Of a stretch of 64,000 bases of DNA, positions 1-64,000 are shown piece after piece. The stretch covers positions 1-64,000 of the forward strand of contig CAMPDV010001572.1 in assembly GCA_946699065.1 (NCBI GenBank), in the 5' to 3' direction. The first letter of the stretch is position 1, and each line of letters starts with the position of its first letter. Source of the DNA: Loxodes magnus. Its lineage: Eukaryota; Ciliophora; Karyorelictea; Loxodida; Loxodidae. The notes under the pieces were generated by a model, which was given only the letters and a program-made list of their open reading frames with translations, was not told where the DNA came from and did not search any database. The translations under genes and the position numbers were made by a program.

Positions 1-646
1 CTTTACGCCAAAATTTTTTCTTGAAATTCTAAAATTTTTAGCAATTCTTGTACAAATGTCACTTACTATTACAGTAATATCATTTCTTCCTTACTTATCT
101 GATTGGTTTTCGATTTATAACCTCTTTTTATTCTAATTCTATCTAATTTGTTTAATTAGTTATCTTTGTACTAATATTGTTTTGCTTAATAAACTCCAAC
201 TCTTGTTTTTATACGATATTTCCAAGCCTTGCTGTTTCTTATCTATATTCAGTTTAAATTTTCCAATATGCTTGGAGTTCCATTTCTTAATTAATAATTC
301 TAATCTCTAAGTTGTCCTATCCAAGCGATAATAAGTTTCTTAGTTCTTAATTTTCCTACTTAAGCACTTTAATCTCTTCCTAGAGATTGGATATTTCAAA
401 TACTAACTTTTAAATATTTATTTCCTTTTTAATTATCTTTGATGGAAGTTCTTTTCCTGTTATTATATTAGATTCTTTTCTTTTTATTACTTTAGGAGGT
501 GTTTATTATAGTTATTAGGTTCTTTATTAGTTTTGCAAGTGGGGAGAAGAAGACTCTTGATACTTTTTTTATGCCTGCTTTTTCTCTAGAGCTTTTTTCT
601 CTTCTTTGCTCAAGAAAAAGCCGGGAACAAGATTTTAAGACTCCAT
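1..646 (-). CDS. Gag-like ORF (coiled coil + CCHC knuckle), runs off left edge
   Basis: Read with TAR=Gln and TGA=Trp, one frame is open from an ATG at 646 to the window edge (about 215 codons). It starts MESQNLVPGFFLSKEEKKAL, has a Gln/Ser/Pro-rich linker, then a leucine coiled coil near residues 75-130 (EISNLQEEIKVLKQENQELR), an acidic IELE motif where relatives have MEIE, and a basic stretch leading to a zinc knuckle near residue 195 (WYYCNSKWHLYKNC). The first knuckle Cys position is TGA and the residue before His is TGA. The organisation matches the gag-like ORFs elsewhere in the window, which suggests an RNA-binding ORF1/Gag protein. No RT is visible because the gene leaves the window. 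Family assignment is from motifs only. Confidence 0.6.
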
Positions 647-789
647 TTTAATTTAATTTATTTATAAAATAATTTATAAATATAAACATCTTTTAAGCTT
701 TTTTAGTTTATAATATTTTATGATCTATATCTGTTTTTTTCTACCAATTTAACAACTAATTACTCAGATTAATAATCATCTAACATTCT

Positions 790-1440
790 TTCCTTAAAAT
801 TTCTTATGCTAATTATGCTTAACTAAATCATTAGTCCGTTAAAAAATATTCAATTTTAAACTTTTTTTTCCTGTTGTAGTAATCTAGGCTAGGTCTTTTA
901 CTGGATCATTCCATTCTAGTTTGAATTAATTCATTATTTTTAATAGCTATTATTCTGCTGGATTTAGTTCATTTGGTAGAATTTATATATATGTGCATTA
1001 AATCTCATACTATAGTATTTTATAAACTTAAACTATTTGTTATGTATTTGAATTATTTTAGGCTTTCGTAGAAAGAGATTATTTATTCCTACTCGAGTGT
1101 TCTAGACACATATGCATTGATAAATTTAAATCTATCATCAAAATTCATACAAGTTATTCTGCCACCTTCGAGTATTTTATTTTATTTTAGACCATTTGCT
1201 TCATGCTCTTTAACTTTGTATAAGAATTGCTCTTTAATATATAAAATTATTCTTTTACTAAGTCTAGTTCCTGGCTTTTTAACTACGCGATATCCGATTA
1301 TTTAGGGCATATCTTTAATTGAATCTATAAACATTTCTTGAGTCACCATAATATCTATATTTATTTCAAACATAAATTTACTTAACTCTTCATTGTTTAA
1401 ATTGATTCCTCTTACACTAATCGTTCTTATACTTTATTAA
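790..1440 (-). pseudogene. LINE endonuclease (APE-type) domain remnant, minus strand
   Basis: The minus strand carries an apurinic-endonuclease-like domain: IRTISVRGINLNNEELSKF at its start (compare the usual N-V-R-G-I), then an IDIMVTQE block, GYRVVKKPGTRL, RITCMNFDDRFKFINAYVS, a frameshifted FNAHI (the usual GDFNAH) and FKIEYFLTD near the end. The same landmarks occur in the plus-strand LINE copies here but at clearly divergent sequence, so this is a second LINE lineage. At least one frameshift lies between FINAYVS and FNAHI. No RT follows. The gag-like ORF begins about 150 bp downstream, so the element is truncated. It belongs to the left arm of repeat unit A. Confidence 0.6.
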
Positions 1441-1479
1441 TTTCAAATTTTCAAAATTTCTTGATCTTCATTATTTGAT

Positions 1480-3550
1480 TCTTTCTATTTAGTATTAAAT
1501 ATCAAGTTAGTGTCACTTGCTTAGTCTTTTTCAAAACCAAATTACTCTAATGTTTATGTATGTTTAAGTTTAATGTATGCTATCTTTTCTGTGAAAATTT
1601 TTTGGATTATTATTAAAATTAGTTTCATCTATTAGTTATAGAAGTGAGCTAGTTACTTATAGAAACTTATTTTTTTCAAAAAGTTCTAGTAATTCCATTT
1701 TTTCTCCCATGGTGTTAAACTTTGTCTTTTCCATAGATCTTAGGTAACTTTAATAATTTTATCTCAGTATTCATTCAGTTGGATGATCTTTTATTATTCT
1801 TTCAATTATTGCCTATCTAGTGTATCATTTAATAATTAGTTAAGCAAATTTTTACTTTAGGATTCAAATTTTTGCTTGCTACTTGTCTTTATAATTTCTT
1901 TAGCATTTTTTTAGGTTTTCTATTTTTATTTATGTATCTTTTATTTTAATTTGCTATTTCTTGTTACATATTTTAACGCTTTTTTGATAATTCAGCACAA
2001 TTTATTATTAATTTTATTGCTTTTTTATCTTCTACAACATTTAGTACTGTGTCCAATTTTAGACAGTTTAAACATCATCATATATTGCCGAATAGCATAA
2101 TTTTACACGTAATTTTTTTTCATCTAGTCAAATAGGAATATTTTCTGGATAAGTGATTTCTGATAATTCTAGGGCGTAATAGTTCTACATAAAGTCATGT
2201 TGCTCCCTTTATTGAATGTAAAACTGTTTTTTTGTATTTTCGAAGGCTTTTAACTGTTTTTCTGTTGGAACTAAATTTTTTAAATACTTAAAAGTAGTGA
2301 ATTAAGTAGCTATTATTATTGTAGTATTTATTAATATTTCTCTTCTTGATAAAAATATCAAAAGATTAATGTTGCCATTGTTTATCTTAGAGAATTTATT
2401 AAGATATTCTTAATCAGAGAAAGCAGTTAGAATAAGTACAGTTGGTATTATTTGTACTTAATCTATAGTTATCCAAAATCTCTCTATATGTGTATGAAGA
2501 ATTCCATTAATGAGGCATATTATTTTATTTTTGCTTTGCTTGAGTTGTAATTTTGAAATGTCTCCCTATATGAATTAATTAATTAATTTACGTGATTTCA
2601 CCTTTATTTGGTTAATCACAAATCAAAAGTTGAATGCTAAAAAAAGAAACTTCATTTTTGCTGGGATCTTGTTTATCATAAGTTCTAAGGATTTTTAATT
2701 TATTTTTTCTGAGAGTTTCCGATAGGTTGATTCCCATTCATTCCTTATTAAATTCGTTAATTGCATGCTATATGTTTGGAGCTTATTTGTTTAGCTGAAG
2801 TATTTTTTCCTGTAGAGTTTACCTTCTTGATTGCAATAGATCCTGAAAATACTTCCCATTAGTTTTCTACTTTTTTTTTTTCATTAGAATTGGAAGCAAC
2901 TTATAACTTCGTGCTGCTGGGCACTTGCAGTACTAACATCTCATTATTTTCCAATAGGGAATATAATTTTTTGTAGGCTGTTGCTCTACATCCATTGTAT
3001 AATTCATTGACATCTTTTATAGCAATAAGCTTTCAGTTAACTCTGTGAATTGGTTAAATTTTGTTTCTAATTATTCTATTCTTATATTTCCCAGCTATTT
3101 ATTTTCTATTTTTTTTCTTATGAATTAATCATAAGACTTTCAGTTTTTCTTTCGAGTTCTTGTACAGTTTTTAAAAATTTAAAATTTTCTAATTGCATAG
3201 CTTGGAGTTTTTAAAGTATTTTTTATTAATCGTAATTTGACTAAGATGAATCCTTTTGAGAAGAGACTTTTACAAATAATTTTCATTTTTTTTAAATATA
3301 AAATTGAGATAGATTATTCTTATTTTTTAGATGAAGTTTTCTACTTTATTTACTTTAAAAATTATTCATTTTAGAAAATTTTATTTTCTGCTAATTTTAT
3401 TAATTCATCATATTTTCCTTACTTTTTTTCATCATTAAAAATCCCTCCTAAAAGCTTTATCTGGATGTTGTTTAAATCATACTGGCTTATCATATTAATC
3501 TCGAAAAGTTATTATGTTTAAGTTTTTATCGAGAGTTAAGGTGTTATAAT
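1480..3550 (-). pseudogene. ORF1-like long frame upstream of the minus-strand endonuclease
   Basis: One minus-strand frame reads sensibly for several hundred codons with TGA as Trp: FPIGKQWDVSTASAQQHEVI around 2.95 kb, FWITIDQVQIIPTVLILTAF around 2.45 kb, and LKAFENTKKQFYIQQREQH then ENIPIWLDEKKLRVKL near 2.1-2.25 kb. The first part (about 3.3-3.5 kb) uses another frame (NDEKKQGKYDELIKLAEN) whose copy-B counterpart differs partly by synonymous CAA/TAA changes. It is Lys/Gln-rich with possible coiled coils, and I recognise no named domain. Its position ahead of the endonuclease suggests ORF1 of the minus-strand LINE. Partial copies are at 45.9-46.9 kb and 58.23-59.5 kb. Frameshifts make it a likely pseudogene. 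Confidence 0.45.
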
Positions 3551-3555
3551 GGCTT

Positions 3556-4051
3556 TGCTTTACTATTGGTCACACAATGGACATTTTTAAGTATATAGAT
3601 TTTAGTTTAAATAATTAAAGGAAATAATGTATTTAAGGGTTTAAGATATTGACTTGATGATAGTAGTGATGAATTAATTAGTATTTAGATATAGATATAG
3701 CTTAATGATTATTTGATTATAGCTTTGATTTGATTAGATAAATAGTAATCTAAGTAATACTTGTATAATTTGAATATTAGGATGTATTTAGAGATAGTTT
3801 TTTTGACTATGTTGAATATGCTTTGGTATGTTATAAGCTGTATGTTTGTATCTGAATAATGATAATATTTGAATAATAGATTTTTAAATATGTTTAAATA
3901 AAATGTGATTCTTTATTTATTTCAGATGCTTTAAATATTTTAATAAGTAGTAACATATTAACTAATTAAAGATATTTAAACTACTTCTTTATATATTAAA
4001 TTATATTTATTATAAATACTATTAATAATATAGATATTATTATTATGTTTA
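3556..4051. other. AT-rich spacer with G+T-rich tracts
   Basis: Spacer between the ORF1-like region and the RING-kelch stop. The plus strand is very poor in C at 3.60-3.87 kb. Copies occur in unit B (47.0-47.48 kb) and, shortened, in unit C (59.55-59.78 kb). I see no convincing coding signal. Confidence 0.4.
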
Positions 4052-5446
4052 TCAGTTATGACTTCGAATACTTCTATAACTCAATTTTTATAAATCAATC
4101 CTCATTATTGAAACTCTTTCCTATTCTACAGCAAAAACATATCCATAATTATTTCTTATTTTCATCTCCGTTAAAGCTAAAACATTTTTAAAAATTTAAC
4201 TTTATTGTCATTATTCTTTGCTTCTTTTATATATTCTTCTTGAATATTCTTTCGTAAATGGATTTTTCATACCTCCAAATATGACAAGAGGCTCTAAACA
4301 AACTATAGGCCCACCAACAGCTTCAGGAAGATTTTAATTTTACTTACTCCATCTATCATTCTATATGTTATATTTTCATATATCTTGTAAAGTTTATCCT
4401 TTCTAATTTCCACCTCCAAAAGAATAAATATTTTATTCATCTTTATCTACTACTAAAGTTTAATTTGCTATTCTAAATGGAAATTAAGAGCAGTTTTATC
4501 ATTTACTTTAGTTTCCTATCTTTAACTTTTCTACTGATTATAGCAGTTGATAATTATTAGTAACTCCTCCAACCACATAAACATATTTTTAAGCTGCTGC
4601 TATTCCAAAGGCACCTCTTCCCTCATTTAGATCACTAAGTTTTATTCTATTACCTTCAAAATCAAATTATCAAGTTTCTTTTATTACTTTATTTTAATTT
4701 CTGTTAATTCCTCCAATTAAATATAACTTATTCTAATATTCTATACTTTTACTATAGTTTGGAATTATAATTTAAACTTAGACTTATCGTAATTACTCTG
4801 TTTAAATATTAAATAAACTTAATTTTTAAATTCATCAATCAAAAAAGTGAATATAGTTAGATTATATAAAGTGCTAGGTTAGTTTATGTTAGTTAGTCTA
4901 AATAATATTTGGTTACTTAGTATTGTGTTATAGTTTTTATCTTATTAGATTGTAAGTTAATTTAGACTTTAGTATTGTAGGTGGTTATGAGTTATATTAG
5001 AGTATAGTTGGTTTTAGTGATTAGTAGAATTAGATAATATTTGAGTGTTATTTTTGGTAGATAAATGTTGGTTAATGATTGATGATGATATTAGTTAGTG
5101 GTATTATGAGAGTATTACTAATGTTTGATTATTTGGTTGTAATGGTTTTAGATTTTTCCATAATTTACCTCCTTATCTCTTTTAATTTCTATCTAGCATC
5201 TTAAATCTTTTATATGTATTATTAGTTTTAAAATATCATTCTTATTAAATCACTTTCTTAAGGTAAATCATCAAATCTAAAATGGAATCCTTTTTAACAA
5301 ATAGGACATTACATTATGCCTTATAATCAGTACTCAGTATTCAAACACAAACCACAGTAAATATGTCCACAAGGTAAGACAGTTGGAAGAGCATTAGTTA
5401 AGTTGTAATCTTCTAAGCAGATTAAGCATTTTGGTAACGCTTACAT
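4052..5446 (-). CDS. RING finger - kelch repeat protein, unit A copy
   Basis: ATG at 5446 to TGA at 4052-4054 gives exactly 465 codons. Residues 7-50 form a C3HC4-type RING: C7-x2-C10, C26-G-H28-x2-C31-x2-C34, then C47-P-I-C50. Residue 40 is TGA, at the Trp that precedes the CPxC in RING domains and contacts the E2 enzyme. A Gln/Lys helix and an Asn/Thr/Gln-rich linker (about 90-215) follow, then kelch-type repeats (YVYVVGGV, NIYSFGGG, DIWKYNIQNDRW, LVIFGGM). Further kelch tryptophans are TGA. RING proteins are usually E3 ubiquitin ligases and kelch propellers bind substrate, so a substrate-specific ligase is the likely role (inference). The terminal TGA is shared by all three copies after YRSIRS[HN]N, so here it looks like a stop. 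It lies head to head with the LINE at 5.9 kb. Confidence 0.8.
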
Positions 5447-5897
5447 TTTTATTATTATTTAGACTACAAAAGCTATAAAGGTAATTTATAACAGTTACCA
5501 TCAAAAATACACTCAATTATATCAACTATTACATTATTACTTTATTTATAGTAGTTATTTTAAAGTACAATATTAGGCTATTATATCAAGTAGCAATATC
5601 ACATTTTGCATGCCGCCAATCTTGGATCAAGATTGCTTAGTAAATTTAACAAAGGCATGAAAGAGCTTTACAACTTAATCAGATCTTTTATATTATTTTT
5701 AAGAAAAATATCTATGTCGCAAAATATTTAAACTACTAGGAGGAATGCATTAAAAATAAGGAACAGAAATCTAAAATCTAAGCAACCTATCAAAAAAGGT
5801 AAGTAGATTAGAAAATCAATTCAACCACAACTCTGTGCAAATCATTATAATTGAAGAAGAAAAGAATGAGCAAATACCATAAAATGAGGAAGATAAT
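5447..5897. promoter_or_regulatory. Divergent intergenic region between RING-kelch and LINE ORF1
   Basis: About 450 bp separate the RING-kelch ATG (5446, minus) from the LINE ORF1 ATG (5898, plus). The same head-to-head arrangement recurs at 48.88-49.33 kb and 61.17-61.62 kb. The RING side is almost identical between copies, while the LINE side differs by roughly 10-15% with indels. A shared stretch contains an inverted pair around 5.62 kb (AATCTTGGATCAAGATT). Any promoter activity is inferred from geometry only. Confidence 0.35.
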
Positions 5898-6680
5898 ATG
5901 CAGCTCAAAACTGCTAAAAGAGTAGGAGTTACTTATTTCAATAAATTTTTAGAAGAAAATTACTACAACCAAAGACTCAGTCCAGCAGAAATGCAAGAAA
6001 ATGAAATAATTAAAGCTTTTCTCAGATATCTGAATTAAAAATATGGTAAAAATATTTAGAGTGTGAAAATCCTTCGGACACTAATAATTATTATAGAATT
6101 CAAAAATAAGGAAACACTCACACAATTCGGAAATAATTAAACATAGAAGATTAGAAATGATGTAATACCAACAGAGCAAAGAAATAAAGAGGAATTCTAC
6201 AACTTTAAGAACTACCCGATTCACTGAACATTTAACATGTATTCAAGTTTAAGCCAGGTAGAAACCCATCTATAGCAGTACAGAAAAATAGTATATATAC
6301 AGAGATCGGAACCGTAAAAGGTACAACGTGAGCCAATGGGAAAATGAAAAATTATTTAGAATTGAAGGAGATCAAAGATGCAGAAAGTATACTAGATAAT
6401 TTAGACGAAAGGTAAAGCATTTACTTGAGTCAGTCTGGAAATCCCATACACGTATCGTTGTATCGCCAACCATCAATTTTAAAATATTTAAACTGCAACA
6501 AATAAGGATATAGCAAAAATTAATACTTAATAAAAAAAGCTATAAAGGAAGTAATTAAAAATGCTAAAGAAGTAAAAATCAAGTTGATGCATTCGGAAAT
6601 CAGAAATAAAATGCTTTACTATAAAAAGAAACAGATAGTGAAGGAAAAGAAAGTGAAGAAAACTGAAGAAGATTAACCTT
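5898..6680 (+). pseudogene. Plus-strand LINE ORF1, unit A (decayed)
   Basis: Begins ATGCAGCTCAAAACTGC and reads MQLKTAKRVGVTYFNKFLEE, then RLSPAEMQENEIIKAFLRYL. The same start is found at 49329 and 61622. Frameshifts follow. Near 6.48 kb is the position of a single zinc knuckle, best preserved in unit C as KCMNCNQKGLSSNW; here it reads KYLNCNKQGYSKNQY, so a Cys and the His position are lost. Gln codons are mostly TAA/TAG. Likely an RNA-binding ORF1 protein, inactive in this copy. Confidence 0.5.
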
Positions 6681-6999
6681 CAAATAAAATACCACTTTTT
6701 ATTTCTAGCTAAATCAACAAATTTAAGCCATATTAAAGTTACTTTAAAAGCAATATACTTTAAAAGATATTTAACAACAAAATTAAATAATAAAACTGAG
6801 ACGAAATTATCAATGTCACAAAAAACAGAAAGTAAAATAGAAAATATGGCAAAAAACTGAAACAACTAGAAAACAGTGACAGAAAGAAAGTATGCATAAA
6901 TACAACACTGTCTCAAAAAAGATAAAAAAATATATAATGGCAAGGAAGATAGTATCGAGTAAAATACTTGAAGACATAAGTACAGAAAAATAATAAAAC

Positions 7000-7800
7000 A
7001 TTAGAATGATTTGGTTTTCATGCTATTAAAGAAGAGGAAGCTAAGAATGCAGGATAGGAGGATCAAGAAAAATAGGAAGTACAAGGAAAAACTAATATAA
7101 TAAAATAGTCAGAATTAAACATAGGCGCAGCAAATGTCAGATGAATAAAATAAACAAGAATTAAACAAGTTTATGTGTAAAGGAAGATAGAAATTATGTT
7201 AATTTAAGAAATATTTGCGGATCAAACTGATGAAATACCTTATATATACGGATTCAGAGCAATAATAAAATTGGGCACAAAACATTGCAAAGGAGTAGCA
7301 TTTTTATAAAAGATGGAATTTACGAGCAGAACCAAAGTGTTGGATATAGCGGATCTCAATCAAGCAGATCTATTTTAGTAGAAGATTAATAGGCTTAACA
7401 CTTGATGATCATGATCGGCTGGTATAAAAAAACTTATATAATACTATAACATCTGACTCTGATTAACTAATATCCATTTATGAAAGTTAAAAATAATACA
7501 TAATAAAAGAAACGGATTATAAATTTTAATATTAGGGGATTTAAATGCACATATTCCCTAATTTTTACCGTATGAACAGAATAATGCAGACTAATACTTA
7601 TTAAATTGATGAAAAATTATCTTTTAGAATGTAAAGATTCAAATCAATATCCAACCATCATCACAACATAAGGGAAATGAAAATTCAAAATAGAATACTT
7701 CTTAATAAATCAATACATTACGCCTAGCATTATCAGCACAAAATTCTATCAATAGAGACAAATAGGAGATCATTAGCCAGACAAATTAAAATAAAAATTT
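7000..7800 (+). pseudogene. Plus-strand LINE endonuclease domain, unit A
   Basis: APE-type endonuclease landmarks in order: IGAANVR at 7121, YIYGFRAIIKLGTKHCKGVA near 7.24-7.30 kb, ALDIADLNQ-like block near 7.34 kb, and LGDLNAH at 7533 (catalytic GDFNAH motif). Frameshifts separate these blocks. Comparison with unit B (50.55-51.2 kb) and unit C (62.85-63.5 kb) shows independent indels in each, so none is intact here. The function when active would be target-site nicking for target-primed reverse transcription. Confidence 0.65.
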
Positions 7801-8439
7801 CGAAAGAATTTCGAAAAACCCTAAAATTAAAAGGATAAACTTTCAAAAATTTAAGCAATAAAAGGTTAAAGAGAAATTCAAAGAATTATTCGAGAAAATA
7901 GATCTTAGCGAATTCGAAAATTTCGATAGCGAAGCATACTATGAAAAATGATTTAATTAAATCCAACAAGAAGCGACTAAAGCGATATGTGGCTTTGTAA
8001 CAAATTAAATGAGAAAATAATAATATACAGCAGAAATAATAAAACTAAGAAAATATTTCTAATAGCAAGCGAAATAAGTAAAATATCTAATTAGATAAGA
8101 ATGCTAAGAAATTGATAATTATATTAAAATGCGATAAGAAGCAAGGAGAAAATTTAGATTGCATCAAAAAAGGATAGGAAAAATAAATTAAATATTTTTT
8201 AGATGAAATTAATTAAGGAAGCTTACACAACACTTGAAAAGAAATATAAAAATAATTAAAGTAGAGAAAATTATGCATAATGGATATTAATAAACGAAAA
8301 TGATATACAGTAATAAACGAAAAGGATATGTAGAATTTTAAAGAAAGCTGAAGGAAGCTCAATAAAATTGGTAGCAACAAATTACAATACTCATAAAGGA
8401 ACACATAAACAATATAAGTTTAAAAGAAGATTTAGTGTG

Positions 8440-9000
8440 CTATATAAAAAACTCTACGAATTAAAAGCTGTAGGACTTGATGGAATATAAATAGAAACAA
8501 TAAGAGCTGGAGGAGATAAGCTTGTTAACCTAACCGCAATATTAACATAAAAAATAATTCAATCTGGAGCTATGCCAAGCAAAATAAAAGGATCTTTTAT
8601 TTTACTACTTCATAAAAAAGGTAGAATGGAAGGCCTTGTGAATTATAAGCTGATTTCACTTTTAATTTATATATTAAAAATCATAGATCTTTGATTATTT
8701 GGATAAAAAAACTCATAATCGAGCAGGTGTGATGATGAATTATAATATGGCTTAAAAAAAGGCAAATCATGCTCATAGCAAATCTTCAATCTAAGAACTG
8801 CACAAGAATGACTTCAGCAAAATAATCAAGAAAAAGCAGTAATATTTATTTGATATTAAAAAGCATTTGACTCAGTAATAAGAGAAGATATATGAGAAAC
8901 ACTAAATGAAATTGAAATATCTGACCAAATAAGCAAACTTATTGCTGAATTGTACAGAGAAGAAACAAAGATAAAAAATGATTTAAATAATAAATAAATG
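8440..9000 (+). pseudogene. LINE reverse transcriptase, first half, unit A
   Basis: RT domains 0-3 are recognisable: AVGLDGIQIETIRAGGDKL, MPSKIKGSFILLLHKKGR, VNYKLISLLIYILKIID, YGFKKGKSCSQQIFNLRTAQ and YQKAFDSVIREDIWETL. The Trp in DIWETL is TGA at a place where LINE RTs often have L-W-E/K-x-L. The frame then reaches AELYREETKIKND and is interrupted by a SINE-like insert at 9003-9320. The D of the usual F-I-D-Y is lost by small indels. This is non-LTR type (domain 0 and the KxxYRPISLL-like block). Confidence 0.75.
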
Positions 9001-9002
9001 AG

Positions 9003-9320
9003 CTTTATAGAGCGCGTAGCACCTAAATGGTGCGCAGCTCTTTAATAAAGATTTTTAAAGTAAAAAAATTCTTTCTTAAATCTTTCCACAGTGCTAGCAT
9101 TCCCTTGTGAAGTTGTCTTCTATATGGCCGCGATCAGAATGCTACCTAAGAGACCTTAGTTTCTGGCATCTTTCATCACTAATGCTACCTGATGCCTCTT
9201 CGACCTTGATTTCTCTTCTCTTGGCTGGTTCTTCACCTATGGGAAACTTCCTGGTACCAGAGTTTAAGTCAGTTTCAGTTGGAGGATTGTTCCTCCATAT
9301 TTATTTATATTTAATATAAG
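9003..9320 (-). mobile_element. SINE-like element, family 1, inserted in the LINE RT
   Basis: About 320 bp, much richer in G+C than its surroundings, with a second copy at 56.51-56.83 kb in the opposite orientation. Read on the minus strand it ends with a stem-loop at 9010-9042 (AGAGCTGCGCACC, loop, GGTGCTACGCGCTCT) followed by A/T-rich DNA. The two copies differ by indels, which argues against a protein. The insertion separates RT domains 0-3 from the YADD part at 9.34 kb. I could not define a clean target-site duplication. Confidence 0.65.
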
Positions 9321-9339
9321 AACATATTTAAACGGGTAA

Positions 9340-9830
9340 AGGAATTAAATAAGGAAGCACCTGTTTCCAAAGGTTATTTAATATTATAATAAATAAATTT
9401 ATGAACTAACTAAGATAAAATAAAGTAGGAATAACCATAAGCATGAAATTAGAATAATATATAGAGGAAATATTTATGGGAGCATCAGCATACGCAGATG
9501 ATATTGTAATGATGGTAAGTCCAGACTACAAGAGATGATTGAAATACTACAATAGTGATCTTAATAATATAATATAAAAGTTGCAGATAAGACTAAGTGA
9601 ATGCTATGAAATGGAAAATAATACAAAATTTATAATCAATATATATAAATGAAATGGGAATAGAAAGAGTGAATGAATATAAATATTTAGAACACTGATT
9701 TTGATAAAGTATTTCTTTTGAAAAATTTAAAATCAAGATTAATGGAATATCAAAAAGCGTAAGCATGAATTTTGGGTAAGCTAGATAATTATTATCTAAG
9801 ATTCCGTTCATCGATCAATTTTTTGATAGT
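9340..9830 (+). pseudogene. LINE reverse transcriptase, catalytic half, unit A
   Basis: Resumes the RT after the SINE-like insert: GKGIKQGSTCFQRLFNIIIN (RT domain 4, usually G-x-x-Q-G-x-x-x-S-P) and GASAYADDIVMMVSP with the catalytic YADD at 9491-9502. TGA codons are read as Trp in the following stretch. The element fades near 9830 without a tail or 3' hairpin I can recognise. Confidence 0.7.
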
Positions 9831-10260
9831 AAACATAAGAGAATTATTTATTTATTTTAGGTCTTAAACTTCTTTTTTTATCTTCTATTCTTCCAATTAC
9901 AGCATATAAAAAACAATTACTTAAGTTATGTGTATTTTTAAATGTTTTGCAAGGAGTTAATTATTTCTTTGGAGCCATATTGCTATATGATATCATAGTA
10001 GTTTTATTAATTAAAGTTTGATGAATAAATGATAAAATTATTTTAAATTATTATATATATTTTATTAAAACTAAGGCATTATCTTTATTCTTTCAGAGGA
10101 CAAATTTAAAATGCATAGTTTAAATAATAATGATAAATCTAACTTTTTGTAAAGTGAGCATATAGTTTTTATAAATAAATGAAAAGGAACTAAAAATAAA
10201 ATATATAAGATAGATTTATAAATAATAGCACAACAACATTACATAATTTACTAATGTAGC
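9831..10260. other. AT-rich stretch, nothing recognised
   Basis: Low-complexity AT-rich DNA following the LINE of unit A. I see no motif that supports a gene. Confidence 0.3.
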
Positions 10261-10269
10261 AATGCCTTT

Positions 10270-11020
10270 ATTTGGCTTGCTTTTTATTAGTTTATATAAA
10301 GTCTCAAGAATCATTGAAAGATCGTTTATTTCTTCTCCAGATTATTATTCTTTAATTAATATATTTGGCTGCTAATCTATCCTTTCTTTACCATTAGTAT
10401 TTTATTCGAATCTAAGTCTTTTCCAAACATTTGCTTTGTTCTACTTTTTTTATTTTAATATTATTTGCTAGAGTAATTAGTCTCCACCAATCATTTTTTC
10501 ATCTATGGATCACCTTCAGATACATAATAAATATAAGAAAGGTTTTTTAAGAAATTTTTAATTTTTGCTTTTATGAAATTTTTGGCATCTCCAACAACTG
10601 AACTAATTGTATAATGCATTAAAAGAATTATCTTTCGAATTAAAGATTTAAACAATTATTTAAAAAGGTTAGAGTGATAACAAATGTAACAAAAAACAAA
10701 GATAAATTTGTAATTAAAAAGCATAAAAATTATACCTAGTTAAAAAATTATTTATTTTTGCAATTTTGTATTTTTTGGTATATCCAAAGTTTTATTTGTG
10801 TTTTCTAGCCTTCTACCGAATTAGCACATAACTGATCTTCTTTTATTACTTGATTAATTATCTAGCTTTTTTTATTTGATTAGTATTTAAGTTTGATTAC
10901 TCAATCTCCATTTGATCTTATATAGCTTTAATCATAACTTATTCAAGGTTTATTCAAATAATATTTCTAATTTCTTATATTTTATCTTCTGTTCTTTAAT
11001 TTCTTAATTAAATAGATGTG
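10270..11020 (-). pseudogene. Degenerate gag-like ORF with MEIE motif
   Basis: On the minus strand, DQMEIEQSNLNTNQIKKARQ lies at about 10.85-10.93 kb, preceded by a Lys/Leu-rich possible coiled coil (KYKKLEILFEQTLNKLWLKL) and followed by KRRSVMCQFGRRLE, where a CxxC knuckle has lost its second Cys (TGT to GGT). The copy at 45.0-45.35 kb keeps CRLC there. Downstream, FGKDLDSNKILMVKKGQ may be the tail of the same protein. Motif order matches the other gag-like ORFs. Frames are broken. Confidence 0.4.
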
Positions 11021-11690
11021 CAGAAGTTTTAAGCTAAATTCTGTATTAAAAATTTTATTAAAATTTATAATTGTTTAATTTTTAAGTAAATGCTGTTTAT
11101 TGCTTAATTAATTACTAAACCTTTAAACAAACATTAACTAAAAATAGCTATAATTATTTTTATTTTTCAGATTCATGAACTCCTCTCATGATTTATGGAA
11201 ATTATTAAAAAATGTGCTCTAACTATTAAGAAAAAGGTAAGTTATCTAAGGTATTATTGCTAGGTTAACTATGATTTAAAAGGCCGTAGATATGAAAGAT
11301 AGTGTTATCTCAGTTTGATGAGCTAATAATTCGATAAGGAAATAGTAGTAAACAAGTAATAAATTGTAAGATGAACTGAAGTAAAAGTTTGATTAGTAAT
11401 TTTAATAAACTAAATGAATAATGAAATATAAATTGGATTGTAAAGATAAAAAATAAAAATAAAAGAATTTTTATAAAGAATTTAATCATTCACAATCAAA
11501 AAGTACAGTTATATCTTTTGCTAACAACTGAATTAATTGTATAATATCCTAAAAGGATTATCTTTCGAATTAAAAATTTAAGCAATTATTTAAAAAGGTT
11601 GGAATGATAACAATTGTAGCAAAAACAAAGATAAATTTGTAATTAAAAGGCATAAAAATTATACCTAGTTAAAAAATTGGAAGCAATTAT
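10598..11690. repeat. About 150-bp direct repeats flanking about 780 bp
   Basis: The segment at 10598-10747 (AACAACTGAATTAATTGTAT onward, ending ATACCTAGTTAAAAAATT) recurs with about 93% identity at 11522-11670 in the same orientation. One of these ends also occurs at 45.80-45.91 kb, next to unit B. The arrangement resembles a short element with direct terminal repeats, or a local duplication. No integrase or RT lies between them. Confidence 0.6.
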
Positions 11691-11699
11691 TGACAAAAA

Positions 11700-12430
11700 T
11701 GAATGATAAATAAATAGAAGTTAAATAAAAAATAAAGATAAAATTATAAAAATAAATTAAAATTCTATTTATTGTAATATTTTCTTATTTTTATTAATAA
11801 CTTTTATTTTTAAGACATCAAATTTTATTAAAAAAGATTTACTTAATTTATGAAATTTATTAGTAATATTCACAATTCATGGAAATTATAGAAACATTTA
11901 TAAAGTTTAAGCATATTTGCAATCTTTAGTTTCTACTATCTTGTTTTATTTATATTAACCCCTTATTAAGTTATTCTGATTATAATTTTCATTAAACTCA
12001 AATAAAAACTATTATTATTCAACATATATCTAAGCTCAATATCAATTATAAATTAATAATAATATATAAAGTTATAAATAAACTAATATAGGTAATTAAG
12101 ATATTAAATCAAACTAATTAAAAAATTTATATTAAAGACATTAGACTAACTATAATATTATTATCAAGCTAAGTTTATATTGTTTTTATACTATAAGTTT
12201 ATAACCACTATTTTTATAAACAAAAATTATTAATGTGACTTTACCTTTAATAGCTTTGTCATGAATTAACTATTTATTTTCATTTAAATTTTCTAATTAT
12301 TCTTTTTGTCTTAGTATATTATCAAATGAAACATCTAAGCTTCTCCATATTTGGAATCTTCTTATTAAAATATTATTTAATATTTTATTGCAAATACACA
12401 GTCTTTCTAAAAATAAAATTCATATAAAAA
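11700..12430. other. AT-rich spacer
   Basis: Very AT-rich DNA with no domain-like frame on either strand that I can support. Confidence 0.3.
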
Positions 12431-12435
12431 TGGGA

Positions 12436-12600
12436 AATTTAAACATCGTCAGTCAAAACTTCGACTGTTAGCGAGAGCTCTCTAACAAGTTAGGAATATC
12501 TCTTTTGAGCTTGTCCACTCTTATTTGTGATGGCATCTAATGTGAGATTACTGCAATGCAGTTATTCACTTTTCCAGATTGCCTACAAATTTTAAAATTA
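12436..12600 (-). mobile_element. SINE-like element, family 2, partial copy
   Basis: A 165-bp GC-richer segment matching the first part of the family-2 copies at 16.04 and 37.33 kb: TAGGCAATCTGG, CTGCATTGCAGTAATCTC, AGATGCCA and GACTGACG occur in the same order on the minus strand. The 3' part with the stem-loop is missing. Confidence 0.6.
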
Positions 12601-13460
12601 TGACTTCATGCATATTTAAAATGATATAATAGTCTTAATATTAGTATATGGATATGTTTATTACCAAATTATGTTTATATCTATTTATCTAAATAATTTT
12701 AAAAGTGAGAAATTTAAAATTAAACATTTAAATTTAATTATTTGTTTACATTTTTCTGAAGTAATACAATTTAATGTTATGAATCTTTTATTTTGATGAT
12801 AGCAAATTAAAATTAAACTAAAATATATATTAAGTATTTAAATTAACTTATAGGAATTTAAACAAACTGATACTTAAGTTTATCTCTCATAAACTAGAAA
12901 AATCTGAGAAAGAAACGAGATTTGATATTAAATGCAAGACAAGAAGAAGTTAGAAGAAGAAATAAATATACTAGCAATTCAAATTTTACATATAAGCAGA
13001 AGGGTGAATTATATTAATGATTAATTAATTAATAAAGTATATAAATTATAAATAAAACTATGATTAATTAATGAATAATTTAACTAAAACAATAAATAAA
13101 AAGTTAAATACTTTATGGATTAAAGACTAAAATAGCACAAAATTAAAGTTAGAGAAATAAAAATTAAAATACTTAGTAAATTATTTTTTATAATTGATAT
13201 TAGAATAATAAATAATAAATTAATTATAATAAATAAAATGTAATTATTTAATAATTTTACTAATATTTATAATTAATAGATTTTATATTAATTATGATTA
13301 TATCTCATTATCAACAAATAAGTTTATCTCTATATAAATAGAATATAATATATTTAATTATTGTATCATCTGTATTTTTAAAAGCAATTTTTATTATTTT
13401 TTATATATTTAATTACTTATAATGCTACTGAGTATTGTTTAATATTCTAAAATTGTATAA
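12601..13460. other. AT-rich spacer
   Basis: Long stretch above 80% A+T with TTAATTAATTAAT-type runs. No feature recognised. Confidence 0.3.
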
Positions 13461-13469
13461 AAGAAAGAA

Positions 13470-14290
13470 AAAAGTAGAACGCTACAAGAAGAACTTTTGC
13501 AACTTTTACCAAAACAGGAATGAAAATCAGAAGCAGAAATACTTCAATTTACGTCCTCTTAAACTGACATCTTCTTATAAAGTTCAAATTTATAAATCAT
13601 AAAGATAGGAAAGGTATGTAAAGGTACGGAAATAAATTCCTGAATTTCAAATATGACAGAGAAACCAAAGTAATTAAAGAAAATGTAAAATCTAGACAGT
13701 GCATAAATTATATTTTGGATAAAAACAATAAACATGAATTAACTAGTGCTAATGAAATTCAATCTTCAGAAAAAGGTCTAAATTTAAAGAAACAAAAAAA
13801 TCATTCAAAAACGGAAGCAAAAAAATATATAGAATTAATCGAGACTGATGATTTAAGAAAGAGAAATAGATGTTTTTGAATCATCTAATGGGACTAGAGC
13901 AAATAAATCGCCTAACTTGACGAAAGAGTCAAGAATTAGCACGATAACTTAAAGATCTGAAACGCGCGACAAAAAGAGTAAAAGAAGTTTCGCAAAAAAT
14001 AGAAATATAAAAAGAAACAATCTTTATCCATCAGTAAAAGGTGTTTTAAATTTGTCAAGAAGAAATGTTAATACTGCGTAAGTTGCTCATATCTCTTTAA
14101 AATTTGTTAGAAATTTAAGTTTTATAAAGAAATTATCGAAAAGATTAATACAGTGAAAAAGAGTCAGAAAGAAAAAATCAAGAACATTTTGAAAAATAAA
14201 TTAAAAATAAATTATCATAATGTTCTGTAACAAAACTGGAACGTCGAAAAAGGGAATAGACTAATTTAATAGAGAGTAGATTTGAATAAA
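13470..14290 (+). pseudogene. Gag-like ORF remnant with degenerate knuckle
   Basis: Lys-rich coding-like sequence on the plus strand: YGNKFLNFKYDRETKVIKEN at about 13.63 kb, TEAKKYIELIETDDLRKR at about 13.82 kb, then after a frame change a Ser/Arg-rich part. At about 14.06 kb another frame reads KKKCQYCVSCSYLFKICQKF. This aligns with KKCYYCNQTEHLWRRCKEF of the 24.4-kb ORF, with the knuckle His replaced by Tyr. It is probably a gag-like gene with two or more frameshifts. The 5' end is not defined. Confidence 0.45.
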
Positions 14291-14599
14291 AAAAATGGAG
14301 ATTGAAAATATTGAGATTCTCGAGTTTTCAATCTTACAAAAATGTATGTCCTAAACATTTTTTGAAGCATAATGAAGTATAAACTGTTTTTTCTGTATGA
14401 GATTGCAATTCCTTTGTAATAGAAAACTTTAATTTATCTTTGCTATAATTAAGATGATTAAAGTAAACAATTTCTTTCAGATAAAAGTATTTTATTAAAT
14501 TAAACATTAAATAAATAAAGCATAAATAATTTATTAATTTATAAAAATTAAAAAATTAAAAATAGTTAAGCTTAAATTTTAAATTATTAATAAAAATAA

Positions 14600-15480
14600 A
14601 TTTGAGTTTAAAGCTAAAGTTAAAGTTAAAGTTAAAAAGCTTTGTTAAAGCCTTAGTAGTCAGCCATCTGACCTATTCTATCAGCTTGTCTCCGTTAGTT
14701 TGTCTTGAATTCCTACTAGGCTTAGTTAGGCAGTGTAGCACTTCATTAGTGCACCATCCTTTAATATTCGGAATAGTTTTGGTCTTGCACTTAGCGCTCC
14801 TAATTATTTCTCCAAGGATTAAGATTTGAATTAAAGAATTTTTTTCTATAAATTTTTCCGCTTTATGTTGGATATATCCTAAATAGTTTTCTAAAAATAT
14901 CTTATTTATTCTTTCTTTAAATTTCGCTTAGTTAGTAGCAGTATTTTCATTGGTGTTATTTATTGCACACGTAGCATTTTATTCTTCTTTTAAACTATTA
15001 TTCCTGTAATCCTTATTTAATTTAAATTTACTACTTATTTTAAATAAACGTTTACTGTTTATTTTAATTTGAGGCTTCATTTTCTATTTCCATAGGATCT
15101 GATTAATTCTGTTAAAACGAAAATGGCGTAACCTGAATTTATTATTAAATTTAAAGAATTTTTTGTTCCAGTTTGTTTTCTATTTCTTATGATTATTAAT
15201 ATTGTTTCTCAATTAAAGACGTTATTAGTTTTTCTAATTTTTCTACTTTATCAGTGAGGTATCTATTTTTAAACATAAACTCTTTTAGTGACTTAGATAA
15301 TATTTCTATTTGAGTTTGTGTAGGAAGTTTTTTTAATTCTGGATTTCCAAGTGGTTAATGTTCGTCATATCAATCATATTTCTCACTTTCACTCATTGTA
15401 ATTATTTCGCTTTTTTATTTTTTAGAGAATTTTCCTGCTTAAATTTTTTGTTCAAAGTTCTGTTATTTCTTAGAAGCCAT
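14600..15480 (-). CDS. Gag-like ORF1, MASKK start, CCHC knuckle
   Basis: ATG at 15480 gives MASKKQQNFEQKIQAGKFSK, then a coiled coil (LKEFMFKNRYLTDKVEKLEK) near residues 65-110, the motif DPMEIENEAS (15.08 kb), and a CX2CX3HX4C knuckle CYVCNKQHQWKYC at 14.94-14.98 kb in which the Trp is TGA. The C-terminal part (IGQMADYQGFNKAF) is GC-richer, and the frame runs into a short FQLQLQL repeat (AAAGTT units, 14612-14640). No RT follows, so it is gag-only or 3' truncated. An RNA-binding retroelement protein is the likely role. Confidence 0.6.
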
Positions 15481-16030
15481 TTTATAGATCCTAATAAAAA
15501 AAGAAATTTAAAATTTTAATATTTGAGATTTATCCTAAGATATATTAAATGTGTTATTTACAAAATTAAAAAAATTAAAAAAAGTAAAAATAGTTTTTAA
15601 AGTTTAATTATCTAAAAATAAATTGTTGTTTTAAAAAGCCAAGCAACTCATATCTAAATTAAAAAATTATAATTAAAAAACGAACTAAAAATAATGAAAA
15701 CTTAATATAAGTAATTATGATATTATTGATTTTCAATTACTAAAAATAACAAAAAGCTATATTTGCAGAAACATTTTTATATATTAAAAACTATCTTGTG
15801 CAGCTTTTAAAAAATTAAAATATAATATAATTTTAGAACTTACATAATTTAAAAAATTGTTTAATATTAAACTAATATTTTATTAGAATTAATTCAGGTA
15901 ATTTAAAAAATTATTTTAACATATTAAAAACTACAGATTTTTTTAATATTTTTATTTTCTTTATTTACAGTAAAATTTTTAATAATTGAATATAAAATAT
16001 AATCAAACATAAAATTTATTAATATATAAT
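15481..16030. other. AT-rich spacer
   Basis: AT-rich DNA upstream of the MASKK gag-like ORF. It may hold its 5' leader; nothing specific is recognised. Confidence 0.3.
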
Positions 16031-16034
16031 ATAA

Positions 16035-16425
16035 AATGGATGTCGGCCGCATCAGAAAAACTAGTAGGCAATCTGGTGAAGTGTATACTGCATTGCGAGT
16101 AATCTCGCAATAGATGCCACCATGGGGAAGGATGAATAAGCTCAGAAGAGACAGGCTAACTTACCCTTAGGGTTCTCTCTAGCAATATGAAAGCTTGGCT
16201 GATGGGCCTGCTAATGACTAATGACTAATTCTTATTTGAACCTTATTCAAGAAGTCTGAAGTATTTGACTCAAGATTTAAGAATAATTTTTAATTAGAAG
16301 ATTCTCCATTAGGAGAAGCTGAAGTGACTCTTGGGATAAATAGAATGAAATCAAGCTTTTGAGAACACCTTCTTTTAATATTAAATATTAGTACTGAAAG
16401 AGCTACGCGCTCTAAAATTATCTTT
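16035..16425 (+). mobile_element. SINE-like element, family 2, full-length copy
   Basis: About 390 bp, GC-richer than its surroundings, starting GGATGTCGGCCGCATCAG and ending with the compact hairpin AGAGCTACGCGCTCT (16400-16413) and a (TTTA)n tract. The copy at 37.33-37.72 kb aligns along its whole length but with frame-breaking indels, so it is non-coding. TAGGCAATCTGG resembles a Pol III A box; a matching B box at normal spacing is not clear. Confidence 0.65.
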
Positions 16426-16429
16426 ATTT

Positions 16430-17640
16430 ATTTATTTATTTATTTTAATTATAAATATTTTTAAAATTATTAAAATGGACTAAAATTTTACTTTAGAGGT
16501 TATTTATTATTTGAAAAAATAACAAAAAATATCCTTGTTTAATATAAAAAATAAAAATTTTATTTTCTCTACAATAAATATTACTTTCATATTAGTTTAT
16601 TTTTATAACCTAAGTATTTAATTTTATAATTATAATTATTTTGTCCAAACTAATTAATTATAAATACAATTTAATTTATGTCTTAAATACTTTTTACTCT
16701 AAATAAAATTTTTATTTAATATACTAGTTTAATTTTAACTACTCTTAACTATGAAAAGATATTTCTTTTACTTATTTAAAATAAAATAATTTATTAGTCT
16801 TAATAAGCAAATCTTCTATAATTTTGATGTATTGTAGATAATCTAAAAATTTTCATTTTTCAAAGATAAAATTATTTTTATTTTTATTTATTCAAAAAAT
16901 TTACTATGATATAACGAAAGAAATTAAAATGATAACTAGAGTTAAGATTTAATTAATGTAGCATTTATAGAACCTAATTAAAATTTAAATTAGCTAAAGA
17001 AGTTAAAAATGTATTTACTTTTAATTAATTAATAAATATAATAAACTTCCAATTATTTAGTGCTTTAATAACTGAAAATATATTATATTGATGTTAGTAT
17101 TATAACTTAGTAATTTTAAATAAGTGAATTTAATATATTAATAATTAGGTAAATAAGTATTTACATATTATGTATATTAAATTATAAACTAAATTAATTA
17201 AAATTATATTCTTAAACTTTAAATTACTTAAATGCTAATAATCTAAAGCTTTTATAAACTATAACGTATTAATATAATAATTAAAATGTAAATGAAGAAA
17301 CTATGCTAATGCTGCTTATATCTATTTAATTTAGCAAGTGCAGTAAAAGAAAATAACTTAGTTATAAATAAATAATTAGCTAATAGTTAACACTTAAAGA
17401 TTTTGATTGTTTAATATAGAAACAGAATAAATTAAAGAAGTTAAAATAAATGTATTAATTCCAAAATTTAGTAGAAGCGTTAATTTCCTTTTGAAATAGC
17501 ACTTTAGAAATTAGTAGCAGATAAAAAAGAAGAAAATATATATTCATTTAGAGGAATAAATTAAACAAAAGTTATAAATGATATATGAAAGTATAATATA
17601 TAGAATGATACATGAAACTACTATTATATATAAATAAAAT
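16430..17640. other. AT-rich region, possible leader of the 17.6-kb LINE
   Basis: About 1.2 kb of very AT-rich DNA with no domain-like frame. It immediately precedes the ATG of the LINE ORF1 at 17640. Confidence 0.3.
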
Positions 17641-18480
17641 GGCACCTAAGAAATAATAGACCTCTATTAACGAATACTTGAAAAAATAAGAATAACCTAA
17701 TTTAATTGAAGAATAGCCTTAATAAGATAAAGATTAATAATCTAAGGAATCCTTTGCATAATCTGTTCAGCAAAGGATATCAAATATCCAATATGACTTG
17801 AAAAAGCAAAGATAAAAAATAGAAAATTTAGAAAACTTACTAGAAAAATTAATGGAATAATTAAACCTATAATTCCCATCCATAGATGAATCATTAAATA
17901 AAATCTAATCGTAAATAGTAATTAAATTGGAATAAATTGATAAATAATTTAACGAAGTCCCTCAAATGTTCCAATTTCATTTTTCTTAAATTGAATATCA
18001 AATAAAGCAACTTTAAGAAAAACAAGAATAATAACAAGTAATAATTTAAAAATTATAAGATTAATAAGATTAATAATCAAATATCCCAATGGAAATCGAA
18101 TCGGAATTCTAATAATAAGAAATAAATAAGATCAATTATTATCGCAAAAAGATTCGGTGCTGTTTATGCTAGAAAAATCATTGCTGGAAAAATGCTGGAA
18201 GAAACAAGAAATTGAAAAAATTAACAAGTAATAAATATTAGACTAACTTTTCAGAATATGACCAACAAGAACAGGATAAGTATACAGAAAGAAATTCTAC
18301 AACTCAAGAAACAACGAGTTTTATAAAAATGGAAGAAGAAACTATAACGATAATTGGATGAGGGAGAGACAAGGATGGCGGACTAATGTAGTCCTACGAA
18401 GTCCTTTAGTTCAGGAAAGAGCAGGAACAAAAACAAGTGAACCCTGGAGCTCTTTTCTAAGACTATAAACTTAATTTTTA
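17640..18480 (+). CDS. LINE ORF1 (Gag-like), MAPKK start
   Basis: ATG in context AAATAAAATGGCACC. The protein begins MAPKKQQTSINEYLKKQEQ and continues with a long Gln-rich coiled coil (IENLENLLEKLMEQLNLQ; IEYQIKQLQEKQEQQQ). NIPMEIESEFQQQ follows near 18.09 kb, and the knuckle RCCLCQKNHCWKN at 18.15-18.19 kb has the CX2CX3H core but Asn-Ala at the final Cys position. Gln is encoded largely by TAA/TAG. It is followed by the RT region of the same element, so it is the ORF1 protein of this LINE. Confidence 0.65.
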
Positions 18481-20990
18481 TCCTTTTTTTTATGAATTTA
18501 TCAAAAATAATTTCTAATATAATGCTGATTAAGCATTAGTATCATTTATTCCAGACTCCAGTTATAACAAATATCTCGAGATCTTACTAAGAAATATGTA
18601 GGTCTAAAAGAGCTAACTCAGTATATAAGAAGCATACATTATATCTGGAAGAATAAACTAATAAGTAATAATCTTCATGAAAAAGTGAAACGACATTCTG
18701 AATGACTTCAATTCTAATTTGTGAAAGTTTGAAAAAGCAAAGCAAAAAAGAAACTTTTACTTCTAAATGGAGATGCTAAAGAAATATTTTCACATACTAA
18801 GAAAATTAAAAAGCCTAAAATAATAAATTAAATGAACTTTAATTAAGAAATCAAAAATAAATCCATTGATTCATGGGAGAATTGCACTTTTAACAAACAT
18901 TCTAATATAACTCAATAATAAATAAATCTTAGTAATTAAAAAATAGATAAAATATAAGATAGTATTTAAGAAATTAAAGATTATCAACTCTCATATTTAT
19001 AAGGATTTTATCTTTTTACCATACAAGAAATACAAAAAATAAAAGAAATTACGAATGAAAAAGCAGCTGATTCAGCTTGAATAAAAGGTGAACTTCTGAA
19101 ATATGGTGGATAATATTTGATAATAATTCTTCACTCTTTTTTGAATAATATGTTAAGATTTGGAAGAATCCCTTAGGAATTATATGCATTGGCAAAAATT
19201 CCAATATTTAAAAAAGGAAATAAAGATGACTGGAAAAACTGACTATCTATTTCTCTTATTAATATTATTATAAAACTATATGATAAAGCTTTAACAAAAA
19301 GACTATACAATCTGCTTTATAAGAGAAATTTGATTCACCCTTCATAAATGGGATTTATAAAAATCAGATAAAAAACTTAATAAATTTGAATAATATAACA
19401 AATAATTGATAACTATCGGAAACGTGCTAAGATAAGACTAAATTGATAGCAACACTGATAGATGTTGGAAAAATGTTTGACTCAATAAAAAGAAGACTTT
19501 TATTAGATCAATTAAAGAGAGTTAATTACCATTTAGACTAATAAAAGCCTTAGATTTGTTTTACAAAAACCTAAATTCTTCATTTAAAATAGATGGAAAG
19601 AACACCAGAACATTATAATACAACAATAGAGTTACATAAGGAAATAAGCATGGACCAGTTTTAGCCTTGTTGTATTATGACGTAGTAATTAGATATTTGA
19701 AAAGTAAAAGTACCTAATTGAGATTCAAATGCAAGGGTTGGAGTATTATCTTCGCATGTAGACGATGAGCAGATGATTTAATTCTTCTTTCCAAAACTTC
19801 AAAGTAGATGAAGGAGTTAATAAATGAAACAAGTAAGATTTTTACATAAACTCAATTAAAGATAAAATTTATTAAATCTGAATGCATCTAAATTTTAAAG
19901 CAACATTAGAAATAATAAAATTTAAATTTATGATTATATAATTAACCAATTATTAAAAGGAAAAAGTAACATATTTAAATGTAATGCTACATTAGAAGAA
20001 GAATTTTAATCCTCATTGCAGAGAATCGCGATCAAGTATTTAGTTGCAATGAAAAAGCTGTTTTTTAACTTATGAGATATTAGAATGCGACTCCTTGACA
20101 TTTTAAAATTTTATGCAGATTTTTTACATTGCCTAAAGCAGAATATGGAGTAGAGGTAGTGCCATGGTTTATTCAGAAAGGAAAAACATGAGTTTTGAAT
20201 AGAATTGAATCAAGTATGAGAATGATTTCAAGAAAAGCATTTTAAGCAGCAACTTCAGCAATAAATAAGTTATATTTCATAGATTAAACTGGTTATCTTT
20301 CAAACACATTATGACAATAAATTTTTTTAAATTATATTATAAAATGAAATAAGAAAGTATTTATTTTCCAACATCGACAATAGTCTCTCTTTTCATTACC
20401 AACTGAAAAAAAGTATTTCAATGCTATGATAAAGTTAAGCAATTATCAGACCTCTATAGTATTGCACTGTAGAATTCCAAGATTAGTACAAATTAAAAAA
20501 TTTTTACTAAATATATAAGAGACAAAATACAACAATATTTCTATAATATAGCTACTCAAAAGTTTAAGAGGATGAAAAAAGCTAAAATATATATTAAGCA
20601 GTTTCGTATCTTAACCAATTTCTAGTAATTACTTACACTAAGTTGAACAAATAATTTAGACAAGAAATTATCAGTATATATAAACTTAGAACCCAATCTT
20701 TTAATTTTCGAAAAGATCTTTAAGCTTGTCATTATCCTATTTATAATCCCTATTGTATGGGTGGAAAGTACGATAAAATTGAGCACATTTTAAATGTATA
20801 TATTATTCTAATATAAGAGATTGACTATCGTAAAAGATGATTAAGGACTTATAAACTCCCTTCCGAAGATTTATTTGGGATATTTAGATTTATAAATAAA
20901 AATATTTGACAAGAAATTTATATCAAGAAGTCTAGATTATTAGATTTGGAAAAAGTAAAAAAGGAAGAAATAAATAAGAGACTATAACAA
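18480..20990 (+). pseudogene. LINE ORF2 with RT domain
   Basis: RT blocks occur in order: RIPQELYALAKIPIFKKGNK (19.16 kb), DDWKNWLSISLINIIIKLYD (19.23 kb; the second Trp, TGA, sits where LINEs have N-W-R-P-I-S-L), LYKRNLIHPSQMGFIK (19.32 kb), IDVGKMFDSIKRRLLLDQL (19.46 kb), GNKHGPVLALLYYDVVIRYL (19.64 kb), and WADDLILLSKT at 19766 where YADD is expected. A C-terminal CHYPIYNPYCMGGK then EHIL block near 20.73 kb resembles the C-x-H-I-L region at LINE C termini. I do not see a clear endonuclease in 18.5-19.0 kb. Several frameshifts make it probably inactive. Confidence 0.65.
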
Positions 20991-20999
20991 GAGTAATTA

Positions 21000-21465
21000 A
21001 AAATTGATGAGATGGAGATTATAATTAAAAACATTAAAAACATTTACTAATGTATATAATTAAAGGAAGCAATTCTTGCAGTTATAGATGTTAAAAACTC
21101 TTTTAATTTAAATATTAAATTTAAATAAATAACTTCATACAATAACTCTTTTATTAAAGTGAATTATTATTACTAAATAGTTTAAATATATACCATTCAT
21201 TTTTATAAATAAATATTAAAATTTAAATTCTAAAAACTAATTAAATGCTAATTAAGCCATTTAAAGAATTCTTTATTTAACTATAATTAATAAAACATAG
21301 ATAATATAAAGGAAGAAATATTTTAAAGGAATTTAAGTTTTAAGTAAACTAAAGGAAACTTTAGCTTTATTACTTTAATAATATAAATCCTAAATAATAG
21401 CAAAATATAGTTAAAAATAATCCTTTATAATAGTAAGATATATATATTACTAAATTAAAAAGTTT
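21000..21465. other. AT-rich spacer
   Basis: AT-rich DNA after the LINE, with no clear poly(A) tail or terminal hairpin. Confidence 0.3.
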
Positions 21466-21469
21466 AAAT

Positions 21470-22197
21470 TGGAGTTTAGTGAACTTGGAGGACTTTCAAC
21501 CTCGTGTTCACAGGACCAGTTTGATAACATGGCTGGAACCAGCTCCCTTCAGAACTCTTTCTTCAGTCGCCTTAGATTGTGTACCACTTCGGTTTGTAGA
21601 TTTGACCTTCTGACGGATAAAATTAGATACAGAATTCTCGTCTATCTTATCCTAATATTAGTACTATTATTTTTCTTATTATTTTCTATTCCAGTACTAT
21701 TATTTAATTAATTTCAATTTCTAACATTGTCTATATTTATGTCCAGTTTGTTTACATACAAAGCATCTTGGTTTATTCCTAATTCATTTCTTGTCTGGAT
21801 TCCTCGGTAAATTAGTAGCTCCTTCTATGTCCATTGAATCTTGAATTGTCCTAACTTTGAATTCCTACTACTGTTGCTACTTGCTATTCTCTTCAAGCAC
21901 AGTTGTTCTCTGCTGCAGCAATCCCATTTCCCTGAAGAAAGTGTCTTGCTCTCGATCGTAGACTTCCAGAAGCTTTCTTTCCATTCCTTGAGCTCATTAA
22001 CTTGATTTTTTAGAGCTCTATTCTCTAATCAATCTTTTAGGCTGGTCTGGAAGTTCCTAGTTGAGTCTATTATTCTTGAAGGTTTTGAGAAGAAGATTAT
22101 TTCTAGGAAGAAGATGTGTGAGTTAAAGATGAGGGTTCTTACTTTCTCTCCCCTTTTTAGGAGGTGGTATAAAAGCCTTCTTGAACCCTTCTACCAT
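21470..22197 (-). CDS. Gag-only ORF, MVEGF type, CCHC knuckle
   Basis: ATG at 22197 gives MVEGFKKAFIPPPKKGRESK. Downstream, the motif SMDIEGATN lies at about 21.83 kb and the CX2CX4HX4C knuckle CFVCKQTGHKYRQC at 21.72-21.77 kb. The tail contains VLKGAGSSHVIKLVL and ends near RGWKSSKF, a block also found at the end of the 23.1-kb ORF. Codons are GC-richer than neighbouring DNA. The frame is continuous for about 240 codons. No RT follows, so this looks like a gag-only element. Confidence 0.65.
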
Positions 22198-22204
22198 TAT
22201 TTTT

Positions 22205-23115
22205 TTATTTAATAGTAAGATATTAATATTAGAAATACTATCTAAAATAATTAAATAATTATATGCTTAGCTAAAATTAATTATCTTTGCTTAATTTAAA
22301 ACTAATAAAGAGGATGCTTTTCATAATTTTGATAAGAGTTTTAAATAATTGGTTAACAATAAGCATTTGATTACTAGATTATAAAAATATAAAAATTTTC
22401 ATTTAATAATTAATGTCTACAATAATTAGAATAATAATTTAGTGAATTAAAAAGTAAATAAAGTTAAACATATCTTTAGAGATAACTGTTTAAATAAAAT
22501 TAATAAAGAATTATCAATAATTATAAACTTAATGAATGTATAAATTTTAGTTCTAAATAATATAAGTAGTTATAATAATAATCTTAACTAACTTTTATTT
22601 ATTTTAAAGTTAAGTATAAATTATTAATTTATATATAAAAATTTAATTAAACTTATTATAATTATCTAAAATTAATTATTTTATCATTATCAGTTAAAGA
22701 AATTTAAATATAAGCCATTATTATTAATTTGCAAATAATAAGAAAATATACTTACATAAAATATTTAACTATAATTAAATTACTTTATTTCTTTTATTAA
22801 AACATATTTAACTAAAACTATCCTTAATATTATTAATGCTAAAAGATTAAATTTTATTTATCCTATCATTTTTATTATTTATATATATATATCAACAATT
22901 ATATTAGAAAATTTACATATTTTAGCTTAAAAATAATAAAATAAATGATAATAATTAAAATAATTTATTTTAATTTTAAAAATTAATAATTTAAAAAATC
23001 TTATTTACTATTTAAAAACTTAAATAATAAGTCTTAATAATAAACTATAAGAGTTTAAATATTTTAAATATTGAGACATAATTGTATAAAATAATAATAA
23101 TATTAATTTTAAGTA
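22205..23115. other. AT-rich spacer
   Basis: About 0.9 kb of extremely AT-rich DNA between two gag-only ORFs. Nothing coding-like recognised. Confidence 0.35.
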
Positions 23116-23124
23116 TTCCATTTT

Positions 23125-24053
23125 AGGGATTTCCAACCCCGTCAGGAATACAGCAGTTCATGTTCCCTGCTGTTAAATATAAAAGTTCGGGTCGCCCAAT
23201 TTTAGCGAGATTGGGAACTCGGATTTTTCCAGGTTTTCCCTCCTTTAACTTGCCTTGGTTCCATCTTAATCTTTTATATTAAACCATCTGGGTTGCAATA
23301 CATTCTTTTCATTCTTGCTTCTTCTTTTTTCTTCTTTTGTTGCTCTTGTATCCAATAGTTTCTTTATTTCTATTAGAATTCCTAACACTTCAGATAAAGA
23401 TGTCATACGCTTCCACAGCAGAAACATTTCTTTTTTATTTTGAATTATTTTCCTTGATTTGTTTGCTCTTTCTAGGCTTCGATTTCCATTTGTATAGCTC
23501 CAGTTTCGCTTTACTCTTTCTCAAAAGTTTACAATTTCTCTTCTACTTTTCCGAGTCTGCTATCCAGTTCAGTCTGTTTCTAAAGCTAATTTTAGGATTC
23601 ATTAGTCTGACTTTGTGAGATATTCCAAAAGGCGTTAAGATCTCTTTCCTAGGACATAAGTCTTGACTCTATTCCTTCTGCTAGGTCTAGCTTTGCCATC
23701 AGCATATCATTATCCTTCTTCAATCTCTTGACCTCTTCCTGGAGGTTCAGTACCACTTTGATGAGCTACTCCATGCTCATCTGGCCAGAAGGGTTAAAAT
23801 CTGATACCTCCTGGTGGAGAACAGACTTCATCTGTTTCCTCGGTTTCTCGCTTGAGGTTGGAGTTTCGATGTGTATATTCTTCAAGGTTGGCTTTCGTTC
23901 GTTTTGTTAGATTCCAAGTTGTTAGTTCAGTGTTGGTTAAGGTTGTGATAGAGAAGATTGTTAAGATTATTAAGATTTGGTTTCTTGCTTCCTCCCTTCC
24001 TTTTTGGCTTAGGAAGAGGTGGTATAGAAGCCTGACTTGAAACCTTCAACCAT
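23125..24053 (-). CDS. Gag-only ORF, intact frame, CCHC knuckle
   Basis: ATG at 24053 opens a continuous frame of about 305 codons: MVEGFKSGFYTTSSQAKKEG, a Gln-rich linker, a strong coiled coil (EQLIKVVLNLQEEVKRLKKD then MLMAKLDLAEGIESRLMSQE), QMEIEAQKEQ near 23.49 kb, and the knuckle CFCCGSVWHLYLKC at 23.39-23.43 kb with TGA as the Trp before His. The C-terminus has LLYSWRGWKSLKW, where one Trp is TGA. Its coiled coil is nearly the same as in the 24.39-kb ORF, which lies head to head 333 bp away. This is the best-preserved member of the gag-only family here. Confidence 0.7.
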
Positions 24054-24385
24054 TTTTTTTATACATAATTGTATAATTATTGGCATTTAACCATGCAAAT
24101 TAAGCTAAATTTAAAAGTTTCTATATTTCATTCATGGTTCTCTTTCACTCTCATCTTGATAAAGAATTTTTTGTTCATTAAATCTGTTTATGGGTTTTTA
24201 ATATAATCTATTTTCTCTTAGCTTTAGTTCTTTAAAATCTTTAATGGTCTTTTAACTATTATTGATGAAATATTTTTATGTACTTATCTAATTTAATTAT
24301 ATTATCTTTTGTAAACTATTTATTAATATAGTTTTAGTCATATAAAGCAAGTCTTTTACACTATTTTTCATAAAAAAATAAAAAA
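24054..24385. promoter_or_regulatory. Intergenic region between divergent gag ORFs
   Basis: 333 bp between two outward-reading start codons (24053 minus, 24386 plus), AT-rich, with an A-run directly before each ATG. A second pair of divergent gag-like starts occurs at 38767/38840. A shared bidirectional promoter is only an inference from spacing. Confidence 0.3.
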
Positions 24386-25265
24386 ATGGAAGGATTCAAA
24401 AGAAGTTTCTACACCACCTCCAAAAAGTTGAAGAGGAAACCTGAATCCAATCTTGGATAGTCTTCTTGCCCTTAACTCTAACCTTTTTCTTAATTCTAAC
24501 AACCTGAAGAGGAACAGAAACAAGTTCAGAAGACAACACATGAGATAATTCCAAACTTAGAAGAGAAGCCCAGAAAGCAGATGAAGTCTGCTCTACACCA
24601 GAAGGTCTCAAAGTTCAATCCTTCTTGCCAGATGAGCATGGAACAGCTCATCAAAGTGGTACTAAACCTCCAGGCAGAGGTTAGGAAACTGAGAAAGGAC
24701 AATGAGAAACTGATGGAAAAACTCAACCTAGCGGAAGGAATAGAATCCAGACTTATGTCCTAAGAAAGAATTAAGAGCTTTCTGAAACATATCTTAAGAC
24801 CAGAGTAGCTAATCCTAAAATTAGCTTCAGAAACAATCTGATCTGAGTATTAGACTGGAAATACTAGAAAAGAAATTAGATGAACAAAGGGGAGATCCAA
24901 TGATGATTGAAGAGACCAATAGGAAGATTAAGGTTAAACTCCAAAAAGTAGTGAAGAAATGTTACTACTGCAATTAGACAGAACATTTATGAAGACGCTG
25001 CAAGGAATTCCAAAATTTCAAGACGTAGTACTAGAATAAATAAAGAACCATACAAGCACAGTAGAGGAAGAAAAAACAAAATGTAGTAGAGACAAATAAG
25101 AGAAAGATTATACTTAAATGAATAAGGATACATTTACAAGAGAAAATTTAATTAGAAATAAGGCTAGATCCGGAAATGACAAGAGTAATGGGAGGAGAGA
25201 GGAGTAGAGACATCTAAAACTTTATTTTTAACAGCAATCTGGTGTCCAGCATGAAGAGGTGAAAA
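24386..25265 (+). pseudogene. Gag-only ORF, frameshifted copy
   Basis: ATG preceded by an A-run. MEGFKRSFYTTSKKLKRK, then the coiled coil MEQLIKVVLNLQAEVRKLRK and LMEKLNLAEGIESRLMSQE, closely matching the 24.05-kb ORF. After about 24.77 kb the reading shifts; the knuckle KCYYCNQTEHLWRRC (24.96-25.0 kb; Trp is TGA), preceded by PMMIEETNRK, lies in another frame. The end carries a CPAWRGENS block like the WRGWKS block of the other copies. An inverted partner of the neighbouring ORF, decayed by at least one frameshift. Confidence 0.6.
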
Positions 25266-25579
25266 TTCTCGAAAATTGCTAAACTTAATTTATCCTATTA
25301 TTATAAATATCCAATTTTAGCAGACTTAAGATAAAAGAAGATATTTAAAATTAAGGAAACTTATGAGAATAATTATAAAAGATAAATATAATATATCAAA
25401 TAGAAGATAAAAACAAATTAAAAGAAGAAAACTTAAGTTACCAAACACTTAGTCTTCAGATATTTCTATACCAAAAAAGAAAATTATTTCAAAAATTTAA
25501 ATTGTGATGGTATACCTAAAATGATTTAAACTTATTTGAGTATACTTACTTTTAAAAGAAGCAACAAGATAAAAATAAA

Positions 25580-26380
25580 GCAATATTAGGGATTTTCCTT
25601 ATTTTAGATTTCTAGAAAAATTTAAGAAAAATTCAGCGCTCTCTGAAAATAAGGGATTGTCTATAAACATGCTTCTCAATTAAAATCATAGGTAATAGAG
25701 CTTTTGATTTATATATAATAAGTAATTAACTAAGTCATTTATTATAAAGCTTCTGATATAAATATTTGCTTTAAAGCAAAAATATAAGATCATGCTATGT
25801 TTATTTACATCGAGCTTGGAATTTGAAATTGGCTTAAATAAATAATTAACTTAAACCAGCAAATAAGTAAAATGAATGAAGCTTTAGATGAATAACGAGA
25901 GATATTGAGATCAAATTAAGTGAGTAATAAGTGGATGAACGAATTTATTTTTCTCGGAAAATCACGAAAATTGATGAAATTATTTATTGAAACCTTAATA
26001 ATGAAATGAATTTAAAATTAAAGCACAATTAAAAGTGTAAAAATTAAAATTTTCAATAGAAAATCTCTTCTGAAATATACTTAAACTCATAGCATTTCAA
26101 ACATTTTTAGAATTTAACTAATATTAATCAAAAAAAACATCATTCGGGAAATTTTCCATTTATTTCTCCCAGATAAATCTAAATAGCAAAAAGCATCCTT
26201 TTTATTACATTAAATTGGCCTTTTGGAAAAAAGATTTCGCTAAGCAGATGAGCAAAATGATTGAGATTAATTTCTTAGTTTAGATTGTTTGAGTTATGTC
26301 CATAGTATAATATCTATCTATTAATAGAAGCTAAAATTGAAAACAAATAAAATGCACTTAATTCTTAATAAATTATATAG
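25580..26380 (+). CDS. Possible host protein fragment, unknown
   Basis: A single plus-strand frame reads without a frame change for about 260 codons: DFPYFRFLEKFKKNSALSEN near 25.6 kb, LFFSENHENWWNYLLKP near 25.95 kb, FGKFSIYFSQINLNSKKHPF near 26.15 kb and LAFWKKDFAKQMSKMIEINF near 26.21 kb. Several Trp codons would be TGA. No domain is recognised and no start is obvious. AT-rich sequence translated with no stop codons can look protein-like by chance, so this is weak. Confidence 0.25.
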
Positions 26381-26389
26381 TTACTATAA

Positions 26390-27470
26390 AGAAAATTTAA
26401 AGTTATTTGATTATGTAGAAATAATAAAAAGACATGAAATGACATTATCATAGGTTAAAAGATAAATAAGAATAAGAAAATAGTTGGAAGGCTAAGTATA
26501 TTTCCAAAAGTTCTTAGTTAGTTTAGATATCTTAATTTTGGTAAGGAAATGAAAATATTTTAAATAGGCTGTAAATATTAAAATGCTTGAAACACTTAAT
26601 AGGGCTTATCTATATATATGAGGCAAACATGTAAAAATGATTTAAATTTATAATAACTAAGCTAGCTAATTTGATAAATGGTGAAAAAAGAAATTAATTT
26701 AATATTTCAGCTATTAATTAGTTAAATATCGAATAAGATTAGATATATATTTAGTGATAAAGAGTAAATATCTTTTAGAAACTAAAAAAAGCAAATAAAA
26801 ATTCTTAATTAAAGAGAATATAATCTTTTTTAATTTTGCGAGTATTCAAGAAGTAGGATAAAATTTATCTTTATATTATGAAAATTGTTTTTTATTTTTT
26901 TATTAAGGATTCGCCTCTGATACTAACGAAATATAAAAATACTTAATTGATTTTTTATCTTAATATAAAAAATTACATTACAGTATGTCTTTGTTAAATA
27001 AAACTCTAAATTATTATTCCCATCTTTTCTATTTTCTTTCTGTTTTTCCCTCTAAAAAAATTTAAAAACCTTTTTGCTTTTCTTTTAGTTTTGAGAAAGT
27101 TAAATTTCATTTCTTATAGTACTTTCTTTTTTTTCTACTTCTTTTGTGTTTTTTATTTATTATTCTCTACAAAATAAAACTAATAAGCACCTAAAAATTG
27201 CATGTTTAACTATGTAGTTACTTTCACATTTTTACATACTAAAGTAGATGAAATTTTGATATAAGTTAGGAGCTTAATTCTTCAAATTAAAATAGATGCT
27301 AAGTGCAAGTTATTTTTTACATTTTGCTAGTGCTAAATCTTATAACTCCCTTAAGTTTCTCACTTTTAATTGTGTTTTTACAAATTATTTGCACTTTAAA
27401 TGAAAATTTGCTTATATTCTTACTCTCTTTTCTGCTTTTTCTTTTTTGCTAAATTTATGGTTTCTTTTAT
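26390..27470. other. AT-rich region, no clear gene
   Basis: Plus strand purine-rich to about 26.8 kb, then pyrimidine-rich from 26.9 kb, which suggests minus-strand coding further right. I could not anchor a gene here. Confidence 0.25.
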
Positions 27471-27479
27471 CATTAACGC

Positions 27480-28990
27480 CACACTAAAACTCTTTCTAAT
27501 AATGATGATAAAATAACTTAATTAAATAATGTGATCTTGATATAGTTGTCGTTTAGTGAATAATAGTGTAAAAAAAGGAAAATAGAGTAATTAACAATTA
27601 CAGCTATTAGTCTACATTTGTGATAAAATAAAAGGTTCTACTTTTTATCTCTATGATGAGTGTAGGTATTTCTATACAGAAGGATTTGGCTTAAAACTAT
27701 TTAAATATGAACTGAGAATTCAAACTCGTCAAATAATGAAAAATAATTTTAAGTTTACTCTAAACTTTCATTCATTGGAAAATTGAGAATAAATCATATC
27801 TCCTATATAAAAATAGGGATTAATGGAAAAGAAAAAGATGAGTAGTAATCTACTTACAATATTAGAAGAGATTAGAACTAATAAAAGTAAGTTCCAATAA
27901 GATGGTTTTACATCACTTTACATCAAATTTTGAGATAATTAAAAAAGAAATGATGAATAAGATGCGAGTTAAAACAAAAATAAAATACTAAGATAATCTG
28001 ATAATGATGCATTCCTTATCATTAGCATCACGAAGATTACAAAACTACAAGCTTCTATATTTCTTAAAGAAAAATGCTTCAGCAATTTCTATTAGACTTT
28101 GCTTTATTATAGGTATCAAAACTCCTTTAATAGATTACAAAAACTATTGTTTGCTTGTATTGAAATGTTAATTGCTAAATGTTTGAAGCTTAAATTTTCG
28201 TAAAATAGGAATTTTCCAACTTCTACATAGAATCTATTTTATTCACGAATCTGATTTTTCTTCCCTATTTATCTTCTCTTTATTTTTATTAAGTGCTAAT
28301 TTCCTGCTTTTCATTTGGAATGGAAACTAAAATTCTACACAATTTTTTGTTTCTTTTTGATAACTTTTTCTTAATTCTTAATCTTTCGATTTTTCCTTAT
28401 AATTGCTAGATAAATGTTGATTCTACTTAAATCCCTTTAAAAAACTATTTTATTTTAATAAGAACTAGCTTATCTATTTAATTAGTTAATCTGGCATTTT
28501 TCTGACTTTTGAACTACTATAAGTCATATTTATTTTCTCTCTATTGCTTAGATCAATTTGCAAATAAAGATTTTATTAACTTTCGTATTTATTCATTTAA
28601 AGCTAGGATACACATCTAGCTACTTTAATTTTAGAATAGGATTAAATAAACTTAAAAGTCGAATTTTGAATTTAATTTCTTAATTTTGGTATTAAGATTT
28701 ACAACCATCAAGCCTTTAAATCAGTTAAGTTATTTTATTTTACTTATAAAGAAAATAAAATGTAAGGAGATATGTCTTTGTAATTAAAGGCCTTCTTTAT
28801 CTTAAAAATAGTTAACAAAAGCAATCATCTTTAAAAGTTCACTTTCGCGATTACCTAGTAAATCTTAAATATATAAAGTTTTCTTTTTATAATTTGTTAT
28901 ATTAAGAATTTTAAATCATCTAAGAGAAAGAAAAGCAAGTTGATATTTATCTTCATACATACTTCCTATATCAAAAATAAAGTTGCTTAG
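27480..28990 (-). CDS. Hypothetical membrane protein
   Basis: One minus-strand frame reads plausibly from about 28.45 kb: QELRKSYQKETKNCVEF, then MKSRKLALNKNKEKINREEK from an internal ATG at 28314, SDSWIKQILCRSWKIPILRK, LIEIAEAFFFKKYRSLQFCN, NLRDANDKECIIIRLS and then hydrophobic YFIFVLTRILFIISFLII near 27.93 kb. That looks like a charged cytosolic part followed by one or more membrane segments. Trp in DSWIK is TGA. No family recognised, and boundaries are approximate. It lies downstream of and parallel to the cysteine-rich receptor-like gene. Confidence 0.4.
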
Positions 28991-29215
28991 TTATTTAAAA
29001 ATTATTAATCACTTATTACTATTAATTTCTCTTTCTTTTAGTTAACTATTTAGTATGCATTTAACACTTTTATCCCTTTAAACCTGTATTTCCTAACTTA
29101 ATATATGAGAAATAATGTTAGCTTATTAATAGAGAAATTAGAGGTATTGCTAGATAATTATTATCTTTATCTTCATCTATGAAAAATAATTTAAATATAA
29201 TTGAGTTATTATTAC

Positions 29216-32200
29216 TCAAGTTGCTAATTTTTAATTATTGTGCTTCTCATTTGGAAAGATGAATTTTTTGTTTCTCTTTGTTTTTACATTTTCCTACGAT
29301 TTTTTTCCAGACTACTGGCTTTTATCTTATTAATCAGTTTAGTTTTCTTAGAGTATTTACTTCTTGCTCTCAAAATTAAATTTCTTATTTTGTATCTTCA
29401 ATCGTCCAGGTATTTACTTCTCTCGTAAGATTTCTAAAGAAAACTAAGTTTCATCTCTTGAATATCTATTTTCTTCTATCTTTATTTAGCTGCTTTATCT
29501 ATTGTCACACTCCTATATACTTAAATAAATTACCATGCTATTGTCTATATCAATCTTTAGTTATTTTTTATTCTTTTTCTTGCTTCTAAAATATCTAGAA
29601 CTAGTTTCCTGGTAAGAATTCTATCTCTTCAAGTCAAAAATACGATTAGAGTGATCCGAATCTTACATTCTTGCCCATTATGTATCTTTATTTTTTCTCA
29701 AGTTTTATGGTTTTCACATTGTAGTTTCAAAAACTATAGTACTCTACTATGGAATCTTATTTGATGAAATGCTTTAGTTCTTCTTTTGTCTTATTTACTT
29801 CGCTATGTCTCTAATCAAAACTATTACTCCAAAAAGTATACCAGCAAACGTTATTATACTCGATATCACTATAATACTTAAACCTAACTTCTGTGATGTT
29901 TAGGATTACACTGAACTTAGATTTCTTAGAGTTTAGTCTTAATCAAGCTAATAGAAATAGAAATTGAAGGACAGTAAAGTGATTAATCATATCTCATGCA
30001 AAACTTGGACTATATTAAGCAATTTAGATTCAAAAGGCTTACTTTTTAGGATATATAAGCATCAAAAAACTTAAGGCAATGCACAAAATGATCTGAGGTA
30101 AAGGTGATTCTTTGAAGCTTATCAAGATAATGGAAAATAGTAATCTTCTAAGTAAGAACAAGGGGTAGAATATTAAGGTTTTCTTCTCTTACTTTAACTC
30201 GTCAAATAAAGAAAAATACTTTTGAATGTATTCTTCTTTATTTTCCTCTTTGTCTTGAACTTCAGGTTTCACCTATTTTTTTAAGTCAAAAAATCTCTTT
30301 ATGATAAAGAGAAACCTAATTATCAAATAAAATTGCAACACCTATATAAAGTAAAAAATTACCAATCAAAAGATAGCGGCAAGTGTATTCAATGTGCACA
30401 ATCCATCATCAAAGTTTGAATACACAATTTGAAGAACAGATGAATAAGATATCTGAAGGTTGCTTAGTAAATAAAAAGTTAAGGAAAGTCGGTAATGTAA
30501 ATATTTAAGTCTTATGTTAGAAAGAATCTTAGTACAAGCAAACTTTTATATCTGACTCAGTGATATATCTAGGAATAAAATGGAAAGAATAAATAGTTAA
30601 TATAACCATGAATTTTCTAGAAAGCCGTAGCTGGTATATCCTAAGACTCTTCATTCTTCATCTTTAACTGCTTATTTACTATTGTTGAAATCTAAATTTT
30701 TCTGTCAATTTTTGATGATATTTTAGTTTTGCTCAAAATAGAAAGCCAATAAAATTGCTGGCTTGTTAACTTGAATATAAACGTTTGCTTAAAATATTTC
30801 AGTCATTATCATAAGTTAAAATCAGTATCCTAGAGAATTTCCTTATGCTATAATCAAACTAACAGTAGAAACTGTACCAACTCCAATTATGGCTCCATTT
30901 TTTATTTATGAGATTTAATTAATTATTTTTCTTTACTGATCTGTTATATTAAAAATTTCTAGTGATGTTTCTTCATTTTCTTCATTTTCTTCATTTTCTT
31001 CATTTTCTTCATTTTCTTCATTTTCTTCATTTTCTTCATTTTCTTCATTTTCTTCATTTTCTTCATTTTCTTCATTTTCTTCATTTTCTTCATTTTCTTC
31101 ATTTTCTTCATTTTCTTCATTTTCTTCATTTTCTTCATTTTCTTCATTTTCTTCATTTTCTTCATTTTCTTCATTTTATTCCGTCATTTTCTCGCATGTA
31201 TAGTTCTCTGAAACGATAAAAGGCTAAGAACATTTTAAGCAAACAGTTCCATTTTCTGAGCATTCTTTGCAATTTTCTATAGCTTTATCGCAAGATTCAC
31301 ATATTCCTAAGCTTCACTAATCTTATTCTGTAGCAGGACACTTCTGAACACATGTATTCTAGGATAATTTATGATTTTCACATTTTAAACATTTATCTTC
31401 ATCTTCGCAGGAAATACAGTTATAATGTATTTCTTAGCAAGATATACAAGTTTTTTTAGTATCTAAGTAAAATTCATTTTAGCAATCAATGTATTATCGT
31501 TCAATTTTATCACACTTACTGCAATTTCATATTTCTTAACTGCAAGGTAAGCAAACTTAGTCATTATCGTAATCTTGCTCTGTATCATCACACTAAGTTT
31601 AGCATGTATTATTAGAAAGCATAAGACTTCTACATTCTAGACAAATATCTTTTTATTTACATTTGGTACAGTCTTAGTGGATTTCACTGCATAAAAAGCA
31701 CGTATTTTCTCCTAGTCCATAGTTAGTATAGCAAGCATCGCATATAAGCTTATCATTACTTTCATGACATTTCTAACAATTGTCGATAGTTAGATTGCAA
31801 GGATGACAAACATTATCTTTGTCTGTGTCTTATTCAAACTATGAGCATTAGTCTTTGCATTCATTTTAAGTTAGCTTTTTATTGCAAAACTAGCAGATAT
31901 TTTAAGCATCGTAATAATAATTCTTAAAGCACTCATCTACACATACATTACTTTAAAGTTTTAAAGGTGAAAAGCAGTTGAAGCATACTGATCCATTTAA
32001 AGAGCAATTGCTACAATTCTAAATATTCTGAGAGCATATCTCACATTAATCTTGACTATTAATATAAAACCCTTTTTCACAATTTAAACATACGATTCCA
32101 TCTTAACTGCACTAGAGGCAATTATTAAGTTCTTAATTACAACTTATACAAACTCCATCATTATTACTGTCTTACTCTGTAATAGGACAGCTATTTGTGC

Positions 32201-34136
32201 ATTTTTTTTATGAAAGTTTATAAGGAATTTTGCATTATATGCAAATAATCTTGTCAGAGCAATTTATACAGTTAATATCAATTGAATTACAAGGATAGCA
32301 AAAATTGTCTGCTTCAAGCACGCTAGTTGTTGTGCATTTAGTACATTAAATACCATCTTCAGTACACTCTTAGCAATTACTAAGTACAGCACTACATAGT
32401 TAACATTTTCTATCTTTGTCTTACTCTGTAATGGGACAGCTATTTATGCATTTGTTTTGCGAAAGTTTATATGGAGTTTTACATTCTATGCAAGTAATTT
32501 TGTCAGAGCAATTTATGCAGTTAATATCAATTGAATTGCACGGGTAACACAACCCATCTTATTCGTGCACATTATTTTAGTTACATACTGAGCACTTGAG
32601 TCCATCTTCGGTGCATTCAATACAATTACTAAGTACAACACTGCATAGTTAACATTTTCTGTCTTTGTCTTTGTCTTACTCTGTAATAGGACAGTTACTA
32701 GTACATTTGCTTATAGATTCTTCTAATTTTCAAGGATTAAAGCAGACATTACAAACATTTCCTTTGTTTAAGCAAGTTTAGCAATTAATGTCTGAACATT
32801 AATGACATTGGAAATCCGTTCCTACATAGTATCCGTCGATACATTTTGTACATTGCAAACCATCCAATGTACATTCTAAGCAATTCGTTAAGACTAATGA
32901 GCATGCCTTACAAATTCGAACTCCGCTCTTATCCTATTAAGTAGAAGGACAGGTATTTTAGCATTGGCCAGAGTAAAGATATTTAGTTGAACATTTAGTG
33001 CAAGTAGATTTGTCAGAACAAGCTACACAATCATTAAGATAAGATGAACATAGGTAACATATGTTGTCTTAAATGAAATATCCTGCTTAGCATTAGTTAC
33101 ATACTGTTCCAGCTAAATTGCAATAAAGACAGTTAGGAAGGGCTTAATTACATAATTCACATTTATGATCTCCGTTCTTATCTTATTGACTTGAACTACA
33201 ATCAGTTTAGCAAGTTCCATCAAGCCTAAGATAATTAGGTGATTAGCATGATAAACAAGTTGAACCATCAGAGCAAGTTTAGCATTTATTCATGGTTTAT
33301 TGGCACTATTAACATGTAAAGGGATTAGAATCTGTACTTCAAGAATCAGAGTTACACTTGCAAGTATAGATGATTGCATCTAAAAATTAATTTGCTCTAC
33401 AAGTTCAGCAAGAATTAGGTCCAGTAATCGAACATGTTAAGCAATTTGGATCACAATCATTAATACAGGAATCTGTTAAAGGAGAAGTACAATAACCCTA
33501 AGAGCAACTTAGAACACAAGGGCTTTATTAAGCAAGATCGCTAAACTCTTAATTAGTAAATCATTTGTTATATCCTCAAAATCTTAAATCTATCATTCAT
33601 CCATCAAAAGGACTATCTGATCATTAATCGTCCTTTCCAATTTCCATGAAAGATGAAGAATCTAATTAAATTCAACCTGATTCTTAAGCTACAGTATCAC
33701 AACTGAAAGTGGTTTATTTATAATATTGTATACTATTGCATCATGATAATTTCGGTTAATTAGTCATTTGAATAAGATGGAATTATCAATTACTACATCC
33801 TAGACTATTGGTTCTTTCTTCATAATATTTTTTTGAGATTGGTAACTTTCAAACAATTCAATTTTATTTTGACTCTTACCATGCTCAAAAGCTCATTTTG
33901 GTGCTTCCAGTTTGAAATTATATTATAGTATTATATTATTTGGCACATTTTATTTTTAATCAGCCAGTTACAGCTCACTAATTCTGTGAATTTACACTAG
34001 GGTCATAAGAAAAGTATGCAAAAGTAACAGTAATTGCAGTGCCAGTGAACTATTTAGCAGTAGTTGAATCAATGAGTTAGTAATATTAAGAGTTCACTTT
34101 CTAGAGACATATTAAGATAATTAGAATTACCTACAT
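29216..34136 (-). CDS. Large cysteine-rich multi-pass membrane protein (receptor-like)
   Basis: ATG at 34136 starts a signal peptide (MQVILIILICLQKVNS). Residues about 20-210 resemble a laminin-G/concanavalin fold (FDGWMIDLRFWGYNKWFTNQ). From about 209 to 980 come many Cys-x-x-Cys blocks of furin/growth-factor-receptor type. Residues about 986-1055 are 23 Asn-Glu-Glu units. About 1080-1420 hold several hydrophobic segments (IIGVGTVSTVSLIIA; LLFSIILISF; IIVISSIITFAGILFGVIVL). A basic Gln/Lys-rich tail ends at TGA 29216-29218. At least 20 in-frame TGAs read well as Trp. One frame change near 29.9 kb fits a 28-nt intron. Such Cys-rich multi-TM surface proteins are common in ciliates; ligand and role are unknown. 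It is clearly a host-type gene. Confidence 0.8.
29884..29911 (-). other. Candidate 28-nt intron in the cysteine-rich gene
   Basis: On the minus strand the segment begins GTGTAA and ends TTAG. Removing it joins ...LNSKKSKF to SLSIIVISSIITFAGILFGV, restoring a transmembrane segment in one frame. Very short introns are usual in ciliates. A simple frameshift mutation is the alternative. Confidence 0.45.
30971..31177 (-). repeat. Perfect 9-bp minisatellite, 23 copies, encodes (NEE)n
   Basis: CTTCATTTT repeated exactly 23 times (207 bp) without a mismatch. In the frame of the surrounding gene it encodes Asn-Glu-Glu, since CEKMTEQ leads into it and ETSLEIFNITDQ follows. The unit length is a multiple of three, so copy-number change would not break the gene. 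Perfect identity points to recent slippage or unequal exchange. Confidence 0.95.
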
Positions 34137-34159
34137 TTTTAAAATAAGAATTTATTTAT

Positions 34160-35300
34160 TTAGAAAATAAAGAAAATTTACATTCTATTGTTAAATCTTT
34201 ATTCACACTAAGTAATCTTATAATTAAGGTTAACTTTACTTGAATTGGTTTTGTTAGAAAATATTTCCTTTCTTTAAAGCCTCTTTCTGTTGTTGAAGTA
34301 AAGATCTAAAATTTTTCTTTATTTAGATTTTCTTTTAAATTAACTATAATTCCTTAAGGATAAACTAAAATTAAATCAATTGAAAGGAAAAAGTCGAAAA
34401 TTTAGTCAACAGGTACTAAAGATGTCAAATTGTATGAAGGATTTGAGATATTTGCAAAAGCATTCTCAGACAAAAGGAATGAGCATTGTTTTTTAATTAT
34501 TTCTTTTAGATTCCATTTTTACAACTTAAAGGGAGTATAATAAAACGGATAATTGGAATAAAAAGAAGTGAGTTTTAAAGCAGTTGGAATAATATATGTG
34601 GGAATCATTTCTTTTACTAAATAATAGTTAACAATGCATGCAAAATGCTTATATTACGAAAGATTACTCATAAAAAATGAACATTTAGTGAAGATAAATT
34701 CATTTATGTTCTAGCTTAAAAAATAGTTTTAGCTCTCTCAAAGAAATACCATTCATTTGCTAGGAAATATAAGATATTCAGATTTAAAAACATTACAACT
34801 TCATCTACTATTTTAATCTAGAACTTTTCTTTATAAAGCTAAAATATTCAAATATTTAATCAAATGTTTTCAAACAATTGAAAGATTAATATTAACTTTC
34901 TTGTAAGATCTTCTATTCTAAGAAGCTTAAAGATATATAATAAAAGAATAACGATAAATAAAGAGGATATAAATTGATGATCTTTATGGCTAAAGAAATC
35001 TATGACTGTCCTTTAAGTTTAGCCAAACTGCTAAAATTGTCTTATATCGCTATACTAAACGTATTTTAAAGTTTTAAGTCAATATTTTTAAGAATTCTTT
35101 GCTTCTCTACCAGAAATTTGCTAAAATTTTGGGAAATTTATTTAAATAAAGAGAATGAAATATTGGTTCGATTATTTAGATTTGATGCTTTCAAAAGTTA
35201 AGTTTTATAACTCGAAGGAAAAAAGTATTATATTTAGAGAAAAAATGAAAAAGCAGAATGTAAAAGTATAATCATTCGGTTATAAATCAGAATCTAGATT
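34160..35300 (+). CDS. Hypothetical protein, divergent from the cysteine-rich gene
   Basis: One plus-strand frame reads evenly for about 300 codons: STGTKDVKLYEGFEIFAKAF near 34.42 kb, DKRNEHCFLIISFRFHFYNL, KAVGIIYVGIISFTKQQLTM near 34.58 kb, LLFQSRTFLYKAKIFKYLIK near 34.81 kb, and SLLLYQKFAKILGNLFKQRE near 35.1 kb. G is favoured at first codon positions in the first third. No domain recognised; the start is not fixed. It would share a short upstream region with the divergent gene starting at 34136. Confidence 0.35.
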
Positions 35301-35309
35301 TTTAGTAAT

Positions 35310-37320
35310 TCATCATCACAGTTATTTAAGTATATAGCAATTTAACACTTCTTTATTTGTCTCTAATGTATATAATCATTTTATATTTTTACATTTTATT
35401 TCCTTATTTACATTTTAAGTGATTGCTTTCTTCAACTAAACTGAATTTAAGTTCTATACATTTAAATAAAATCACTAGGGAAATAATTTATTTAAAGCTA
35501 AAAATAAATAAAAAATATTATAGCAATCATTTACTAAGTTGCTTGCTAGCTTGGTTTCATAGAGCATCTTTAATATTTTAAGGTAAACTTATCGAAATGC
35601 TTTACGATCTAAACTTTATTCTTATATTTAATAACTTCTTTGTGAAAGATTTATTTATCCATGACTATAGAAAAACCACAAAATATGTTTGCTTTTTATC
35701 AGCTTAAAATTAAAAAACTAAGATGCTAATTATTAGATATTTTAAAGCAATCTAATCTTATCTTACTATTAACTTTATTAATAAAGATAAAGCTTGGTAT
35801 TATAAGATCACATACAATCACATTCTATAATTAACTCCTTCCATTAACGTTTTATAAGTATCTTATACAACCTTTTAAATATAACTTTAAGACATTAAGT
35901 TACTATTTCAGTCTTTTTAAAGTTCCTATGATAAGGCTTGCTAATTATTAAATATTCGTGTAAGCAAATAGCATAGACATACTTATATAAAATCAAAAAG
36001 GAAATAAGTGAATAATTTATAAAGTTAAGCTTTTTAATAACCAGGATTCTAGAATTTATTCAAGAAAGATTAAATTTTATCATATCATGGAATGCTTCTG
36101 TAAGTTTTTATTTTTTATAGATTTGAGAATTTTAAGTTTATGAAATTTATAGTGGTAGATGATGCAAAAAGAATGTTTAAAACTTGAAAAAAGATAAACT
36201 TGAAATTAAAAGATCATAACTGAAGTTTTGTTTATAATCTATACTTCATCAATTATTAATAGCTCCTACTTCTATTCTGCTAGGCTTTTTTATAATATTT
36301 TAATTTTATTAAATGAATCGATTCCACATGGCCAACTTAATTATTACATTATCCTATTTTTATACTTTAAACTTAGTTAATTTATTCATTCACTGTTGCA
36401 AAAAAGAATTCTGACTTGCTTTTTAGTAACTATCTGTGAAGATGCTTCTACTTAGATTCTCATTTACACTCTGAACACATTTTATTTTTTTAAGTAATAC
36501 TTAGCTTTAAATCTATTTTTTCAAATCTTTATTTAATACTAATTTAAATTTTTAATTCTTTTAGTTTTAGCTAGAAAATCTATTCTTTGAGAATATTAAA
36601 ATTAATAATTTTTGCTTTAAAATTTTTGAGATTTAAAGCAATAAATTTACTAATTGAGATTTTTTTATTATTCTAAGGATATTGAACTTTAAAGTAACTT
36701 GTAAGAGTTTTGCTTATTTTTTAAATTTAAACTATTAAACTTTGATTTCCTTATTCAACCAAAATTTTTTGTTTCTATTTATTTTGATTCAGTCTCTTAA
36801 TGAGTGCTCTATTTTTTATCGTTTTATAGTTTCTTTTATAAAACTTTTTCATATTAACATCAGGCTTTATTTAAACTTACGTTTATGTTTACTCAATAAT
36901 TTATAATTACATTTTCTATGGATTTTATTTGAATTTTTTATACCTTTCAATATCTTTATGAACTCAGAAGATGATATTTTTGCGTTACCAAGTGGTGGGA
37001 TTTGAAACCAATTACAGAAAGTTTTACTAACATAGAATCTTTTGTTCAGTCACTAAATATGAAACCCTATCAATTCTATATTTTCTAACTTTTATAAACT
37101 TTTTCCACTCTCTCTTGTATATAATATCAACCAATCATATTATATGCATTTGAATGTTATATTTATAATATCTCTATTCTAGAAGCTTTTAAAATAAGGC
37201 ATAGAAAATGTTTTTAAATCTAATGTAAATTATAATATTTTTTCATATTGGTATATAAAATTTGGTGTTTTGTCTAGCTTTTTAAATTACTTATTAATAA
37301 AAAATTTATAATTAATAAAG
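35310..37320. other. AT-rich region without a supported gene
   Basis: About 2 kb with alternating pyrimidine-rich and purine-rich stretches. Frames are open only because no codon is a reliable stop. I find no motif, repeat partner or conserved block. Confidence 0.3.
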
Positions 37321-37324
37321 ATGA

Positions 37325-37720
37325 TTATAGATCTCGTAACACCTAGTTGGCGAGCAGTTCTTTCAATATTAATATTTAATTTTAAAAAATGTTTTTATAC
37401 TTCTTGCTAAAATTCTAGTCATCCATGAGTCACGCCAGCTTCCCTAAATGGGGATCTGCTTATTAAAGATTATTCTCGATTTTTGAATAAAATGCTCTAG
37501 TCTTCTTGAATAAAATCTAAATAAGAATTAGTAGTTAAGTCATTAGTAGTGCGTCAGTCAAGTTTTCATACTGCTAACGAGAACCCTCGGGCAACTTAGC
37601 ATTTTTCTCTTCCAAACTTATCCACCCTTCCTCGTGGTTGCATCTAGTGCGAGACTACTCACAATAAGTATAGAATATACCAGTCTACCTACTAGTTCTT
37701 CTGAAAGCAACCGACATCCA
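37325..37720 (-). mobile_element. SINE-like element, family 2, full-length copy
   Basis: On the minus strand it starts GGATGTCGGTTGCTTTCAG and aligns along about 390 bp to the copy at 16.04 kb, including AGATGCAACCA, GGGTTCTCGTTAGCA and GACTGACG. It keeps the full 3' stem-loop (37330-37363: GAACTGCTCGCC, loop, GGTGTTACGAGATC), which is shortened in the 16-kb copy. Compared with that copy it has several indels. Confidence 0.65.
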
Positions 37721-37899
37721 TTTATTTAATATTTAAATTATATCTAATATATTTGAAGAATTTCTTTAAAATCCTCTTAATATATTTGCATTGCTTTTAC
37801 TTAAATTTATCTGATTATTATTAATTAATTAATTTTAACCAAAAGAGCTACTTTCATCTTTAATTAGAGTAAACGCTTCCTAAAATTAAAGAATATAAA

Positions 37900-38767
37900 A
37901 GTTTTTAAATACTTCGCTCAACTGTATATATCTTCATCTGAATCAATTTCAAACTGAGATAAATCTTCTTTCTCTTTTATAACCTAATAGAATTGTTCTT
38001 CCATCTTCTTGCAATTTTTCTCCAGCTTCTCTATATAAATCCTAAGATCATCGATTTTCTTTTGAAATTGTTTATTAAGTTAATATTAGTTACCAAGATC
38101 CTGTTTGATTAATGTTAAACTTGATTCTACTAATACTGGCTTCTTTTTATAAATACCTCTAAACCAATTTTAATCTAGTCTCCTTGATGTTCCAAATTCT
38201 TTTCGGAGCTGCTCAAACACTATTCTTCGCTTTAGTCATTATCTCCATTAATGTCCAATCTTTTGACAACAATAGCAACGCTTTAGAAAGGGTTTAAAGT
38301 AAATTTTTATTGTGATTGCCTTTTTTGTTCTATTTCCATTTTATCTCTTTGAGGTTAGTGCTTTTTGATTTTTAATTGAACTTCTTCTTCAATTTTCTAC
38401 GATTTGCTGCTAAGTTTTTCTATCAATACAAATTTGGAAGTTAAGGCTTCAATTTAAAGCAAAAATTAACTTGTCTAGCTTTTATCTTCCTTTTTTAATT
38501 TTACAAAAGAAGCTTAAGATTTAAGTTTTCTGCTTTCAGAGTTTAAATTTCTGTATTAATTTTTTCAATTAAAGAATATAGCTAAATAATGCCCTGCTAA
38601 TGGGGTTTCTCAAGCTTTTTAAGTTTGTTAGGAAATTCAGTATTTCCCAATCCCTAACAGGCGTAGATTTATCTTTTTTAAATTCTTGGTTCTTGTTAGT
38701 TAACTAAGACTTAAGATTGACCTATTATGTTAGAATTTAAGGTTTAGATTCTTGATTTTTCCCCCAT
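37900..38767 (-). pseudogene. Gag-like ORF, frameshifted, CCHC-related knuckle
   Basis: ATG at 38767: MGEKSRIQTLNSNIIGQSQV, then GNTEFPNKLKKLEKPHQQG and a coiled coil LIEKINTEIQTLKAENLNLK. The motif KMEIEQKRQSQ lies at 38.33-38.35 kb in one frame and the knuckle RCYCCQKIGHQWRQWLK at 38.24-38.28 kb in the next; its last Cys position is TGA. A long acidic/coiled tail follows (FQKKIDDLRIYIEKLEKN, EDLSQFEIDSDEDIYS). At least one frameshift. Divergent from the ORF at 38840 with only 72 bp between start codons. Confidence 0.55.
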
Positions 38768-38839
38768 TTTTAATCAGTTTATTATTAGTTAGATTTTCTT
38801 ATTTAATATAATATGTAATGAAAATAATAAAACTAAAAA

Positions 38840-39150
38840 ATGGAATAAACTCGCTCGTATTACAAAGATTAAACTTAGAAATTTAAGGAAAAAGAGGAGA
38901 AAGAAATGTAGAAAATTCAATAGCAATAAGAAGAATTAAGTTCTTCATCTGAAGATAAAGTTATGATCAGAATGTTGAGATATTTGAAACTAAGAATAAA
39001 GATTATTAAAAGCTCTAAAGTATGCTAGATCAAATGAAAAACTAACCTAAAGAATGAAGAAGAAAAATATATTGTAGGGAAAAAGATCGGATAACAAATG
39101 AACAAAATCGCCTATTAAATTTTGAATTATTAACAAATCGTCGGTAGTTA
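38840..39150 (+). CDS. Short coiled-coil ORF, gag-like N terminus
   Basis: ATG preceded by an A-run, as in the gag-like ORFs. It reads MEQTRSYYKDQTQKFKEKEE, a charged Gln/Glu helix, SSSSEDKVMIRMLRYLKLRI and then NEEEKYIVGKKIGQQMNKIA. No MEIE or knuckle is found downstream, so it is either a truncated gag-like ORF or an unrelated small gene. Length about 100 codons, end uncertain. Confidence 0.35.
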
Positions 39151-39457
39151 ATCTAAAAAAACTTTTAAAAAAATACTAACTATATTAAAAATCATATTCG
39201 AAATTTAACCAAGAATAAAACTAGTTTAAAGTAAAGATTAAAGATAAATTTTATATAAAAACCTAAGTAAGCAACAATTAAACTTTAAAATTTTTAAATA
39301 GTAACTATAAGAACTAATTAAAGTAAAAATGCTTTGATCATCATTTTTTTAAAGCTCTTTTCTTGAGATTAAAATTGATTATTGTATAGAAAATTTCATC
39401 ATTTAATAGTTATTTTTAATCTATATACATTTTTTTAATGAACAACCAACTCATTAA

Positions 39458-39775
39458 TTAATTAATTTCAACTAAAAGAGTCAATGAACCGGAAACTACT
39501 TTCTGATTGCACGACCCAACATTTTCTTTTTATGGAATAACGGGGATATCCTGTTATGCTCAAGACACAGCTGCTAGGTAGCTTCATCGCTATGAGCAGC
39601 CAGGCTTCAAGCCCCTTACCAAGTGCGGATAATCTCAAGGACAGCGTTCCCTTCAGAAAATGGCTCTAACCAAGGAATTCTCAGCGACAGGAAAGGAACT
39701 TGTTCCTAGCCATAAAACCAGAAAGTTTAGTCTCAAAGGTCATTCTCAGCTCTCACCATCTTTTCAATTATTCAA
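39458..39775. mobile_element. GC-rich structured insert with imperfect target duplication
   Basis: About 310 bp near 47% G+C inside very AT-rich DNA. It holds strong short hairpins (ATAACGGGGATATCCTGTTAT; GCTGCT...AGCAGC; GGAACTTGTTCC). It is flanked by AATGAACAACCAACTCAT (39437) and AATGAACAACTCAT (39774), which look like a target-site duplication. One end is TTAATTTCAACTAAAAG, the same 17 bp that borders the rRNA fragment at 52.8 kb. Probably a SINE or retroposed structured RNA. I compared it by eye with rRNA, SRP and RNase P RNA and saw no convincing match. Confidence 0.5.
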
Positions 39776-39799
39776 TGAACAACTCATAGATCTCTTTAA

Positions 39800-40080
39800 A
39801 TAAAGGCTAAGAAGTTTTATTTATAGCTAAAGATTAAAATCTAAATTGATAAGCATTATATTTAATTTCTCTAATATGAAAAATAAAGTGAAAATTAAGA
39901 TATTTTTATATTTAAATAATTTAAAAGGATTTAAGTATTAAAATAACGCTTAATAATAATGTACTTATAAGCATAATTAATAGATTAATAGTTTTAATAC
40001 TTAATTGTTCTGAATTAATTAGGGGATTATTTTCATTAGATGAGTTGCTATAATTTAACAATTGCTAAAGTAAATTATGA
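39800..40080. other. AT-rich spacer before the WD40 gene
   Basis: AT-rich DNA between the structured insert and the WD40 coding region; nothing recognised. Confidence 0.3.
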
Positions 40081-40099
40081 AGTTAAAATGGAGAATAAA

Positions 40100-41032
40100 G
40101 AAGTACAATTTATTAAGAGTATCCTTTTAAGAAAGCTTTTAAAATAACGAAATAGCACTCTAGGCAAAATACCTCTTCTTGCTTTTAAATATGAAATTCT
40201 ACCCAATCTGTGCTTTTAAAAACTCGAAAATATAATCAACTACGACAAAACTAAAGGTAAATCTTTAATATTTAGATAAAATATTACAAGGACATACTGG
40301 ACCTGTATTATCTGTAGTGATATCAACTAACCAGTAATGAATCGTATCGGGAAGTAGTGATAATACGATAAAGATTAGGGATTTTGCAACTGGCTAGTGT
40401 AAGAGTACTTTGAAGAGACATACAAATCCTGTGTTATCTGTAGCGATTTCAAGAAACCAAAAATGAATCGTATCAGGATGTTCTGATGGTACGATAAAGA
40501 TATGGGTTTTAACAACTAGTTAGTTGAAATGTACTTTGTAGGGACATAAGAATGGTGTATATTCTTTAGCGATATCAAGTGACCAGAAATGAATTTTATC
40601 GGGAAGTTATGATAAGACGATCAATATATGGGATTTTACAACTGGTTAGCATAAGAGTACATTGTAGGGACATGCAGATTCTGTATTTTCTGTATTTTCT
40701 GTAATGATATCAAGTGACCAGAACTAAATTGTATCAGAGAGTTATGATTAAAGATCAATATATGGGACTTTACAACTGGTCAGTGGCTTCGAACTCTTCA
40801 AGGTCATTCAAATACTGTATCAAGTATTCAACTTAGTAATACTTCAAGTTATATAATTTCTGGATCATGGGACAAATCAATCAAGTTATGGAACTTTAGT
40901 ACAGGTGAGTGCATATTGACTCTTTAAGGCCATGAACATTATATAAATTCTATAGCATTGAGTAAGGACAACAAATGAATAGTATCGGGAGGATATGATA
41001 ATACTGTGAGAAAGTGGAAAATAGTAAGTTGA
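40100..41032 (+). pseudogene. WD40-repeat protein gene, two or more frameshifts
   Basis: An N-terminal block GKIPLLAFKYEILPNL leads into at least six WD40 repeats from 40.28 kb: LQGHTGPVLSVVIS, WIVSGSSDNTIKIRDFATGQ, WIVSGCSDGTIKIW, LQGHKNGVYSLAISSDQKW, YDKTINIWDFTTGQ, LQGHSNTVSSIQL, SWDKSIKLWNFSTGEC and a last GHEHYINSIALSKDNKW. The Trp before IVSG is TGA in several repeats. Frame changes are needed near 40.28 and 40.74 kb. The reading ends at TGA 41030-41032. WD40 propellers are protein scaffolds. A 5' fragment of a paralog lies at 57.84-58.22 kb. Confidence 0.75.
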
Positions 41033-41039
41033 GAGAAAG

Positions 41040-41625
41040 TAATAATTATTAAAACTTTTAATTTACAATTTAAGGGTTTAATTATTAAAATCAAGCTATA
41101 ATCATAATACAAGAAATATAGAAGAAGGATTGAAACAGTTAGATTATTCTAAATAAAATTGAAGATTCAAGTTTTATTTTAACAAGCAAAATAAGAGAAT
41201 TTTTTAAAAGGTTTATACATTTGAAAAGAATCAAAAAAAAGAAATAGCTTAATTAACAAAAAAATTTGATTTAGGATGTTACAATCTTAAATTAAAGCTA
41301 TTTATTTAGAGTAGAAAAATACTAGCTAATAAGTAAAATTTAGTTTTGAGAAGTTAAAATAAAGTTTAAAATAATAAGCTACTAACTTATTAAATATATT
41401 ATAAATTATTAATAAAATGTATAATATTTAATTAATTAATTTTCCTTTAAATTATCTTTAATAAAATTATTCTTTATTAGTAACTAAAATAAATAAGTGC
41501 TTATTTAAGAAGTATTGTATTGTTAACTATTTATTAAAAAACATTTAATAAATAAAGTTAAATGTGAAGATGTAATATAACCTAATTCAAGGATTATCTA
41601 TAAGAATAGTAATATAAGTAAAAAA
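41040..41625. other. AT-rich spacer
   Basis: AT-rich DNA between the WD40 gene and the next gag-like ORF. Nothing recognised. Confidence 0.3.
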
Positions 41626-41626
41626 A

Positions 41627-42450
41627 TGGAATTTAGCATTGGACGACACCATAACAAGGAGAAATCAAGAAGCTAGAAGAAAAGCCCTTAAGATCTGAAA
41701 ATAAAAACTGTAGGTTATCGATTAATCAAGCTCTTTCATATCCTTCTTAAGGCAAGTTCATGGCAAATCTCGAATATTCTAATCTAGAAAAGGAGAAAAT
41801 TGAAAACCTAGAATAAGTCATAGTTAACAAGAAGAAACAATCTTTAATCTTTCAAATTAGATAAGAGAAAAATTAACCAATTATATTAACCAATTACGAC
41901 CAAAAAACATTGAAATCGATTAACTTAAAGATTTATTAGTAAAAAAAATTATTTTACGCGAGAATAAATCTGATCTCAGACTTAACTTCCACCATCTCAA
42001 TATGCAAAAAATTGAAATAGAAGCTAACTAATATTAATAATCACACGTACCAGCTCCTTAGAGTCAGGATTAATAAGAGATTATCAAAGATTAAGATACC
42101 ATTATAAAAAAAATTGAAGATATTGAAAAGCAATTAGGAAAAAAACAAAGAGAACAATTAGCAGGAAGAATATTGATATTGTCAATCAAGCTGACATTTA
42201 ATTAAAACAGTTAAAAAATTAAAAAACTAAAAAAATAGGAGGAAAAAAAAGCATTAAAATAAATAACAAAAATCTATCTTACCAAATCAGGAGTGCATAA
42301 AAGAAAATTTTGTTGAGGAATCTCATACGAAGAATAAGTTTCATGATAATCTTCTTTACCAAAAAGACCGTGGAAACCAATTATGTCAAAAAAATCTGGG
42401 CCGCTTCAAACAGGTTGGAAATCCTGGGGAAATCAAAATCCTTTTTTAAA
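41627..42450 (+). pseudogene. Gag-like coiled-coil ORF, frame-broken
   Basis: ATG after an A-run. Blocks in order: MEFSIGRHHNKEKSRS near the start, a Lys/Asn-rich stretch, MQKIEIEANQYQQSHVPAP at about 42.01 kb (MEIE-related), IIKKIEDIEKQLGKKQREQL at about 42.11 kb, and PLQTGWKSWGNQNP at about 42.40 kb, which matches the WRGWKS ending of the gag-only ORFs at 21.5 and 23.1 kb. No clear knuckle remains. At least two frame changes. Confidence 0.45.
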
Positions 42451-42459
42451 CCTTTAAAT

Positions 42460-42950
42460 AAAATAATATTATTATATTTCTAAATTATTTACTTTATTCG
42501 CACGTATTTCTATTTAATTATAATTATATTTAATAATATTACTCTTTCTTCTTGTTATTATCTAGTTTATGATGGTAAATATAATGCTTTTTATAGGTTT
42601 TTTATTAATTACGTAAATTTTAAATTATTTCTTCTATTTTTCCTATATTATTTTGTAATTACTCTCTAATATTATTTTTGGTTGTAAGACATACTTAATT
42701 ATTTTAGTTACATTAAATTATCTTAGGAATTCTTTTCTAAGAATCAAATTATTTTAACAACTTTGTTAATCCATTTTCTAAACTAAAATAAAAGTTATAG
42801 ATTTTTATTAATTATAGTATAAATTAAAATTAAAGTGTTTTTTTGAATGGAATCAATGTAAAATTAATAAAATGATAAAATTTGTTAAAATAGATATTAG
42901 TTTAATGGTTATATTTTATTAATATTTCCATATTATAATAATAGCAATAG
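42460..42950. other. AT-rich spacer
   Basis: AT-rich DNA, nothing recognised. Confidence 0.3.
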
Positions 42951-42959
42951 CGAATTATA

Positions 42960-44990
42960 ATGTTAGATGTTTTTTCAATAATTTTCAAAAGCTTAAGGCT
43001 TATAACTGGAAATTAAATTAAGATTTGTACAGAAGATTAAAGCTTTTTTATAGAATTATGTAAATAGGTCAGCTTCTTATTTTTCAACTAGGTATTATGC
43101 TTCAGTCAATATCTTAATTATTATCTTGGATTAAAACAAGCATAGAAACTAGTTCAAGAGTAAGATATCTTTATTTCTAAAACTGTTACAAATTACTTGT
43201 GCCAATCAAAAAAAGACTCACAAAAACATTCAGCTTTTATTTTTCTTGCTATGATAGACAAACTGATTTCAGATTATAGTTCCTTAATATCTTTCTACTA
43301 GTTTAATCTAAAGTGGAAAAAAGTAAATATTCTCTATATAAAGCGAAAGAAACCATCCATAAAAAAGTAAGAGATATTATTATAGTGCAGGTACTTAATT
43401 AACTTCAATTGATCAATTTCATTTAAAAAACTTGCTTAAATAAATAAATCTTTTAGAAAGGTTAAAGATGAATATTCCCCTTCTTTGAGCCTTAGCCAAT
43501 AAGAATTAAAAGAGTATAATTAGATATTCGTTATTGTAAAATAGGTCCAACATTTAAGTTCTTCTACTTTAATTTTCTTCTTCCAATTATTCTTATAAAG
43601 CTAAAACTTCTACTCCTTATTTTTACTTTTATTAAATCCTTAATTTAACACAAGCTATGGAGCTAATAGCTGGTTTAAGACAATGATGCAAATCATATGA
43701 TTAAAAGGGAAGCTAATTAAATAAATAGAAGCAATTCTTACCTCGTATCTTCGTATTGAGTAACTAAAATTCATTCGATATATCTCCTTTAAACTATGAG
43801 TAGAAAATTAAGATTTAATTAAACATAAACTCTCTTAAATTGGAGTAACAAACTTTAACCCAATAAGTATAAGTACCTATAAAAAACATTAATACAAACT
43901 TAAAACCCTAAATTTAAAAACACATAACAGACTTTAAGTCTTTAGACTTATACATCAAATTCTTAAACCAAAACCTAATCTTAGAGCCTTCAAAATTTAA
44001 CATCATCAAAGATACCTTTTAATTTCATATTTATATGCAAATTTCCATTACCATCATAAAATCAATATATGCACTTTTCATCCTCATTATTATGTAAATC
44101 ATAGATTCAAGTACTCCCACAATATTTCCTATCTTAAAACCTAATTCACTCTCCTTACTTCAAATTGTCAAAACAGTAGAATATGGAGTCACTTAGCTTT
44201 TCTTACTTATTAACAAAGATTACTCTTAAAGGATTTAGACCATAGCCAACTATCCTTAAATCTACAAAAAGGGATTTGCTTTAATCCTTAGCTACAGAAT
44301 TCTCGTAGTCTTTGGAAAAATTAGTTTTAATGGTCTTTTTGGATTCTGGTTCGGTGATAGAGTGACTTTGAGTGAGGTAAATTATCAATTTTATTGCTTA
44401 GAGCTATCTTTAAACTCAGTTTTAGAGTAGATCTCTTTAAATTAAATAGACTAAAAGTAAATGATTAGTATTAAGTTCAAGACATATAACATCTTAAAAT
44501 TTAAGCTAATTTAATTAGGAAGTATAGAGGATTATAAAGTTGAGATATTTAAAAATATTATCTGGCCTCCAAATACAACAGACACACCCTCTCAAAGTTA
44601 AAACGAGTTACCAATTTCATGATTATTGCAATACAGATGGTAGCTATATAAGCTGAGTAGATGGATATTACAAGGGAAGAGAATTTGGTTTCCACATAAT
44701 AAATATCAGAAATTATATTTTTCATTTTACAAAATCAAGCAAAACATTTATACAGGCGAAAGTGTATTTAGCTATGATTTTTTTATGAGCGAATGATCAT
44801 AAAAGAAGGATTATCCATTTAATATCTGCAAGTAGCTTACTCACTATTCAACTAATGGAGTTTTATGTAGACAAAAGATTTATTGTACCTTTCACTTCTG
44901 GAGGAAATGCAGCTCCTGATTTATCTGACTCTTTGCAATTTCCTTATTCCATCCGAATTAAACCAAGATCTGCTTTTTAAGGATAAGTTT
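42960..44990 (+). CDS. Possible multi-exon host gene, unknown product
   Basis: Coding-like sequence in more than one plus-strand frame: HKKVRDIIIVQVLNQLQLIN near 43.37 kb, DFKSLDLYIKFLNQNLILEP near 43.95 kb, a hydrophobic stretch SIYALFILIIMQIIDSSTP near 44.07 kb, RILVVFGKISFNGLFGFWFG near 44.31 kb, then in another frame NTDGSYISWVDGYYKGREFG near 44.65 kb and VPFTSGGNAAPDLSDSLQFP near 44.9 kb. Trp in ISWVDG is TGA. Frame changes could be short introns or decay. No family recognised. Repeats begin abruptly at about 45.0 kb. Confidence 0.4.
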
Positions 44991-45009
44991 CTGCTTTATT
45001 ATGTGTCCT

Positions 45010-45908
45010 TTTAAACGCAAAATAAATATAAGTTAGGTTTTTTAAGAAATTATTTATTATTACCTTTTTACTAATTTTTGGTATCTCCATCATCTTTATT
45101 TTATGATTTCTAGCCTTCTACACAGTCGGCATATAATTAATCTTCTTTTAATTACTTGATTAATTATCTAATTTTTTTAGATTTTATATGTATTTAAGTT
45201 TGATTACACAATCTCCATTGGATTGTTTAGCTTTAATCATAACTTATTCATGATTTATTTAATTAAGATTTCTAGTTTCTTATATTTTATTTTCTGTTTT
45301 TTTTCTTAATTAAATAGAAGTGTAGAAGCTTTTAAGCTAAATTCTGTATTAAAGATTTATTACTTAATTTTAAAGTAAATGCTGCTTATTTGCTTAATTA
45401 ATTGCTAAACATTTAAACAAACATAAGAAAAAATGAATTTTATTATTTTTAATTTTTAGATTAATATATTTCTCTCATTATTTATAGAAAGATTAAAAAA
45501 TTTGATCTAATTATTGAGATAAAGGGAAGTTATTAAGGTCTTATAGTTAGGTTATCTATGATTCGAAGGGTTGCAGATCTTAAAGTTAGTATTATCTCAG
45601 TTTAATGAGCTAATAATTTGATAAGGAAAGAGTTGTAAATAAGTAATAAATTTTAAGATTAAATAAAGTAAAAATTTGATTAGAAATTTTAAACAAACTA
45701 AATGAAAAACGAAATAAATAGGATCGTAAAGAAAAAAATAAGAATAAAAGAATTTTTATAAATAATTTAATCATTCACAATCAAAAAGTAAAGCTACATC
45801 TCTTGCAAAAAGCTGAATTAATTGTATGATGCATTAAAAATGTTATCTTTTCGAATTGAAGATTTAAAAATTATTTAAAAAGATTGGAGTGATAAAAAGT
45901 ATAACAGT
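45010..45908 (-). pseudogene. Second copy of the 10.5-kb gag-like remnant and its direct repeat
   Basis: Aligns with 10.52-11.68 kb but lacks the first of the two direct repeats. On the minus strand it reads NPMEIVQSNLNTYKI at about 45.21 kb and RRLICRLCRRLE-like sequence at about 45.12 kb, keeping the CxxC lost in the other copy. The direct-repeat end (45.80-45.905 kb) touches the left end of repeat unit B. Confidence 0.45.
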
Positions 45909-47483
45909 TACTTTTTTGAAGTTATTTTGTTCAATGGATTTTTGACAATAGCATTTTTTTCTTCTATATTGCTAAATTTTGGTTTTTTCCTTAAATATAA
46001 GGCAATTAAGTCATTTTATCTCAGTGCTTTTTCATTAAAAGATCTTTATTATTCTATCAGTTACTATCTATCTCAGGTGTAATTTAAATAATTATTTAAG
46101 CAATTTTATTCTTTAGAATTAAATATTTTGCTTGCTACCAATCTTTATATCTTCTTATCCTTTATTTAGCATTTCTTTAGGCATCTTATTTATATTTATG
46201 TATCTTTTATTTCAATGTACTATTTCTTGTTACATATTTTACTACTTTTTTTTATTTTTCAACCCAATTGATTATTAATTTTATTTGCCTTTTTATCTTC
46301 TTCATAATATCGTGTCTAATTTTTTGATAATTTATACATCATCATATTGCCAAATTACTTAACTTTACGCATATGCAAAACTTTTGTTTGATTTTTGTGA
46401 AGGCTTTTAGCTACTTTTCTGTTGGATCTAAGCTTTTGTTTATACCAAAGTGAATTAGGTAGTTATTATTATTGTCGTATCAATTTATATTTCTCTTCTT
46501 GTTAAAATATAAAAGTTTAATATTATTATTTTTTATGTTAGATAATTTATTAATTTATTCTTAATCTAATAAAACAGTTAGAATAAGTCCAGTTGCTATT
46601 ATTCGTACTTAATCTATATATTATCCAAATTCTCTCTAACAGTACTCAAGAGTTCTATTAATGCAAACGTTATTTTATTTTTGCTTTGATTGAGTTGTAA
46701 CGTTTAAAATATCTCTCTATAATCGATAGATTATTCCTATTTCTTAGACGAAATTTTCTATTTTATTCTCTTTATTTTCTTAAAAATTGCTCATTAAAAA
46801 ATTTGTATTTTCTGCTAATTTTATTATTTCATCTTATTTTTCTTGCTTTTTCTCACCATTAGACATCCCTTCTAAAGGCTTTATTTGGATGTAACTGAGT
46901 ATAGTTTTATGGTCTATCATATTAATCTAAAAAATTTATTATGTTTGAGTTATTATCGAGAAAATATGCGTTATAATGGTTTGATTTCATTATTGGCTAT
47001 AGAAGATACATTTTCAAGTATATATAGTAGCTAGTTTAAATAATATAAAGGAAATAATGTATTTTAGGGTTTAAGATGTTGAATTAATGATAGTAGTGAT
47101 GACTTAATTAGTATTTAGATATAGGTATAGCTTAATAATAATTTGATTATAGTTTTGATTTGATTAGATAAATAATAGAGTAATCTAAGTAGTACTTGTA
47201 TAATTTGATTATAAGGATGTATTTAAAGATAGTTTTTATGACTATGTTGAGTATAAGTATGTTATAAGCTGTATGTTTGTATCTGAATAATGATAATATT
47301 AGAATAATATATTTTTAAAGATTTTTAGATAAAATTTTATTCTTTATTTATTTTTGACGCTTTAAATATTTTAATAAGTAGTAACATATTTACCTAATTA
47401 TAGATCTTTAAACTACTTCTTTACATATTAAATTATATTTATTATAAATACTATTAATAATATAGATATTATTATTATGTTTA
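45909..47483 (-). pseudogene. Unit B: ORF1-like remnant and spacer
   Basis: Matches unit A from about 1.69 kb to 4.05 kb, with an internal deletion relative to A around 46.7 kb. The ORF1-like frame is broken, although EKKQEKQDEIIKLAEN (46.83 kb) corresponds to EKKQGKYDELIKLAEN of unit A with a synonymous TAA/CAA difference. The endonuclease is missing; the unit ends at 45909. Confidence 0.5.
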
Positions 47484-48878
47484 TCAGTTATTACTTCTAA
47501 TACTTCTATAACTCAATTTTTCTAAATCAATCCTCATTATTGAAACGCTTTCTTATTCTATAGCAAAAACATATCCATAGTTATTTCTTATTTTCATCTC
47601 CGTTAAAGCCACAACATTTTAAAAAATTTAGCTTTATTATCATTATTCTTTGCTTCTTTTATATATTCTTCTTGAAAATTCTTTCGTAAATCCATTTTTT
47701 AAACCTCCACATATGACAAAAGGCTTTAAAGAAACTATAGGCCCAGCAACAGCTTCAGGAAGATTCAAATTTAACTTACTTCATCTATCATTCTAAATAT
47801 TATATTTTCATATATCTTGTAAAGTTTATCCTTTCTAATTTACACCTCCAAAAGAATAAATATTTTATTCATCTTGATCTACTACTAAAGTTAAATCTGC
47901 TATTTAGATCGGAAATTAAGAGCAGTTTTATCACTTACTTTAGTTTCCTATCTTTAACTTTTCTACTGATTGTAAAGCTTGATAATTATCAGTTAATCCT
48001 CCAAACACATAAACATATTTTTAAGCTGCTGCTATTCCAAAGGTACCTCTTCCCTCATTTAGATCTTTAAGTTTTATACTATTACCTTCATAATCGAACT
48101 ACCAAGTTTCTTTTATTCCTTTATTTTAATTTCTGTTATATCCTCCAATTAAATATAACTTATTCTAATATTCTATACTTTTACTATAGTTTGGAATTAT
48201 AATTTAAACTTAGACTTATCGTAATTACTCTGTTTAAATATTAAATAAACTTAATTTTTAAATCCATCAATTAAAATAGTGAATATAGTTAGATTATATA
48301 AAGTGTTAGGTTAGTTTATTTTAATTAGTCTAAATAATATTTGGTTACTTAGTATTGTGTTATAGTTTTTATCTTATTAGATTGTAAGTTAATTTAGACT
48401 TTAGTATTGTAGGTGGTTATGAGTTATATTAGAGTATAGTTGGTTTTAGTGATTAGTAGAATTAGATAATATTTGAGTGTTATTTTTGGTAGATAAATGT
48501 TGGTTAATGATTGATGATGATATTAGTTAGTGGTATTATGAGAGTATTACTAATGTTTGATTATTTGGTTGTAATGGTTTTAGATTTTTCCATAATTTAC
48601 CTCCTTATCTCTTTTAATTTCTATCTAGCATCTTAAATCTTTTATATGTATTATTAGTTTTAAAATATCATTCTTATTAAATCACTTTCTTAAGGTAAAT
48701 CATCAAATCTAAAATGGAATCCTTTTTAACAAATAGGACATTACATTATGCCTTATAATCAGTACTCAGTATTCAAACACAAACCACAGTAAATATGTCC
48801 ACAAGGTAAGACAGTTGGAAGAGCATTAGTTAAGTTGTAATCTTCTAAGCAGATTAAGCATTTTGGTAACGCTTACAT
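47484..48878 (-). CDS. RING finger - kelch repeat protein, unit B copy
   Basis: ATG at 48878, TGA at 47484-47486, exactly 1395 bp, the same length as unit A. The RING (C7, C10, C26, H28, C31, C34, C47, C50; TGA at residue 40) and the Asn/Thr-rich linker are almost identical to unit A at nucleotide level. The kelch half carries scattered substitutions (for example VICGGLKNG against VIFGGMKNP) but no frame change. It ends IDLEKLSYRSIRSNN. Role as for the unit A copy: probable substrate-binding ubiquitin ligase, by inference. Confidence 0.8.
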
Positions 48879-49328
48879 TTTTATTATTATTTAGACTACA
48901 AAAGCTATAAAGGTAATTTATAACAGTTACCATCAAAAATACACTCAATTATATCAACTATTACATTATTACTTTATTTAGTAGTATTTACTTAAATACT
49001 ACAATATTAAGCTATTATATCAAGTAGCAATCCTATATTTCACATGCATCCAATCTCAGATCGAGATTACTTATTAAATTTAATAAAGGTATGAAAGAGC
49101 TTTACAACTTAATCAGATCATTGATATAATTTTTAAGAAAAATATCTATGTCGCAAAATCTTTAAACTACTAGGAGGAATCCACAAAATAAGGGACAGAA
49201 ATGTTAAAACTAAGTAGCCTATCAAAAAATGTAGGTAATTTAGAACATCAAACAAGATCACAGCTCTGTGCAAATCTTTTAATGAAAGAAGAAAGAACGA
49301 GTAAAGGCCTTAAAATGAGGAAGAGAAT

Positions 49329-50130
49329 ATGCAGCTCAAAACGGCTAAAAGTGTAGGAGTTACCTGTTTCAATAGATTTTTAGAAGAAGAATACTGCAGC
49401 CAAAGGCTCAATCCACCAGAAATGCAAGAAAACTAAATCATTCAAGCGTTTCTCAGATATTTGAATTAAGAATATGGTAAAAATTCTGAGAGCATGAAAA
49501 TTTTTAGAAAGGAATAATTATTATATTAATCAAAAATAAAGAAGCACTCTCACAAATTGGAAATAATTAAACATAGAAGACTAGAAATTTTTTAATACCT
49601 AAAGAACAAAGAAGCATAGAGGAATTCAATACATTAAGAGCTATCTGATTCATTGAACACTTAACATGTATTCAAGTTTTAGCCAGGTAGAAACCCATCT
49701 ATAGCAGTACGGAAAAATAGTCTGTATAGAGATGTAAAAGATACAACGTTAACCAATGGGAAAATGAAAAATTATTTAGAATTGAAGGAGGTCGAAGATG
49801 CGGAAAGTATACTATTTAAGTTAGACGAAAGGTAAAGCACTTACTTGAGTCAATCTGGAAATTCCATAAACGTATCGTTGTATCGCCAACTTCAATTTGA
49901 AAATATATGAGTTGTAACCAAAAAGGGTTCAGCTCAAATTTTTTCTAAAGAAAAAAAATCTATAAAAGAAGCAATTAAAAATGCTAAGGAAGTAAAAATC
50001 AGGTTTATGCATTCAGAAATCAGGAATAAGCAGGAATAAACAGGAATAAAACGCCTTACTATAAAGAGAAACAGATAGCGAAGGAAAAGAAAGTGAAGAA
50101 AACTGAAGAAGATTAACTTTCAAATAAAAT
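49329..50130 (+). pseudogene. Plus-strand LINE ORF1, unit B
   Basis: Starts MQLKTAKSVGVTCFNRFLEE at 49329, 451 bp upstream-to-upstream from the RING-kelch ATG. The knuckle region at about 49.91 kb reads KYMSCNQKGFSSNFF, keeping one CxxxG but with Phe at the His position. Frameshifts present. Confidence 0.5.
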
Positions 50131-50499
50131 GCTACTTTGAATTTTAAGCAAAAGCAACAAGTTTAAGCAATACTAATGTTACTTTAAAAGTGTTCGATTT
50201 TAATAGATACTTAACTACAAAATTAAATAAATAAAACGGAGATGAAACTATCAATGCCACGAAAACAGAAAGTAAAATAGGAAATATGGCAAAAAAACTG
50301 AAACGAATAGAAAATAGTGACAGGAAGGAAATATGCATAAACGAACCGATGTTTCAAAAAAAAGAAACAAATATATAATGGCAAGGAAGATACTATCAAG
50401 TAAAAAAATTGAAGATGTAAGTACAGAAAAATAATAAACATTAGAAAAATTTGGTTTTCATGCTATTAAAGAAGAGGAACTAAGAATCCAGGATAGGAG

Positions 50500-51764
50500 G
50501 ATCAAGAAAAATAGGAAGTAAAAGGAAATACTAATATAATAAAATAGAACAAATTAATCATAGGCACAACAAATGCCAGAGGAATCAAATAAAACAAGAA
50601 TTGAACAAGTTTATGTGTTAAAAGGAAGATAGAAATTATGGCGATTAAAGAAATATTTGCGGATCAAACTGATGAAGTTCCTTATATATACGGATTCAGA
50701 GCAATAATAAAATTGAGCACAAAACACTGCAAAGGAGTAGCATTTTATATAAAAGATGGAATTACCATCAGACCAAAGTATTTAATATAATGGATCTCAA
50801 TCAAGTAGAATTATTTTACAGGAAGATTAATAGGTTTAACACTTGATGATTGGCTAGCATTGATAAACGTATATAGCACTACAACATCCTACTCTAATTA
50901 ACTAATACCATTTTATGAGAATCTATAATAAAAGATATAAACAGCAAGCAGCAGAGGATTATAAATTTAATATTAGAAGATTTAAATGCGTATATTCCTC
51001 AATTTTTACCATATGAACATAATAATGCAGACTAATACTTATTAAATTGATGAAAAATTATCTTTTAGAATGTAAAGATTCAAATCAATATCCAACCATC
51101 ATCACAACATAAGAGAAATGAAAATTCAAAATAGAATACTTCTTAATAAATCATACATTACGCCTAGCATTATCAGCACAAAATTCTATAATAAGTGACC
51201 AATAGAAGATTATTAGACAGGTAAAATAAAGATAAAAGTTGCATAAGAATATCGAAAAAGCCCATTAATTAAAAGGATAAACTTTCAAAAATTAAAGCAA
51301 TAAAGGGATCAAGAGAAATTCAAAGAATGATTCGAGAAAAAGAGATATTAGCGAATTTAAAATTTAGATAGCGAAGCATACTATAAAAATCAGAATACGT
51401 CCAAGAAGTGGCCAAAGCGATATGTGAATTTGTAACAAATTAAATGATAAAATACTATATACAGCAGAAATAATAAAACTAAGAAAAACTTTCAATAGAA
51501 GGTAAAATAAGTAAATATCTAATTAGATAAAGATGCTAATAAATTGATAATTATATTAAAATGAGATAAGAAGCAAGGAGAAAATTTAGATTGAATCAAA
51601 AAAAAGATAGAAAAAATAAATTAAATATTTTCCTAGATTAAATTAATTAAAGAAACTTAAACAACACTTGAAAAGAATATAAAGACGATTAAAGTAGAGA
51701 AAATATGCATCATGGATATTAATAAACGAAAAGAATATGCAGAATTTTAAGGAAAGTAGAGAGC
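50500..51764 (+). pseudogene. Plus-strand LINE endonuclease, unit B, truncated before RT
   Basis: KEIFADQTDEVPYIYGFRAI near 50.65 kb, HCKGVAFYIKDGI near 50.73 kb, and after a frame change GRLIGLTLDDWLALINVYST near 50.82 kb; the catalytic GDFNAH block is LEDLNAY near 50.98 kb. Similarity to units A and C stops at about 51764, before the RT core, so this copy lost its 3' half. Confidence 0.6.
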
Positions 51765-51779
51765 AAAGTTTATCTGCTA

Positions 51780-52805
51780 TGTAAAAGCATTAAATCTCTT
51801 ATTATCTCAAATAGAATGTTACTAATAAAGAAAGGTAGATATTAGGATTTAAAAGCTGAGCTCTAAGAATATTTGCATTCCTTGTCTCCTCTTATCTGTT
51901 TTTTATTTTAAATTACTAAAAGCTCTTAAATATCTTTCTTACTACTATATCTCAATTAAGAAAATACAATAATTAAATATATCTTCTAACTTATCCTCTT
52001 GATATATGTAGTATGCATTATAAAATGAAGCATGAATTCTAGCTTATAAAGTACTTGGTAATAAATTTGATAGGTTAGTCTAATTGGATATTTGTAATGT
52101 TGAGGTTATTAAATACTTAGCTTCTAAAATCTGTAAGATATAGTTAAAGCATTTAAGGATTTATTATAATTCTAAGCATATGGTACTATTTTTAAATAAT
52201 CTTGCTCTTCTCTTTATCAGTTTCTATGTACATGTTTGCAAACTAAGTTTGTATAAGTAAATAACAAATTAGAGGGAAATTTCTTGCATTAATGGTATAA
52301 TTTTAAAAGTAACTATTAATTATATCTTAACTAATAAATAGCCTATTATAGTTAATTAAGCTACTTTTATTTCCTTCAGTTTAAATAGTAGTTATCTATG
52401 TGAATAATATTAAACTTATTTTTACTAGATTCAAATAAAATCTCAATCTGCTAAGTCTTAATTATGTCAACAACTGTTTCATCAAGAGCTCAAAGGCCTA
52501 ACAAGTTAGAATGCCAATCAATTGTAAGAGATGTTTGAAAGATATTTATAAGCTTTAATAAAAGTTAAAATGTAGAAACCATAGCATCATTACACTAAAG
52601 CCTAATAATTGCAAAGCGTTCCTTCATAAAATAACCAGAGAATATTAAAAACTATTTAGTATAAGTAAAGATAATTATCAGTCTCTAACTTTATATTGTA
52701 TTTAGGATAAGGGATATGTGAAGTATCTCAATAAGATTATCATTAAAATCATTAAAGTGATAGATAAAAAGAGATAATTCCTATTACTTAAGTGCAGAAC
52801 TATTA
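51780..52805 (+). CDS. Hypothetical gene between LINE and rRNA fragment, 3' truncated
   Basis: Plus-strand coding-like sequence: YMQYALQNEAWILAYKVLGN near 52.02 kb, DRLVQLDICNVEVIKYLASK near 52.07 kb, a hydrophobic NNLALLFISFYVHVCKL near 52.20 kb, and in another frame QQLFHQELKGLTSQNANQLQ near 52.48 kb and EMFERYLQALIKVKMQKPQH. Trp codons include TGA. A frame change lies between 52.33 and 52.42 kb. No domain recognised. The reading runs into the rRNA fragment at 52.82 kb, so the 3' end is probably lost. Confidence 0.35.
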
Positions 52806-52819
52806 AATTAATTTCAACT

Positions 52820-53515
52820 AAAAGATAACACAGGTGTCCTAAGGCCAGCTCAGAGCGGACAGAAACCGCTCACAGATCAAAAGGAGAAAAGCTGGCTTCA
52901 TTCAACCTCTCATTGTCAGGATGAACTGGGAAATCATGGCATATCGATCCTTTATATTTTATGAGTTTTAAGCCAGAGGTGTCAGAAAAATTACCACAGG
53001 GATAACTGGCTTGTGGCAGCCAAGCGTTCATAGCGACGTTGCCTTTTGATTCATCGATATCGGTTCTTCCTATCATTGTGAAGCTGAATTCACCAAGTGT
53101 TCTATTGCTCATCCGTCAAAAAGAAATGTGACCTGAGTTTAGTCCGTAGTGAACCAGTTTAATTTTACTGTATTAATTACTGCATTGCCATAGTAATAAA
53201 ACTCAATACGAGAGGAACCGTTGGTCCAGATCTCTGGTATCGCCATTGGCTAAACAGCCCGTTTGGTTACGCTACCATCTGCATAGATTATGACTGAACA
53301 TCTCTAAGTCTGAATCTAATCTGGGAGCGATGCCTTCTATCTACTTATGAAAACAATATTTTTTATATCCCAAGCTCTCCTCATTTCTGTTAACATAATA
53401 AGGACGACTAATCACATGCAAGCAGATAGGATAGATCCTTTGTAGACCACTAAGTATTGGCCTGGGGTTGTACGTATGAGAGTAAGCTTGACTTATGATT
53501 TGCTAAGACTTTTCC
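52820..53515 (+). rRNA. Fragment of LSU (26S/28S) rRNA, 3' domains, probable pseudogene
   Basis: Clear eukaryotic nuclear LSU sequence: AGATAACACAGGTGTCCTAA at the start, CCACAGGGATAACTGGCTTG near 53.0 kb (peptidyl-transferase region), AAGCGTTCATAGCGACGTTG, the ATACGAGAGGAACCG sarcin-ricin region near 53.2 kb, GCTACCATCTGC and the 3' end motif near 53.46-53.51 kb. Upstream LSU is absent, so this is only about the last fifth of the molecule, in AT-rich DNA away from any SSU or 5.8S. The left junction is TTAATTTCAACT followed by AAAAG. Probably a dispersed pseudogene. Confidence 0.9.
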
Positions 53516-53519
53516 ATGA

Positions 53520-54180
53520 TTACCCTATCTATCTCTTCTTTATCTCTCTACAGGGCTTTTACTCTCCTTATTTCCTTTACTTACTTTTAGTAAGATACTT
53601 TAGTTATTTTAGTTACTCTAGTACCTTTAGTTAATATACTTGTATCAGCTGGTTCTGCTGGGTAATAAATACGTTATAAGAAAATGATAGGTAAAAATTA
53701 GGAATTGGATTGTTTGATCTAGAAATGTATAAAATAATAATATGCATAAAAGTGATAGACTAAAATTAAAAGCCATGATTGAATAAACTAGAGACAGGTA
53801 CGATTGTATATTGAAAATAAGATATTAAACTAAGGATAATATTTGAATATTTGATTAGTATTAACAACTTAAATTATTGCTTTTTATATTTAAATAAAAA
53901 AATATTTATATACAATAATTTATTAAATAAAATATAGCTTTAAAATTATAAATTTATTCTACATTTTCTTATTATTAATACTTTTAATGTATATAGTAAA
54001 CATCCATATACTTGCTAACATTATTAAGCTTAAATACAAATTTATATTCATTTTTATTATTTACAACTGGCAAATTTAATTATCATCATTTTGCAAATAT
54101 TAACCTTGCTTTTATAAAAATGGCTGTATTTAATGAAAAGGAAATTTAAATCAATATTTTTAAAATAAATCCTTTATAAT
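53520..54180. other. Pyrimidine-rich then AT-rich DNA after the rRNA fragment
   Basis: The first 100 bp or so are pyrimidine-rich and could be rRNA 3' external spacer carried with the fragment (inference). The rest is AT-rich with nothing recognised. Confidence 0.3.
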
Positions 54181-54189
54181 AATCATATT

Positions 54190-54800
54190 TTTCACTTCGT
54201 TCCTACCTTGATATTTGTTCCTTTGTTGCTCTATCTATTCTAGGCTTCATATTTCAAGGATTGTCTGAACAAATTAGAATTTCTTTACTTCTTCTTATAT
54301 ATGTTTCCGAACGATATTGAATAAATGGAGATCATCATATTTCAATACTTATCTTTCAGTTTTTTTTCTCTTTCTTTCAGTCTTCTCAATAGAGTCCTAT
54401 CGTATTGCAAATTCTACATTCTTAATCTTTTTATGGTTCAAATTTGTTTAGGTTTTGATTGTTGACTGTTTAATTTCTATTAATATAGCATCAATTGGAA
54501 TAGTCTAACTTATTATGCTTTTCTATTCTATTTTTTAGATTTTTTTTCTTAATTTTCTAAATGGATAATTAAATTTTCGTATAGGCAGAATTCTCGGCTT
54601 ACTATTCTTCAATTATCATTAATACTGTAGAAAATTTGTCTATCTATAGAAATATTCCTGTTATCGCTTATCTGTCCACTATGTGGATTTCATTATCGTC
54701 CTCGTGCTGTATGAGATCCTTTTTTATTGTGTTTACTTTTCATGGTCCCAGCAAGAGCATATATTTATTTTTCCAGATCCTAAATTTTGTTGATAAGGAC
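54190..54800 (-). pseudogene. Gag-like coiled-coil remnant with altered knuckle
   Basis: Minus strand: SLEKSLKHFSPYQQNLGSGK near the start (54.80 kb), DDNEIHIVDRQAITGIF near 54.69 kb, and ECRICNTIGLYWEDWKKEKK near 54.40 kb. The last aligns with a zinc knuckle having Leu at the His position and TGA at the final Cys. NIVRKHIQEEVKKFQFVQTI follows in another frame. Order and Lys/Gln-rich composition match the gag-like family; no MEIE found. Confidence 0.35.
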
Positions 54801-54809
54801 TAAAATGTT

Positions 54810-56500
54810 TTAGCGATTTCTCTAAGGATTTGGGTGTTGTTTAAGTTTGGTGTAAAAATGTTTAATTTAGGTAATGAATTAAGGAATTGAGTGTAGATTT
54901 GTGTATGTTAATTTTGGATGGTTATGTGTTTGTAGGTTTGTGTGTACTATTGTTAGTTTTTGAATATGAGATGAGTAATTTTGGTAATTGAATGTAGTTT
55001 TGAATTTGAGATAGTTATGTTAAAATAGTATTGTTTAAGGTATTTATAAAGTATTAAAGGTATAATCTTAAATGCAATATATTGATTATTAATTAATAAA
55101 TAAAGATTTAACTAAATTTAATAGAAAAACGTACTATAGGAAACTTATAGCTATTAAATTACTATTTTGCAAATTTAAAAAACTGTCAATCAGCAAAAAT
55201 GATGAAAATATTAAAATTATAATTTCATCAATTTGAAAGACTATTTATTTAATAAATTACAAAATGATCAGATTAATAGTCTGCTAATCTTAAAAAATAT
55301 GATGGAAACATAAAAAATGCAGTAATAAAAGTTTAGTAAGATAAAAGTAAAATAATTTAAGGTATTATAAGGTAATTAAGAACTTAAAATTATTTAGACA
55401 AATTTAGAATATTTGTTTCTAAATACATTCAATATCACCATTATTTTTCACTAGAAAATTACATAGAAATAGGTAAAAATGGAATAAAAATTATAAAATT
55501 AAAATAAAAAATATAAAGAAAAAATTAATTAATATGATTATTTTAATAACTAATAATGCTTATAGATTCCCTATATTTTAGTTACCAATTCAATTTTACA
55601 CTATAAAAACAATAAAATAACACTAATCAATTTCATTAACAACAAAAAGGAGTTATATATCTAATTAATTAAGCAATTCATTTAATGCAGCTATATCATT
55701 CTCTTCATTTTTAAAATAAGCAACTTAATACAAATTATTTAAATCAAACTAAATCCAATTATTTATATCTAGTTCGGAACTAACTAACTAAATCAAATCT
55801 ATTTGTTTTGCATATTCTTATTAACTACCTTTATAAATTAAATAGTAGAGCTTAATATTTATTTATATACAGACTCAGATTACAGATATGAACGATAAGG
55901 ATGCAACAACGAACCAATAAATAATAACAAACTAGCTAATAGTTTATCATTATTTAAGCTTTAAGGCTTATAATCTAACAATACTTATTGTATATCTATT
56001 TCATTCATTTTTCAAACGAACTTTAATAAATCTCAGATTATATCACAGTACTGTTATTACCCTTATAACAATAAAGAATTACATCTCTAATCAAATTTGA
56101 CTATTATATCTTGAATGCTAATCTTATACTTTCTCTTCAATTTTAGAACTGAGATTACATAATCTTCTCCTTTTTATTTTTACTCTTAAAAGCTAATAGA
56201 TTATAGACTCTTAATAATTAATAACCCTAACTCATAAATAAATACTTAAAGATTGATTTTAGTTATACTTAAGTATGGCTCTAAATAGTTTTTAATACCT
56301 TCTTTTGATTATATAAGCTGCTTTTCTTATTTAAAATTCCTTTTATACTGCTAATAGCTTTTCTCTTATTTCTTTATTACTAAATAGCTCTTAAAATATG
56401 AAATATTCATCCTTACGAATTTTTATTTCTTAGTAACTTTTAAATGCTTTTACCGAAGACAAAGTTTTAAGAATAGGTTCAAAAACTTCTATATTATTAA
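54810..56500. other. AT-rich spacer, with a G+T-rich tract at the left
   Basis: 54.83-55.05 kb is rich in G and T on the plus strand and almost lacks C. The rest is AT-rich with no supported gene. Confidence 0.3.
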
Positions 56501-56504
56501 TTTC

Positions 56505-56830
56505 ATTTTAAATAGGAAGGAACAATCCACCAACTGAGTTTATTTAAACTCTGGTGCCAGGAAGTACCCCATGGGCGAAGAACAGAGCAAAAATCTTGAT
56601 AGGAGCAAAGAGAAGACAAGACTGAAGAGGTATCAAGTAGTGTTAATGATGAAAGATTCCAGATACTAAGGTCTCTTAAGGAGCATTCAGATAATGGCCC
56701 TATAGAAGACAAGATTCACAAATGAATGCTAGCACTATGGAAGACTTTAGAAAATAATCTATTTTATTTTAAAAATCTTTATTAAAGAGCAGACCGACAT
56801 TGAGGTGCTGCTTCAAATATTATCTATTAA
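56505..56830 (+). mobile_element. SINE-like element, family 1
   Basis: About 325 bp in the opposite orientation to the 9.0-kb copy and aligned with it throughout: GGAACAATCC, AAACTCTGGT, GATGAAAGAT, CTAAGGTCTCTTA, GAATGCTAGCACT. The end carries a degraded form of the stem-loop (56785-56815: AGAGCAGACCGAC, loop, GGTGCTGCTT). GC-richer than its surroundings. Confidence 0.65.
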
Positions 56831-56839
56831 TTATTTATT

Positions 56840-57830
56840 TTAAAGATATTTATTTCTTCTAAATTTAAATAAAAACTAAAATTAGACTATAAATTTGTAA
56901 ATAGTAATTTGAAGCTTCTTAATAGAAGTAGTTAACATAGTAAAGCTTATATAATAAAGGTTTTAAATTTGTAAACTAGAATTAGAAATAATGTAAGCAT
57001 TTCACTGTGTGATACTCTTATTTATTTGGTTTCTTTTATTTTTTAATTAAATTAGTATAAGGAAATTAGGTTAGGTTAAATATGAATTATAAGTAATAAA
57101 GTACTTTTGTAAATATAAAAGAAGAGATTAGTTAAATAAAAAGTTTAAATGAATTAGTAATAAGAAAGTGGATAATTAAATAATAATTTCTAAAATAAAC
57201 AATTTAATACTTTAAACTATACATTTTACTTACTATAGTTACCATTTTAACTAATTTTCTTAAAATAATCAAATATTATATCACTAATTTATTATTAAAT
57301 GCAAAGGAAAAACTATTCTTAATACCACCTATTTTCAATACATTAGAATCTAATATTTTACTTATTATTCAATCTAATTATAAAAGAAATCTAGTCTTTT
57401 TATTAACAAATTTAGATTTAAAACTCAAATAAGCTATAATCAATAAAAGTATAGCAAAATTACTATAATAAGAATATAAATTCTTGCATATTACTTTTGA
57501 TAAAATAAACTAAAAGCAAAAAAAATAAAAATAATTAAAATTGTAAAATTTTATTATGCTTAACTATTTTAAATTATATCAGTCTAATTGAAAGGAAAAA
57601 ATAATTTTATTAAATTATATTTTAATATTAAAGTATCTTTATCCAAGATTCTAATAAATAATTTAAATATTCAATTGTGTTTTATTTAAGTAATTAAAAT
57701 TATTTTCATAAGATGAATTGTTTTATTATTAAATTATTAAAATAATTTATAAAATAAAAATTTAAAAACAAAGAAACATAATTTGTTAAAATTATTTTTT
57801 AAGAAAAATTTAAGATAAAGAAGCATATCC
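56840..57830. other. AT-rich spacer
   Basis: About 1 kb of AT-rich DNA with no recognised feature. Confidence 0.3.
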
Positions 57831-57839
57831 CTAGGCAGA

Positions 57840-58225
57840 ATATATTTTCTTCTTTTTAAATATGAAATCCTGCCAAATTTGAGCTTTTTAAAAGTTGAAA
57901 ATAAAATTATCTACGACTAATCTAAAAGAAATTCTTTAATATTTTAGACTAAACTTTGACCTGACATTCGTTTGCAGTTAACTCGGTAGTAATAGCAAAA
58001 GATCAGAAATTATCAATTTCAGCATCTGACGATGAAACAATAAAAATCTGGGATTTCCAGACTGGAAGAAGTTCGAGAACTTTAATTGATCATTCAGATT
58101 ATGTATAATCTATAGTGCTATCAAATGATAATAACTTTATAGTAACTGGATCTGGTGATAAATTATTTAAAATAGAGAATTTCTTTACAGGATAATGTAT
58201 AAGAACAATATCAAAAAATTGTTAT
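57840..58225 (+). pseudogene. WD40-repeat gene fragment, cut by repeat unit C
   Basis: The first part (GRIYFLLFKYEILPNL-like) matches the N-terminal region of the 40.1-kb WD40 gene. From 57.97 kb it reads HSFAVNSVVIAKDQKLSISA, SDDETIKIWDFQTGR, HSDYVQSIVLSNDNNFIVTG and FFTGQCIRT, i.e. two WD repeats and part of a third. At about 58.228 kb it passes directly into unit C without spacer, so insertion or recombination of unit C removed the rest. Confidence 0.7.
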
Positions 58226-58227
58226 GT

Positions 58228-59782
58228 GAAGTTTTTTTGTTGGAACTAAATTTTTTTAAATACTTAAAAGTAGTGAATTAAGTAGCTATTATTATTGTAG
58301 TATTCATTAATATTTATCTTCTTGATAAAAATATCAAAAGATTAATGTTGCCATTGTTTATCTTAGAGAATTTATTAAGATATTCTTAATCAGAGAAAAC
58401 AGTTAGAATAAGTCCAGTTGGTATTATTTGTACTTAATCTATAGTTATCCAAAATCTCTCCATATGTGTATGAAGAATTCCATTAATGAGGCATATTATT
58501 TTATTTTCGCTTTGTTTGAGTTGTAATTTTGAAGTGTCTCCCTATATGAATTAATTAATTAATTTACGTGATTTCACCTTTATTTGGCTAATTATAAATC
58601 AAAAGTTTAATGCTAAAAAAAGAAACTTCATTTTTGCTTGGATCTTGTTTATCATAAGCTCAAAGGGTTTTTAATTTCTTTTTTCTGAGAGTTTCCGATA
58701 GGTTGATTCCCATTCATTTCTTATTAAATTCGTTAATTGCATGCTATATGTTTGGAGCTTCTTTATTTAGCTGAAGTATTTTTTTCCTGTAGAGTTTACC
58801 TTCTTGAATGCAATAGATCCTAAAAATATTTCCTATTAGTTTTCTACTATTTTTTTCATTAGAATTGAAAGCAGCTTCTAACTTCGTGCTCTGGGCACTT
58901 GCAGTATTAACATCTCATTATTTTCCAATAGGGAATATAATTTTTTGTAGGTTGTTGCTCTGCATCCATTGTATAATTCATCGACATCTTTTACAGAAAT
59001 AAGCTTTTAGTTAACTCTGCGAATTGGTTAAATTTTGTTTCTAATTATTCTATTCTGATATTTCCTAGCTATTTATTTTCAATTTTTTTTCTTATGAATT
59101 AATCATAAGACGTTCAATTTTTTTACGAGTTTTTGTACAGTTCTTAAAAGTTTAAAATTTTCTAATTGCATAACTTGGAGTTCTTAAAGTATTTTTTATT
59201 AGTCTTAACTTGACTAAAATGAATCCTTTTGAGAAGAGACTTTTACAAATAATTTTCATTTTTTTTTAAATATAAAATTGAGATAGATTATTCTTATTTT
59301 TTAGATGAAGTTTTCTACTTTATTTACTTTAAAAATTATTCATTTAATAAAATTTTATTTTCTGCTAATTTTATTAATTCATCATATTTTCCTTACTTTT
59401 TTTCATCATAAAAATCCCTCCTAAAAGCTTTATCTGGATGTTGTTTAAATCATACTGGCTTATCATATTAATCTCGAAAAGTTATTATGTTTAAGTTTTT
59501 ATCGAGAGTTAAGGTGTTATAATGGCTTTGCTTTATTATTGGTCACACAATGACATTTTTAAGTATATAGATTTTAGTTTAAATAATTAAAGGAAATAAT
59601 ATATTTAAGGGTTTAAGATTTTGACTTGATGATAGTAGTGATGACTTAATTAGTATTTAGATGTAAGTATAGATTAATAATTATTTGATTATATTTTTGA
59701 TTTGATTAGATAAATAATAGAGTAATCTAAGTAGTTCTTGTATAATTTGATTATAAGGATATAGATATTATTATTATGTTTA
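58228..59782 (-). pseudogene. Unit C: ORF1-like remnant and spacer
   Basis: Matches unit A from about 2.27 kb onward, with a 3'-side break different from unit B. Very similar to unit A over 2.3-3.55 kb. The spacer before the RING-kelch stop is about 250 bp shorter than in A. The endonuclease is absent. Confidence 0.5.
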
Positions 59783-61171
59783 TCAGTTATGACTTCTAAT
59801 ACTTCTATAACTCAATTTTTCTAAATCAATCCTCATTATTGAAACTCCTGGTTTCTCTATAGCAAAAACATATCCATAGTTATTTCTTATTTTCATCTCC
59901 GTTAAAGCAGAAATATCTTTAAAAATTTAGCTTTATTGCCATTATTCTTTGCTTCTTTTATATATTCTTCTTGAAAATTCTTTCGTAAATCCATTTTTTA
60001 AACCTCCAAATATGACAAAAGGCTCTAAACAAACTATAGGCCTAAAAACAGCTTCAGGAAGACTCAAATTTTACTTACTCCATCTATCATTCTATATGTT
60101 ATATTTTCATATATCTTTTAAAGTTTATGCTTTCTAATTTACACCTCCAAAAGAATAAATATTTTATTCATCTTTATCTACTACTAAAGTTTAACCTCCT
60201 ATTTTGAATGGAAATTAAGAGCAGTTTTATCACTTACTTTAGTTTCCTATCTTTAACTTTTCTACTGATTATAATATTTGATTATTATTAATTCCTCCAA
60301 CTACATAAAGATATTTTTAAGCAGCTGCTATTCCAAAGTCTCTTCCCTCATTTAGATCATTAAGTTTTATTCTATTACCTTCAAAATCAAATTATCAAAT
60401 TTCTTTTATTCCTTTATTTTAATTTCTGTTATATCCTCCAATTAAATATAACTTATTCTAATATTCTATACTTTTACTATAGTTTGGAATTATAATTTAA
60501 ACTTAGACTTATCGTAATTACTCTGTTTAAATATTAAATAAACTTAATTTTTAAATTCATCAATCAAAAAAGTGAATATAGTTAGATTATATAAAGTGCT
60601 AGGTTAGTTTATGTTAGTTAGTCTAAATAATATTTGGTTACTTAGTATTGTGTTATAGTTTTTATCTTATTAGATTGTAAGTTAATTTAGACTTTAGTAT
60701 TGTAGGTGGTTATGAGTTATATTAGAGTATAGTTGGTTTTAGTGATTAGTAGAATTAGATAATATTTGAGTGTTATTTTTGGTAGATAAATGTTGGTTAA
60801 TGATTGATGATGATATTAGTTAGTGGTATTATGAGAGTATTACTAATGTTTGATTATTTGGTTGTAATGGTTTTAGATTTTTCCATAATTTACCTCCTTA
60901 TCTCTTTTAATTTCTATCTAGCATCTTAAATCTTTTATATGTATTATTAGTTTTAAAATATCATTCTTATTAAATCACTTTCTTAAGGTAAATCATCAAA
61001 TCTAAAATGGAATCCTTTTTAACAAATAGGACATTACATTATGCCTTATAATCAGTACTCAGTATTCAAACACAAACCACAGTAAATATGTCCACAAGGT
61101 AAGACAGTTGGAAGAGCATTAGTTAAGTTGTAATCTTCTAAGCAGATTAAGCATTTTGGTAACGCTTACAT
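59783..61171 (-). CDS. RING finger - kelch repeat protein, unit C copy
   Basis: ATG at 61171, TGA at 59783-59785, 1389 bp or 463 codons. Relative to units A and B it has two separate 3-bp deletions in the kelch half (near 60.29 and 60.34 kb) and otherwise stays in frame. RING residues, including TGA at residue 40, and the linker are essentially identical to the other copies. Codon-sized indels in all-open-frame DNA are evidence that the protein has been maintained. Role by inference: ubiquitin ligase with a kelch substrate-binding part. Confidence 0.8.
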
Positions 61172-61621
61172 TTTTATTATTATTTAGACTACAAAAGCTA
61201 TAAAAGGTAATTTATAACAGTTACCATCAAAAATTAGTATATAAATATCTATTATTACATTATTACTTTATTTATAGTATTTACTTAAATACTACAATAT
61301 TAGGATATTATATCAAGTAGCTATCTTACATTCTGCATGATGCCAATCTCAGATCGAGATTGGTTATTAAAATTAGCAAAGGCATGAAAGAGCTTTACAA
61401 CTTTATAAGATTTTTTATAATATTTTTAGTAAAATTTCTCTATCGCAAAATATTTAAACTACTAGGAGGAATGCACTAAAGTAAGGGACAGAAATGTTAA
61501 AACTAAATAGACTATCAAAAAAAGTAAAAATTTAGAACATCAAATAAGATCACAGCTCTGTGCAAACCCTTATAATGGAATAAGAAAAGAACGAGCAATG
61601 TCATAAAATGAGGAGGAGAAT

Positions 61622-62420
61622 ATGCAACTCAAAACTGATAAAAGAGTAGGAGTTACTTGTTTTAATAAATTTTTAGAAGAAAATTACTACAACCAAAGAC
61701 TCAGTCCAGCAGAAATGCAAGAAAATGAAATAGTTCAAGCATTTCTCAGATATCTGAAATAAGAATATGGTAAAAATATTGCAGAGTATGGAAATCTTTC
61801 AGACAGGAATAATTATTATGTGATTCAAAAATTAGGAAACACTCACACAATTCGGAAATAATAAAGCATGGAATTGTATAAATTTTGTAATACCAACAGA
61901 ACAAAGAAATATAGAGGAATTCTACAACATTAAGAAAGAACTGATTCATTGAACACTTAACATGTATTCAAGTTTGAACCAGGTAGAAACTCATCTATAG
62001 TTGTACGGAAAAATAATATGTACAGAGATCGGAACCGTAAAAGGTTCAACGTGAGCCAATGGGAAAATGAAAAATTATTTAGGATTGAAGGAGATCAAAG
62101 GTGCAGAAAATATACCAGATAAGTTAGACGAAAGATAAAGCGCTTACTTGGGTCAGTCTGGAAATCACATACACGTATCGTTGTATCGCCAACCATCAAT
62201 TTTAAAATGTATGAACTGTAACCAAAAAGGGCTCAGTTCAAATTGATACTTTAGAAAAAAAAGCTATAAAGGAAGCAATTAGAATACTAAGGAAGTAAAA
62301 ATCAGGTTGATGCATTCAGAAATCAGGAATAAAATGCCTACTATAAAGAGAAATAGATGGTGAAGGAAAAGAAAGTGGAGAAAACTGAAGAAAATTAACC
62401 TTAAAATAAAATGCTACTTT
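61622..62420 (+). pseudogene. Plus-strand LINE ORF1, unit C
   Basis: ATG at 61622: MQLKTDKRVGVTCFNKFLEE, then RLSPAEMQENEIVQAFLRYL. The knuckle-like KCMNCNQKGLSSNWYF at about 62.20 kb is the best preserved of the three copies but has Leu at the His position and TGA at the last Cys position. Frameshifts are present between these blocks. Confidence 0.55.
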
Positions 62421-62699
62421 GAATTTTTAGCAAAAGCAACAAGTTTAAGCCATATTAAAGTGACTTTAAAAGCGATATACTTTAATAGATATTTAAATAC
62501 AAAATTAAATAAATAAAACTGAGACGAAACTATCAATGTCACAAAAAACAGAAAATAAAATAGGAAATATGGCAAAAAAACTGAAACAACTAGAAAGCAG
62601 TGACAGGAAGGAAGTATACATAAACACAATGCTGTTTCAAAAAAGATAGAAAAAATATAATGGCAAGGATGAAAGTATCAAGTAAAAAAATTAAAGACA

Positions 62700-64000
62700 T
62701 AAGTAAAGGAAAAATAATAAACATTAGAATGATTTGGTTTTCACGCTATTAAAGAAGAGGAACTAAAAATGGTGGGTAGGAGGAGCAAGAAAAATAGGAA
62801 GTACAAGGAAATACTAAAATAATAAAATAGAAAGAATTAAACATAGGTACAGCAAATGTCAGAGGAATAAAATAAAACAAGGAAAAATTAAGCAAATTTA
62901 TGTGTGAAAAAAGATAGAAATTACGGCAATTTAAGAAATCTTTGTGAATCAAACTGATGAAATACCTTACATATACGGATTCAGAGCAATAATAAAATTG
63001 AGCACAAAACACTGCAAAGGAGTAGCATTTTATATAAAAGATGGAATTACCAGCAGAACCAAAGTATTGGATATAGCGGATCTCAATCAAGCAGAATTAT
63101 TTTAGAGAGGAAGTTTAATATTTTTAACACTTTATTATCAACTACCATTGATAAAAGTATATAGCACTACAACATCCGACTCTGATTAACTAATACCCTT
63201 TTATGAAAATCAATAATAATACATAATAGCAACAAACAGCAGAGGATTATAAATTTTAATATTAGAAGATTTTAATGCGCATATTTCCCAATTTTTATCG
63301 TATGAACAGAATAATACAGTCTAGTACTTACTTAACTTGATGAAAGATTTTCTTTTAGAGTATAAAGATCCAACCTTATCACAACAAAGGGGAAAGAAAA
63401 ATTAAAAAAAGAATACTTCTTAACGGATAAATATATCACACCTAGCATTATCAGCACATATTTTAACAATAGAGACTAATAGGAGATCATTAACCAGGTA
63501 AAATAAAGATAAAAATTTCGGAAGAATATCGAAAAAGCCCATAAATTAAAAAGATAAATTTTCAAAAATTAAAACAATAAAAGGCTCAAGAGAGATTCAA
63601 AGAATGATTGAAGAAAAAAGATATTAGCGAATTCGAAAATTTCGATAGCGAAGCATACTATGTAAAATGATCAGAATACATCCAAGAAGCAACCGAAGCG
63701 ATATGTGGCTTTGTAACAAATTAAGTGAGAAAATAATAATATACAGCGGAAATAATAAAATAAGAAAAAACTTCTAATAGCAGGTGAAATAAGTAAAGAT
63801 ATCTATTAGATAAGGATACTAATAAATTGATAATTATATTAAAATGAGATAAGAAGCAAGGAGAAAATTTAGATTGCATCAAAAAAAAGATAGAAAAAAT
63901 AAATTAAATATTTTATTAGATGAAATTAATTAAGGAAACTTAAACAACACTTGAAAAGGAATACAAAAATAATTAAAGTAGAGAAAATATGCCCCATGGA
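62700..64000 (+). pseudogene. Plus-strand LINE endonuclease, unit C, runs off right edge
   Basis: IGTANVRGIKQNKEKLSKFM at about 62.84 kb, YGFRAIIKLSTKHCKGVAFY near 62.98 kb, IADLNQAELF near 63.08 kb, LEDFNAHISQFLSYEQNN at 63.26 kb (catalytic GDFNAH motif) and KKEYFLTDKYITPSIISTYF near 63.41 kb. Frameshifts separate some blocks. Sequence continues in parallel with unit A up to the window end, so an RT should lie outside. Confidence 0.65.

Follow-up and report, generated by a model that had tools for sequence, protein, structure and literature searches.

A RING-kelch gene family of the ciliate Loxodes magnus with a constrained RING and a variable putative binding face

Background

TRIM proteins consist of a RING, a B-box, a coiled coil and a variable C-terminal domain, and this C-terminal recognition domain is fast-evolving. 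The RING-kelch proteins of the ciliate Loxodes magnus analyzed here resemble these proteins in the combination of a constant RING with a fast-evolving C-terminal domain that would serve for recognition, but no B-box was found in them, and kelch takes the place of SPRY or NHL. The nearest precedent for large ubiquitin-pathway families with selected sites in the binding domain are the F-box/MATH ubiquitin-ligase adapters of Caenorhabditis, which are expanded, show positive selection in the substrate-binding domain, and have been linked to the response to viruses and microsporidia, being induced by both (PMC5392922). The nematode proteins are cullin adapters, whereas the RING-kelch proteins carry the RING in the same polypeptide, employ kelch as the binding domain, and belong to a ciliate host. 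Expanded ligase adapters under positive selection are already known from nematodes, and a ciliate RING-kelch family of more than 1000 copies, in which the RING half is constrained and change is focused on a pocket resembling that of Keap1, would be an extreme case.

The kelch propeller is shared with Keap1 and the BTB-kelch (KLHL) proteins. The ligand contacts of Keap1 include Tyr334, Arg336, Ser363, Arg380, Asn382, Asn414 and Arg415, and further Phe478, Arg483, Ser508, Gly509, Ala556, Ser602 and Gly603 (PMC4506958). Most of the hypervariable codons described below align at or near these contacts. Unlike Keap1 and the KLHL proteins, the RING-kelch proteins have no BTB domain that we could find, a RING would replace the cullin route, the copies number more than 1000, and the pocket is variable, not conserved.

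The somatic assembly of L. magnus amounts to 706 Mbp, compared to a k-mer size of 261 Mbp, and harbors thousands of LINE domains (PMC11441545). In the L. magnus genetic code, TAA and TAG encode Gln, and TGA is read as Trp or as a stop depending on the context, with TGA and TAA depleted in the approximately 20 codons that precede the true stop (PMC11441545). A word search for kelch, RING and ubiquitin found none of these terms in the main text of PMC11441545, and no earlier description of the present RING-kelch family was found in the open-access papers searched. As shown below, “repeat” sequence of L. magnus conceals a gene family of very large size, which is readable only with TGA as Trp.

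RING-kelch genes of the window and their genetic code

The window, that is, the whole stretch of 64,000 nucleotides analyzed here (positions 1 to 64,000 of contig CAMPDV010001572.1), contains three RING-kelch genes. The original prediction gave the coordinates of copy A, the three lengths, and the common ATG and final TGA correctly; all three are on the minus strand, and the two separate 3-bp deletions that distinguish copy C from copies A and B were borne out by alignment.

4052..5446, minus strand: RING-kelch gene copy A, 1395 bp, 465 codons including the terminal TGA
47484..48878, minus strand: RING-kelch gene copy B, 1395 bp, 465 codons
59783..61171, minus strand: RING-kelch gene copy C, 1389 bp, 463 codons, with two 3-bp deletions
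5267..5446, minus strand: C3HC4 RING, codons 1-60 of copy A
4835..5266, minus strand: polar linker, codons 61-204 of copy A; some genome copies are longer by multiples of three
4055..4834, minus strand: kelch region, codons 205-464 of copy A, with Pfam matches; holds the hypervariable codons
4942..5466, minus strand: block from -20 to +505 of copy A, with zero differences among 23 copies (the three of the window and 20 chosen by similarity)
2256..4051, no strand assigned: 3' flank of the gene in the duplicated unit, with common frameshifting indels

Under the bacterial code (table 11), the window has no open reading frame of at least 150 amino acids, and under table 6, copy A is split by 7 internal TGAs; both codes were discarded in favor of TGA as Trp. 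Copies A, B and C are open solely when TAA and TAG are read as Gln and TGA as Trp, as in the karyorelict code (table 27). A tRNA search returned none. At conserved Trp codons of kelch, TGA and TGG are exchanged between copies, and TGA is also found at the RING Trp. Among 55 unique open copies, TGA and TGG occur, respectively, 34 and 20 times at codon 413, 45 and 9 times at codon 259, and 10 and 45 times at codon 366. Within the final 20 codons, TGA is absent and TAA occurs 3 times among 1095 codons, compared to 1.66% and 8.97%, respectively, in codons 205-444. This scarcity near the 3' end agrees with the stop-context rule of L. magnus (PMC11441545), although that of TAA is in part compositional because there is almost no Gln among the last 20 residues.

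Domain architecture

In the Pfam search with copy A, the best RING match was zf-RING_UBOX (3.1e-9), and kelch was represented by PF24681 (1.4e-29) together with Kelch_1, 4 and 6. The kelch region consists of repeated motifs with GG doublets and a distal Trp, and its best solved relatives are kelch proteins. All eight zinc ligands of the C3HC4 RING (C7, C10, C26, H28, C31, C34, C47 and C50) are invariant in 32 of the 32 aligned proteins. The residues that contact the E2 are known from c-Cbl: an Ile between the first two Cys, a Trp, and a Pro after the seventh Cys. Of the corresponding residues in the RING-kelch proteins, I9 and P48 are invariant and W40 is present in at least 90% of the 32 proteins. 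The RING-kelch proteins are predicted, from these sequence features, to be RING-type E3 ubiquitin ligases. The RING is N-terminal. Copies A and C were each matched to 18 listed Pfam families, with no BTB domain among them; a B-box, as would be typical of TRIM, was likewise missing from the 18 families listed. A RAG-like origin, to which the joint presence of RING and kelch might point, was considered but not retained.

Six of the 55 copies have Trp at position 39 and Tyr at position 40, and in these six (loci L032, L038, L044, L057, L058 and L059), an alternative RING loop, WYLQDFEW, replaces YWLQGIMQ. Thus, the RING half comes in at least two versions.

Copy number and tandem arrays

The searched assembly has 7843 contigs that total 705,730,643 bases. 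When up to 3 mismatches were allowed, a pattern of the gene's first 35 bases produced 1203 matches genome-wide, and a 36-base tail pattern produced 1155; the reversed controls both yielded 0. A kelch 29-mer pattern gave 721 matches which, the pattern being partly incorrect, is a poor lower bound. Copies from both haplotypes may inflate the family count: given that the assembly may contain both (706 vs 261 Mbp, PMC11441545), distinct loci are perhaps about half as numerous as the matches.

The copies listed run mostly head to tail, with mixed orientation on contigs C122 and C143, and unit lengths are repeated on some contigs, for example, 6910, 6910, 6915, 8203 and 8218 bp on C132, and 16956, 16951 and 16941 bp on C22. 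Altogether, several contigs have head-to-tail rows with such repeated lengths (6910, 8203-8273 and 16941-16956 bp). Among the matches listed, copies are located near contig ends on C2, C13, C22, C24, C35, C90 and C122; these could be subtelomeric, or could reflect mere assembly breaks because arrays break assemblies. Viral contigs were scanned for relatives with two short peptide patterns, a narrow test in which 51 stretches matched and 0 were relatives.

The reading frame is maintained across copies

Selection on the protein had been proposed from the three window copies. Within the 1395-bp gene, there are no indels between A and B, and two, each of 3 bp, in both the A/C and B/C comparisons. 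In the 2868 bp beyond the gene start, the corresponding numbers are 41 (A/B), 33 (A/C) and 35 (B/C), of which only 2, 3 and 0 are multiples of 3.

Two samples of genomic copies extend this comparison. The similarity sample (L009-L028) consists of ranks 2 to 21 among 40 scored matches to copy A and is biased to intact copies; all 20 are open. The start-end sample (L029-L068) consists of 40 loci taken from the 100 start matches listed (of 1203, the first in contig order), with the rest of the gene ignored; an intact start end is required, only contigs C2 to C264 are represented, and 38 of the 40 are usable. In this sample, 33 of the 38 usable copies are open: L029-L048 contribute 16 (of 20) and L049-L068 contribute 17 (of 18). 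These include L047, with a 1-bp insertion close to the very end, and L045, for which the examined sequence stops before the gene end. The broken copies are L030 and L031 (a 1-bp deletion each), L039 (frameshifts), L043 (ending at about codon 68) and L066 (a 4-bp deletion).

Pairing of 95 listed starts with the listed exact-match tails yielded 55 matched start-tail pairs, a set that leans to better-kept copies. The start-to-tail distance is in phase in 52 of these 55 pairs and of the exact length in 43, and 28 of the 29 pairs outside the sequence-sampled loci are in phase; a net length in phase may mask compensating indels, as in L039. In a set of 21 copies (the three window copies and the similarity sample, minus two near-duplicates), the gene has 0.0035 indels per substitution, each of them a multiple of 3 in length, compared to 0.082 for the relic upstream and 0.122 for the flank on the 3' side. 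The gene frame is maintained across copies, and selection on the protein extends beyond the three copies from which it was proposed; an accumulation of frame-breaking indels at a neutral rate across most copies was not seen in the loci sampled.

A decayed LINE fragment accompanies the gene

Upstream of each gene, head to head with it, lies the 5' part of a LINE.

5467..8314, plus strand: decayed LINE 5' part of copy A, head to head with the gene; no endonuclease match in copy A
48899..51745, plus strand: decayed LINE 5' part of copy B, homologous to those of A and C
61192..64000, plus strand: decayed LINE 5' part of copy C, reaching the window end; weak Exo_endo_phos_2 match at about 63205-63369

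The frameshifts that the original prediction attributed to the neighbors are evident from the indel counts given above. The endonuclease is weakly recognizable: Exo_endo_phos_2 (PF14529) was matched with E=0.0055 in copy C and 6.7e-5 in L024, both below the curated Pfam cut-off, and only stray Pfam matches were obtained for copy A (three frames), L014 and L021. For an ORF1, the stretches scanned gave no Pfam match. L. magnus LINEs contain Exo_endo_phos_2 (PMC11441545), of which the upstream relic has a remnant, a likeness by domain only; compared to these LINEs, the relic is decayed.

The relic and the gene are tightly linked. A conserved 36-mer of the relic has 500 matches in the genome, and among 24 that were checked (on contigs C2 to C201, from 100 listed of the 500), a gene start is nearby in all 24, three of these starts being inferred from tail or kelch matches. 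The distance to the start is about 430-560 bases in 22 of the 24 cases and about 1060-1080 bases in the other 2. Conversely, in 20 of 20 high-scoring loci, the gene is found together with LINE-side sequence of 640 bases or more.

This linkage in both directions is what would be expected if the gene belonged to a mobile element, a LINE or a larger composite, and aided that element, for example, by degrading host restriction factors. A kelch scrap elsewhere in the window (17480-17614) that adjoins an ORF1-like frame, as judged by eye, points in the same direction. However, in an autonomous LINE, the gene would be on the sense strand of an element with a reverse transcriptase, whereas here the gene and the LINE part are on opposite strands, the LINE part has decayed, and no Pfam match to reverse transcriptase was obtained in the neighbor stretches scanned. 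In tests of independent insertion sites, the gene-relic junction was found to be nearly fixed and the unit lengths were repeated in head-to-tail rows, as in tandem duplication. Furthermore, per-base divergence in kelch is about half that of the LINE part (51.9 substitutions per pair in 783 bases vs 170.8 in about 1220). We therefore consider a gene serving an element improbable. The repeated unit lengths together with the relic beside the gene start in 24 of 24 cases point to tandem duplication that took a passenger along, rather than to independent insertion of LINEs, and on this reading the upstream LINE piece is a decayed passenger. Of the two options that the original prediction left standing, a host ubiquitin-ligase family is favored over a gene used by the element.

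The kelch scrap is on the plus strand and shares about 78-80% identity with the three genes around codons 320-366, with a Kelch_4 match at 0.029; it directly precedes the ORF1-like frame (17612-18361).

Variable positions align with the ligand-binding face of Keap1

Sixteen of the 260 kelch codons (205, 230, 231, 249, 279, 295, 301, 328, 346, 350, 378, 379, 396, 423, 440 and 443) hold 408 of the 947 amino-acid changes counted in 38 copies (43%). Codon 205, the most variable, accommodates 11 residues among 55 copies, and codons 230, 231 and 346 accommodate 11 to 12 each. The residue combinations at the 16 sites are distinct in 51 of the 55 copies and in 30 of 33 in the start-end sample. The hypervariable codons recur at blade spacing, in one series formed by 231, 279, 328, 378 and 423, and another by 205, 249, 295-301, 346-350, 396 and 440-443.

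A HMMER alignment to the designed SAKe kelch chains, which we take to be derived from Keap1, places codons 278-279 at the loop Ser-Gly that precedes the GG doublet. The mapping to the Keap1 face relies on sequence alignment and on distances to GG doublets, with the numbering of the Keap1 contacts relative to these doublets being as we presume it. The contact set was defined by offsets -15, -14, +2, +4 and +7 from the first G of the blade in five blades, that is, 25 codons; the fifth blade, which has no GG, was placed at F438, and the offsets were fixed post hoc, with the variable sites already seen.

Counting by parsimony over a 55-copy tree, a procedure that disregards the apparently frequent recombination between copies, gives a dN/dS of 1.65 for the 25 offset codons (N 468.5, S 81.5), 0.57 for the remaining 234 codons of kelch (N 886.2, S 379.8), 0.46 for the RING, and 0.86, that is, near neutral, for the linker. 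The offset codons differ from the rest of kelch with p=1.8e-10 (Mann-Whitney), and 0 of 258 rotations of the set attain the observed mean. Pairwise estimates without a tree for the 33 open start-end copies are similar: 1.51 for the offsets, 0.50 for the rest of kelch, and 0.53 for the RING. The RING is constrained. Over shifts of the set of at most 12 codons, evaluated on 38 copies, amino-acid changes averaged 12.9 at zero shift, which is the maximum, with 7.7 as the next value; dN/dS itself, in contrast, was higher at +2 (2.34) and similar at -2 (1.71), where synonymous counts are smaller. Synonymous counts are somewhat raised at the offset codons (p=0.004). Thus, by sequence alignment, amino-acid change per codon is highest at the kelch positions that correspond to the ligand-binding face of Keap1.

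From codon 206 on, 15 codons show at least 15 changes, of which 8 are on offsets and 7 are off by 1-2 residues; codon 205 precedes the first offset and is unexplained by the scheme. The 25 offset codons account for 35% of the amino-acid changes in kelch, so that two thirds occur elsewhere. Enrichment of aromatic residues in the pocket was not seen; in the 55-copy set, Gly, Ala and Arg are enriched instead.

These estimates also bear on whether the variation is simply relaxed, with redundant copies in which the kelch half mutates freely while recent homogenization holds the frame. The near-neutral linker, the 5 broken copies among the 38 sampled, and the strong homogenization of the 5' half in many copies all fit such a scenario, but the flanks of the same copies exceed the gene 20- to 35-fold in indels per substitution, constraint (0.50-0.57) is evident in the kelch codons outside the offset set, and change per codon is maximal at loop positions. 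Accordingly, relaxed variation is already disfavored, and we regard it as very unlikely.

The 5' half is homogenized within subfamilies

The edges of the block that is identical in 23 copies differ: just upstream, divergence amounts to 9-20%, which makes for a sharp edge, whereas downstream it rises gradually. A candidate generalization, that the first 505 bp are invariant genome-wide, proved wrong because it holds for these 23 copies, 20 of which had been selected for their similarity to A, but the start-end sample varies: of the 33 open copies of that sample, 22 differ from copy A at 0-5 bases of the block, and the others at up to 95. Together with the other RING loop in 6 of 55 copies, this variation indicates that the RING half is homogenized within subfamilies and not invariant. 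Immediately 5' of the ATG (-17 to -1), the sequence TCTAAATAATAATAAAA is exact in 38 of the 40 start-end copies (L029-L068), with divergence farther upstream.

Linkage disequilibrium (LD) in kelch is low. Among the 33 open start-end copies, mean r2 is 0.236 at 1-5 bp and 0.084 at 6-14 bp, and the long-range level is reached within ~15 bp; decay is slower in the 21-copy set. Frequent conversion, or changes that recur, over the arrays would be expected to produce such low LD. The LINE relic shows low LD as well, and hence reshuffling specific to the gene is unsupported.

Low LD and, in the 23 copies, a 5' block that is constant and bounded abruptly upstream but more gradually downstream would also be expected from programmed hypermutation of the pocket codons, either like that of a diversity-generating retroelement or by templated conversion from a donor. 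However, change is not adenine-directed: codon 205 is found as TTA, ACA, GAA, GAT, GGA, TAA, TGG, TAT, AAA and TGA, and at this and other codons, all codon positions and bases vary, without an adenine-only signature. Considering also that the constant block is variable in the start-end sample and that the low LD of the relic makes the reshuffling not gene-specific, we regard programmed hypermutation as very unlikely.

A possible recognition repertoire

The concentration of change at what would be target-gripping spots across more than 1000 copies suggests a large built-in recognition repertoire. We consider it likely that this is a host RING-kelch family in which a constant effector half is combined with a diversified binding face and which mediates ubiquitin tagging of foreign or hostile proteins. 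Under this scenario, the more than 1000 copies would have spread via tandem duplication of units that carry the dead LINE fragment. The RING would recruit a ubiquitin-loaded E2 and the kelch face would choose the target, so that each copy would mark a different target for ubiquitination. Gene conversion would homogenize the RING half, while selection would diversify the pocket. The repertoire would recognize foreign or hostile intracellular proteins, those of parasites, viruses or selfish elements, and the binding face probably recognizes foreign proteins.

A stronger version, which we put forward tentatively, as a possibility somewhat short of an even chance, is an antibody-like germline repertoire of intracellular ubiquitin ligases, with one constant effector half and more than 1000 diversified pockets reshuffled by conversion across the tandem arrays, that recognizes and destroys foreign proteins.

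The same diversified E3 family might instead function in self/non-self or mating-type recognition, or in tuning the cell's own proteins, and not in defense. The combination of a hypervariable surface with a constant effector is also typical of allorecognition loci, and the genome-copy data do not discriminate between targets for defense and those for self recognition; however, more than 1000 copies seem, in our judgment, many for a mating-type system, and on balance, we find a role other than defense rather unlikely. If the preferred interpretation, a host family directed at foreign proteins, is true, these genes would offer a clear-cut way to ask whether ubiquitin ligases form an immune-like repertoire in protists, given that the effector and recognition parts are separated within the sequence itself.

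Other features of the window

Between units B and C, on the plus strand, positions 52808-53530 hold a piece of the 3' end of a eukaryotic LSU rRNA, which Rfam detects as three matches in a row (128-143 bits) and which may represent a dispersed fragment of rRNA. On the minus strand, at 31184-33268, behind an ORF of 694 amino acids, there is a second minus-strand frame that is rich in Cys (112 of 694 residues) and looks like a Cys-repeat surface-type protein; a Pfam scan of the Cys-poor frame alone gave no match. This region encompasses a 249-bp tandem duplication (32168-32671). Nearby, at 30968-31181, about 24 nearly perfect copies of the 9-bp unit TTTCTTCAT lie within a plus-strand ORF of 378 amino acids. 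Finally, positions 40302-40820 on the plus strand encode WD40 repeats (PF00400, 1.4e-37) in 126-bp tandem units; the matches fall in two frames, which implies a frame change or an intron between the two parts, and, as judged by eye, TGA is present at a Trp-like position of the repeat unit.
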